Assembly: GCA_027186245.1 (NCBI GenBank) | Contig: CP114488.1 | Location: forward strand, 5,623,501-5,687,500 | Length of the DNA stretch: 64,000 bases | DNA from: Coriaria nepalensis | Lineage: Eukaryota > Streptophyta > Magnoliopsida > Cucurbitales > Coriariaceae | Direction: 5' to 3' | Shown: positions 1-64,000 of the stretch, piece by piece | Position numbering within the stretch: position 1 is the stretch's first letter | Layout: every line of letters starts with the position of its first letter | The notes under the pieces: generated by a model | Seen by the model: the letters and a program-made list of their open reading frames with translations, nothing else | Databases searched by the model: none | What the model was told of the DNA's origin: nothing | Program-made: the position numbers and the translations under genes

Positions 1-615
1 CCTTGTCTCCGTACAAGGAAGACTGTGTAAGGCGTCAGAAACTTCATCTTTTTTAGACGAAAAGACAACTGGTCTGACTAGGTAGACGGCGGGGCTCTTC
101 GGGAAAGCAGGTAAACCCGCCTGTAAATTTGAAAAAGCAGGAGTGCCCTCCAGCTCATCTTGATGTGGCGCATCCTTACTGGTCAATAGAGTAGCCGTTG
201 TTGCTGACCTCAGCAGTGACCCAAAATCAAACCCGGGTAGTAATAGCAGCACCTGAAGGGCACGCAGGTTGACCCGGAGGAGCCGGTTGTTGACTATCGT
301 TGACCACCACTGAAAACACCACTTTAGATGCCGGAGCTTCCACAGAGTCATTCGAAACACTTATACCAGCACTTCTGAATGGGAAGCAGGAACAGACCTG
401 CGAACAAGGTCTGGAAGAAACCCAGAAGGAAGGTGGTTTGCGAGCTTTGAGCTTGTGGAAGGCTGGGGCGGAGTAGGCGGCATAGGTTTTTTCAAGATTC
501 CTCAGAACAGTCGGAGGTTGATTGAAGTCTGTGGGGTTTGCTTGGAGTGTTTAGCCTCCACAGGGTCAGTAACCGTTTGACTAACCTTTTGACCGCCATT
601 GAAGCCTTTGAACTT
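1..615 (-). pseudogene. LINE ORF1-region fragment (antisense)
   Basis: Read on the minus strand, this stretch aligns with the proline-rich region upstream of DUF4283 in the LINE at about 14300-14930. Shared landmarks in the same order are a segment like ILKKPMPPTPPQPST, then a GEAPASK-like stretch (DNA 'gaagctccggcatctaaa' in both), then a PGQPAC motif. The reading frame is broken by several stops and indels, so it is a relic. It is cut by the window edge, so the rest of the LINE, if present, lies to the left. The match is by eye, but several long stretches agree, so the family call is fairly safe. Confidence 0.75.
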
Positions 616-647
616 AACTTCCAGGTCATTGAGTAAAATTCTGCCTT

Positions 648-935
648 GACGAACTCGATGTGTCGACGTACTTGATGCCTTTAAATATATGAGTGGGTTG
701 TCTGCTTTATACCTCGATGCCTTGATGGCTCGACGTACTCAATGTATTAACGTACTTGATGCCTTCAAATATATGAATGGGTCGACGTGTTGACGGGTGG
801 ACTACTCGATGCCTTGATGCCTCGACGTACTCGATGTATTAACGTACTTTATGCCTTCAAATATATGAATGGGTCGACGTGTTGACGGGTGACTACTCGA
901 TGCCTTTAGTATGCGAAGTACTCGAGGTGTCGATG
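648..935 (+). repeat. TCGAC-rich minisatellite, 92-bp period
   Basis: The segment starting at 741 repeats from 833, giving a period of 92 bp and nearly three copies. Each copy carries 'ttcaaatatatgaatgggtc' followed by short gacg/tcgac words. The same word set appears inverted at 9040-9520 and again at 33880-34190. Confidence 0.75.
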
Positions 936-1574
936 GGTCGACATTTTCTATATAACAACAATGATACTTTAAGACTAAACTATATTTTTTAAGTATAATT
1001 AGAACTTGAAAGAGGGATGTGAAGTGTAGTTTAGTAATTTTAGTTACTTGAATTGCATTGGATATCCCTAATGATTACATTGTCCATCTTTGCATGTTTT
1101 GGTGTTTAGAACTATCGGGTGATTATCTTACCACTTCATCTGTGATTTGAACTCATTTAAGCTATCAGAGGTCAAATGTGAGTTGATAATGATATCATAT
1201 CAGTTTTCAATAGTTTTAAGATAAATAAGAGATGCATATGCTACTTTATGACTTTTTTTAATATACTTAATTTCTGGAAGTTATTTGATTGAAATAAGGA
1301 TTTCATGAATATAAGCTTTATGTCTTGTAATCTATGTATTATATAGATTTAAAATGTGTTTAAGGATTTTGTGATGGGATCCTATTTCAGCATTGGGTTT
1401 GCTGGACTATGTGCACATAGTATTCTCTGTTATTGGATTGTGATTACCTATGTAGTAGGTTACTGTTTATGAAATGATTCCTGTATGTATCATCCTGCAG
1501 GTAGAGGAATAGTAGTGAGACGTTACTATAATTGTCTCACATACAAAACTTCTTATGAAAGTATTTTACTATAT

Positions 1575-1740
1575 GAGCAAAGTGCCATAGGGGCCACCTC
1601 TTGAATCCCTAGTAGGAGCAAAGTGGCATAGGGGCTACCTCTTGAATCTCTAGTAGAAGCAAAGTGCTACGGGGGCCACCTCTTGAATCCCTAGCCGGAG
1701 TAAAGTGCTACGGGGCCACCTTTTGAATCATACACTTGTT
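1575..1740 (+). repeat. 41-bp minisatellite (about four copies)
   Basis: Degenerate tandem units contain 'gagcaaagtgctacgggggc' followed by 'cacctcttgaatccctag'. It is the reverse complement of the minisatellites at 8165-8410 and 31740-32015. Confidence 0.8.
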
Positions 1741-1941
1741 GGATTATATGATCTCTATATAGACTCGTTAATAGTTTGATGGTTTCGATTATAAAGACAA
1801 GTATAAGTATTGTAAGGTATATCTTCAAAACTGATATTGTAAATGATTTTGTTCCAAATCATAAAGAATTGATGCGAATCTGTATTACTTTATGAAAGTG
1901 TATTGTTTGAGACAATTTAGATGAAATTGCATCTTTACATG

Positions 1942-2005
1942 ATTTTTTTTTTTGAAAGGTAAGTGTATATTTCAAAAAAAACAATTACAAGCACACGGCG
2001 AGCAA
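1942..2005 (-). mobile_element. 64-bp LINE 3'-end nano-insertion with 13-bp target duplication
   Basis: The insert read on the minus strand matches the last ~60 nt of the LINE at 21000-21061: cttgctc.ccgtgt.cttgtaat, a T-run, then 'acttacctttc' and poly(A). It interrupts the LTR-like block and is flanked by perfect copies of gcatctttacatg at 1929-1941 and 2006-2018. This is the pattern of target-primed reverse transcription that stopped almost at once. Confidence 0.88.
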
Positions 2006-2018
2006 GCATCTTTACATG

Positions 2019-4079
2019 TTCTTAACTTCTAATATGTTGTAGTTATCTCTTGCTGAGTTTTATACTCCTTCATTTCTTCATTTAAACTTTTTAGATTAAA
2101 GGGGATAGAGTCCTTCAAAAGGATTGCACAATGGTTGCCCTTTCGATCCTTAGGGAATACTTCGTTTTAGTAAACCTTTTATTTTGGTGTGAATATAAAA
2201 GCTCCATTGTATATTTGGTTAAGTGATGTAAAATAGAATAAATGTAAGACATTGTATATTCAAGCATTACTTTAGCAGATGTGTTTAGCCTGATTTTTTG
2301 TATATAGTTTTGTGACCTATTCATGTTGGATTATATGGCTAGTAAATCACTGTTTTATGATGTACACAAAATCTTGAATTTAGATATGTTTCATAGATTT
2401 TGAAATTTTAAAGCAAGTAAGAGATAGGCTGGTGAGGATTACATAACTCTAGATTCCCTGTGTCCTGTCTTTAGAGATCTTTAATTACGTAATTCTAATG
2501 CCTATCATGGATCCGGTAAATCGGTTTGTGACATAGTACCTTTTCCTCCATGATTTTCTAAAACTATTTCAATTAACTATGTTGGAAAATGTTCTTCTTT
2601 TTTTAGAAGGAAAAAATATATTTTAAATAATTATGATAATTAAACTAATAACTATCTGAAACTTAATCCTTTCTTCATAAAATCCAATAACTTAACAGAA
2701 AATCATTAGGAATAACCAATAACTCAATGTCTTTACCTGTTTGGGCATCCGGGCCCAGTAATTGCTTCCAATTCTGTCGTCGCCAATGTTGTTATTATTA
2801 TGAAAGCTATTTGTTGCATGAAGAAGCTCCTAGAGTGTGTATCTCTACTATGGGTAATCTCAATATATGTATTAAAAAATGTTCAAAAGTAAAGCTCATA
2901 ACGGTTGTAAGAAGAAGTTCCTCAATGTTCTTGTTTCTCTTCCACGTGTCACAAGATCATTCGAAGATTATGAGGGTATTTAAACTTATTCCCTTTAACT
3001 TTACCCATTTTTGCCAATGTTGATTTCCTCAAAGTTAATACTCCTCTTTTCACATTTCTAAAATATGGCGAAACACTCTTCATTCGAGCCAATTTCATCG
3101 ATTCTCGTGCCTTTAGAACCTGTTGAAGCAATAAAAACAATAATTACTCAGGATGATGTTGATCCTCTTTATTCATTCTGTCAAAACTTGTTTCACATAT
3201 AGGGCATCCCCTGGTCAACTCAACCATAATTCATGGAGATCCATGCTCAAGTTGTTCATCCTTTGGAGATAGGCATCCAGTAAAGATCCTAATCCTCAGC
3301 ATTTCATCAATGCTTTTTTGGCTAAGTACGACGGCTAGGGCTAGTTCAATGTTTCTCATTTTGACAGGAGCTTGGTGAAAGATCTTACAGACTCTAACAA
3401 GAAGTGAGTGAAGCAATGGCTAGTCTTGACCAGACAATGGCATGCATCACCCGAAGAGTTTTTTGGAGTGAAGCCCCTTCAGCCCTTTTACCGGACATAA
3501 AGTAAGCATTCCTATTACCCTCTCGGGAGAAGAGCTTTGCACCACCTTGCCCTACGCCAATGACTTATGTTCAAACTCCAATTACAACAAGGATTCAATC
3601 CTCCTCCTTATCGCTCATTAGTCCAGCCAGGATCTCCCCTACCTTGTCAGTCCGGATCTCTTCTATGCTGACCAGAAGAGATGTGGAAACCTTGGTGCTG
3701 CTTCTCCGTGTTACCAACTCTTAGCTGAAGGAGCTCTTCAGTAAACTCCCTGAACTTGTCTCCTCCCTAGACCTGTCTCTCCTTCCTCTACTCAAGCACA
3801 TGACCTTATTGGAGAAAATTTGTTTTCACTGATGGAAGGTGAAATATCTTTCCTTCTTTATTTTCTTCTCCTTTTTTTTTTTAGTGTTTATCACTTTTAC
3901 CTTCTTTTCTTATAGCTGGTGCTAGCCACTTTTTCCTTTGATGCCTCCTCTCTTTCTGCTGATTTCCCAACTCCAAAGGGAGAATGAGAACCAAAAGGTT
4001 CTTGTTGGATCAATTCAGAAATAAGTAGCTGAGGTGACCTTTGAAATTTTGAGCAGAAGTACCAAGACTAGCAAGAGGC
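2019..4079. other. No recognisable gene; unassigned repeat-like DNA
   Basis: Short open frames at 2727-3023, 2949-3140 and 3231-3416 lack family signals. Around 3340-3480 a broken plus-strand frame reads like the 'SNKKWKQ' region of plant gag-like or transposon proteins, but it is interrupted and too short to assign. No RNA gene was seen. Confidence 0.5.
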
Positions 4080-5090
4080 GAAGAAATAAGGGTGCGAGTA
4101 AAGGAAGTGTGTTGAAGCAGTTTTTCTTGCCTCCTCTATAGCTTCAACAAATGAATTGAAGTTTATTTTTCTTACACATAATAGCAATTTCTCATTAGTG
4201 GTTCCCCCAAGAAAGCATGCAATACCCTTGGGTCTATTAGTCTGACCACTTTTTGGGCCTTGTTCTTGAAACGGTCTACATACTCATTCAAAGCTTCATT
4301 GGGGAATTGCTAGATTGTGTGAAGTAGCACTAAAGGTAACTTAGTTGTGTTGGCTCCGGAAAAGTTGGCCACAAACTGTGCTCTTAACTCAACAAACGAA
4401 TCAATAGATCCCAACGCTAAAGTTCTCCATGGCAACTCCTTTAAAGATGCAGAAAGCCTGAGACATTAATTCATCATTATGTGCATTTAATCTTATGGTT
4501 GTCTTGTAAGCTTCCACGTGATCTCTAAGGTCAGTTCCCCCCTATATCGGTTGACCATGGAGGCTTTAACTTCCTGGGGACTGGAAAGTTCAATATTCTC
4601 TAAGTGAATGCCTTACCTCAACTTTCTTCTTCATCGAGCTCCCATTCCCACCCAACTTTCTTCATAGCTACCTCCAACGACTTAAGTCTTTTCTCAACTA
4701 AAGGAGCCCTAAGTTGAACATTTGTAGGGTTTGGGTTTTCTTGCGGTGTAGGAGATACAGATGGAGGTAGAGGAGGTATACGTGGAGGCCTTACCTCAAC
4801 TTGCATACGCCTTATGAATCTATCGATACAATCATCCATTACTTGACTAATTTTTCCCTATTGTACAGTCATGGTTTCCTGCATGGCCTCCACAGTATGA
4901 ACCAAATAGGCCAACACTCCCCCATTATTTTCATCCACTAATGCCTCTAGTGTTGTGGCCACTCCTATCCTAACTCTCGCAACAATCCTTTCAGCACTTC
5001 TTAACCTCATTCCATAAACATTAGCAGCAGGTAAAGGATTTTGCACTTTCACTAGCTCCAGTTCTATCAACCACTCTTTCACCTAGATCT
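4080..5090 (-). pseudogene. Ty3/gypsy gag relic
   Basis: Gag forms the inner particle of LTR retrotransposons. On the minus strand the DNA reads, across several frames, like a plant retrotransposon gag domain: a disordered N-terminal part rich in PP and RP (4618-4839), then DHVEAYKTTIRLNAHNDELM-like, a SIDSFVELRAQFVANFSG-like segment near 4400, and a 'NEALNEYVDRF'-like segment near 4290. These segments are in the family order, but frameshifts and stops separate them. Two open pieces remain (4618-4839 and 4858-5082). The class is probably non-chromovirus gypsy. No matching protease or RT follows downstream towards lower coordinates. Confidence 0.6.
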
Positions 5091-6180
5091 ATTACCTTGA
5101 CCTTCCTTTATTCTTGAGCAAACAAATTCTAGATTATCTAAACTTTCAACTATGAGGACTAAATGTCCCTTGGTCAGCACCAAAATATTGATGCTCAGAT
5201 TTTAATGTAGCCAAGTCCACAAATACTAGCAGTATTTCTGCTAGTCAAAAAAGCTCCTGCATACAGAAAATAAGGATGTGTTGTAATTGTATCCGACACA
5301 CCCCCTCTAATGGATAACGTATAGGGGTTTTCTTAGTATTTTTATGAACAGTAGATATTTGTATAAGTGGAAAAGATTGTAACTCTTACCAAGATTAGGG
5401 TTTAGCTATTTATACTACCTCACGAGAAACTAGGACCTGATTTACTTTAGACATGGCACTCTCCCATAGGTGGTGTAGACTGTCACCTTTCAGTGCTCCA
5501 TTCACCCTTTCTCCTGAAACAAACAAAAATTTGCTCCATATTACTAGTGTGAGGAAGAACCTCCTTATCCTCATCATCTCCGGTCTCCATTTTCTTGAAG
5601 CATTGCTCCAAAAACTGAGGTCTATTTGTCCACTTATGGGGTCCTCCCTCTCTCAATTCAGTTTGCCTGTACCCAAACATGTAGACATGACCCTAACGGG
5701 CCCAACCACATAGACATACCTGCTTGGCCTAACTATTTGGGTCAGACTTCATGTCCCTTAGGTGATTTTACTACTGACACCGACATAAGCTCTCTCCTCT
5801 AGCTCGGATAGGCCAATGTCACTTCTTCCTAGAGTTCAGTTAGCTATAGACGAGATTTATCCCCCAATAACTTTTTTTTAACATTTCAATGAACTCGATT
5901 ATAATAATTAATGCAATATGTTTTTGGATTTTCTACGATTATTACCTTTTTAATATTTACAATTAGAAAAAGGGAAAAAGAAAATCGTACACATTAGTTG
6001 CAAGAGGGCATAGACGGGATCCACGTGGGACAAATTAGTGCTCTCTCATAAAACATAACCTTTAAACTTTAGACTGACCTTTCATAGGTCTTCTCTACTT
6101 AAGTTTCTCCTTTACATTAATCCCAATGTGAAAGAGTCTAGTACTATTTGAAGCTTCCCTTCTATTTTATCCCTTTGCTT
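5091..6180. other. Unassigned, possibly 5' LTR/leader of the gag relic
   Basis: This lies upstream of the minus-strand gag and could contain its leader and LTR. No convincing primer-binding site or TG...CA end was found. The overlapping open frames at 5453-5713 (plus) and 5483-5680 (minus) have no family resemblance. Confidence 0.35.
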
Positions 6181-6189
6181 TTTTGTATA

Positions 6190-6370
6190 AGCCACATAAT
6201 GAATTATCACTAGCTAATGCTCTCAAAGCTAAAACTTCCCCTACAGCAGCACAAGCAGTCGAATCCCTCCTTGAATTAAGTCTAAATCTATCTCTCTAGA
6301 AATCCAATGGGCAACATCAAAAACCTTATTTCTCGCCCTATGAATGACACAAGCTATAATAGAGCCCTTT
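6190..6370 (-). pseudogene. Possible RNase H-like (RVT_3) relic
   Basis: A minus-strand frame reads roughly as a hydrophobic strand, 'NKVFDVAHWIS', then 'GEVLALRALASDNSL'. That order resembles the plant RNase H-like domain found in LINE-related proteins (strand, basic loop, then an A-E-ALA-R-AL helix). The frame is interrupted and no catalytic set can be confirmed, so this is tentative. Confidence 0.25.
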
Positions 6371-6829
6371 GATATGAAAATGTCAAGGAAAAACAGTTCA
6401 TAGTAGGAGCTGTAAGCTGGTTAAATGTAGGAACTCTTTCTTGCTTTTTCTTATCAAGACAAGCACTACTACTAGTATCCTTTTCAATGATATTACAATT
6501 TTTCTTTCAGATTTAAGGAACTTTTTTCACTTACTAATGCCACTTCCTACTAATGTCCCTCTTTTTCTTTCTGTGGAGGTCAAAACTGTACTTTTCATAC
6601 CCCTTGGAATTCTTCATACTCCTTGGAATTCCTATCAAGTTTACAGAACAAGTTTCCTCGAACTCTCATATGATTAATGTCATCGAAATCAAGGTCTTCC
6701 TCTATATTAGTGGCAGATCCAGCATTATATGGGTCATAAATGTATTCCTCTAATAGAATTCTTCACTAATGGGGTTGGGATTCCTACCATAATGTAATCG
6801 ATGTAGGAAGATGTGTATATATAAACAAA

Positions 6830-7130
6830 ATACAATAAACAATAACTAAGAAAACAGTGAAGCTATAAAATAGAATAGTATGTAAAATGGAATAGTAAAA
6901 TAAAACATAATAGAATTTGTAAAAAAAAATAGAACCAAATATAATCTGTAAAAATAAAATAGAACAGTAAAACATAATAGAACAGAATCTGTAAAAAAAA
7001 TAGAATAGAATATAATTCGTCAAACTAAAATAGAACAGTAAAATAGAATAGAACAGAATCTATAAAAAGGTAAACAGAATAGTAAAATAAATTAAACAGA
7101 ATATGAAAATAGAACAAAACAGGAAAAACA
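6830..7130. repeat. AT-rich degenerate tandem repeat (AATAGAACAGTAAAATAG type)
   Basis: Words such as 'aaaatagaacagtaaaatag' and 'gaacagaatctgtaaaaa' recur about eight times with indels. The open frame at 6784-7023 on the minus strand is a by-product of this A-rich composition. Confidence 0.75.
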
Positions 7131-7974
7131 GAGCAGCAATAGAGAATCAAACCGAGGCCTGTTAAGCAATAATTTCCTTAAAACAAAGTCACCCCCCTTC
7201 CGTCGGTGGGAAGGTTGAATGGTGTCTGTCTCCCAGGATACAACAGAGATGAATAGTAGCGGTGCACTACCAAACTATTTTCAGCGAACTCAAACAGTGG
7301 CTGGAACTCTACAACACTAGAAACTTGGAACTCTACAACACTAGAGGGAGGAAGGAAATTAGAGAGATGAGAGATTTCGTTTTTGATTATGTGTTTTCGA
7401 ATGGAAAGGAAATGTCAATTTATAGGCTCATGAAGGGAGAGAAGATTAATGAGAATTAATTTGGGTTTAATTCAGGTTTAAATATGATGAAATTAAATTT
7501 CATCTTTTTATCTTCAACCTTTCATCTTCAAACCTTTCATCTTCTGCAGAAGAAAAAAAATATATCTAGGAGAAAAACAAAAAGAGGCCCGAGGCAAACC
7601 GGGTCATTTTCGGGCCAACATTCAGCACGCCCAGGTGTAGACGCACACGAGCTAAGCCCGATCCCATCCGGATTTGCACGCTCCAGCAGGCGTGCATAAT
7701 AGAGAGCATTCTAGCTTATATTTTATTACCCATTAACAAATGTGTAATTCTATATAAACACTCTCCCACTTGTTCTCCTTTTCAATGCGAGATAAAATTT
7801 TTTCCTTCAAACCATTCCAATGGTTACACTTTGAGATTCAATTTCTCATTCACCCATTAATCATTTTGAGCGTACCATATACCGATTCGAACCTCTCACT
7901 GAGGAGAATCCGAATCAGGTTTGACCTTTCGTTTACAGGAAGTAGGCCCCACTCAAAATCAAGCATAAAATAAT
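7131..7974. other. No recognisable gene
   Basis: This holds a short direct duplication around 7303-7345 ('ggaactctacaacactag' twice), a GC-richer patch at 7580-7700, and a TATA-like 'tctatataaacac' at 7750. It could be an LTR promoter segment, but I cannot link it to an element. Confidence 0.35.
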
Positions 7975-8164
7975 TCCCATTAATTGTCTCAAATAATGCA
8001 CTTTCATAAAGTAATACAAATTCACATTAATTCATTATGATATCAAATAAAATCATTTGCAGTATCAGTTTTGAAGATATACTTTACAATACTTATACTT
8101 GTTCTCATAATTGAAACCATTAAACTATTAATGTATCGATATAGAGATCATATAATTAAATAAG

Positions 8165-8415
8165 TGTAGGATTCAAGAGGTGGCTCCCCTAACACTTTGC
8201 TTCGGCTAAGGAATCAAGAGGTGGCCTTGTGGGCACTCTTCTTCAATTGGGGGATTCAAGAGATGGCCTCTGTGGTACTTTTCTTCTAGTAGGGATTCAA
8301 GAGGTGCCCTTTGTGGCACTTTGCTGCCACTAGGAAATCAAGAGGTGGCCCCCATGGCACTTTGCTCCCACTAGGGAATCAAGAGGTGGCCCCCGTGGCA
8401 CTTTGCTCCTATCAA
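8165..8415 (-). repeat. 41-bp minisatellite (about six copies)
   Basis: The plus strand shows units such as 'ggcactttgctcccactagg' plus 'gaatcaagaggtggccccc'. The last two units are exactly 41 bp apart (8344 to 8385). It lies inside the LTR-like arm. Confidence 0.85.
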
Positions 8416-9029
8416 AATACTTCCATAAGAAGTTTAATATGTGGGACCATTACAGTAAACATCTCATCGATATTCCTCCACTTGCGGGACGATACATATA
8501 AGAATCATTTCATATAACAGTAACATGCTACACAAGTAATCATAATCCAATACAGAAAATACTATGTGCGTATAGTCTAACAAACCCTATGCTGGAATGG
8601 GGTCCCATCACAAAAACATCAACTATATTTCAAATCAATATAATACATAGTTTACAACACATAAAACATATATTCATGAAATCCTTATCTCAGTCAAATA
8701 ACTTCTAGGAATCGAGTATATAGAATAAAAGTCATGAAATAGCATAAGCATCTTTTATTCATCTTAAAATCGTTGAATCCTAATATGCTATAATTATCAA
8801 CTCACATTCGGCGTCTAATGGCTCTAAGCAGTTCAAACCCCAGATGGAGTGGTAGGATGATCATCCGATGGTTCTAAACATCAAGACATTCAAAAATGGA
8901 CAACTTTATCATTAGGGATGTCCAATGCAATTCAAATAACTAAAATTACAAAACTGCACTTCATATCCCTCTTTTTAGTTCTAATTCTACTTAAAACACA
9001 GTTTAATCTTAACGTATTATTGTTGTTAT

Positions 9030-9520
9030 AGTAGACGTCAACCCATCAACCCATCAACTCCTTGACCCCTCGACCCCTTGACTCTTCGACCCCTCAACCC
9101 CTCGACCCCTCGACCCATCAACCTCTTGACCCCTCGACCCGAACCTTGACCACATCGACCTCGTCGATCCGTTGACATGGTGACCCATCGAGTACTTTAC
9201 ACACTGGAGGCATCAAGCCATCGAACCATTGATCTGTCAAGCAATTCATATATTTGAAGGCATCTAGTACGTTGAGGAATCGAGGCATCAAGCCTTCGAC
9301 CTATCGACCTATCGAGCCATTCATAGTTATTAAGGCATCAAGTACGTCGAGGGATTGAGGCATCGAGCCGTTGACCCATCCAGAGCCACTCATATATTTG
9401 AAGGCATCGAGCCTGTCAACCCCCTTTGCATATTTAAGGGGTCGACCCATTTGTATATTAAAAGCGTCAACTCTTTTATATATTGAAGGCATCGAGTACA
9501 TTGACCCTGCATTTAGACCT
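9030..9520 (-). repeat. TCGACC minisatellite tract
   Basis: Dense variants of 'cgacccctcgacccatcaac' (9050-9190) run into longer units containing 'tcatatatttgaaggcatc' (9240-9500). It is the inverted counterpart of 648-935. Confidence 0.75.
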
Positions 9521-9790
9521 TGACGTATTTGAAACCTTACTTACTAATTAGGACATATGAACCTTGATCTATTATAAAAGAACTAAGGATCTCGAATACA
9601 ATTGCAGTGATGATTCTTACCAAAAGTAACCTTCACTAGTATTGTCAAGCTTCAAATTGAAGATAAGAATCACGATCTGTGAGCTTATCTTTCCCCTCAT
9701 CTCCTTCATCTTCCGCATGGGGTAGGGAAAGGGAAGGGTGAGCTGGTGAAGCCCACTGCCTCATCTTTTCCCTTTACTATTATAATATAG

Positions 9791-12700
9791 TAATTATTAT
9801 TACTCTAAAAATTTAAAGACTAATTTTTTTATGCCAAAAAGATGAACGGAGCATCACATACTAGCACACTCCTAACATGCTGAAGATCATTAACAATTAC
9901 CATAATTAATATATATCTATATATGGTAATAGTTGAGCTTAGGCATATAACTTTGCTACATATAAATTTTAAAATTCCTACAACACGTCATGTATCATAT
10001 TTTCGATCAAGCTTTCTACAACACCCACAAATACCATAATTTATAACCGAAATTCCATAAATACCATTAACCTATATATAATAAATTTGAAATTAAATGA
10101 ATTAATAATAACTCATTTTTTCTTTTAAAAATGAAAAGAGGAAGGCAAAAAAATTAAAAGTAAAAATATTACTCTACTACATGTTAATTTCAAATTTCCT
10201 ACGCGTCGCATATCAAATTTTACAGCTAAACTTCCTAAAATACTCAATCACATAATTTAAATTTGAACTTACTAAAATACTTTCATTCACTAATAAATTC
10301 AACATTAAATACAAACTAATAATTACCCTTTTTTGCTTCTCTAAAAAAAAGCTTTTACAACTTTTGATAATCTAAAAGAAAACTCATTTTCGACAATCTA
10401 AGGAAACTCTAAGGTATAAAACCTTAAATTAACAATCCCAAAACATTAAATCCTATATTTTTAGCCCCCCTGAACTTACCCCCTGAACTTAGTTCAAGTG
10501 ATTATACTACGTGTCAAGCTAAATTTTCTACATGCTAAGTACATTTATATGCCTATTTTCACATGAATTTACTTTGAATATGGAAGGAATTAAGATAAAC
10601 CTCCAAAATTTAGAAAAAATTATAATCACGCTCAAAATATTTAGTAATATAATAAACAAATAATTATAAATTTAAATTATAATGAAATGAATGGTCATAT
10701 GTATATCACATTACTGTTAAATGACCATTAAAATTTTAAATTTGATGAAACGTAAAAGTTTTATTTATATTTTAACTCCTAATTTAAATTAGATATTATT
10801 TTAACCCATAATATTTTAAATTTCTTTTCCATTTTTATCACATCGGCCGACGCTACTCTCATTTGTTGTCGCTACCACCATCTTCTTCACCATCACTATC
10901 GCCAACCTCTACTGCCAGTATAAGAATTTAATTTTTTTTAATATTTTAATATTTGAGAGAGAGAGAGCGAGGGAATAATTGAAATTGTAATATTTTTATG
11001 TCGATGATGTAAATTTGTGGAGGCAGTTGGGGAAGAGGGTGGAAAATGGAGAAAAAATAAAAAATAAAAAAAGTAGATTACAAAATTAAATTAAAATCTT
11101 AAGTCAGTTTAAATTTAAAATTTTAATAGTTACTTTACGGTCATTTATAATCTCCCAAATTTAACTGAATCGAGGGTTGATTATAATTTCAAATTAAAAT
11201 TAGGTAAGCTCAATGTGGGTCTTTTGCCTAGCCTTCTCCTCTGCTCTGACTTCGGTTGATGCATTGCTTAAATTTGGAGTTGTTAGGTCAATATTGTGTA
11301 TGAGAAGAATAGCTTAGTTTAGAGGGAATCGCTCTAGAATGATATTTATTTTAGACCTATGTGGTAAGGGTAAATTCATTAATGATTATTGGGGATTATA
11401 GTTATAAAAAATTTTGGGCGTTCATTATAATTTATTTTAAGTTTTGTAAGTCTATCTTAATTTCCTCTTAAATATTTAGGAAGAACTAAAATCAACAATT
11501 CATTAAAACTTTTAATAAAACTACTTTTTAAGAAAAAAATTGAAAGTAATAATTAAATGGTATTAAAGTCTAATAATTTATATGAAACTATTTATTATAT
11601 ATTATTATTTTGACTATATGTATTTTGATTTTCTCTCAAGTAAAAATATATGTAAGATAGTAAAAGTGATAAATTTTATTGGAGAAACAAATTGTGTGCA
11701 TTCTTAATTTGAATTCATTTTTCTCTTTTAGAACTAAACACATTAAAATTTAAAATTTTAGTTAATAAATTTTTAGAGTTACCTAAAGCTGAAATATTTT
11801 AATATGTCCTGATTTTCTTTCATTTCCTAACAAAACTATCTAAATAATATACAGACATTGATTTTTTCTTTTCTTTTTATTTTATAAGAAAAAAATATTC
11901 CATCGCTAACTTCCAGTCCCTCCCTTTCTAATAAAATTATATCATTTTCTCTATTCTCCAACCAAACATATTCTTAGGATTTTAACTAAATTAATTACTC
12001 GATCCTCTAAATGTTAGTCTACCTTTGGGCGTAATATTTTTGGTCGCCCAAACACCAATTCGGATTTGGCCAAAAGAAAAATCACCCTTTTGGATAGAGC
12101 TACAAAAAAGGACTCGACAGCCTTTTATATTTGGAAGAACGCAAAAACATGTCATATCATACCCGACGCATAAAATGTGTGGGACTACAAGATGGGAAGG
12201 CAAGTCGGGCCCTACACATAGGACCGAGGGCCTAGATATGGATCTGGCTTTCTGCCTAGCTACTATCAAGTTTATGGATCAGGCCACATGCCAGAATGAA
12301 AAAAAAAAATTGTTAAAATTATGTAGTGATTGTTGAAATTTGTGTGATAAATTGTTTGAGTGATTAATTAAGTTTATTATATTAGGCTTTTTGAGATCAG
12401 AGAGTGAAAAGAGATTACATATAAAAGAAAAGGATGGTCCTAATGTCCTAGAAACTTAAATTTGTACATAACATATATACATCATATATATATATATATA
12501 TATTGTGGAAAATACACTAACGTCCCATTAAAATATGAATTGAGAGAATTAAGAATCTTATTTTTCTTGATTACAGAATTAAAGTATCTCCTCTTATGCT
12601 AAATTCAAAAAGAAGATGTAGGCACCCACATATTTGCTCTATTGTAACCCACATGATCCATTTCGCTTGATTCACTTTGTACTTTACGGTTTACTAGATG

Positions 12701-13219
12701 AATTGAGAAGTTTAGGGAAAAAATGAAAAAGCTCTCACCTTTCTCTCGAGATTTCAGCCAAGGATTGTGTGTCCACTTTTAAGGTTTCAGACAAGGGTTT
12801 AAGTGGAGTATTTATTATTCTCCCTTTAAGCCAAGTTACCATATAATTTAATCATAATTTTGACTTAGTCAACTAACTAATTCAAATGTTACCTTTAATA
12901 TAATTAAAGGATTCATTGGTTAATTCCCCATGGCATGGTAGGGCACCATGTGGGCTTCTAACCCATATTGTTTAATCAATTACTGGACTAATTTGGTCTA
13001 TGAAATCATATTAACAATTTAGCCTAGTAATTATTTAATGTCCAAATGTTAACTACAAAGCTTCAATACTTTTTTATAATTAAATAAATAGTCTTATTAT
13101 AATAAATTTATTAATTTCTAATTAAATCAAAGTCATAATTTATTATGGTAGAAATCAGAATGAAGAAAAATCCTAGAGAGAAGCTTCTCTCTCCCTTCTC
13201 TCTAGAATTCAACTTTGAT
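9791..13219. other. AT-rich region without genes
   Basis: There is no frame with family resemblance on either strand. The overlapping opposite-strand open frames at 11991-12336 show no domain. The 12700-13210 stretch resembles LTR sequence in style, including the short palindrome 'agagagaagcttctctct' at about 13175, but it was not matched to another copy in the window. Confidence 0.5.
12484..12503. repeat. (AT)10 microsatellite
   Basis: An uninterrupted run of ten AT dinucleotides. Confidence 0.95.
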
Positions 13220-13480
13220 TAACTTTTTAATAATTCCCATTTTATCCCTAAATTACATAACTTGCGCTGACTTTTCAACTCCCCTAACCTACGACACCTC
13301 CCTCCTCCTCCCCTTGCTTTGGCAGCCTCCTCTCCATCTGCCGTTAGCCTCCACCTTGCTGCCCTTCGCCGCCCCCTCTTTTGCCTACTCCGACCACTGG
13401 AAATCCTTCCCTTTTCTTTCCTTCCCTTTTCTTTCCTTCCCTTCTAAGTTTTCTCTCAAGATCAACCTTTATCTCTAACC

Positions 13481-15055
13481 ATGTTTTCTGTTTCTATCTC
13501 TGTAGGTTCCCCAGTTTTGGACGAATCTTTAAACAAGCTCGAAGTTCTTTCCCATGATTCCCCAGACTCGAACGAACCTTTGGAAAAGCTTGAAGTCATT
13601 TCCCATGGAAGCAGCTTCCAGAATGATCTTCCTGCATCAATTGATGATTCCATTTCTTACGTGGCAGTAGCTACCTCCCATGGCAGTTGTGCTTATGGTT
13701 CTCTCTTCGTTGAAGACAACATGAGATTGCCTTGCAGGTCCATGAGAAGGCTGAGTTGGGCGAATCTCTATACAAGCTCGAAGGCCCTTCCCAGGGTAAT
13801 AGCTTCCAGGAAACTATGCTCTATGTCTCTGCAGGTTCACCTGCCTCTGTTGACTCTCTAAACATACCTGAAGCCATCTCCCATGGTAGTGGTTGCTCCT
13901 TTGCACAGGATGGGTTTCCTGGTACATCTGAAAGAGCCATGTCTGCTTTGCAAGATGCTTCCCCCCATGGCAGTTGTGCCTCTGGTCCACTCTCTGCTGA
14001 CGATATCATGCTTGCCCAGCAAGTACAAGAGATGGCTAAGTTGGTAAACTCGTTCATGAGAGAGATTGAGCACCTGGAACTTAAACTCTACCGACTTGAG
14101 AGCATGTTGAACATTCCTCCATCCTCTGAAATGCACTCTCATGGCCCTACGTTACTCATTGTTGATCCTGATGTTCCTGTAGCTATATCCATTGCGATGA
14201 TTAAAAAAAAAAGTCAACCTAGCTGCCATGAAAGCTAACCTAATAAAGCACACTGCAGATCTAGAAAAGAGCTCCACAGTGTCTACGACCAATTCCATAG
14301 CAGTGCGTCTGTTGATGGGTGGTTGTCCTGAGTTAGCCACAACATCTACGACCAATCTCAGACCTTTCCGTGGGATTCTGAAGAAGCCTATGCCATTGAC
14401 CCCGCCGCAACCCTCTACCGGTTCAAAAGTTGCGAACCACCTGGTATTGGGATCTCTTTCAAATCACATGGCGTCAAAAGTCCCTGTTATGGATCAGATT
14501 CAGCCCATTAATTCCGGTCACTCCAAGTTGAAAAGCTTTGTTGAAGCTCCGGCATCTAAATCAGAGGTTTTGGGGTTAGTCAATGGCTGTCAAATTTATG
14601 TTATACCGGGTCAACCCGCTTGCTCGTGGGATACCCATAACCTACCCACTCTCACTGTTGGGTCCTCTCCCACATCAACACCAACGGTTACCTCTGCAGC
14701 GAATTAGGTTTTGCCATGTAAGCATGAGCTGGATGCTGCTGAAATGTTTTCAAAAATGTGCCCGGGTCAACCTACTTGCTATAAGAATCCGTCCGCCCAC
14801 CCAGTCAGACCCGCTGCACAAGTGTTAGACGAGTCAGCCCCTTTTGACCTACCTCCTCGTACGAAGACAGCTGTGGCGGCTGCTTCTTCGCAGGTGACCG
14901 TTGCTTCAGTTTTTTGCGAAACCACCCCCAGAGTTTCTATTAATACGAGCCCACCCCCAAACGCTATTACGGGTAAGTCCTCTAACTTACAAGATTTTAT
15001 ACCTCAAGTGACCCGTGTCCAGCCAAATGACTCTCACCACCCCTCAACTTTCTGA
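13481..15055 (+). pseudogene. LINE upstream/ORF1 N-terminal region, frameshifted
   Basis: Four overlapping open pieces (13481-13861, 13732-14238, 14228-14707, 14711-15055) make a low-complexity, Ser/Pro-rich product with breaks between them. The N-terminal part has loose repeats around 'LEVISHGSS', 'EAISHGSG' and 'SPHGSCASG'. A possible short helix lies around 14030-14110 (VQEMAKLVNSFMREIEHLELK). The region is also found antisense at 1-615, so it is a stable part of this LINE family. It may be the N-terminus of ORF1, normally an RNA-binding chaperone, or a separate upstream ORF. The 180-bp stop-rich gap before 15240 leaves both options open. Confidence 0.6.
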
Positions 15056-15239
15056 TTCCATTATCTACACCCCAAACCCCATTATCTCTATAAACCAAGC
15101 CCACCTACTTTCATAAAATACAAAAAAACACCCCTCCCAATCTAAAAAAAAAACAGTATGTCCAAACTCAAATACCCCCCTCGCTCTACCCTCTTCCCTC
15201 ACAAATATACACCCAAACAAACCCACCTCCACCCTCCCA

Positions 15240-16506
15240 ATGGCTGACTCAGTCCCAGCCATTGCCCTCCATCCGCCGGTTTCCACCTACGGTGACCGGT
15301 CAATATCAAAGTCAACGGTCAACCATACGAAAGTCAACGGACAGTTCATTGACCAAAACTCCAAAAATATCTCTAAATCTTGGAGTAGTGTTGTCAAACC
15401 AATTACCATCCATGATTCCTCTTTTATTATGGAATATTTTGAGCCGTCGAGAAATGAAGGTCGTATTGTGGTTTGCCCCCCTCCCTCTATTGCGGAATTG
15501 GGTGCATCTCTTCTTGAAAATACCATAGTTGGACACTTTTTAGATTGCAAACTCCCTTTCGATCTTGTAAACTATATTGCTAATGGACTTTGGAAGCATC
15601 TTGGACTCCTAAAGGTCAATGGCAACAAAGAGGGCTACTATTTTTTCCACTTTTCCAACCAATGTGAAGTGCATGACATTCTTGGAAAAAGCCGTTGGTT
15701 CTTTTTTAATAAGTTTATTACTCTAAAAGAATGGAAAATCGGGATGGTTCTTAGCCGTGAAGAATTCACTCGAATTCCTTTATGGGTGGACTTCTATAAT
15801 ATTCCAGGGGAATTTTGGATGGCAAAAGGCCTAATCTATGTTGCTAGATCATTGGAATTCCTATTAAGGTAGATAAAAAGACCGAGACAAGCAATTGTCA
15901 GGACTTTGCCCGTATATGTGTTGAAGTAAATGTAGAAAACGATATTGTTGGAGATTTTGACCTTCTTAATAGCCATGGGAAAACCATCACAATTCGGGTT
16001 GAGTACAAGTGGAAGCCATCCATTTGTAAGCATTGTAACACCTTTGGGCATAAGACTCCAAATTGTCCGAAATTTGCTCCCTCCAATGCTACCATCATCA
16101 ATAGTAAGAAACTGACCCACCAATCAAGGAAGGGCCAAGTTAGTGATTTCCAATGGCGGGTTGTGAACCGAAAGGGTAAAGGGGTTGTGGCGGATACTGC
16201 TAACTATCCACATGCGGATGAACCGTCCATTATACTGAGCAAAGTAGAAGGAATAACTAATGTTGAACCTAGTAATGGCAAGACTACCTTGAGTATTCCG
16301 AATACTTACAATGAAGAAGTATTAGAATTATGTTCTCATATACCTACTACTCTTCTTCTCCTAGTACCACTCTGGACGATAATTCTATTCCGGGCACTAG
16401 TGACGACCTATCTCCCACTAACAACAATCCAAGACATAATGGTAAGAAGAAGAAGAAGAAGAAGAAATGGTCCTCCAACAAGAAGGGCCAATTTAGAAGG
16501 TACTAA
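15240..16506 (+). pseudogene. LINE ORF1: DUF4283 plus CCHC zinc knuckle
   Basis: ORF1 proteins of plant L1 elements bind the LINE RNA. The ATG at 15240 opens 210 codons containing a DUF4283 domain (about 15500-15840: GHFLDCKLPF, WKHLGLLKV, then WFFFNKFITLKEW and a 'PLWVDFYNIPGEFW' segment). A frameshift near 15850 moves the continuation to another frame (GIPIKVDKKTE). This is followed by a CX2CX4HX4C knuckle at 16025-16066 (CKHCNTFGHKTPNC). A second frame change near 16360 leads to a lysine-rich tail (16441-16470) and a stop at 16504. Domain order and length fit the family; two frame breaks make it non-functional. Confidence 0.85.
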
Positions 16507-16547
16507 CCTTCTTCGCCCTCATTTTCCTTTTCTCGTTTTTCTTATTT

Positions 16548-17407
16548 ATGTCGATTTTTTGTTGGAATATTCAGGGTCTTAACGATCCCATTAAAAAAAG
16601 GGAACTTCGTAGCTTGATGGCTAGGTATGATGCCTTTGTTGTTGGTGTTGTTGAGACTAAGGTTAAGGCTAGTAATTTTGACACAGTTACCAGGGCTATT
16701 TATCTGTCATGGAGTTATGCAAATAATAATTCACCTACTTCCGAGGGGCGTATTTTAGTTGGGTTGGACACCTTTAGGGTGTCCCTTTCTGTGCTTGGGT
16801 TTGATGATCAATCTTACCACTGTAAAAATTTTTCTTTGGATAGGAAATGGTGGTGCTTGGTTACTTTTGTCTATGGGGAAAATTCTGATATCGAGAGACT
16901 CACTCTTTGGGACTCTTGTAGACATTATAAGCTGATTGATTCCTCTAACCTTGGTTCCTTTTGGGTGATTTTAATGTGACTAGATTCATTGTAGAAAAGT
17001 TAGGTGGTAATGTAGACATTTCGAGGGGCATGAACCAATTTAATAGCTGCATTTATGATATTAAGGTGGATGATTTGAACTTTGGGGGCCTTTCCTTTAC
17101 TTGGACGAATTCGAATATGAATAGTGATCATCTTATCTTTCAGAAACTTGATAGAGGTCTTCCTAACTTGGCTTGGAATGATACTTTTCCTTGCACCACT
17201 ACTGCTTACCCCCCTCCAGGCATCTCGGATCATAGCCCGGTGGTTGTCTCGGGTTTTTTTGATGCTAGGAAATTTAAGACCCCCTTCCGGTTCTTTAATG
17301 CTTGGATGGATCACGAGGGTTTTCTGCCTCTTGTGCAGCAGGTGTGGGGTATAAGGGTAAATGGGAATCTGCTCTTCCGTCTCGTTCATAAGGCTCAAGA
17401 ACCTTAA
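16548..17407 (+). pseudogene. LINE ORF2 endonuclease domain (APE type)
   Basis: This domain nicks the target DNA to prime reverse transcription. It begins at 16548, 42 bp after the ORF1 stop. Motifs in order are FCWNIQGLN (N-terminal Asn motif), VGVVETKV (catalytic Glu), GDFNVTRF after a frame change at about 16960, and GISDHSPVVV (Asp-His) near 17220. All main catalytic residues are still visible, although the domain is split over two frames (16548-16979 and 16961-17407). Confidence 0.88.
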
Positions 17408-18735
17408 AGGTGCTCTCAAAGTGTTCAGTAAGAAGAATTTTCGTTATGTTAACAATCAGATGACTGAAGCTAAGGTTAAGTTAGACTATCTTCATATTGT
17501 CAACCGTTCTCACTCTCCTACTCCGGATTCTCTTGCCCTTGAGAAGGATGCTCTTGTTGACTTCCTCCGCCTTATCAAAATTGATGAGGACATGCTTAGG
17601 CAAAAGTCCCGGCTTAAATGGCTTAACTTTGGGGATCAAAATAATAAATTTTTTCATATGGTGGTTAAGCAAAGACAGGTCAAACCTAAAGTTCTCTCTA
17701 TCACTAGACCAAATGGTGAGGTCTTAGAGGATTATGATCAAGTTAAGGTTGAGGTAGTCTCCCACTTCCAAAACATTTTCTCTCAGCTTAACTCGCCCCC
17801 TCCTCTGAATGATGACTTGTTGGAAAGTGCAATTACTAAGAAGCTTGAGACCTCTTACCATTAAGAGAGCCCTTTTTGGGATCAATCCTAATAAAGCTCC
17901 AGGACCTGATGGGTTCAGTTCTGGGTTTTTTCAGAGATGTTGGAAAATTATTCATGATGACTTTGTGTTGGGGATAAAACATTTCTTCAAGTTTGGGATT
18001 CTTCTGAAAGAGGTTAACACTACTGCCATCTCTCTTGTTCCAAAGATTGTTTCTCCATCCCACCTCTCAGATTTTCAGCCCATCTCCTGTTGCAATACTA
18101 TCTACAAGTGCATCTAAAAAATAATCAGCAACCGCATTAAACTGATCCTGAATGATCTTATTAGTCCTAATCAATTTGCTTTCATTGCTGGAAGACGTAT
18201 TACTGATAATATTCTTCTAGCCAAGGAGCTCCTTCATGGCTATCACCTCAAAAGAGGCCCTCCTAGATGCACTTTCAAGATTGACTTCATGAAGGCTTAT
18301 GACATGGTTAGATGGGACTTTCTTCAAAGGACTTTGGAGATTATGAACTTTCCCCCTATATTCATCAGGTGGATCATGGCTTGTGTCTCTACTCCCACTT
18401 TCTCGGTTTCTCTCAATGGGGAATTGACTGGGTTCTTTTGGAGTAGTAGGGGTCTCCGTCTGGGTGATCGTATGTCTCCCTATCTCTTCACAAGGATGCA
18501 TGGAGATTTGTTCTGGCCTTTTCAACCATATGGAGCATGATTCTCGGTTCTTCTTTCATGATAAATGCCAAAATGTTAAAATCTCCCATCTTTGCTTTGC
18601 CAATGACTTATTGGTTTTCTCTAAAGGTGATTCTCCTTCGGCTTCATGTATTAGCGAAGTGCTTCGAGATTTCTCATCTTTATCTAGTCTTCTTCCAAAC
18701 CCTGCAAAGAGTTTTATTTTCTTTGGCAATGTCCC
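17361..18735 (+). pseudogene. LINE ORF2 reverse transcriptase domain, active site mutated
   Basis: The RT copies LINE RNA at the nicked target. Visible motifs are a 'KWLNFGDQNNKFFH' pre-RT segment, NKAPGPDGFSSGFFQ (17890), the AGRRITDNILLA motif (18187), KAYDMVRWDF (18290), GLRLGDRMSPYLF (18450, where the family has RQGDPMSP) and FANDLLVFS at 18596. The catalytic FADD/YADD box reads FAND because codon 18602-18604 is AAT (Asn) instead of GAT (Asp). In-frame stops occur near 18115 and 18540, and there are frameshifts. The antisense copies at 34218-39944 keep FADD. Confidence 0.9.
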
Positions 18736-19990
18736 CCTGTGGTGGAGTTTGCGATTCTTGCTATTTTGGAGTTTGCAGCTGGATCCCTCTCGATTAGGTA
18801 TCTTGGCATCCCTCTTGCTTCTACTAAACTCTCTAACAATGACTGCAAGCCTATCATTGAGAGAATTATAAGTAGAGTAAGGAGTTGGTCTTCCAAATAT
18901 CTGTCTTATGCGGGTAGGGTTCAACTCATAAACTCTACCTTATTCTCCATCCGAGTTTATTGGTCTATGCTCTTCATTCTACCATCCAAAATCATGACTG
19001 AGGTTGATAGAGTGCTTTGTAGTTTCCTTTGGAAAGGGTCTTCTCTTGATTATGGAGGGAATATAGTTGCCTGGGATATTGTCTGCCTCCTTAGAGCTAA
19101 GGGTGGTTTAGATATAAAAAATATTAAGGAATGGAACCAAATTGCTCAACTTAAACATATTTGGAACTTATTCACCTACCCCAAAGCAATATGGCCGAAT
19201 TGGGTTTACAATCATTTGCTCCAAAATAGGAGATTCTGGGTTTGCAATATCCCTAACTATTGTACTTGATGTTGGAGGAAGATCCTGAAGATTAGGGACA
19301 AAGCTCTTTTGTCTTTCATCTAGAAGGTTGGGAATGGTGCTTGTATTTCTCTTTGGTATGACCCGTGGACTCCCCATGGTATTCTGCACACTTATCTTGG
19401 GGAAGATATGATTACCTCTTTCGGCGTTAGTCTGAATCTCCAGGTTAGTAATATCATTCATGATTTTTCTTGGGCTTTTCCTAACCCCTCCATCATAGTT
19501 TGGTGGGAGCTTGCAGATTGCATCCCATCTTCCATCTCCCCTTCTGGAAATGAAGATAGTTTCACTTGGGCCCACTCCCCTTTGAGGTTTTCAGTGTCTA
19601 AAGCTTGGGATCATTTCCGATCTCGTAGTTCTCCGATTAGTTGGGCTAAAATTGTATGTTGCAAAGGCCACTTTCTGAGACACTCTTTCATTCATTGGCT
19701 TGCGATTCGCAACCGGCTGAGTACACAGGATAGGTGCTTTTCTTTTGGCTTCCCTACTTGTAGCGTGTGTCACTTATGTTTGGGGAATGCGGAATCTCAT
19801 GATCATCTCTTTGGTGATTGCCCCTTTTCTGCTACTGTTTGGGGCGGGGTTTTGAGTCTCGTGGTGATACCTCCTCCTCCTTTACTCTCTTGGGATGATA
19901 AAATTATCTGATTTTTGGGACTTCCTGGGCAATTTTATCTAATCGTATAGGGTTCATCGCATTTTCGGGACTTCGTTTACCATATTTGGA
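18736..19990 (+). pseudogene. LINE ORF2 C-terminal region with zf-RVT
   Basis: This follows the RT thumb: YLGIPLASTKL (18810), RVRSWSSKYLSYAGR, ILPSKIMTEVDRVL, FLWKG, KGGLDIKNIKEWNQ, then after stops at 19267 and 19321 a long piece (19408-19911). The piece ends in the Cys/His cluster CSVCHLCLGNAESHDHLFGDCPF near 19760-19830, typical of the zf-RVT domain. The stop at 19909 is shared in position with no other copy here. Its role in plant LINEs is inferred to be nucleic-acid binding. Confidence 0.88.
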
Positions 19991-20026
19991 CAGAGAGAAA
20001 TAAAAGGATTCATAATAATGTTTGTA

Positions 20027-20045
20027 CCCCCCCCCCCCCCCCCCC
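20027..20045. repeat. Poly(C) tract of 19 in LINE ORF2
   Basis: The tract lies in the Pro-coding segment after 'NNVCT'. The homologous site in the antisense copies has 6, 17 and 7 residues, so its length is unstable. Confidence 0.95.
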
Positions 20046-20204
20046 GCCGAGTATCATTGCTATGAAGATCTTGACTCAAATCAAGATAAAAGTTCAGTCC
20101 CTACTCCTTCTTTGCATGTGGATATTGACATTTGGAATTATTAGAATGGTCTATCTCTTTAATTCCCCTCTTGTTTGCTTATCTCTCACAGTTTGCCTGT
20201 TTTG

Positions 20205-20860
20205 TTGTTTTGATAGGTGGGGTCCCCTTGGTGGCCTCCTTGGAGTGTACTCCTTGTATTGCTTGCGTTTGGTATTTGTTGCCTTGGCTTTTGTTTCCCT
20301 TGTGGATAGGTGGGGTCCCCTGGGTGGCCTCCTTGGGGTACACCCCTCGTATTATGTTTTATTCTGTAGGCTTAGAGTTGGTAAGTGGGGTCTTGTTGAT
20401 AACGTCCCCAGTTTTTACTCCTCGTTTGCTAGCTTCTATCCTTCATCCCCATTTTTCTTATTATTTTATATGTTGCATGCTGTGTTTTTGGATGAAAGGT
20501 GGGGTTCCATGGGTGGCCTCCTTGGGGCTTTCCCCTCGTAATGTTTGCTTGATTATTTCATATTTTGCTGGGTTGTGAACCCCCAGATGATCACAATAAG
20601 TTTCATTGGTTATACATTTTGTATGTGAATAGTGGCCCCCGTTGTGGACACACTGGGGTATGCATCTTTGCTTTGTAATTCTTTTCTTTTGATGATGGGT
20701 AGTGGTCTCCCTGGTGGCCACCTTGGGTTTTTCTCCAAAAGGGATTTTTTCACCCAAGGTTAGGTTTGGGTAGTGGCCCCCCTTGTGACCACCTTGGGGG
20801 TTCCCCCGGTTTTTTTTTTGTTTGGTCTTTCTTGTTAAGGGAGAGCCTCCCCTTGTGATC
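20205..20860 (+). repeat. LINE 3' region with recurrent GC-rich repeats
   Basis: The motif 'ggtggggtcccctgggtggc' followed by 'ctccttgggg' recurs about three times between 20216 and 20530. Shorter relatives ('tggccccccttgtgaccacc', 'tggtctccctggtggccacc') continue to about 20800. The motif is partly self-complementary (ggggtcccc, ggtggcctcc) and could fold in RNA. Two frames stay open across it (20062-20541 and 20132-20578), which reflects composition more than coding. The same arrangement occurs in all antisense copies. Confidence 0.8.
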
Positions 20861-21061
20861 TTTGTGGGGTTAGCTTTTTGTAGCTTGTTTTTAGCTAAAT
20901 TGTCGCTTCGGGTTTTAGGTTGGTTGTGTTCTAGGTGTTGGTCGCCTCTTTAGGCAGCAGTTGTATTCTTTATTTTTTTTTTTCTATTGTGAGCTTGCTC
21001 ACCGTGTACTTGTAATCTTTCTTTTTTTGGAATATAAACTTACCTTTCAAAAAAAAAAAAA

Positions 21062-21719
21062 GAAATCCGTATGACATTAGTTTAATAAATTATTAAATTA
21101 AAATTTTTCCCTTGTAATCAAACTACAAGCTAAATTACGGTCTTAGTCTTAAAACGTAAGTTGGTATGTTTTTCCTTTTATTCGAGAAAGTTAAATTGAG
21201 TTATTAATAGTAATAGTGTGTGTAACCGATTAAATTCTACATCACGCTCGTAAGAGGGTTTCATATCGCTAAATGATTTTATCTAATTCCAAATTAGATT
21301 TATTTAATTCAAAACACATTTTTAAATTAAAATGGTTAACTTGAACATCTCAGGATCAATCAACTTTAAACCTCCCAAGTCAAGTACATCTTCTAGCAAA
21401 GCCTCATGACCTCCTGTGAGATGAGAATATATGACATTCCAACAACAACCTTTCTGTGACTCAACAGCACCTCACTTTTCTTCGTGCTATGTCATGCATA
21501 AAATACCATGTATACTTCACAATACGCATGTCCTAAAATACATCTTTCTTTGTCATATAACATAACATTATGCTTTCTCATTTCAATCAATACTTATCAT
21601 TTACTAGTATAACATTAATTCTTATCTGATATTGCATGAAACTGGTGGAGCTTATCTTAAGAGTATGTATATTTATGCAATACAATCTCAGCTTCTAGCA
21701 TAGTATATTTATGCAATGC
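21062..21719. other. No recognisable gene
   Basis: AT-rich DNA flanking the LINE 3' end. Nothing with family resemblance was seen. Confidence 0.5.
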
Positions 21720-21990
21720 ATGTGCAGCAAGGCTAGTTGAAGATTTTTTACTTCAAGCATAAGCAACTTTATTTGCTACTCTCAGATGATATCATATTTC
21801 GCAATTATAATCCTTCACAAATTCTAGCCATCGAGAAAATAAATACATTAGACTCTTATGGTTGATGTGAATTTCACACCGCACTTCATAGAGGTAGTGT
21901 CTCCAAACCTTCAGAGCAAATACTATAACAGCCAGCTCCATATTATGAGTTGGGTAATTCTTTTTGTAATTCTTATGTACGTTGATTGGG
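21720..21990 (-). pseudogene. Ty3/gypsy RNase H fragment
   Basis: On the minus strand the DNA reads [23 protein letters not shown], then a [18 protein letters not shown] stretch, a [17 protein letters not shown] stretch and a degraded end resembling ADALSRK. This is the classic gypsy RNase H C-terminal block. RNase H removes the RNA strand during reverse transcription. Stops and substitutions (for example TDHK to INHK) make it dead. It directly abuts a copia RT, which does not belong to the same element type. Confidence 0.75.
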
Positions 21991-22850
21991 TCAAGCCTAA
22001 CAACCTCTTAGATCTATCTCTATCGATCATAATTCCCAAAATATAGGGTGTTGGACGCAAATCTTTCATGGATAAATTATTTGATAGCCATAGTAAATAA
22101 CCTACATTCTGCATCATTTCCAATGAGTAGTATGTTATCTAGATATAGAATGTTAAGATCAATTAAACTCCCACTAGCTTTCTTGTATACGTATGGATAA
22201 TCTTCATTCATAATAAAGGAAAATGATTTGATCATGTCATCAAAATGAATATTCCAACTCCGAGGTGCTTGTCTTAGTGCATTTGTGGATCTTTTCTTCG
22301 TGAAGCCCTCAGGCTGTATCATGTATACTTCCTTCTCAAGGTAACAATTTAAGAAAATAGTTTTCACATCCATTTGCTAGATTTCATAATCGTTGTATAA
22401 TGTAGTGGAAAACAATATCCTGATTATTTTGGTCATTGCAATGGGTGCGCAAGTTTCTTCATAATCAATTCCCACTCTTTGTTTATGCCCTTTTGCAACT
22501 AGTCTAGTCTTATAGGTTTTGACTTTTCCATCTATCCCAATTTTCCTTTTGAAAACCCATTTGCACCAGATTTGAACTATTCCTTTAGGTCTATCCACCA
22601 ACTCCCAAACTTGGTTGGCATACATAGAATCCATCTGATATTTCATGGCTTCTAGCCATTTCTCTAAATTTGAGCTACTAATTACCTCGGAGTAAGTCCT
22701 ATGATTATCATCTATACCCGGTCCATTATTAGGGTTTTCTACTAGAAAGTTGTAATACTATGGTCCACTAGATACTCTAGAGAGGCTTGGGTAGCATTTT
22801 CTTTGCTACTATGGTTGAAACTCGTTTTCGATTTCAATATCTCTTTCATC
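21985..22850 (-). pseudogene. Ty1/copia reverse transcriptase relic
   Basis: Copia RT motifs are clear on the minus strand: WELVDRPKG, CKWVFKRKIG, TYKTRLVAKGHKQ, YEETCAPIA (22377-22646), then MDVKTIFLN, LEKEVYMIQPEGF and LDNILLIGND (22077-22373), and [28 protein letters not shown] stop (TAG on the minus strand, 22374-22376) splits the two main pieces, and the catalytic YVDD box reads YLDN. About 860 bp of pol are left; the integrase domain upstream is not recognisable. Confidence 0.88.
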
Positions 22851-23039
22851 TTAATTGAAATTTCTAGCTATATAACTATTTTACAAATAATGAAATCAAA
22901 TAAAATAATTATTAAATTACTGAGTCAAACTTAGTGATTTAATAATTTTAAAAACACGTAATTGTTAATTAACTAAGTCACTACTTAGAATTTTAATAAT
23001 TACTAAGTCGCTAATTTTAATAATTTCTCTTCATTTTTT

Positions 23040-23400
23040 AATGTCAAAATATTTTTTGGTATTTGTTCTCTAACCAAGGTGCCTTTCAGACATCATTAAA
23101 TAAAACAAGCTTTTAGAGATTTCATGCATTTCATTTTGAATATTATACCATTAATAGATTTAAGATTATCTATAATCATAATGACATGTAACTTATCATA
23201 AATTTGCTTTAATCAGTTCAACCAAATGATCCTTGTTCCCCCAAGTACTCTTTAGGATAACCAAAATGTCCTAAGTGTTTGATTTGGTATAACAACAGTA
23301 TGTTCATATCTAAGAATGATTCTTAAATTCCTAATGCTATTATTTTTGAAAATTAAGTCTAACCAATTTATTCAACTTGTGAATGGACTTTAAAATATGG
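23040..23400 (-). pseudogene. Ty1/copia gag relic (copy 1)
   Basis: Broken minus-strand frames read like the copia gag (UBN2) domain: 'NLRIILRYEH' near 23310, a 'MHEISK.LF' helix near 23120 and 'EGTLVREQI' near 23060. The parallel gag at 26729-27390 confirms the alignment. It lies in the right order upstream of the copia RT, with protease and integrase lost. Confidence 0.5.
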
Positions 23401-23419
23401 TTTGTTATTGCACATTACA

Positions 23420-23840
23420 CTATTATAAATATAACAACAACATAAATATAACAACAACATAGGTAAATTTGCATACAAGCTGAACTACCAAAATCGAAGG
23501 TCTTATTAATTTCGGTATCTCCTACTATTGTTTTACGAATTTATGCTACCCTCTTATATAAGACGAGCAAAAATACATTTTTTTAGTGTGAAAAGAATCC
23601 AATCATCAAATATTATAATCCCACGTTTCTGTTGCCCATTATTGTTAGCAGCATTAAATGTAGCAAACAACTTTGTAATGACATCTCATGTAATTCCTTT
23701 ATCTTGCCTCTAAGGAAACATAATCCTACGTGTCCATAGCCAATTATGTTATCTTAGTTAAGCTTAATCCAAATATTCTTGTGAAAAGTAATGTATTAAA
23801 GTAGGTTGTTCATGTGTCCATGTCCATGTCTAGGATGATA
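23420..23840 (-). repeat. Copia leader-like dispersed repeat (copy 1)
   Basis: The segment, including 'tattataatcccacgt' and 'gaaacataatcctacgtgtccat', matches 27420-27840 in the same orientation. Both sit just upstream of a copia gag relic, so this is likely family leader or LTR sequence. Confidence 0.6.
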
Positions 23841-25627
23841 GCACTATTCATTCACACATCATACATACAAAGATAATAAATGTATATGCTTACACTAATT
23901 AGAAGTCTCACTTGTCCATTAGCACTCATAATTAATATAGACATCACATATATTATAATGTTTGGAAGACAAACTATAAAATAACTTTATGACCAACTCT
24001 TATCAAATGAATGATTTGAAACAAGCATGGTCTCATCAAGCAATATACATGTATATGTTATGCATGTACTATCTCGTAGTTTTTAAACATTGTATATCTG
24101 TGAAACATGATGCATATACATTTAACAACTTGAATCACATGCATGGACATGTTAAACAATTTAATTTTACCTTTAAAAAAAAACAATTTAATTTTCATAC
24201 ATTGTATTGTTTTATCTTTTAATGCATGAATTAATGCAGTGTTCATGTAAATCCAAACAGTTAATTATTTTATATTCGTGGTAATATAATCTAATTACGT
24301 TGATTAGGCATCTTTTAACTAATGAAAAGCACACCAAACAATTAAAATATTGTCATAACTCCTTAAGGAAAGTTTCCAAAAAAGTTAACTTTTCAAATTT
24401 AGAAAGTTTTCTTATTAGGAAAGTTTTCCAAAAGGAAAGTTTTCTTCTAAGATAAGAAAGTCTTCTAAAACCATAAAAGATTCACAATTTACAACTCTAT
24501 CCAACTTAGATTGATTATTTTAACAAAGTTTCATAATTTATATTATTTTCATAATAAGAATACAATTCTTTATTTTGGACACTTTACAAAATTAGACAAC
24601 TAAAATTTCCTAATTTGGGACTCCTTCTAAAATAGGTTAATTACCTACACGAAATTTTTTTTCTAATTTAGAATACTTATAAAATAGGTTAGTTACCATA
24701 AACACTTTTAGATAGCTAATTAATGAAATCAATTTTCTTTTTTAATATGATCACAGAAATTTTATATAAATAATGTTTTATTCTTAATTCTACTAATAAC
24801 ATTAAATCTTACCAAAAATAATTTTTAATGGAGGGAAGCAATTATAATATTTGACATGCTTAGAAAATTTCCATATAAACACTTTATATGAATTTTACCA
24901 ATCACATCAAAACTTAGTGTAAACAATTTATGGTAATTAATTGATTCCATAAAATTGATTTTCTATTATAATATGTCAATAAAATTCAATATAAACAAGT
25001 TATATTAGTTACTTTACTTACCATATTAATAGCTATCTAATTAGTAATTTCCTTAATCAAAATTGAATTTCAATTATTAAATTTAAAACTAGATTTTTAT
25101 TTTTTTATTTCAACAACCCTAGAACCCTAGGATCCAATGCATAGCTGCAGCATCGCCGTTCCTTGCGCTGCATGTCACCGCCGCCTCGGGTGTTTGGTGA
25201 CTGATTTATTTGTTGTGTTTTATGGACAATTGTCTTATCTACTAGTCTAAAAAAGTCAAAATGATCCAACAGTTGGAACTTAAGAATGTTGTACCACTAT
25301 GCATCAGGAATCTGCCTAAGCGTTGTAGCAGCGATGGCGTTGCCCATTGCTGATGCCTCCAATGTCCCATCGACGATCCATTTTGTGAGTTTTATTGCCA
25401 TTGTTTTATCTACCCGCTTCAAGAATTATAAAACGATCCAACGGTTGAAACTTAAGATATTTCAAATTTCCAAATTTTGTGCAATGAGTCAAACTCCTTG
25501 GACAACAGCCTTAAAATGGTTCATCGCCACAAACGACACCCTTTCACCGATTCAATCACCCAAACAATTTTAGTTTTTCTTCATTTAGTTTTTAAGCACA
25601 AAAAACATTCATGAATCACCAGAGAAC
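23841..25627. other. AT-rich stretch without genes
   Basis: If the primer-site-like motif at 25628 is real, this is a long decayed leader of the minus-strand copia element. 25110-25560 is more GC-rich and has one open frame (25286-25573) without family resemblance. Confidence 0.4.
24169..24180 (+). mobile_element. 12-bp LINE-tail-like nano-insertion with 15-bp direct repeats
   Basis: The sequence 'accttt' plus an A-run is flanked by perfect copies of aaacaatttaatttt at 24154-24168 and 24181-24195. The insert resembles the LINE terminus 'acctttc'+A(n) but lacks the C. Slippage duplication is a possible alternative. Confidence 0.5.
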
Positions 25628-25640
25628 GGCTTTGATATCA
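25628..25640 (-). promoter_or_regulatory. tRNA-iMet-like primer-binding site
   Basis: The minus strand reads tgatatcaaagcc, two mismatches from the plant copia PBS tggtatcagagcc. The preceding bases end in 'aaca', as expected for an LTR 3' end plus a one-base spacer. It would prime minus-strand synthesis of the copia element lying towards 21985. Confidence 0.5.
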
Positions 25641-25641
25641 T

Positions 25642-26700
25642 TGTTAGTTTACTAGTAATCCATAAATCGAAGTGGTAATTTAAAATTTTTGGAATCTAAT
25701 TTGAAACATGGATTAAACTTATTGACATACATGAAGATCGATCATAGAAATGTATATCCAATATATATTTAATGAAAAACACAAAAAAGTTTCAAGAAAC
25801 TAAAGGAATAAGATCTAGGAAAAATTATTGATCTTAAGATAACCTTTCTAAAAGCTACTAAACTTTTTCATATGCATCTTGAACTAATTGTAGTCCTAAA
25901 AGCTTTCTTTCACCCACTTTAAACCAGCAAATGGGAGATCTACACCTGCATCTATATAAAGCCTCAAAAGGAGTTATTAAAGATGAATTGTTATATCTTT
26001 AATGAATACAGACAGTGAATTTACTGAAACTCTTTTCATACTATACTACCTTGCACAGATTTCATTGTTCCATAAAGTGTACAACTCTTAGGACTAATTT
26101 GTAAATACAAAAGTGATAGATTCCATCTTGATCACTTACAACATTCATGGACAATATTTTACACCCAACATTTAATTATGTTTCCCCTTGACTAGGGTTT
26201 ATTGGAAGGATGTCAAAGTATAAAACTCAGCATATTAGATACCATAGTGATCTCAGGTTTAAAGACTACATATAATACTTACTAAATAATTATCAATAAC
26301 AATTACTATTTGTTACCATTGAAAATTATCTAAGTGTCACGTTTGATACCTTTAGTTTCTACTAACAACCCACATACTTATCCTAATATTTCACTTACAT
26401 CAATGGTCATGAAAACAACCATGCTAAACATTTTAGTAGATAACCACCTATGTGATAGTCTATCCAGATTATCAATGTCCCTTTTAATAATCATATGACT
26501 ATGAACAATTCGTATCTTAAGTTTTAAGCAACTTATATCTCAACTAATATGATCTCTATCATAGTCTCATGCATATAACCTAAAAAACTAAACTTAATTC
26601 CAACATAATTAATAAATATAATAAATTGATGAATGCCTTTACTATATTATTAAGAAAACAAGAATATCGTTAATATTTACAAATAAGATTTTATTTCACA
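25642..26700 (-). mobile_element. Putative copia LTR region with embedded gypsy piece
   Basis: By position this is the sequence upstream of the primer-site-like motif, hence a candidate 5' LTR. Its distal end was not found and no second LTR copy was matched. It contains the gypsy integrase duplicate at 25837-25978. Confidence 0.35.
25837..25978 (-). repeat. 142-bp duplicate of gypsy integrase segment
   Basis: This matches 29022-29164 with only about six differences in the same orientation. The homology starts at 'agataacctttct' and ends at 'ggagt.att', with unrelated flanks on both sides. Confidence 0.85.
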
Positions 26701-26728
26701 AAATGTATACCCATTGACTCTAACCCGA

Positions 26729-27390
26729 TTAGTTTAATGAGCATACACTTTCAATATCCTTCGTTTGTTTGTTCTTAGTCTTTCCATCATCCTTTTTTGC
26801 TTTTAAAAACCTTTTCTTGCCTTGTCTTTCCAAGAGCAACGTATATTTTTCTTTCTTGATGGATTTTTCAGTTGTTTGTAGGATATTTTCTAAATCATGT
26901 AGCTTGGCTTCCATTTTATTCATATGGTAGTTGAGCACAAAAAAAGTGAATGAATCATGAAGTGATTACAATACTAAGTTGTGTTGATTAACTTTGAGTC
27001 TAACACTAAGCTTAGACCTTCTAGCCATTTAATGTAAGCAATCATTTTTAGCCTATGGTCAATAACACAGATGCCCTCAATCATTTTCATGCGAAATAAT
27101 GCCACGGATAATCTCATAGGTTTTGTTGTGTCTTAACCATAATGTTATCGATAATCTCAATAGCATGAAGTTTTTTATAGTACTTTTAGAGCTCGTTATT
27201 CATCTATGCAAGTGTAATGCATTGCCCATCGTTATCTCGATCAAGCCACTTATTCCATGCATTCAAGATTTCGGTATCTGATCCCTCGAGTAGGACTTCT
27301 ATCACAGGTTGATTCAAAACATCAGACAAATATTCATATCTGAGAACAATTATCAAATTTCTAACCTAGTTTCTAAATTTGGAACCAACC
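26729..27390 (-). pseudogene. Ty1/copia gag relic (copy 2)
   Basis: Gag is the particle protein of copia elements. On the minus strand the order is 'NLIIVLRYEYL' (27350), 'LNAWNKWLDRDN' (27250), 'MNNELKKYY' after a stop (27190), 'RMKMIEGI' (27080) and 'RLKMIAYIKWLEGLSLVL'. It ends with the intact 69-codon piece 26729-26938 (NYHMNKMEAKLHDLENILQT, lysine-rich end), a coiled-coil-like segment just before where a CCHC knuckle would follow. No knuckle or pol follows, so the element is truncated. Several stops break it. Confidence 0.72.
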
Positions 27391-27419
27391 AACATATTTT
27401 GCTCAAGTATCAATTTCAG

Positions 27420-27840
27420 CTTATCAAGAATTGTAAAATACAAAACACCTAAAAATAATAATATAACACAACAAGAAAATATTCACAAAATATTAGCTAA
27501 CAAAAATTTTAAGACTTATAAAACTAAACGGTTTTTCCCAATATTTTTTAAGAAATTATATTTACTTTTTGAATACAAAATAAGAAAATTTTAATTTTCT
27601 TAATCAAAAAATGATGCAATCATCGAATATTATAATCCCACATGTTCGTAGCTAATTATAATAAGCATAAAAGATAGAAAACACCTTTACAATTACATCT
27701 TATGTAAGTCTTTTATCTTACCTCTATGAAAACATAATCACATGTGTCCATGACCAACTATGTTAAGCTTAGCATAAACATTCTTGTGAAACATTATGTA
27801 TTAAACTAGCTCGCACATGTGTCCATTGATATCATATTTT
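27420..27840 (-). repeat. Copia leader-like dispersed repeat (copy 2)
   Basis: Direct-orientation counterpart of 23420-23840, again immediately upstream (minus strand) of a copia gag. Confidence 0.6.
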
Positions 27841-27849
27841 TAATGAATA

Positions 27850-28452
27850 TATATCATGATAAAGTCATATGTCATAAGTTATGCAATTGAAGCCATGATG
27901 AAGATCGTGCTTATTGAGACTTAAGTAGCTTAAAGCTTAAGAGATGAGTTGTTCATTGTCTGAGGATCATTTAGTATCGACATTGATGGTCCCGTCAAAT
28001 GATCATATAGTTCCATAGCTAAATTATTTAAGATGGTTGTTCTTGTTCTTGTGGCCATTGATGTTAGTAGAACATCATGATGATTATGTAGGTTCTTAGT
28101 GGATACTAATTTCATTGAATGTGACACTTAAATAGTTCTCAATGGTGAAAAAAACTAACTATTAATAAGAATTATCTAGTTACTATATTACATGTGATCA
28201 TTAGACCTTAGATCACCATGGTATCATATGTACCGAGGTTTATACTTAGACATCATTCCTATAGACCCTAGATAAGGGTTAAACAGGGATGAAATGTTGG
28301 GTATAAGATGTTGTACATGAAGGTTATGAGTAATTATGTGATCCCATATTCATGTTTTTGGCATAAGAAATTAATCTTTAAGTCACTAGACAGGATACAT
28401 AGCCGGAGATATCTAGAGACATATGAATGGGAAATATTGAATGGGCATCACA
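27850..28452 (-). mobile_element. Putative 3' LTR of the gypsy element
   Basis: It begins on the minus strand with TGTGATGCCC directly after the purine tract and gypsy pol end. The distal border is not defined, and the short frame at 27930-28127 is without resemblance. Confidence 0.45.
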
Positions 28453-28456
28453 TTCT

Positions 28457-28483
28457 CCCCCCCCCCCCCCCCCCCACCCCCCC
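28457..28483 (-). promoter_or_regulatory. Expanded polypurine tract of gypsy element
   Basis: The plus strand reads 19 C, one A, then 7 C. On the minus strand this is a G-run followed by 'gagaa' and the LTR start. The polypurine tract primes plus-strand synthesis. It lies just after the pol C-terminus, where the family normally has a run of about seven G. Confidence 0.75.
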
Positions 28484-28559
28484 TAAGAAATTTGGTCCCC
28501 AAATTTCAGACACTAGCTTGAACTATATCATATGAACATATGCAATAGAAATGATATGC

Positions 28560-28970
28560 ATGGACTAACTAGCTCTAACCATTTTGATTGAATAGATGAG
28601 GTTATTTCTCGCACATTACATGTTCTCCTTCCCATGTTGCTTCCTCATCCCTATTTTGAAGGCGCTTTACTTGACGATCAATGGTCATTTGTTGTTTCTC
28701 ATTTGACATATCTTTCTTAAGTTGAATTGAATCAGGTTACAACACATGGGATAGATCTGGTAGGTATCTCCAAAGCATTGACACATGAAAAAATGAGTAT
28801 ACCTTTGCAAGGGCTGGTGGCAGGGCTAATCGATAAGCCATTGCCCCAATCTTCTCTAATATTTCAAAGGGCCCTATATACCTTAAACTTAATTTTCCTT
28901 TCTTACCAAATCTCATATTGCCCTTTGTTTGAGAAACTCGAAGAAATACATGATCACTAACCTGAAATTA
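28560..28970 (-). pseudogene. Gypsy integrase C-terminus and chromodomain relic
   Basis: On the minus strand the DNA reads GPFEILEKIGAMAYRLALPP (the GPF/Y module) near 28830-28880, 'FHVSMLWRYLPDLSHVL' near 28745, then IDRQVKRLQNR and EEATWE near 28630-28690. The latter is the chromodomain core that directs integration towards methylated-histone chromatin in this clade. Frameshifts are present between modules. Confidence 0.75.
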
Positions 28971-28989
28971 TAGGTCTCGTCATCGATTA

Positions 28990-29890
28990 TCTACATATAA
29001 CTTTTGTCGACTTTATGTAATAGATAACCTTTCTGAAAGCTACTAAACTTTTTCATATGCATCTTGAACTAATTGTAGTCCTAAAAGCTTTCTTTCACCC
29101 ACTTTAAACCAGCAAATGGGAGATGTAGACCTGCGTCTATATAAAGCCTCAAAAGGAGTCATTTTAATGATAGCCTGATAACTATTGTTATATGTGAATT
29201 CCGCTAGTTGTAAATTACAACTCCATTTCGGTCCTATATCCATCACATAAGCACATAGCATATCCTCTAATGTCTAAATAGTCCTTTCAGATTGACCATT
29301 AGATTATGGGTAGAAAGATGTTGTCATATCTAACTTTGTACTAAAGGCCTCATTAAAATTTCTCTAAAACTTGAAGTGAGTTGAGTCTCTTGATCTGAAA
29401 CAATCGAAACTAGAACACCATGAAGAGATACTATGCGATCAATATAATTTGTGCCAATTGTGCCACATTATAAGTAGTCCTTACGGGAAGAAAATGAGCT
29501 GATTTTGTTAATCGATCTATAATCATCCAAAGAGAGTCATAACTCTTACTTGTTGGTGGTAAACCCATAACAAAATCCATTGTTATATTCTCCCACATCT
29601 ACTCAGGTACTGGAAGAGGTTGAAGAGTTCCTGCTAGTCTTTGATGTTCGGCGTGCACCTGTTGGCATGCAAGACATCTAGAAACATAATCTAGTACATC
29701 CTTCTTCATACCTTCCCACTAGTATAATTCACGAAGATCACGATACATCTTAGTGGATCTATGGTGACTTGTATACACTATACGATGCCCTTCCTCTAAG
29801 ATTTCACGTCTTCACTTGTCGATATCTTGTACATATAAATGGGTTCAAAATTGGAGGACTCCATTATCCTTAATAGTAAAATCTACATGA
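28990..29890 (-). pseudogene. Gypsy integrase core relic
   Basis: The open piece 29043-29261 (LQLAEFTYNNSYQA, FEALYRRR, CWFKVGERK) is the end of the integrase core. Upstream DNA to about 29760 matches in broken frames, for example the 'LIDRLTKSAHFLP'-type stretch near 29500 and the HHCC zinc-finger area near 29640-29740 (DVLDYVSRCLACQQ-like). Integrase inserts the cDNA; stops and frameshifts make this copy dead. Confidence 0.75.
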
Positions 29891-29897
29891 TGCCCCT

Positions 29898-30470
29898 TTA
29901 GAACCTCATCTCGAATCTTGCATAAACGAGAATCTCTTTATTGTGCAATTTGATTTGATCCAACAGAATTGGTCTAACCTCCACATTGGCTAATAAAACC
30001 CCTAAGTCATTAGTTTCAATTTGAATGCCTTCATCTACCAACCTATGCAATTCAGATGTCAGAGATCTCTTCCCTACTGCAATGTGAGATAAACTTCCTG
30101 ATGACTTCCTACTAGGAGCATTTGCCAATACATTAGCATTTCCCGGATGAATAAAATCATGGAATCATAGTCTTTCAGCAACTCCATCCAACAACGTTGC
30201 TTTGAATTCACATCTCTCTGAGTGAATATATACTTCAAGCCCTTATGATCTATGTAAATTTCATAACTCTCACCAACCAAGTAATGCCAGCTTATTTTTA
30301 GAACAAACACTGCTACTGCCATTTCTAAATCATGAGTAGGATAATTCTGCTTATGTCTCTTCAATTTCCTAGAGACGTAGGCAATAACTCTAGCATTCTA
30401 CATTAACACACAACCTAGTTTTATCCATGAAGCATCACAATAGACTGCAAAACCACCTACTCCAGTCGAC
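29898..30470 (-). pseudogene. Gypsy RNase H and linker relic
   Basis: 30074-30364 encodes [34 protein letters not shown] and [11 protein letters not shown], the RNase H core with the family TDHK box altered to IDHK. A frame break follows, and 29898-30128 continues with [20 protein letters not shown], matching the usual ADALSRK...SL linker to integrase. Confidence 0.82.
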
Positions 30471-30511
30471 AAAGCAAGAACTAGCACAAATGTAAGATGA
30501 TCATCCAACTT

Positions 30512-31098
30512 CTAGAACTTAACATTATTCTCTGTGAGATGAGTCAAAGGTGTTGTTATATAAGAAAAGTTATCAATAAAATGTCTATATCTAGCCCAAT
30601 CGAGGAAACTATGAATTTCAGTTACCGATGTGGATCTAGGCCACTGTCTAAGAGCTTTAACTTTCTGAGAATCTACACTTAATCCATCTTTAGAGATCAC
30701 GTGACCAAGGAATGTGACACTACTAAGCCAAAACTCACATTTGGAGAACTTTGCAAATAACTTATGTTCTTTTAGCTTCTGGAGGACCGCTCTCAAGTTT
30801 GCTTCATGCTCATGTTCATTATGTGAACATACCAGGATATCATCGATAAAAACAGTGACAAAGTGATCCAAGAAGGGCATTAAAATCCTATTCATCAGAT
30901 CCATGAATGCAGTTGGGGCGTTCATAATCCCAAAAGACATAACTAAGAACTCATAATATCCATAACGAGTACGGAAGGCAGTCTTAGGTACATCCTCCTT
31001 CCTTATTTTCAGTTGGTGATAACCCAATCTTTGATCAATTTTTGAAAAATAGCAAGCACCCTGAAATTGATCAAATAGATCATCAATACATGGTAGTT
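30512..31098 (-). pseudogene. Gypsy reverse transcriptase, C-terminal half
   Basis: The 171-codon piece 30512-31027 contains [37 protein letters not shown], the catalytic [10 protein letters not shown] box (intact Asp-Asp) and [13 protein letters not shown] to 31098 continues the frame ([18 protein letters not shown]). The N-terminal RT motifs are missing. This is the best preserved part of the element. Confidence 0.88.
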
Positions 31099-31549
31099 GA
31101 TAATTATTTCAGATTGTCATTTTATTCATCAATACACATCTTCACGGTAGTTTAAAATGTTAGAATGTATGGAACATATCTAACTCAAGATTTTCCACTC
31201 AACATAAAGCTAGGATTTACAATCCATATATTCAACCTATATAGGTCAGCAACTATATACGAATTTATGCTAAACACATAAGCTAAAGTAAGGATCCTTG
31301 CATATACAATACTTCATATCTAATTGTATTTTACATCATTTAACCAAATATACAGTAGAGCGTCTATGTTCACACTCAAAATAACAAGTCCACTAGAAAA
31401 TATTTACCCAAGGATCGACTAGGCAACCATCGTGTAATCCCCTTGAAGGACAGTATCCTCTCTAATATGAAAATATTTACAAAAAAGAAAGGGACAAGTA
31501 TAAAACTCAGTAAGAGATAACTACAATATATTAAGGGTGTAAAATAAGA
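31099..31549. other. No recognisable gene
   Basis: Homology to gypsy RT stops at about 31098; what follows is unassigned AT-rich DNA. Confidence 0.5.
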
Positions 31550-32085
31550 CACTCTCATAAAACAGTATAGATTCGCATGAGTTCTGTAAAATCACTAAAT
31601 AAGGGTAGGATTCAAGAGTATAGATCATTTGTAACTATAATCTTAAGCAATATACCTTGAAAATACTTATACTTATTCTCATAACCGTAAACATCATCAA
31701 ACTATCAGCAAATCTATTTAGATCATATACTCAATAAGGGTAGGATTTAAGAGGTAGCCCCCATAGCACTTTGCTCCCGCTAGTCATCCAAGAGGTGGCT
31801 CCTACGGTACTTTGCTCCCCGTAGGGATTCAAAAGGTGTCCTCCATAACACTTTGCTCCTGCTAGGGATTCTAGAGGTGGTCCCATGGCACTTTGCTCCC
31901 ATTAGGGATTCAAGAGGTGCCATGTTGCTCCCGTTAGGGATTCAAGAGGTCGCCTCATGGCACTTTACTCCCACTAGGGATTCAAGATGTGGCTCCCATC
32001 ATACTTTGCTCCTATCAAAATACTTTCACAAGAAGTTAAATATCATGGACCATTACAGTAATGTCTCACCACTATTAAATGTATA
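31550..32085 (-). mobile_element. LTR-like dispersed repeat fragment
   Basis: It matches about 7980-8475 in the same orientation, including the 41-bp minisatellite at 31740-32015 (about seven units) and the flank 'accattacagtaa'. It ends abruptly at the gypsy integrase relic beginning at 32095. Confidence 0.65.
31740..32015 (-). repeat. 41-bp minisatellite (about seven copies)
   Basis: Units such as 'gcactttgctcccactaggg' plus 'attcaagaggtgg'. It contains shortened units near 31915. Confidence 0.8.
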
Positions 32086-32094
32086 GAGATCTTA

Positions 32095-33055
32095 AAAAAT
32101 GTCTTTGGTGGCCGATAATGAAAAAGGATGGGCTAATTTTTGTAAACAAGTGTTTCACTTGTCCAATAATCAAAGCTGAGCACTAGAGATCTATGCACAA
32201 GATACCTGTAGAAGAGCTACAACCAATTGAAATACCCAACTGGAAATACGAACAAAAAGACATAGATTTTGTAGTTGGATTACCAAGAATTACAAAAATA
32301 TATGATTCGATTTGGGTAGTGATCGATCGACTCACAAAATCGGCCTATTTCTTACCTGTGAAGGTGATCTATTCCATAGAGTAACCTGCAGAAGTTTGCA
32401 TTAAAGAGATAGTGAGGTTGCGTGGAGTACCAATCTCTATCATTTCATATCGAGACTCAAGATTTACCATAACATTCTGGAGAGCTTGTAAATAGGGTAA
32501 TGGGGACAAGGTTAAACTTTTTTATAGCTTTTCATCCTCAATCAGATAGTCGATAGAAAGAACCATTTAAACCATAGTGGATAGTTATGAGCATGTGTGA
32601 TAAAGCTTTAAAGCTCATGGAGTATATTCTTGCCACTAGTAGACTTCTCCTATAACAACAACTATCAAGCTAAAATAGGTGTGGCCCCAAATAAAGATCT
32701 TTATGGAAGAATGTGTAAATCTTAAATTCAATGGCATGAAGCTATAGAGATGAGGCAACTGATCCAGACATTATCTCTACCACAAGAAAAACAATTGAAA
32801 AGATTCATCAAAGGATAAAAACAGCATAAAGTCATCAGAAAAGTTATGCAGATCGGAGAAGATGACCACTTAAGTTTCAAGCAGGTGATCTAGTCTTTCT
32901 AAAAGTGAGCCCAATGAATGGGTAATGTGATTTAGGAATAAGGGAAAGTTAAGTCCTCGTTACATTGGACCTTTCGAGATCCTTGAGAAGATAGGTAAAG
33001 TGGCATACCAATTAACACTACCGCAAATTTTATCAGATATTGTAGGAGTATGATA
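32095..33055 (+). pseudogene. Ty3/gypsy integrase relic, plus strand
   Basis: The open piece 32193-32384 reads LQPIEIPNWKYEQKDIDFVVGLP and SIWVVIDRLTKSAYFLPVK, the first half of the chromovirus integrase core. It is followed, with stops, by 'IVRLRGVPISIISYRDSRF' (SDRD altered to SYRD). Near 32850-33000 come 'KSYADRRR', 'FLKVSPM' and a degraded GPFEIL module. It faces the opposite way to the gypsy pol at 28455-31098 and is a separate insertion. Confidence 0.82.
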
Positions 33056-33059
33056 GAGG

Positions 33060-33300
33060 TCTTGTATGCCAATAGGTGAAAGCCAAACATTAAAGGCCAA
33101 CAATGTGAGATGCCGGTTAAGTTTTGACATAAAGAAAGTGAGACGTCGGTTAGTTATGAGAGATGTCAGTTGTCAAGGTGAGATGCCGGTTTAGAAATGT
33201 GAGATACCAATTTGTTTTGGCATACAAGGATCAGAGATGTCAGCAAGTTTTGGCATAAGGAACTTACTCTCTAAGTTAATTGGCTAAGGATAATAATAGT
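33060..33300. repeat. Short dispersed 'gtgagatgccggtt' repeats
   Basis: Variants of gagatgccggtt / gagacgtcggtt / gagatgtcagtt occur about six times with irregular spacing just after the integrase relic. Confidence 0.6.
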
Positions 33301-33364
33301 ATATTAAAAACTATACAGTTATCAGTATAATAAATATTATATTATAATAGCACAGTACAATTAA

Positions 33365-34205
33365 TATCATAAGGGGGCATGGGCTTCCCTAGCTCATCCC
33401 TAGCTCACCCTCTTCCTGTCAAATTGGGAAGATAAGTTAAAAGGATAAATATTTGATGTTGGCCTTCCAGTCATCACCTATAGTGAGATCAAACGTGACT
33501 TCTATCAGTTACTAAGTGAGATCAAACATGACTATTATCAGTTATTAAGTAGGAAAGACTGTTTCTTCTTAGTTCTAATATCGTAAGAGTTATGGAGTTC
33601 CTGACCATTTGTTAGTTTCGAAGGAAAAATTGAGTGAAGTTCAGAATTCCTTTTTTCTTCCATAATCTCGGATCATAGAAAGCGAAAGCGCTCATTATGA
33701 TACAAAGGACAGTACCAGCTGAAAGATACCGCTGGTAAAAACATATTCTTTTTTTTTTTTTGCTGGAAATCTTTAATTCTTATGTTAGATTGAAGGCAAG
33801 ATGTACAAGATATAAGATGAAATCAAGGTTTAGGCATCTTACAAGGTTAGCAAAGTCAGAATGGGTTGAGGTTTAGATGTAGGGTCGATGTTTGTAACAT
33901 GCAAAGGATCGACACCTTTAAGTGGAAAATGGTCGACGAGTCGATGCCTTAAAGAGTACTCAATTTGAAGGTGCCCTTGACCTGTGTGTATTGAGTTGAA
34001 GGGTCGAGGGTTGATGGCCCAATGCCTCGACCTACTCGATGTGCTTTAAACCTAAGAATAAGTCTACTGGGCTGAAGGGTCGATGGTCTATGGCTCGACG
34101 CCTCGATTTCACTCGATGCCTTAAATATACAAAACACTACCTAGGGTCAACGGGATCGACGGGGGTTGACGGTCTACAATGGGTCGTAGTCTACCGTAAC
34201 AGTAA
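33365..34205 (+). mobile_element. LTR-like dispersed repeat fragment
   Basis: The start ('gggcttccctagctcatccc') is the inverted equivalent of 9680-9790, and the TCGAC-rich end (33880-34190) is equivalent to 648-935. It lies downstream of a plus-strand gypsy integrase, in the position of a 3' LTR. A LINE poly(A) tail abuts its right end. Confidence 0.55.
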
Positions 34206-34217
34206 TAAAGACCTTAA

Positions 34218-37075
34218 TTTTTTTTTGAAAGGTAAGTTTATATTCCGAAAAAAGAAAGATTACAAGTGCACAGTAGAAAAAAAAAAATAAAGAATACAAC
34301 TGCCTAAAGAGGTGACCAACACCTAGAACACAACCAACCTAAAACCCGAAGCGACAATTTAGCTAAAAACAAGCTACAAAAAGCTAACCCCACAAATATC
34401 ACAAGGGGAGCCTCTCCCTTAACAAGAAAGACTAAACCAAAAAAATCAGGGGACCCCCATTACAAGAAACAACCAAGGGGCATATCCCAAGGTGGTTATA
34501 AGGAGGACCACTACCCAACCTAACCTTGGGTGAAAAAACCCCCTTTGGGGGAAAAACCCAAGGTGACCACCAGGGAGACTACTACCAATCATCAAAAGAA
34601 AAGAATTACAAAGCAAAGGGGCATACCCCAGTGTGTCCACAACGGGGCCAGTATCCACATACAAAATGTATAACCAATGAAACTTATAGTGATCATCCGG
34701 GGGTTCATAACCCAGCATAATCTGAAATAATCAAACAAACAATAGGAGGAGAAAGCCCCAAGGAAGCCACCCAGGGAACCCCACCTTTCATCCAAAAACA
34801 CAGCATGCAGCATATTAAATAAAAAAAGGGGGGATGGAGTATGGAAGCAAGCAAAAGAGGAGTAAAAATCAGGGTTGTTATCAACAAGACCCCATTTACC
34901 AACTTTAAGCCTACATAATAAAACATAATACGGGGGGAATACCCCAAGGAGGCCACCCAGGGGACCCCTATCAACAAGGGAAACAAAACCCAAGGCACCA
35001 AGTACCAAACGCAAGCAATGAGAGGAGTAAACTCGAAGGAGGCCTCCAAGGGGACCCCACCTATCAAAACAACAAAACAGGCAAACTGTGAGAGACAAGC
35101 AAATAAGAGGGTGATTAAAGAGATATACCATTCCAATAATTCCAAATGTCGATATCCGCATGCAAAGAAGAAGTAGGGAGGCTCTGAACTTTTGTCTTGA
35201 TTTTAGTCAAGATCTTCATAACAATGATACCCAGGGGGGTACAAATATTATAATGAATCATCTTATTTCTCTCTGTCCAAATATGGTAAAGGAAGCCCGA
35301 AAACGCGATGAACCCTATACGATTAGATAAAGATTGCCCAGGAAGCCCCGAAAACCAGATACTTTTATCATCCCAAGAGAGCAAAGGAGGAGGAGGTATC
35401 ACCACGAGACTCAAAACCCCAACCCCAAACAGCAGCAGAGAAGGGGCAATCACCAAAGAGATGATCACGAGACTCCGCATTCCCCAAACATAAGTGACAC
35501 ACGTTACAAGTAGGGGAGCCAAAAGAAAAGCACCTATCCTGTGTACTCAGCCGGTTGCGAATCGCAAGCCAATGAATGAAAGAGTGTCTCGGAATGTGGC
35601 CTTTGCACCAGACAATTTTAGCCCAACTAACCGAAGAACTACGAGATCGGAAATGATCCCAAGCTTTAGACACCGAGAACCCCAAAGGGGAGTGGGCCCA
35701 AGTGAAATTCTTCATTTCCAGAAGGGGAGATGGAAGACGGGATGCAATCTGCAAGCTCCCACCAAACTATGGTGGAGGGGTTAGGAAAAGCCCAAGAAAA
35801 ACCATGAATGATATTACTAACCTGGAGGTTTAGACTAACGCTGGAAGATGTAATCATATCTTCCCCAAGAAAAGTGTGAAGAATACCACGGGGAGTCCAC
35901 AGGTCATACCAAAGAGAAATAGAAGCACTATTCCCAACCTTTCAGATGAAAGACAAAAGAGCTTTGTCCCTAATCTTCAGAATCTTCCTCCAACACCAAG
36001 TACAAGAGTTAGGGATATTGGAAACCCAGAATCTCCTATTTTGGAGCAAATGATTGTGAACCCAATTCAGCCATATTGCTTTGGGGTGGGTGAATAAGTT
36101 CCAAATATGTTTAAGTTGAGCAATTTGGTTCCATTCCTTAATGTTTTTTACACCTAAACCACCCTCAGCTCTAGGGAGGCAGACAATATCCCTGGCAACT
36201 TTATTCCCCCCATAATCATCAAGAGAAGACCCTTTCCAAAGGAAACCACGAAGCACTCTATCAATATTAGTCATGATTTTGGAAGGTAGAATGAATAGCA
36301 TATACTAATAAACTCGGATCGAGAATAAGGGAGAGTTTATGAGTTGAACCCTACCCGCATAAGACAGGTATTTGGAAGACCAACTACTTACTCTACTTAT
36401 AGTTCTCTCAATGATAGGCTTGCAGTCATTGTAAGAGAGTTTAGTAGAAGCAAGAGGGATGCCAAGATACCTAATCGGGAGGGATCTAGCCGGAAACTCC
36501 AAAATAGCAAGAATCGCAGACTCCACCATAGGGCGGACATTGCCAAAGAAAATAAAAACTCTTAGCAGGGTTCGGAAGAAGACCAGATAAAGATGAGAAA
36601 TCCCGAAGCACTTCGCTAATACATGAAGCCGAAGGAGAATCACCTTTAGAGAAAAGCAACAAGTCATCGGCAAAGCAAAGATGGGAGATTTTAACCCTTT
36701 GGCATTTATCATGAAAGGAGAGCCGAAAATCATGCTTCATATGGTTGAAGAGGCCAGAACAAATCTCCATGCATAAGGCGAAGAGATAGGGAGACATAGG
36801 ATCACCCTGACGGAGACCCCTACTACTCCGAAAGAAACCAGTCAAATCCCCATTGAGAGAAACCGAGAAAGTGGGAGTAGAGACACAAGCCATGATCCAC
36901 CTGATGAAGATAGGGGGAAAGTTCATAATCTCCAAACTTCTTTGAAGAAAGTCCCATCTAACCATGTCATAAGCCTTCATGAGGTCAATCTTGAAAGCGC
37001 ATCTAGGAGGGCATCTTTTGAGGTGATAGCCATGAAGGAGCTCCTGGGCTAGAAGAATATTATCAGTAATACGTC
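34218..37075 (-). mobile_element. LINE tandem copy 1 (3' part only)
   Basis: A minus-strand copy of the LINE from its poly(A) (T-run 34218-34226) through the 3' repeats and zf-RVT to the middle of RT. It ends at the sequence corresponding to 'gacgtattactgataat' (18193 in the plus-strand LINE). There it is joined directly to the T-run of the next copy. Its first ~600 bp differ from the other two copies more than its ORF2 part does. Confidence 0.93.
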
Positions 37076-37109
37076 TTTTTTTTTTTTGAAAAGTAAGTTT
37101 ATATTCCAA
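35115..37109 (-). pseudogene. LINE ORF2 fragment (RT to zf-RVT), copy 1
   Basis: The 207-codon frame 36486-37109 holds AYDMVRWDFLQRS, GLRQGDPMSPYLF and an intact FADDLLLFS catalytic box. Its first codons (MEYKLTFQKKK) come from the poly(A) tail of the next LINE copy, so it is an accidental fusion. Further pieces are 36305-36733 (GIPLASTKLS, AGRVQLIN), 35942-36301 (PSKIMTNIDRVL, GGLGVKNIKEWNQ) and 35368-35754 with the zf-RVT cysteines. Frameshifts separate them. The poly-G tract here is 6 long (35234-35239). Confidence 0.88.
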
Positions 37110-39944
37110 AAAAGAAAAATTACAAGTGCACGGTGAGCAAGCTCACAGTAGAAAAAAATAAAAAATACAACAGCTTAAAAAGGCGACCAACACCTAAAAC
37201 CCAACGAACCTAAAATCCAAAGCGACAAATAAGCTATAAACAAGTTAGAAAAAGCTAACCCAACAAAAGTCACTAGGGGATTCTCTCCCTTAACAAGAAA
37301 AGACCAAACAAAAAATTCGGGGAAACCCCCATTACAAGAACCAACCAAGGGGCATACCCCAAGGTGGTCACAAGGGAGACCACTACCCAACCTAACCTTG
37401 AGTGAAAAAACCCCCTTTTGGGGAAAAACCCAAGGTGGCCACCAAGGAGACCACTACCCATCGTCAAAAGAAAATAATTACAAAGCAAAGGGACATACCC
37501 CAGTGTGTCCACAACGGAGGCCACTATCCACATACAAAAAGTATAAGTGATGAAACTTATAGTGATCATCCAGGGGTTCACAACCTAGCATAATATGAAA
37601 TAATCAAGCAAACAATACGAGGGGAAAGCCCCAAGGAAGCCACACGTTTCATCCAAAAACACAGCATGCAGCATATTAAATGAAAAAAGGGGGCATGGAG
37701 GAAGGAAGCAAGCAAAAGAGGAGTAAAAATCAGGGTTGTTATCAACAAGACCCCATTTACCAATTTTAAGCCTACAGAACAAAATATAATACGGGGGGAA
37801 TACCTCAAGGAGGCCACCCAGGGGACCCCTATCCACAAGGGAAACAAAACCCAGGGCACCAAATACCAAACGCAAGCAATACGAGGAGTAAACTCCAAGG
37901 AGGCCTCCAAGGGGACCCCACCTATCAAAACAACAAAACAGGAAAACTGTGAGAGACAAGCAAAAAAGAGGGGGATTAAAGAGATATACCCTTCCAATAA
38001 TTCCAAATGTCGATATCCGCATGCAAAGAAGGAGTAGGGAGGCTCTGAACTTTTGTCTTGATTTTAGTCAAGATCTTCACAGCAATGATACCCGGGGGGG
38101 GGGGGGGGGGTACAAATATTATTATGAATCATCTTATTTCTCTCTGTCCAAATATGGTAAAGGAAGCCCGAAAACGCGATGAACCCTATACGATTAGATA
38201 AAGATTGCCCAGGAAGCCCCGAAAACCAGATAATTTTATCATCCCAAGAGAGCAAAGGAGGAGGAGGTATCACCACGAGACTCAAAACCCCACCCCAAAC
38301 AGCAGCAGAGAAGGGGCAATCACCAAAGAGATGATCACGAGACTCCGCATTCCCCAAACATAAGTGACACACGTTACAAGTAGGGGAGCCAAAAGAAAAG
38401 CACCTATCCTGTGTACTCAGCCGGTTGCGAATCGCAAGCTAATGAATGAAAGAGTGTCTCGGAATATGGCCTTTGCACCAGACAATTTTAGCCCAACTAA
38501 CCGAAGAACTACGAGATCGGAAATGATCCCAAGCTTTAGACACCGAGAACCCCAAAGGGGAGTGGGCCCAAGTGAAATTCTTCATTTCCAGAAGGGGAGA
38601 TGGAAGACGGGATGCAATCTGCAAGCTCCCACCAAACTATGGTGGAGGGGTTAGGAAAAGCCCAAGAAATATCATGAATGATATTACTAACCTGGAGGTT
38701 TAGACTAATGCTGGAAGACATAATCATATCTTCCCCAAGATAAGTGTGAAGAATACCATGGGGAGTCCACAGGTCATACCAAAGATAAATAGAAGCACTA
38801 TTCCCAACCTTTCAGATGAAAGACAAAAGAGCTTTGTCTCTAATCTTCAAGATCCGCCTCCAACACCAAGTACAAGAGTTAGGAATATTGCAAACCCAGA
38901 ATCTCCTATTTTGGAGCAAATGATTGTGAACCCAATTTAGCCATATTGCTTTGGGGTAGGTGAATAAGTTCCAAATATGTTTAAGTTGAGCAATTTGGTT
39001 CCATTCCTTAATGTTTTTTATACCTAAACCACCCTCAGCTCTAGGGAGGCAGACAATATCCCTGGCAACTTTATTCCCCCCATAATCAAGAGAAGACCCT
39101 TTCCAAAGGAAACCACGAAGCACTCTATCAATATTAGTCATGATTTTGGGCGGTAGAATGAATAGCATATACTAATAAACTTGGATCGAGAATAAGGGAG
39201 AGTTTATGAGTTGAACCCTACCCGCATAAGACAGGTATTTGGAAGACCAACTCCTTACTCTACTTATAGTTCTCTCAATGATAGGCTTGCAGTCATTGTA
39301 AGAGAGTTTAGTAGAAGCAAGAGGGATGCCAAGATACCTAATCGGGAGGGATCTAGCCGGAAACTCCAAAATAGCAAGAATCACAGACTCCACCATAGGG
39401 GGGACATTGCCGAAGAAAATAAAAACTCTTAGCAGGGTTCGGAAGAAGACCAGATAAAGATGAGAAATCCCGAAGCACTTCGCTAATACATGAAGTCGAA
39501 GGAGAATCACCTTTAGAGAAAACTAACAAGTCATCGGCAAAGCAAAAATGGGAGATTTTAACCCTTTGGCATTTATCATGAAAGGAGAGCCGAGAATCAT
39601 GCTCCATATGGTTGAAGAGGCCAGAACAAATCTCCATGCATAAGGCGAAGAGATAGGGAGACATAGGATCACCCTGATGGAGACCCCTACTACTCCGAAA
39701 GAAACCAGTCAAATCCCCATTGAGAGAAACCGAGAAAGTGGGAGTAGAGACACAAGCCATGATCCACCTGATGAAGATAGGGGGAAAGTTCATAATCTCA
39801 AAAAACTCCTTTGAAGAAAGTCCCATCTAACCATGTCATAAGCCTTCATGAGGTCAATCTTGAAAGCGCATCTAGGAGGGCATCTTTTGAGGTGATAGCC
39901 ATGAAGGAGCTCCTGGGCTAGAAGAATATTATCAGTAATACGTC
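37076..39944 (-). mobile_element. LINE tandem copy 2 (3' part only)
   Basis: From T-run 37076-37087 to 39944, truncated at exactly the same base as copy 1 (cagtaatacgtc followed by T-run). The repeat distance between junctions is 2869 bp. It is near-identical to copy 1 in the ORF2 part, with small indels such as a shortened 3'-repeat segment near 37640. Confidence 0.93.
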
Positions 39945-39946
39945 TT
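38064..39946 (-). pseudogene. LINE ORF2 fragment, copy 2
   Basis: Same modules as copy 1: RT with GLHQGDPMSPYLF and FADDLLVFS (39353-39826), the 'GIPLASTKLS' segment (39172-39510), 38812-39168 (GGLGIKNIKEWNQ) and zf-RVT around 38300-38400. A two-base expansion near 39800 changes the frame at 'LQRSLEIMNF'. The Pro-coding tract is expanded to 17 G (38094-38110). Confidence 0.88.
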
Positions 39947-40641
39947 TTTTTTTTTTTGAAAAGTAAGTTTATATTCCAAAAAAGAAAAATTGCAAGTGCA
40001 CGGTGAGCAAGCTCACAGTAGCAAAATATAAAAAATACAGCAGCTTAAAAAGGCCACCAACACCTAAAACCCAACGAACCTAAAATCCGAAGCGACAAAT
40101 AAGCTATAAACAAGTTAGAAAAAGCTAACCCAACAAAGGACACTAGGGGATTCTCTCCCTTAACAAGAAAAGACCAAACCAAAAAATCGGGGAAACCCCC
40201 ATTACAAGAAACAACCAAGGGGCATACCCCAAGGTGGTCACAAGGGAGACCGCTACCCAACCTAACCTTGAGTAAAAAAACCCCCCTTTGGGGGAAAAAC
40301 CCAAGGTGGTCACCAAGGAGACCACTACCCATCGTCAAAAGAAAATAATTACAAAGCAAAGGGACATACCCCAGTGTGTCCACTACGGAGGCCACTGTCC
40401 ACATACAAAAAGTATAAGTGATGAAACTTATAGTGATCATCCGGAGGTTCATAACCCAGCATAATATGAAATAATCAAGTAAAAAATACGAGGGGAAAGC
40501 CCCAAGGAAGCCACCCAGGGAACCCCACCTTTCATCCAAAAACACAGCATGCAGCATATTAAATTAAAAAAGGGGGTTGGAGGATGGAAGCAAGCAAAAG
40601 AGGAGTAAAAATCGGGGTTGTTATCAACAAGACCCCACTTA

Positions 40642-40661
40642 ACCTTTCAAAAAAAAAAAAA
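40642..40661 (+). mobile_element. 20-bp LINE-tail nano-insertion with 16-bp target duplication
   Basis: The insert is 'acctttc' plus 13 A, identical to the LINE 3' terminus, in plus orientation within a minus-strand LINE. Perfect copies of aacaagaccccactta flank it at 40626-40641 and 40662-40677. The uninterrupted site is seen in copy 2 near 37743. Confidence 0.9.
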
Positions 40662-40775
40662 AACAAGACCCCACTTACCAAATTTAAGCCTATATAATAA
40701 AACATAATACGAGGGGCATATCTCAAGGAGTCCACCCATGGGACCCCACCAATCCACAAGGGAAACAAAACCCAA

Positions 40776-40929
40776 GGCAACAAACACCAAACATAAGCAA
40801 TACGAGGAGTAAACTCCAAGGAGGCCTCCAAGGAGACCCCACCTATCCACAAGGCAACAAACACCAAACGTAAGCAATACAAGGAGTAAACTCCACGGAG
40901 GCCTCCAAGAGGACCCCACCTATCAAAAC
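40776..40929. repeat. 77-bp tandem duplication in LINE 3' repeats
   Basis: 40776-40852 is repeated at 40853-40929 (both start 'ggcaacaaacaccaaac'). Copies 1 and 2 have a single unit here. Confidence 0.85.
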
Positions 40930-41466
40930 AAAAAAACAGGCAAACAGTGAGAGACAAGCAAACATGAGGAGAATTAAAGAGATATACCATTCCAATAATT
41001 CTAAATGTCAATGTCCGCATGCAAAGGAGGAGTAGGAAGGCTCTGAACTTTTATCTTGATTTGAGTCAATATCTTCATAGCAATGATACCCGGGGGGGTA
41101 CAAACGTTATCCTGAATTCTCTTATTTCTCTCTTTCCAAATATGGTAAACGAAGCCCGAAAACGCGATGAACCCTATACGATTAGATAATGATTGTGCCC
41201 AGGAAGCGCCGAAAACCAGATAATTTTATCATCCCAAGGGAGCAAGGGAGGAGGTATCACCATAAGACTCAAGACCCCAACCCAAACAGCAGCAGAGAAG
41301 GGGCAATCACCAAAGAGATGATCACGAGACTCCACATTCACGAAACATAAGTGACACACATTACAAGTAGGGGAGCCAAAAGAAAAGCACCTATCGAGAG
41401 TACTCAGCCGGTTGCGAATCGCAAGCCAATGAATTCTTGGAATGTGGTCTTTGCACTATACAATTT

Positions 41467-41647
41467 GATTAGTACAAGCCTAGCACATGGATTGATGCAT
41501 ATTCAGACCCAATTCAAGTTCCCGTTGGTCCCATTACAAGAGCTCGTGCGAAGAAATCAAAGAAGCGCTTAATGGGCTGATTCAAGTAACATGGGCTCAC
41601 GCCTATGCATGGAGGCCCATTGAAGGTTGTGAATGTGATTATAAAAA
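41467..41647 (+). repeat. Array unit 0 (partial, left border)
   Basis: The array starts inside the pol C-terminal tail ('gattagtacaagcctagcac' corresponds to 'gatgaggacaagcctagcac' in full units), abutting LINE zf-RVT sequence. There is no target duplication or LTR end at the border. Confidence 0.85.
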
Positions 41648-42914
41648 ATGGTATTCAGTAATTCAGTAGTTCATACCGATCATGAGTTCTTGAAACACTT
41701 AAAGGGCCAACACAATCTGAACAAACGATACGCTCATTGGGTGGAGTTCATTGAGACATTTCCATATGTCATTCATTACAAACAATGTAAGGAAAATGTT
41801 ATTGCAGATGCGCTTTCCCGAAGGTACAATCTTATCTCAACTCTTGACGCTAAACTGCTTGGACTAATATTTCGATCGATTTTGTTTTAGGTTTGCCTAG
41901 GTCTAAGAAAGGAAGAGATTATGTATTTGTGGTGGTGGATAAATTTTCTAAGATGGCACACTTTATCCCATGTCATAAAACTGATGATGCTTCCAATGTT
42001 GCTGATTTGTTCTTTAGAGAAATTGTGAGGCTTCATGGTATGCCTGGGACCATTGTTTCTGATAGGGATGCTAAATCTTTGAGTTATTTTTGGAAAACCT
42101 TGTGAGGAAAGTTAGGAACTAAATTATTATTTTCTACAACTTGTCATCCACAAACTGATGGTCAAACCGAGGTTGTGAATAGAACTTTATCTACTTTGTT
42201 GAGAGCTATAATTGAAAAGAATATTAAAACATGGGAAGATTGTTTACCGCATGTCGAGTTTGCATATAATCGTTCTATTCATTCTGCTACTAAGTATTCA
42301 CCATTTGAGATTGTTTATGGATTTAATCCTCTAACTCCATTGGATTTATCTCCATTACCTGTTTCTGAGCATGTTAACTTAGATTGAAAGAGGAAGGCTG
42401 ATTTTGTTAAGCAGATACATGAGAAGGCAAAGTTCAACATAGAGCGAAGAATTGAGCAACATGCAAAACAAGTTAACAAAGGGCGTCATAAGATAATTTT
42501 TGAACCCGGAGATTGGGTTTGGCTGCACATGAGGAAGGAACGATTTCTGGAACAAAGGCGTTCCAAAAGGGGATGGTCCATTTCAAGTTCTTGAAAGGAT
42601 CAATGATAATGCTTATAAGCTATATCTGCCTGGTGAGTATGCTGTAAGTGCTACTTTTAATACTGCTGCTGATTTAAGTCCTTTTGATATAGGCGACAAT
42701 TTGAGGACAAATCCTGCTAAAGAAGAGGAGAATGATGAGGACAAGCCTAGCACATGGATTGATGCATATTCAGACCCAATTCAAGTTCCCGTTGGTCCCA
42801 TTACAAGAGCTCATGCGAAGAAATCAAAAAAGCACTTAATGGGCTGATTCAAGTAACATGGGCTCACGCCTATGCATGGAGGCCCATTGAAGGTTGTGAA
42901 TGTGATTATAAAAA
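41648..42914 (+). repeat. Array unit 1 (1267 bp)
   Basis: The RNase H piece is open (41648-41890). Integrase is stopped by TGA after WKTL at about 42103, and a second stop follows EHVNLD (42385). It has private variants such as 'IIEKNIKTW' and '[10 protein letters not shown]'. Confidence 0.93.
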
Positions 42915-44181
42915 ATGGTATTCAGTAATTCAGTAGTTCATACCGATCATGAGTCCTTGAAACACTTAAAGGGCCAACACAAGCTGAACAAACGATACGC
43001 TCGTTGGGTGGAGTTCATTTAGACATTTCCATATGTCATTCATTACAAACAATGTAAGGAAAATGTTATTGCAGATGCGCTTTCCCGAAGGTACAATCTT
43101 ATCTCAACTCTTGACGCTAAACTGCTTGGACTAATATTTCGATCGATTTTGTTTTAGGTTTGCCTAGGTCTAAGAAAGGAAGAGATTATGTATTTGTGGT
43201 GGTGGATAAATTTTCTAAGATGGCACACTTTATCCCATGTCATAAAACTGATGATGCTTCCAATGTTGCTGATTTGTTCTTTAGAGAAATTGTGAGGCTT
43301 CATTGTATGCCTGGGACCATTGTTTCTGATAGGGATGCTAAATCTTTGAGTTATTTTTGGAAAACCTTGTGAGGAAAGTTAGGAACTAAATTATTATTTT
43401 CTACAACTTGTCATCCACAAACTGATGGTCAAACCGAGGTTGTGAATAGAACTTTATCTACTTTGTTGAGAGCTATAATTAAAAAGAATATTAAAACTTG
43501 GGAAGATTGTTTACCGCATGTCGAGTTTGCATACAATCGTTCTATTCATTCTGATACTAAGTATTCACCATTTGAGATTGTTTATGGATTTAATCCTCTA
43601 ACTCCACCGGATTTATCTCCATTACCTGTTTCTGAGCATGTTAACTTAGATTGAAAGAGGAAGGCTGATTTTGTTAAGCAGATACATGAGAAGGCAAAGT
43701 TCAACATAGAGCGAAGAATTGAGCAACATGCAAAACAAGCTAACAAAGGGCGTTATAAGATGATTTTTGAACCCGGAGAATGGGTTTGGCTGCACATGAG
43801 GAAGGAACGATTTCTGGAGCAAAGGCGTTCCAAAAGGGGATGGTCCATTTCAAGTTCTTGAAAGGATCAATGATAATGCTTATAAGCTATATCTGCCTGG
43901 TGAGTATGCTGTAAGTGCTACTTTTAATACTGCTGATGATTTAAGTCCTTTTGATATAGGTGACAATTTGAGGACAAATCCTGTAAAAGAAGAGGAGAAT
44001 GATGAGGACAAGCCTAGCACATAGATTGATACATATTCAGACCCAATTCAAGTTCCCGTTGGTCCCATTACAAGAGGTCGTGCGATGAAATCAAAGAAGC
44101 GCTTAATGGGCTGATTCAAGTAACATGGGCTCACGCCTATGCATGGAGGCCCATTGAAGGTTGTAAATGTGATTATAAAAA
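42915..44181 (+). repeat. Array unit 2 (type A, 1267 bp)
   Basis: The RNase H piece has its own stop (FIE changed to FI-stop, 'ttcatttagaca' near 43018). Like unit 4 it has a stop after EHVNLD and the tail 'cacatagattgat', which adds a stop in the C-terminal tail. Private change: HGMPG to HCMPG. Confidence 0.93.
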
Positions 44182-45452
44182 ATGGTATTCAGTAATTCAG
44201 TAGTTCATACCGATCATGAGTCCCTGAAACACTTAAAGGGCCAACACAAGCTGAACAAACGATACGCTCGTTGGGTGGAGTTCATTGAGACATTTCCATA
44301 TGTCATTCATTACAAACAATGTAAGGAAAATGTTATTGCAGATGCGCTTTCCCGAAAGTACAATCTTATCTCAACTCTTGACGCTAAACTGCTTGGACTA
44401 ATATTTCGATCGATTTTGTTTTAGGTTTGCCTAGGTCTAAGAAAGGAAGAGATTATGTATTTGTGGTGGTGGATAAATTTTCTAAGATGGCACACTTTAT
44501 CCCATGTCATAAAACTGATGATGCTTCCACTGTTGCTGATTTGTTCTTTAGAGATATTGTGAGGCTTCCTGGTATGCCTGGACCATTGTTTCTGATAGGG
44601 ATGCTAAATCTTTGAGTTATTTTTGGAAAACCATGTGAGGAAAGTTAGGAACTAAATTATTATTTTCTACAACTTGTCATCCACAAACTGATGGTCAAAC
44701 AGAGGTTGTGAATAGAACTCTATCTACTTTGTTGAGAGCTATAATTAAAAAGAATATTAAAACTTGGGAGGATTGTTTACCGTATGTCGAGTTTGCATAT
44801 AATCGTTCTATTCATTCTGCTACTAAGTATTCACCATTTGAGATTGTTTATGGATTTAATCCTCTAACTCCATTGGATTTATCTCCATTACCTGTTTCTG
44901 AGCATGTTAACTTAGATGGAAAGAGGAAGGCTGATTTTGTTAAGCAGATACATGAGAAGGCAAAGTTCAAAATAGAGCGAAGAATTGAGCAACATGCAAA
45001 ACAAGCTAACAAAGGGCGTCATAAGATGATTTTTGAACCCGGAGATTGGGTTTGGCTGCACATGAGGAAGGAACGATTTCTGGAGCAAAGTCGTTCCCAA
45101 AAGGGGATGGTCCATTTGAAGTTCTTGAAAGGATCAATGATAATGCTTATAAGCTATATCTGCCTGGTGAGTATGCTGTAAGTGCTACTTTATTAATACT
45201 GCTGCTGATTTAAGTCCTTTTGATATAGGCGACTATTTGAGGAAAAATCCTATAAAAGAAGAGGAGAATGATGAGGACAAGCCTAGCACATGGATTGATG
45301 CATATTCAGACCTAATTCAAGTTCTCGTTGGTCCCATTACAAGAGCTCGTGCGAAGAAATTCAAAGAAGCACTTCATGGGCTGATTCAAGTAACATGGGG
45401 CTCACGCCCATGCATGCAGGCCCATTGAAGGTGGTGAATGTGATTCTCAAAG
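44182..45452 (+). repeat. Array unit 3 (type B, 1271 bp)
   Basis: A one-base loss in 'cctggaccatt' shifts the integrase frame after GMPG. It shares [19 protein letters not shown] with unit 5. No stop after EHVNLD, so the core end is open from 44708 to 45181. An extra C in 'cgttcccaaaag' changes the C-terminal frame. Confidence 0.93.
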
Positions 45453-46719
45453 ATGGTATTCAGTAATTCAGTAGTTCATACCGATCATGAGTCCTTGAAA
45501 CACTTAAAGGGCCAACACAAGCTGAACAAACGATACGCTCATTAGGTGGAGTTCATTGAGACATTTCCATATGTCATTCATTACAAACAATGTAAGGAAA
45601 ATGTTATTGCAGATGCGCTTTCCCGAAGGTACAATCTTATCTCAACTCTTGACGGTAAACTGCTTGGACTAATATTTCGATCGATTTTGTTTTAGGTTTG
45701 CCTAGGTCTAAGAAAGGAAGAGATTATGTATTTGTGGTGGTGGATAAATTTTCTAAGATGGCACACTTTATCCCATGTCATAAAACTGATGATGCTTCCA
45801 ATGTTGCTGATTTGTTCTTTAGAGAAATTGTGAGGCTTCATGGTATGCCTGGGACCATTGTTTCTGATAGGGATGCTAAATCTTTGAGTTATTTTTGGAA
45901 AACCTTGTGAGGAAAGTTAGGAACTAAATTATTATTTTCTACAACTTGTCATCCACAAACTGATGGTCAAACCGAGGTTGTGAATAGAACTCTATCTACT
46001 TTGTTGAGAGCTATAATTAAAAAGAATATTAAAACTTGGGAGGATTGTTTACCGAATGTCGAGTTTGCATATAATCGTTCTATTCATTCTGCTACTAAGT
46101 ATTCACCATTTGAGATTGTTTATGGATTTAATCCTCTAACACCACTGGATTTATCTCCATTACCTGTTTCTGAGCATGTTAACTTAGATTGAAAGAGGAA
46201 GGCTGATTTTGTTAAGCAGATACATGAGAAGGCAAAGTTCAACATAGAGCGAAGAATTGAGCAACATGCAAAACAAGTTAACAAAGGGAGTCATAAGATG
46301 ATTTTTGAACCCGGAGATTGGGTTTGGCTGCACATGAGGAAGGAACGATTTCTGGAGCAAAGGCGTTCCAAAAGGGGATGGTCTATTTCAAGTTCTTGAA
46401 AGGATCAATGATAATGCTTATAAGTTATATCTGCCTGGTGAGTATGCTGTCAGTGCTACTTTTAATACTGCTGCTGATTTAAGTCCTTTTGATATAGGCG
46501 ACAATTTGAGGACAAATCCTATAAAAGAAGAGGAGAATGATGAGGACAAGCCTAGCACATAGATTGATGCATATTCAGACCCAATTCAAGTTCCCGTTGG
46601 TCCCATTACAAGAGGTTGTGCGATGAAATCAAAGAAGTGCTTAATGGGCTGATTCAAGTAACATGGGCTCACGCCTATGCATGGAGGCCCATTGAAGGTT
46701 GTAAATGTGATTATAAAAA
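45453..46719 (+). repeat. Array unit 4 (type A, 1267 bp)
   Basis: The RNase H piece is stopped by TAG replacing TGG in 'gctcattaggtggag'. The other diagnostic sites follow unit 2. Confidence 0.93.
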
Positions 46720-47984
46720 ATGGTATTCAGTAATTCAGTAGTTCATACCGATCATGAGTCCCTGAAACACTTAAAGGGCCAACACAAGCTGAACAAACGA
46801 TACGCTCGTTGGGTGGAGTTCATTGAGACATTTCCATATGTCATTCATTACAAACAATGTAAGGAAAATGTTATTGCAGATGCGCTTTCCCGAAAGTACA
46901 ATCTTATCTCAACTCTTGACGCTAAACTGCTTGGACTAATATTTCGATCGATTTTGTTTTAGGTTTGCCTAGGTCTAAGAAAGGAAGAGATTATGTATTT
47001 GTGGTGGTGGATAAATTTTCTAAGATGGCACACTTTATCCCATGTCATAAAACTGATGATGCTTCCACTGTTGCTGATTTGTTCTTTAGAGATATTGTGA
47101 GGCTTCCTGGTATGCCTGGACCATTGTTTCTGATAGGGATGCTAAATCTTTGAGTTACTTTTGGAAAACCATGTGCGGAAAGTTCGGAACTAAATTATTA
47201 TTTTCTACAACTTGTCATCCACAAACTGATGGTCAAACAGAGGTTGTGAATAGAACTCTATCTACTTTGTTGAGAGCTATAATTAAAAAGAATATTAAAA
47301 CTTGGGAGGATTGTTTACCGTATGTCGAGTTTGCATATAATCGTTCTATTCATTCTGCTACTAAGTATTCACTATTTGAGATTGTTTATGGATTTAATCC
47401 TCTAACTCCATTGGATTTATCTCCATTACCTGTTTCTGAGCATGTTAACTTAGATGGAAAGAGGAAGGCTGATTTTGTTAAGCAGATACATGAGAAGGCA
47501 AAGTTCAACATAGAGCGAAGAATTGAGCAACATGCAAAACAAGCTAACAAAGGGCGTCATCAGATGATTTTTGAACCCGGAGATTGCGTTTGGCTGCACA
47601 TGAGGAAGGAACGATTTCTGGAGCAAAGGCGTTCCCAAAAGGGGATGGTCCATTTCAAGTTCTTGAAAGGATCAATGATAATGCTTATAAGCTATATCTG
47701 CCTGGTGAGTATGCTGTAAGTGCTACTTTTAATACTGCTGATTTAAGTCCTCTAGATATAGGTGACAATTTGAGGACAAATCCTGTAAAAGAAGAGGAGA
47801 ATGATGAGGACAAGCCTAGCACATGGATTGATGCATATTCAGACCTAATTCAAGTTCTCGTTGGTCCCATTACAAGAGCTCGTGCGAAGAAATTCAAAGA
47901 AGCACTTCATGGGCTGATTCAAGTAACATGGGCTCACGCCCATGCATGCAGGCCCATTGAAGGTGGTGAATGTGATTCTCAAAG
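46720..47984 (+). repeat. Array unit 5 (type B, 1265 bp)
   Basis: Same one-base loss as unit 3. It is the only unit without the TGA after WKT, reading TMCGKFGTK, so 47150-47719 is open for 189 codons. Its tail is open (47584-48006) and matches the homogenised units to its right. Confidence 0.93.
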
Positions 47985-49249
47985 ATGGTATTCATTAATT
48001 CAGTAGTTCATACCGATCATGAGTCCTTGAAACGCTTAAAGGGCCAACACAAGCTGAACAAACGATACGCTCGTTGGGTGGAGTTCATTGAGACATTTCC
48101 ATATGTCATTCATTACAAACAATGTAAGGAAAATGTTATTGCAGATGCGCTTTCCCGAAGGTACAATCTTATCTCAACTCTTGACGCTAAACTGCTTGGA
48201 CTAATATTTCGATCGATTTTGTTTTAGGTTTGCCTAGGTCTAAGAAAGGAAGAGATTATGTATTTGTGGTGGTGGATAAATTTTCTAAGATGGAACACTT
48301 TATCCCATGTCATAAAACTGATGATGCTTCCAATGTTGCTGATTTGTTCTTTAGAGAAATTGTGAGGCTTCATGGTATGCCTGGGACCATTGTTTCTGAT
48401 AGGGATGCTAAATCTTTGAGTTATTTTTGGAAAACCTTGTGAGGAAAGTTAGGAACTAAATTATTATTTTCTACAACTTGTCATCCACAAACTGATGGTC
48501 AAACCGAGGTTGTGAATAGAACTTTATCTACTTTGTTGAGAGCTATAATTAAAAAGAATATTAAAAGTTGGGAAGATTGTTTACCGCATGTTGAGTTTGC
48601 ATATAATAGTTCTATTCATTCTGCTACTAAGTATTCACCATTTGAGATTGTTTATGGATTTAATCCTCTAACTCCATTGGATTTATCTCCATTACCCGTT
48701 TCTGAGCATGTTAACTTAGATGGAAAGAGGAAGGCTGATTTTGTTAAGCAGATACCTGAGAAGGCAAAGTTCAACATAGAGCGAAGAATTGAGCAACATG
48801 CAAAACAAGCTAACAAAGGGCGTCATAAGATGATTTTTGAACCCGGAGATTGGGTTTGGCTGCACATGAGGAAGGAACGATTTCTGGAGCAAAGGCGTTC
48901 CAAAAGGGGATGGTCCATTTCAAGTTCTTGAAAGGATCAATGATAATGCTTATAAGCTATATCTGCCTGGTGAGTATGCTGTAAGTGCTACTTTTAATAC
49001 TGCTGATTTAAGTCCTCTAGATATAGGTGACAATTTGAGGACAAATCCTGTAAAAGAAGAGGAGAATGATGAGGACAAGCCTAGCACATGGATTGATGCA
49101 TATTCAGACCTAATTCAAGTTCTCGTTGGTCCCATTACAAGAGCTCGTGCGAAGAAATTCAAAGAAGCACTTCATGGGCTGATTCAAGTAACATGGGCTC
49201 ACGCCCATGCATGCAGGCCCATTGAAGGTGGTGAATGTGATTCTCAAAG

Positions 49250-49492
49250 ATGGTATTCATTAATTCAGTAGTTCATACCGATCATGAGTCCTTGAAACGC
49301 TTAAAGGGCCAACACAAGCTGAACAAACGATACGCTCGTTGGGTGGAGTTCATTGAGACATTTCCATATGTCATTCATTACAAACAATGTAAGGAAAATG
49401 TTATTGCAGATGCGCTTTCCCGAAGGTACAATCTTATCTCAACTCTTGACGCTAAACTGCTTGGACTAATATTTCGATCGATTTTGTTTTAG
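49250..49492 (+). pseudogene. RNase H C-terminal piece (reference unit 7)
   Basis: It starts with MVFINS, created by the unit junction, then [30 protein letters not shown] and [12 protein letters not shown], the end of gypsy RNase H. It ends with [16 protein letters not shown], where the internal deletion joins the sequence to integrase. The first RNase H catalytic residues are upstream of the captured piece, so no activity is possible. Confidence 0.92.
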
Positions 49493-50196
49493 GTTTGCCT
49501 AGGTCTAAGAAAGGAAGAGATTATGTATTTGTGGTGGTGGATAAATTTTCTAAGATGGAACACTTTATCCCATGTCATAAAACTGATGATGCTTCCAATG
49601 TTGCTGATTTGTTCTTTAGAGAAATTGTGAGGCTTCATGGTATGCCTGGGACCATTGTTTCTGATAGGGATGCTAAATCTTTGAGTTATTTTTGGAAAAC
49701 CTTGTGAGGAAAGTTAGGAACTAAATTATTATTTTCTACAACTTGTCATCCACAAACTGATGGTCAAACCGAGGTTGTGAATAGAACTTTATCTACTTTG
49801 TTGAGAGCTATAATTAAAAAGAATATTAAAAGTTGGGAAGATTGTTTACCGCATGTTGAGTTTGCATATAATAGTTCTATTCATTCTGCTACTAAGTATT
49901 CACCATTTGAGATTGTTTATGGATTTAATCCTCTAACTCCATTGGATTTATCTCCATTACCCGTTTCTGAGCATGTTAACTTAGATGGAAAGAGGAAGGC
50001 TGATTTTGTTAAGCAGATACCTGAGAAGGCAAAGTTCAACATAGAGCGAAGAATTGAGCAACATGCAAAACAAGCTAACAAAGGGCGTCATAAGATGATT
50101 TTTGAACCCGGAGATTGGGTTTGGCTGCACATGAGGAAGGAACGATTTCTGGAGCAAAGGCGTTCCAAAAGGGGATGGTCCATTTCAAGTTCTTGA
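49480..50196 (+). pseudogene. Integrase core piece (reference unit 7)
   Basis: All three D,D-35-E codons survive: Asp in SIDFVLG (49480-49482), Asp in VSDRD (49663-49665) and Glu in QTEVVNR (49771-49773), 35 codons between the last two. A TGA at 49705-49707 (Trp in the family, WGKLGTK) lies between them in nearly every unit. After it the frame continues through [34 protein letters not shown] and [16 protein letters not shown] to a frameshift. The HHCC zinc finger is deleted, so this cannot be a working integrase. Confidence 0.93.
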
Positions 50197-50536
50197 AAGG
50201 ATCAATGATAATGCTTATAAGCTATATCTGCCTGGTGAGTATGCTGTAAGTGCTACTTTTAATACTGCTGATTTAAGTCCTCTAGATATAGGTGACAATT
50301 TGAGGACAAATCCTGTAAAAGAAGAGGAGAATGATGAGGACAAGCCTAGCACATGGATTGATGCATATTCAGACCTAATTCAAGTTCTCGTTGGTCCCAT
50401 TACAAGAGCTCGTGCGAAGAAATTCAAAGAAGCACTTCATGGGCTGATTCAAGTAACATGGGCTCACGCCCATGCATGCAGGCCCATTGAAGGTGGTGAA
50501 TGTGATTCTCAAAGATGGTATTCATTAATTCAGTAG
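50165..50536 (+). pseudogene. Integrase GPF module and pol tail (reference unit 7)
   Basis: In the frame after the shift the DNA reads [20 protein letters not shown], the GPF/Y module, then SATFNTADLSP, and from 50300 an open tail with KEEENDED, GPITRARAKKFKEAL and HGLIQVTW, ending at the stop next to the unit junction. TRARAKK tails are common at the pol C-terminus of plant gypsy elements. No chromodomain is present. Confidence 0.88.
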
Positions 50537-53500
50537 TTCATACCGATCATGAGTCCTTGAAACGCTTAAAGGGCCAACACAAGCTGAACAAACGATACGC
50601 TCGTTGGGTGGAGTTCATTGAGACATTTCCATATGTCATTCATTACAAACAATGTAAGGAAAATGTTATTGCAGATGCGCTTTCCCGAAGGTACAATCTT
50701 ATCTCAACTCTTGACGCTAAACTGCTTGGACTAATATTTCGATCGATTTTGTTTTAGGTTTGCCTAGGTCTAAGAAAGGAAGAGATTATGTATTTGTGGT
50801 GGTGGATAAATTTTCTAAGATGGAACACTTTATCCCATGTCATAAAACTGATGATGCTTCCAATGTTGCTGATTTGTTCTTTAGAGAAATTGTGAGGCTT
50901 CATGGTATGCCTGGGACCATTGTTTCTGATAGGGATGCTAAATCTTTGAGTTATTTTTGGAAAACCTTGTGAGGAAAGTTAGGAACTAAATTATTATTTT
51001 CTACAACTTGTCATCCACAAACTGATGGTCAAACCGAGGTTGTGAATAGAACTTTATCTACTTTGTTGAGAGCTATAATTAAAAAGAATATTAAAAGTTG
51101 GGAAGATTGTTTACCGCATGTTGAGTTTGCATATAATAGTTCTATTCATTCTGCTACTAAGTATTCACCATTTGAGATTGTTTATGGATTTAATCCTCTA
51201 ACTCCATTGGATTTATCTCCATTACCCGTTTCTGAGCATGTTAACTTAGATGGAAAGAGGAAGGCTGATTTTGTTAAGCAGATACCTGAGAAGGCAAAGT
51301 TCAACATAGAGCGAAGAATTGAGCAACATGCAAAACAAGCTAACAAAGGGCGTCATAAGATGATTTTTGAACCCGGAGATTGGGTTTGGCTGCACATGAG
51401 GAAGGAACGATTTCTGGAGCAAAGGCGTTCCAAAAGGGGATGGTCCATTTCAAGTTCTTGAAAGGATCAATGATAATGCTTATAAGCTATATCTGCCTGG
51501 TGAGTATGCTGTAAGTGCTACTTTTAATACTGCTGATTTAAGTCCTCTAGATATAGGTGACAATTTGAGGACAAATCCTGTAAAAGAAGAGGAGAATGAT
51601 GAGGACAAGCCTAGCACATGGATTGATGCATATTCAGACCTAATTCAAGTTCTCGTTGGTCCCATTACAAGAGCTCGTGCGAAGAAATTCAAAGAAGCAC
51701 TTCATGGGCTGATTCAAGTAACATGGGCTCACGCCCATGCATGCAGGCCCATTGAAGGTGGTGAATGTGATTCTCAAAGATGGTATTCATTAATTCAGTA
51801 GTTCATACCGATCATGAGTCCTTGAAACGCTTAAAGGGCCAACACAAGCTGAACAAACGATACGCTCGTTGGGTGGAGTTCATTGAGACATTTCCATATG
51901 TCATTCATTACAAACAATGTAAGGAAAATGTTATTGCAGATGCGCTTTCCCGAAGGTACAATCTTATCTCAACTCTTGACGCTAAACTGCTTGGACTAAT
52001 ATTTCGATCGATTTTGTTTTAGGTTTGCCTAGGTCTAAGAAAGGAAGAGATTATGTATTTGTGGTGGTGGATAAATTTTCTAAGATGGAACACTTTATCC
52101 CATGTCATAAAACTGATGATGCTTCCAATGTTGCTGATTTGTTCTTTAGAGAAATTGTGAGGCTTCATGGTATGCCTGGGACCATTGTTTCTGATAGGGA
52201 TGCTAAATCTTTGAGTTATTTTTGGAAAACCTTGTGAGGAAAGTTAGGAACTAAATTATTATTTTCTACAACTTGTCATCCACAAACTGATGGTCAAACC
52301 GAGGTTGTGAATAGAACTTTATCTACTTTGTTGAGAGCTATAATTAAAAAGAATATTAAAAGTTGGGAAGATTGTTTACCGCATGTTGAGTTTGCATATA
52401 ATAGTTCTATTCATTCTGCTACTAAGTATTCACCATTTGAGATTGTTTATGGATTTAATCCTCTAACTCCATTGGATTTATCTCCATTACCCGTTTCTGA
52501 GCATGTTAACTTAGATGGAAAGAGGAAGGCTGATTTTGTTAAGCAGATACCTGAGAAGGCAAAGTTCAACATAGAGCGAAGAATTGAGCAACATGCAAAA
52601 CAAGCTAACAAAGGGCGTCATAAGATGATTTTTGAACCCGGAGATTGGGTTTGGCTGCACATGAGGAAGGAACGATTTCTGGAGCAAAGGCGTTCCAAAA
52701 GGGGATGGTCCATTTCAAGTTCTTGAAAGGATCAATGATAATGCTTATAAGCTATATCTGCCTGGTGAGTATGCTGTAAGTGCTACTTTTAATACTGCTG
52801 ATTTAAGTCCTCTAGATATAGGTGACAATTTGAGGACAAATCCTGTAAAAGAAGAGGAGAATGATGAGGACAAGCCTAGCACATGGATTGATGCATATTC
52901 AGACCTAATTCAAGTTCTCGTTGGTCCCATTACAAGAGCTCGTGCGAAGAAATTCAAAGAAGCACTTCATGGGCTGATTCAAGTAACATGGGCTCACGCC
53001 CATGCATGCAGGCCCATTGAAGGTGGTGAATGTGATTCTCAAAGATGGTATTCATTAATTCAGTAGTTCATACCGATCATGAGTCCTTGAAACGCTTAAA
53101 GGGCCAACACAAGCTGAACAAACGATACGCTCGTTGGGTGGAGTTCATTGAGACATTTCCATATGTCATTCATTACAAACAATGTAAGGAAAATGTTATT
53201 GCAGATGCGCTTTCCCGAAGGTACAATCTTATCTCAACTCTTGACGCTAAACTGCTTGGACTAATATTTCGATCGATTTTGTTTTAGGTTTGCCTAGGTC
53301 TAAGAAAGGAAGAGATTATGTATTTGTGGTGGTGGATAAATTTTCTAAGATGGAACACTTTATCCCATGTCATAAAACTGATGATGCTTCCAATGTTGCT
53401 GATTTGTTCTTTAGAGAAATTGTGAGGCTTCATGGTATGCCTGGGACCATTGTTTCTGATAGGGATGCTAAATCTTTGAGTTATTTTTGGAAAACCTTGT

Positions 53501-56500
53501 GAGGAAAGTTAGGAACTAAATTATTATTTTCTACAACTTGTCATCCACAAACTGATGGTCAAACCGAGGTTGTGAATAGAACTTTATCTACTTTGTTGAG
53601 AGCTATAATTAAAAAGAATATTAAAAGTTGGGAAGATTGTTTACCGCATGTTGAGTTTGCATATAATAGTTCTATTCATTCTGCTACTAAGTATTCACCA
53701 TTTGAGATTGTTTATGGATTTAATCCTCTAACTCCATTGGATTTATCTCCATTACCCGTTTCTGAGCATGTTAACTTAGATGGAAAGAGGAAGGCTGATT
53801 TTGTTAAGCAGATACCTGAGAAGGCAAAGTTCAACATAGAGCGAAGAATTGAGCAACATGCAAAACAAGCTAACAAAGGGCGTCATAAGATGATTTTTGA
53901 ACCCGGAGATTGGGTTTGGCTGCACATGAGGAAGGAACGATTTCTGGAGCAAAGGCGTTCCAAAAGGGGATGGTCCATTTCAAGTTCTTGAAAGGATCAA
54001 TGATAATGCTTATAAGCTATATCTGCCTGGTGAGTATGCTGTAAGTGCTACTTTTAATACTGCTGATTTAAGTCCTCTAGATATAGGTGACAATTTGAGG
54101 ACAAATCCTGTAAAAGAAGAGGAGAATGATGAGGACAAGCCTAGCACATGGATTGATGCATATTCAGACCTAATTCAAGTTCTCGTTGGTCCCATTACAA
54201 GAGCTCGTGCGAAGAAATTCAAAGAAGCACTTCATGGGCTGATTCAAGTAACATGGGCTCACGCCCATGCATGCAGGCCCATTGAAGGTGGTGAATGTGA
54301 TTCTCAAAGATGGTATTCATTAATTCAGTAGTTCATACCGATCATGAGTCCTTGAAACGCTTAAAGGGCCAACACAAGCTGAACAAACGATACGCTCGTT
54401 GGGTGGAGTTCATTGAGACATTTCCATATGTCATTCATTACAAACAATGTAAGGAAAATGTTATTGCAGATGCGCTTTCCCGAAGGTACAATCTTATCTC
54501 AACTCTTGACGCTAAACTGCTTGGACTAATATTTCGATCGATTTTGTTTTAGGTTTGCCTAGGTCTAAGAAAGGAAGAGATTATGTATTTGTGGTGGTGG
54601 ATAAATTTTCTAAGATGGAACACTTTATCCCATGTCATAAAACTGATGATGCTTCCAATGTTGCTGATTTGTTCTTTAGAGAAATTGTGAGGCTTCATGG
54701 TATGCCTGGGACCATTGTTTCTGATAGGGATGCTAAATCTTTGAGTTATTTTTGGAAAACCTTGTGAGGAAAGTTAGGAACTAAATTATTATTTTCTACA
54801 ACTTGTCATCCACAAACTGATGGTCAAACCGAGGTTGTGAATAGAACTTTATCTACTTTGTTGAGAGCTATAATTAAAAAGAATATTAAAAGTTGGGAAG
54901 ATTGTTTACCGCATGTTGAGTTTGCATATAATAGTTCTATTCATTCTGCTACTAAGTATTCACCATTTGAGATTGTTTATGGATTTAATCCTCTAACTCC
55001 ATTGGATTTATCTCCATTACCCGTTTCTGAGCATGTTAACTTAGATGGAAAGAGGAAGGCTGATTTTGTTAAGCAGATACCTGAGAAGGCAAAGTTCAAC
55101 ATAGAGCGAAGAATTGAGCAACATGCAAAACAAGCTAACAAAGGGCGTCATAAGATGATTTTTGAACCCGGAGATTGGGTTTGGCTGCACATGAGGAAGG
55201 AACGATTTCTGGAGCAAAGGCGTTCCAAAAGGGGATGGTCCATTTCAAGTTCTTGAAAGGATCAATGATAATGCTTATAAGCTATATCTGCCTGGTGAGT
55301 ATGCTGTAAGTGCTACTTTTAATACTGCTGATTTAAGTCCTCTAGATATAGGTGACAATTTGAGGACAAATCCTGTAAAAGAAGAGGAGAATGATGAGGA
55401 CAAGCCTAGCACATGGATTGATGCATATTCAGACCTAATTCAAGTTCTCGTTGGTCCCATTACAAGAGCTCGTGCGAAGAAATTCAAAGAAGCACTTCAT
55501 GGGCTGATTCAAGTAACATGGGCTCACGCCCATGCATGCAGGCCCATTGAAGGTGGTGAATGTGATTCTCAAAGATGGTATTCATTAATTCAGTAGTTCA
55601 TACCGATCATGAGTCCTTGAAACGCTTAAAGGGCCAACACAAGCTGAACAAACGATACGCTCGTTGGGTGGAGTTCATTGAGACATTTCCATATGTCATT
55701 CATTACAAACAATGTAAGGAAAATGTTATTGCAGATGCGCTTTCCCGAAGGTACAATCTTATCTCAACTCTTGACGCTAAACTGCTTGGACTAATATTTC
55801 GATCGATTTTGTTTTAGGTTTGCCTAGGTCTAAGAAAGGAAGAGATTATGTATTTGTGGTGGTGGATAAATTTTCTAAGATGGAACACTTTATCCCATGT
55901 CATAAAACTGATGATGCTTCCAATGTTGCTGATTTGTTCTTTAGAGAAATTGTGAGGCTTCATGGTATGCCTGGGACCATTGTTTCTGATAGGGATGCTA
56001 AATCTTTGAGTTATTTTTGGAAAACCTTGTGAGGAAAGTTAGGAACTAAATTATTATTTTCTACAACTTGTCATCCACAAACTGATGGTCAAACCGAGGT
56101 TGTGAATAGAACTTTATCTACTTTGTTGAGAGCTATAATTAAAAAGAATATTAAAAGTTGGGAAGATTGTTTACCGCATGTTGAGTTTGCATATAATAGT
56201 TCTATTCATTCTGCTACTAAGTATTCACCATTTGAGATTGTTTATGGATTTAATCCTCTAACTCCATTGGATTTATCTCCATTACCCGTTTCTGAGCATG
56301 TTAACTTAGATGGAAAGAGGAAGGCTGATTTTGTTAAGCAGATACCTGAGAAGGCAAAGTTCAACATAGAGCGAAGAATTGAGCAACATGCAAAACAAGC
56401 TAACAAAGGGCGTCATAAGATGATTTTTGAACCCGGAGATTGGGTTTGGCTGCACATGAGGAAGGAACGATTTCTGGAGCAAAGGCGTTCCAAAAGGGGA

Positions 56501-59500
56501 TGGTCCATTTCAAGTTCTTGAAAGGATCAATGATAATGCTTATAAGCTATATCTGCCTGGTGAGTATGCTGTAAGTGCTACTTTTAATACTGCTGATTTA
56601 AGTCCTCTAGATATAGGTGACAATTTGAGGACAAATCCTGTAAAAGAAGAGGAGAATGATGAGGACAAGCCTAGCACATGGATTGATGCATATTCAGACC
56701 TAATTCAAGTTCTCGTTGGTCCCATTACAAGAGCTCGTGCGAAGAAATTCAAAGAAGCACTTCATGGGCTGATTCAAGTAACATGGGCTCACGCCCATGC
56801 ATGCAGGCCCATTGAAGGTGGTGAATGTGATTCTCAAAGATGGTATTCATTAATTCAGTAGTTCATACCGATCATGAGTCCTTGAAACGCTTAAAGGGCC
56901 AACACAAGCTGAACAAACGATACGCTCGTTGGGTGGAGTTCATTGAGACATTTCCATATGTCATTCATTACAAACAATGTAAGGAAAATGTTATTGCAGA
57001 TGCGCTTTCCCGAAGGTACAATCTTATCTCAACTCTTGACGCTAAACTGCTTGGACTAATATTTCGATCGATTTTGTTTTAGGTTTGCCTAGGTCTAAGA
57101 AAGGAAGAGATTATGTATTTGTGGTGGTGGATAAATTTTCTAAGATGGAACACTTTATCCCATGTCATAAAACTGATGATGCTTCCAATGTTGCTGATTT
57201 GTTCTTTAGAGAAATTGTGAGGCTTCATGGTATGCCTGGGACCATTGTTTCTGATAGGGATGCTAAATCTTTGAGTTATTTTTGGAAAACCTTGTGAGGA
57301 AAGTTAGGAACTAAATTATTATTTTCTACAACTTGTCATCCACAAACTGATGGTCAAACCGAGGTTGTGAATAGAACTTTATCTACTTTGTTGAGAGCTA
57401 TAATTAAAAAGAATATTAAAAGTTGGGAAGATTGTTTACCGCATGTTGAGTTTGCATATAATAGTTCTATTCATTCTGCTACTAAGTATTCACCATTTGA
57501 GATTGTTTATGGATTTAATCCTCTAACTCCATTGGATTTATCTCCATTACCCGTTTCTGAGCATGTTAACTTAGATGGAAAGAGGAAGGCTGATTTTGTT
57601 AAGCAGATACCTGAGAAGGCAAAGTTCAACATAGAGCGAAGAATTGAGCAACATGCAAAACAAGCTAACAAAGGGCGTCATAAGATGATTTTTGAACCCG
57701 GAGATTGGGTTTGGCTGCACATGAGGAAGGAACGATTTCTGGAGCAAAGGCGTTCCAAAAGGGGATGGTCCATTTCAAGTTCTTGAAAGGATCAATGATA
57801 ATGCTTATAAGCTATATCTGCCTGGTGAGTATGCTGTAAGTGCTACTTTTAATACTGCTGATTTAAGTCCTCTAGATATAGGTGACAATTTGAGGACAAA
57901 TCCTGTAAAAGAAGAGGAGAATGATGAGGACAAGCCTAGCACATGGATTGATGCATATTCAGACCTAATTCAAGTTCTCGTTGGTCCCATTACAAGAGCT
58001 CGTGCGAAGAAATTCAAAGAAGCACTTCATGGGCTGATTCAAGTAACATGGGCTCACGCCCATGCATGCAGGCCCATTGAAGGTGGTGAATGTGATTCTC
58101 AAAGATGGTATTCATTAATTCAGTAGTTCATACCGATCATGAGTCCTTGAAACGCTTAAAGGGCCAACACAAGCTGAACAAACGATACGCTCGTTGGGTG
58201 GAGTTCATTGAGACATTTCCATATGTCATTCATTACAAACAATGTAAGGAAAATGTTATTGCAGATGCGCTTTCCCGAAGGTACAATCTTATCTCAACTC
58301 TTGACGCTAAACTGCTTGGACTAATATTTCGATCGATTTTGTTTTAGGTTTGCCTAGGTCTAAGAAAGGAAGAGATTATGTATTTGTGGTGGTGGATAAA
58401 TTTTCTAAGATGGAACACTTTATCCCATGTCATAAAACTGATGATGCTTCCAATGTTGCTGATTTGTTCTTTAGAGAAATTGTGAGGCTTCATGGTATGC
58501 CTGGGACCATTGTTTCTGATAGGGATGCTAAATCTTTGAGTTATTTTTGGAAAACCTTGTGAGGAAAGTTAGGAACTAAATTATTATTTTCTACAACTTG
58601 TCATCCACAAACTGATGGTCAAACCGAGGTTGTGAATAGAACTTTATCTACTTTGTTGAGAGCTATAATTAAAAAGAATATTAAAAGTTGGGAAGATTGT
58701 TTACCGCATGTTGAGTTTGCATATAATAGTTCTATTCATTCTGCTACTAAGTATTCACCATTTGAGATTGTTTATGGATTTAATCCTCTAACTCCATTGG
58801 ATTTATCTCCATTACCCGTTTCTGAGCATGTTAACTTAGATGGAAAGAGGAAGGCTGATTTTGTTAAGCAGATACCTGAGAAGGCAAAGTTCAACATAGA
58901 GCGAAGAATTGAGCAACATGCAAAACAAGCTAACAAAGGGCGTCATAAGATGATTTTTGAACCCGGAGATTGGGTTTGGCTGCACATGAGGAAGGAACGA
59001 TTTCTGGAGCAAAGGCGTTCCAAAAGGGGATGGTCCATTTCAAGTTCTTGAAAGGATCAATGATAATGCTTATAAGCTATATCTGCCTGGTGAGTATGCT
59101 GTAAGTGCTACTTTTAATACTGCTGATTTAAGTCCTCTAGATATAGGTGACAATTTGAGGACAAATCCTGTAAAAGAAGAGGAGAATGATGAGGACAAGC
59201 CTAGCACATGGATTGATGCATATTCAGACCTAATTCAAGTTCTCGTTGGTCCCATTACAAGAGCTCGTGCGAAGAAATTCAAAGAAGCACTTCATGGGCT
59301 GATTCAAGTAACATGGGCTCACGCCCATGCATGCAGGCCCATTGAAGGTGGTGAATGTGATTCTCAAAGATGGTATTCATTAATTCAGTAGTTCATACCG
59401 ATCATGAGTCCTTGAAACGCTTAAAGGGCCAACACAAGCTGAACAAACGATACGCTCGTTGGGTGGAGTTCATTGAGACATTTCCATATGTCATTCATTA

Positions 59501-61899
59501 CAAACAATGTAAGGAAAATGTTATTGCAGATGCGCTTTCCCGAAGGTACAATCTTATCTCAACTCTTGACGCTAAACTGCTTGGACTAATATTTCGATCG
59601 ATTTTGTTTTAGGTTTGCCTAGGTCTAAGAAAGGAAGAGATTATGTATTTGTGGTGGTGGATAAATTTTCTAAGATGGAACACTTTATCCCATGTCATAA
59701 AACTGATGATGCTTCCAATGTTGCTGATTTGTTCTTTAGAGAAATTGTGAGGCTTCATGGTATGCCTGGGACCATTGTTTCTGATAGGGATGCTAAATCT
59801 TTGAGTTATTTTTGGAAAACCTTGTGAGGAAAGTTAGGAACTAAATTATTATTTTCTACAACTTGTCATCCACAAACTGATGGTCAAACCGAGGTTGTGA
59901 ATAGAACTTTATCTACTTTGTTGAGAGCTATAATTAAAAAGAATATTAAAAGTTGGGAAGATTGTTTACCGCATGTTGAGTTTGCATATAATAGTTCTAT
60001 TCATTCTGCTACTAAGTATTCACCATTTGAGATTGTTTATGGATTTAATCCTCTAACTCCATTGGATTTATCTCCATTACCCGTTTCTGAGCATGTTAAC
60101 TTAGATGGAAAGAGGAAGGCTGATTTTGTTAAGCAGATACCTGAGAAGGCAAAGTTCAACATAGAGCGAAGAATTGAGCAACATGCAAAACAAGCTAACA
60201 AAGGGCGTCATAAGATGATTTTTGAACCCGGAGATTGGGTTTGGCTGCACATGAGGAAGGAACGATTTCTGGAGCAAAGGCGTTCCAAAAGGGGATGGTC
60301 CATTTCAAGTTCTTGAAAGGATCAATGATAATGCTTATAAGCTATATCTGCCTGGTGAGTATGCTGTAAGTGCTACTTTTAATACTGCTGATTTAAGTCC
60401 TCTAGATATAGGTGACAATTTGAGGACAAATCCTGTAAAAGAAGAGGAGAATGATGAGGACAAGCCTAGCACATGGATTGATGCATATTCAGACCTAATT
60501 CAAGTTCTCGTTGGTCCCATTACAAGAGCTCGTGCGAAGAAATTCAAAGAAGCACTTCATGGGCTGATTCAAGTAACATGGGCTCACGCCCATGCATGCA
60601 GGCCCATTGAAGGTGGTGAATGTGATTCTCAAAGATGGTATTCATTAATTCAGTAGTTCATACCGATCATGAGTCCTTGAAACGCTTAAAGGGCCAACAC
60701 AAGCTGAACAAACGATACGCTCGTTGGGTGGAGTTCATTGAGACATTTCCATATGTCATTCATTACAAACAATGTAAGGAAAATGTTATTGCAGATGCGC
60801 TTTCCCGAAGGTACAATCTTATCTCAACTCTTGACGCTAAACTGCTTGGACTAATATTTCGATCGATTTTGTTTTAGGTTTGCCTAGGTCTAAGAAAGGA
60901 AGAGATTATGTATTTGTGGTGGTGGATAAATTTTCTAAGATGGAACACTTTATCCCATGTCATAAAACTGATGATGCTTCCAATGTTGCTGATTTGTTCT
61001 TTAGAGAAATTGTGAGGCTTCATGGTATGCCTGGGACCATTGTTTCTGATAGGGATGCTAAATCTTTGAGTTATTTTTGGAAAACCTTGTGAGGAAAGTT
61101 AGGAACTAAATTATTATTTTCTACAACTTGTCATCCACAAACTGATGGTCAAACCGAGGTTGTGAATAGAACTTTATCTACTTTGTTGAGAGCTATAATT
61201 AAAAAGAATATTAAAAGTTGGGAAGATTGTTTACCGCATGTTGAGTTTGCATATAATAGTTCTATTCATTCTGCTACTAAGTATTCACCATTTGAGATTG
61301 TTTATGGATTTAATCCTCTAACTCCATTGGATTTATCTCCATTACCCGTTTCTGAGCATGTTAACTTAGATGGAAAGAGGAAGGCTGATTTTGTTAAGCA
61401 GATACCTGAGAAGGCAAAGTTCAACATAGAGCGAAGAATTGAGCAACATGCAAAACAAGCTAACAAAGGGCGTCATAAGATGATTTTTGAACCCGGAGAT
61501 TGGGTTTGGCTGCACATGAGGAAGGAACGATTTCTGGAGCAAAGGCGTTCCAAAAGGGGATGGTCCATTTCAAGTTCTTGAAAGGATCAATGATAATGCT
61601 TATAAGCTATATCTGCCTGGTGAGTATGCTGTAAGTGCTACTTTTAATACTGCTGATTTAAGTCCTCTAGATATAGGTGACAATTTGAGGACAAATCCTG
61701 TAAAAGAAGAGGAGAATGATGAGGACAAGCCTAGCACATGGATTGATGCATATTCAGACCTAATTCAAGTTCTCGTTGGTCCCATTACAAGAGCTCGTGC
61801 GAAGAAATTCAAAGAAGCACTTCATGGGCTGATTCAAGTAACATGGGCTCACGCCCATGCATGCAGGCCCATTGAAGGTGGTGAATGTGATTCTCAAAG

Positions 61900-63238
61900 A
61901 TGGTATTCATTAATTCAGTAGTTCATACCGATCATGAGTCCTTGAAACGCTTAAAGGGCCAACACAAGCTGAACAAACGATACGCTCGTTGGGTGGAGTT
62001 CATTGAGACATTTCCATATGTCATTCATTACAAACAATGTAAGGAAAATGTTATTGCAGATGCGCTTTCCCGAAGGTACAATCTTATCTCAACTCTTGAC
62101 GCTAAACTGCTTGGACTAATATTTCGATCGATTTTGTTTTAGGTTTGCCTAGGTCTAAGAAAGGAAGAGATTATGTATTTGTGGTGGTGGATAAATTTTC
62201 TAAGATGGAACACTTTATCCCATGTCATAAAACTGATGATGCTTCCAATGTTGCTGATTTGTTCTTTAGAGAAATTGTGAGGCTTCATGGTATGCCTGGG
62301 ACCATTGTTTCTTGTGAGGCTTCATGGTATGCCTGGGACCATTGTTTCTTGTGAGGCTTCATGGTATGCCTGGGACCATTGTTTCTGATAGGGATGCTAA
62401 ATCTTTGAGTTATTTTTGGAAAACCTTGTGAGGAAAGTTAGGAACTAAATTATTATTTTCTACAACTTGTCATCCACAAACTGATGGTCAAACCGAGGTT
62501 GTGAATAGAACTTTATCTACTTTGTTGAGAGCTATAATTAAAAAGAATATTAAAAGTTGGGAAGATTGTTTACCGCATGTTGAGTTTGCATATAATAGTT
62601 CTATTCATTCTGCTACTAAGTATTCACCATTTGAGATTGTTTATGGATTTAATCCTCTAACTCCATTGGATTTATCTCCATTACCCGTTTCTGAGCATGT
62701 TAACTTAGATGGAAAGAGGAAGGCTGATTTTGTTAAGCAGATACCTGAGAAGGCAAAGTTCAACATAGAGCGAAGAATTGAGCAACATGCAAAACAAGCT
62801 AACAAAGGGCGTCATAAGATGATTTTTGAACCCGGAGATTGGGTTTGGCTGCACATGAGGAAGGAACGATTTCTGGAGCAAAGGCGTTCCAAAAGGGGAT
62901 GGTCCATTTCAAGTTCTTGAAAGGATCAATGATAATGCTTATAAGCTATATCTGCCTGGTGAGTATGCTGTAAGTGCTACTTTTAATACTGCTGATTTAA
63001 GTCCTCTAGATATAGGTGACAATTTGAGGACAAATCCTGTAAAAGAAGAGGAGAATGATGAGGACAAGCCTAGCACATGGATTGATGCATATTCAGACCT
63101 AATTCAAGTTCTCGTTGGTCCCATTACAAGAGCTCGTGCGAAGAAATTCAAAGAAGCACTTCATGGGCTGATTCAAGTAACATGGGCTCACGCCCATGCA
63201 TGCAGGCCCATTGAAGGTGGTGAATGTGATTCTCAAAG
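61900..63238 (+). repeat. Array unit 17 (1339 bp) with 37-bp triplication
   Basis: Identical to its neighbours except for two extra copies of a 37-bp word in integrase. This replaces the codons after GTIVS with an out-of-frame end ([13 protein letters not shown]). Confidence 0.95.
62277..62386 (+). repeat. 37-bp tandem triplication
   Basis: Units start at 62277, 62314 and 62351 with 'gtgaggcttcatggtatgcc'. They are joined through 'tttctt|gtgagg', a junction present in no other array unit. Confidence 0.97.
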
Positions 63239-64000
63239 ATGGTATTCATTAATTCAGTAGTTCATACCGATCATGAGTCCTTGAAACGCTTAAAGGGCCA
63301 ACACAAGCTGAACAAACGATACGCTCGTTGGGTGGAGTTCATTGAGACATTTCCATATGTCATTCATTACAAACAATGTAAGGAAAATGTTATTGCAGAT
63401 GCGCTTTCCCGAAGGTACAATCTTATCTCAACTCTTGACGCTAAACTGCTTGGACTAATATTTCGATCGATTTTGTTTTAGGTTTGCCTAGGTCTAAGAA
63501 AGGAAGAGATTATGTATTTGTGGTGGTGGATAAATTTTCTAAGATGGAACACTTTATCCCATGTCATAAAACTGATGATGCTTCCAATGTTGCTGATTTG
63601 TTCTTTAGAGAAATTGTGAGGCTTCATGGTATGCCTGGGACCATTGTTTCTGATAGGGATGCTAAATCTTTGAGTTATTTTTGGAAAACCTTGTGAGGAA
63701 AGTTAGGAACTAAATTATTATTTTCTACAACTTGTCATCCACAAACTGATGGTCAAACCGAGGTTGTGAATAGAACTTTATCTACTTTGTTGAGAGCTAT
63801 AATTAAAAAGAATATTAAAAGTTGGGAAGATTGTTTACCGCATGTTGAGTTTGCATATAATAGTTCTATTCATTCTGCTACTAAGTATTCACCATTTGAG
63901 ATTGTTTATGGATTTAATCCTCTAACTCCATTGGATTTATCTCCATTACCCGTTTCTGAGCATGTTAACTTAGATGGAAAGAGGAAGGCTGATTTTGTTA
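63239..64000 (+). repeat. Array unit 18 (cut by window end)
   Basis: The first 762 bp of a standard homogenised unit; the right border of the array is outside the window. Confidence 0.95.

Follow-up and report, generated by a model that had tools for sequence, protein, structure and literature searches.

Near the right-hand side of the window (the whole 64,000-nucleotide stretch of Coriaria nepalensis DNA that we analysed), a broken retrotransposon resembling CRM elements, a type that resides at centromeres, has been multiplied, with parts of its LTR, head-to-tail into a 44-kb array at one locus. The original prediction had recognised about 18 units of 1265-1271 bp from position 41467, spanning more than 22.5 kb. 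There are indeed 18 unit starts in the window, all head-to-tail, with the array starting one base earlier (Table 1) and running off the window's end. We established its full extent by BLAST with one unit over the window and downstream loci and by genome-wide junction patterns. As assembled, it measures 44,467 bp with 35 unit junctions. Unit lengths within the window were as predicted, with the single exception of a 1339-bp unit (61918-63256) containing a triplicated 37-bp segment.

Table 1. Coordinates in the window of the array, its components and its left flank
Feature	Position	Strand	Remark
Tandem LINE-derived repeat, ~2.87-kb period	34218..41465	-	Element inserted into its last copy
CAATT, candidate 5-bp target-site sequence before LTR	41461..41465	+	Without matching right copy (right end truncated)
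Array, left half	41466..64000	+	Rest continues past window end to C8:5709432
LTR, first ~200 bp from 5' terminus, array left end	41466..41665	+	TGATTAG here; TGATGAG in relatives
Junction 1, LTR position ~202 joined to RNase H stretch	41665..41666	+	35 assembly matches, all in array
RNase H C-terminal stretch, first unit	41666..41863	+	
Junction 2, integrase zinc-finger region deleted	41863..41864	+	35 assembly matches, all in array
Integrase core and tail, first unit, stop-broken frame	41864..42732	+	Frames read on a core unit
~200-bp LTR piece closing first unit	42733..42932	+	Following junction 1 at 42932/42933
Homogenised core, eleven successive units	48003..61917	+	Equal length, zero differences
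37-bp integrase-core segment, three tandem copies	62275..62386	+	In the 1339-bp unit

Composition and variation of the units

Each unit consists of the C-terminal stretch of RNase H, the integrase core and tail, and the first ~200 bp of the LTR. The predicted pol content was borne out by domain matches for three of four translated unit pieces: the RNase H end (PF17917, E 4.4e-5, 24.0 bits, below the cut-off of 24.8), the integrase core (PF00665, E 1.9e-7, 31.7 bits, below the cut-off of 32.6) and an SH3-like integrase tail (PF24626, E 1e-10, 42 bits, above the cut-off of 30). No domain was matched by the fourth piece. The zinc-finger deletion was also correctly seen, in that a stretch between RNase H and integrase core is present in relatives and missing from the unit. 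However, the unit had been thought to contain no LTR, and its positions 1065-1265 (numbered from the RNase H start) align to the 3' LTR of relatives. They match again ~4 kb upstream, in the 5' LTR, at four of nine loci looked at (L016, L017, L018 and L020). Hence, a Ty3/gypsy pol piece has been amplified in tandem, as proposed, but not pol only. As in group A CRM elements, the reading frame of the integrase extends into the 3' LTR, which is why the unit carries an LTR portion.

Two junctions define the unit. The 8-mer GTARTTCA is present in two copies at junction 1. At junction 2, ~364 bp are missing by comparison with L014, and the breakpoint coincides with the 6-bp microhomology CTTGGA. Either junction sequence had its 35 matches in the 316-Mb assembly entirely within this array, compared to 0 for reversed-pattern controls. 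At the tolerance used (up to 3 mismatches), no second array of the RNaseH-integrase-LTR unit was matched elsewhere in the assembly, although an older array more changed at both junctions would escape this search. A match cluster at C1:5.97-6.01 Mb comprises four integrase-tail-plus-LTR pieces without junction 1, at least three of them within larger segmental duplications. The fragment had been called a satellite. Because both junctions matched in this array only, it is confined to a single locus and is not a dispersed, genome-wide satellite. Their presence in all 35 copies at one locus implies that both junctions most likely predate amplification.

Variation was distributed unevenly along the array. 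The five left units are its most diverged, with 16 to 46 substitutions between one another plus indels. Right-hand units are at most 7 substitutions apart and also differ in copy number of the 37-bp segment; beyond the window's end, eight more units hold two or three copies of it. Units of 1265 and 1339 bp alternate along the array, which points to block copying, and 15 of the 35 BLAST rows are byte-identical. In a tree, twelve array units were set apart from ten relatives with a support of 100. A chance origin is excluded because eleven successive units are equal in length and identical, and because the junction patterns returned 35 matches against none in the control.

We also considered whether the units might have a role. 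A domesticated integrase fragment was rejected, as the unit length of 1265 cannot be divided by three and there are in-frame stops. A coding role was likewise rejected because the RNase H and tail pieces lie in a different frame from the integrase core. Comparing the five left units with one core unit gave 80 distinct differences, from which changes in the integrase stretch fell on codon positions 1/2/3 in numbers of 12/9/15 (n = 36), with no clear third-position excess. A promoter in the LTR piece was rejected as well: in the LTRs of L016 and L018, TATA-like sites occur from position 518 onwards, past the ~200 bp retained, and a core unit has none on either strand. No test made pointed to a function, and the array most likely represents selfish tandem DNA that does not code for protein.

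Array ends and the parent element

The left edge of the array is the 5' terminus of the LTR, within a LINE. Three other copies of this LINE run uninterrupted through the insertion point and thereby provide the empty site. By our own estimate, an end of random phase would fall at the LTR terminus with a chance of ~1 in 1265. On the right, the array is cut short within the integrase tail (query position 1198) and abuts LINE-ORF1-like DNA. The monomers do not lie inside complete elements, as no further piece of the parent was found outside the array in the 174 kb read. We also looked in the 174 kb around the array for two repeats that adjoin relatives. A ~142-bp satellite (beside L022) had no match there, and a ~210-bp repeat (beside L018) had 14 short matches of 21-52 bp, which we read as low-complexity.

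Group A CRM elements have a polyprotein frame reaching into the 3' LTR, LTRs of 299-1225 bp with termini TGATG ... T/CATCA, and a total length of 5.1-10.2 kb (PMC3059260). They are also centromeric and flanked by a 5-bp target-site duplication, with a primer binding site that matches tRNA-Met and, at the C-terminus of the integrase, a CR motif (PMC3059260). Among the relatives of the array, L014 has an ORF of 260 aa that is LTR-encoded from residue 213, with the LTR starting at TGATGAGGACAAGCC. L016 has LTRs of ~760 bp reading TGATGAGG...TATCA in an element of ~6.5 kb, and L018 is similar except that its 5' LTR starts with TAATG. Two of three relatives examined at both ends have 5-bp target-site duplications (ACTAC in L016 and ATTAC in L018), and L020 was unclear. 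Directly after the 5' LTR, L016 and L018 both contain TGGTATCAGAGC, a candidate primer binding site that may be of the tRNA-Met type. The LTR-encoded integrase tail carries GPITRARAKKFKEAL, which may correspond to the published CR motif, and P-I/V/M-T-R is kept there in 13 of 14 named plant relatives picked for alignment. The minority bearing species names among the 120 integrase relatives listed, of 4235, are flowering plants.

We next scored 150 of 1700 candidate reverse transcriptase (RT) rows for identity to the RT of L014, of which 23 reached at least 70%, three had 62-66% and the others 60% or less. Compared with other Ty3 RTs, copies of the family lay closer to the middle of their contigs, with mean distances from 0.5 of 0.086 (n = 12) for the family and 0.24 (n = 49) for the others (one-sided p = 0.0005), although two of the twelve lie away from it, at 0.67 and 0.82. 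This test used 132 of the scored rows, only 61 of which are on the eight contigs of entered length. It left out 15 rows on C1 (58 Mb, possibly composite; two at 66% identity), one on C3 (62% identity) and two on C3 repeating another at even spacing. Judged by structure rather than a reference tree, the parent element appears to resemble CRM.

Origin of the array

We consider it likely that a deleted CRM-like element grew in place on C8 by exchange between LTR pieces, with the order of deletions and the exchange mechanism inferred as follows. A CRM-like Ty3/gypsy element would have entered a LINE repeat located in the contig's middle part. Internal deletions, one reaching from position ~202 of the LTR to RNase H and one taking out the zinc finger, would have left LTR[1-202]~RNaseH-integrase-LTR. 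The ~200-bp pieces of LTR at its two ends are direct repeats, so that unequal sister-chromatid exchange and/or non-allelic gene conversion between them could add units in place. Hence, the LTR piece probably made amplification possible. Later rounds may have homogenised the right-hand ~38 kb, copied multi-unit blocks and co-amplified the 37-bp internal duplication. Three observations speak against this reading. Junction 1 holds two copies of the 8-mer, where simple slippage between direct repeats would leave one. The right side of the microhomology at junction 2 is exact in only two of six relatives. The right end is truncated, and a full 3' LTR, a copy of the target site and the remaining right half of the LINE, all expected there, are absent from the 58 kb beyond.

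The original prediction invoked excision of a circle and rolling-circle amplification. In this scenario, a 1.27-kb circle, or a one-LTR circle of the deleted element, was amplified and its product inserted at C8. The two junctions common to 35 head-to-tail units are consistent with a circle, and identical blocks suit late amplification. However, the array begins on the left precisely with the LTR terminus, at a site intact on that side, and the divergent units are at the left edge, as growth in place predicts. We therefore regard a circle as unneeded, less fitting and unlikely, while a variant in which it recombined into a resident LTR is conceivable. Slightly less probable again is a reverse-transcription multimer, in which template switching from one LTR piece to another yielded a short array that integrated and was then extended by unequal exchange. 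Such a multimer accounts for a left end at the LTR terminus and might also account for the doubled 8-mer, but 44 kb far exceeds one reverse transcript and junction 1 is matched nowhere else in the assembly, though one event would suffice. Mis-expansion of one or few units during assembly, which could affect the identical rows where the assembly is the sole source of copy number, is very improbable given the substitutions and indels among left units, the differences anchoring right-hand units and the lack of any N in the window and the 80 kb downstream.

Comparison with known retroelement-derived repeats

The array bears on how new centromere-proximal satellites start. Since this locus has kept its founding insertion end and empty site as well as the two founding deletions, the model of LTR-piece exchange proposed for maize can be tested here, at one locus, across accessions. 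The ends of the maize arrays behind that model are not described in the available text of PMC3648361. Tentatively, growth in place on C8 may represent a satellite caught at birth, its founding insertion end kept and its whole path, from insertion through two deletions and LTR-piece exchange to homogenisation, readable at one locus, with an integrase-coding LTR, as is typical for group A CRM elements, permitting RNaseH-integrase-LTR units to act as seeds of new centromeric repeats.

Other retroelement coding regions are known in tandem, although the 250-bp repeat of wheat relatives and rye E3900 are gag-derived (PMC9659126, PMC3648361). 'Gag or pol domains' have been named as satellite sources (PMC12628747), and the available text of these three sources gives no integrase-derived example. 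The Ogre satellites of Lathyrus likewise grew from Ty3/gypsy elements, but from short tandem repeats inside the 3' UTR rather than LTR-flanked deleted elements, and expanded in primary constrictions (PMC7004042).

The closest parallels are CRM1TR and CRM4TR of maize, as far as the available text of PMC3648361 describes them and assuming our CRM assignment. These tandem repeats are also wholly derived from CR elements, with part of the LTR in the monomer. In maize they lie at or close to the centromere, and their restriction to one chromosome, at one or two loci, parallels the single locus here. They share monomers of ~0.7-1.4 kb, a short internal repeat whose copy number varies and local homogenisation, and the model proposed for them likewise begins with an element that has lost internal sequence between its LTR pieces. 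In contrast, the maize monomer combines LTR and UTR (LTR-UTR~LTR) whereas ours derives from LTR~RNaseH-IN-LTR, giving the unit RNaseH-integrase-LTR[1-202]. Furthermore, a left insertion end with its empty site is kept here, and none is reported for the maize arrays in that text (Sharma et al. 2013, PMC3648361). Because its monomer is RNaseH-integrase-LTR rather than LTR-UTR, the array is a sibling kind to CRM1TR and CRM4TR and not those repeats themselves. The process has close maize precedents, and what is new is the mirror-image unit and the preserved birth end.

Extent and composition of the array

The window, C8:5623501-5687500, lies in a 316-Mb assembly of 20 contigs. BLAST of the window gave head-to-tail matches to one unit from the array's left edge to the window end, with 18 unit starts, and BLAST of one unit with downstream loci added followed the array further along contig C8, with 35 unit junctions in all and an incomplete final unit. 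Most units measure 1265-1271 bp. Nine are longer, four of 1302 bp and five of 1339 bp, owing to two or three copies of a 37-bp segment of the integrase core. Only one of these longer units starts inside the window; at 1339 bp, it fell outside the sizes given in the original prediction, whose coordinates and unit sizes were otherwise correct for the window.

Coordinates of the array and of other repeats (positions beyond 64000 continue the window numbering into downstream DNA)
Feature	Window or extended position	Contig position	Description
Array	41466-85932	ends at C8:5709432	44,467 bp
Right part of array	48003 onward		homogenised units
LINE-derived tandem	34218-41465		second transposon-derived tandem, adjoining the array; ~2.87 kb period; two full copies, 97% alike over 600 bp compared; third interrupted by array
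LINE-derived tandem, other strand	18192-21060		same ~2.87-kb repeat
Further copies of its 600-bp piece		C8:5.608-5.619 Mb	upstream
Third tandem	90039-95158	C8:5713539-5718658	right of array; about three ~2.1-2.2 kb copies, ~80-82% identical, last partial
~510-bp tandem	99379-100398	C8:5722879-5723898	two copies, 99.8% alike; nearby 3.2-kb segment repeated 7.7 kb further on, 97%
L033-L036		C1:5970001-6010000	9.9-kb segment duplicated, 97% identity; each copy contains an integrase-tail-plus-LTR piece of the parent family
L022		C19:4742000-4751999	parent-element relative in or beside ~142-bp satellite
L018		C4:7039.2-7041.4 kb	parent-element relative in or beside ~210-bp satellite

Comparison with relatives elsewhere in the genome revealed the unit to be one continuous piece of an element but for a single internal gap: 198 bp of the RNase H end, the gap, then the integrase core, its tail and ~200 bp more. 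In Pfam, translated pieces of the unit matched the RT_RNaseH end and the integrase core, both with scores slightly below curated cut-offs, and the Tf2-1-like SH3 tail; one piece out of four gave no match. Sized from L014, a locus with a relative of the parent element, the gap is ~364 bp. Judged by position and the L018 reading frame rather than by a domain scan, the missing stretch would include the zinc-finger region. CTTGGA stands at the gap's left edge in all six relatives and at its right edge in two of six (the others differ slightly), and the array retains one copy.

LTR sequence and the parent element

The unit's last ~200 bp align in relatives directly after integrase and match again ~4 kb upstream of the RNase H stretch at four of nine loci (L016, L017, L018 and L020); at the other five the upstream part was outside the fetched piece, absent (L015), or the locus held an element fragment only (L021, L022). 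Self-comparison of L016 and L018 identified the matched stretches as the 5' ends of ~760-bp LTRs, with 10-13% divergence between 5' and 3' LTRs. Therefore, each unit contains ~200 bp of LTR, matched to both LTRs of relatives, and the earlier claim that the unit has no LTR was wrong. The LTR starts with TGATG (L016) and ends with TATCA, a purine tract precedes the 3' LTR, TGGTATCAGAGC comes after the 5' LTR, and L016 and L018 have 5-bp target-site duplications.

The integrase frame continues into the LTR, which encodes the last 48 of 260 residues in L014. Of 14 named plant relatives aligned, our own choice among the 120 matches listed, 13 conserve the core of a block within this tail. The block may resemble the published CR motif. 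Group A of the CRM clade is described in PMC3059260 by a frame extension into the 3' LTR, set LTR ends, a 5-bp duplication and sizes, and the parent family is like it in each of these.

RT copies of the parent family (at least 70% identity) were closer to contig middles than other Ty3 RTs, with a mean distance from 0.5 of 0.086 versus 0.24 (n = 12 versus 49 rows, one-sided p = 0.0005). This used 132 of 150 RT rows, omitting 15 on C1, one C3 row of 62% identity and two evenly spaced repeat rows on C3. Two of the 12 copies were off-centre, at 0.67 and 0.82. Together with the array's position at 0.47 of C8, these results fit, without showing, a centromere-proximal place. The ~142-bp and ~210-bp satellites near L022 and L018 are possibly centromere repeats of this genome.

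Edges, junctions and history

The array begins at the first base of the LTR. To its left lies the last member of the LINE tandem, one frame of which matches reverse transcriptase (PF00078); a related copy on the other strand, at 13.7-21 kb, matches DUF4283 and zf-RVT, and 4 of 10 frames scanned had any domain match. CAATT directly followed by TTAGCCC runs uninterrupted in three other LINE copies. The right edge falls in the integrase tail and adjoins a frame that, judged by eye, resembles LINE ORF1. The full 3' LTR and the rest of the LINE, both expected, were not found in the 58 kb beyond this edge, and the 174 kb read held no parent-element pieces outside the array.

Pattern searches of the assembly returned 35 matches to the LTR-RNaseH junction (up to three mismatches) and 35 to the zinc-finger deletion junction, all within the array; the reversed LTR-RNaseH pattern and the control for the other junction returned none. 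Full-length unit matches came from the array only, among the 39 of 100 candidates scored in a whole-genome search. The 8-mer GTAGTTCA occurs in five of six relatives on the LTR side, and likewise in five of six on the RNase H side; the array retains both copies, one reading GTAATTCA or TTAATTCA. Simple slippage deletion would not leave two copies. End joining is the sole explanation on offer for the double 8-mer.

The first five units differ pairwise by 16 to 46 substitutions and those of the right part by at most 7, with eleven consecutive units identical. The LTR piece at the extreme left edge has 5 differences in 200 from that of the first unit and 13 from that of the homogenised core. Units of 1265 and 1339 bp alternate, and therefore two-unit blocks were copied. 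A tree separated twelve array units from ten relatives with support of 100. Two groups formed among the array units, one of units 1, 2 and 4 and the other of units 3, 5 and the core, and these alternate along the left end. The nearest piece elsewhere, among loci examined, was a 431-bp fragment on C12 (96.5% identity). At a substitution rate of 1.3e-8 per site and year, the most diverged pair (46/1265 differences) would date roughly to ~1.4 My. The rate of 6.1e-9 per site and year, quoted in PMC12371157, would give ~3 My. The right part (7/1265) is, by a rough estimate, at most ~0.5 My old.

Origin and known systems

A deleted element, LTR[1-202]~RNaseH-IN-LTR, would have ~200-bp direct repeats at either end. 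Unequal exchange or gene conversion between these two LTR repeats could yield the observed array, and growth by such exchange would keep its left end at the LTR terminus. Possibly, a circle and rolling-circle amplification produced the array, as first proposed, but such an origin makes no prediction of a left end at the LTR terminus.

CR-derived and gag-derived tandem repeats are known, and pol-derived ones are mentioned in general terms, in the portions of the literature available. No description of an RNaseH-integrase-LTR tandem unit was found in the texts searched, which covered few subscription journals and were partly excerpts. Exchange between LTR pieces has its counterpart in the maize model that Sharma et al. 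(PMC3648361) put forward for CRM1TR and CRM4TR, which starts from an LTR-UTR~LTR structure; maize CRM1TR monomers are likewise described there as variable in internal-repeat number. We file the array with the known tandem repeats born from centromere-type retrotransposons.
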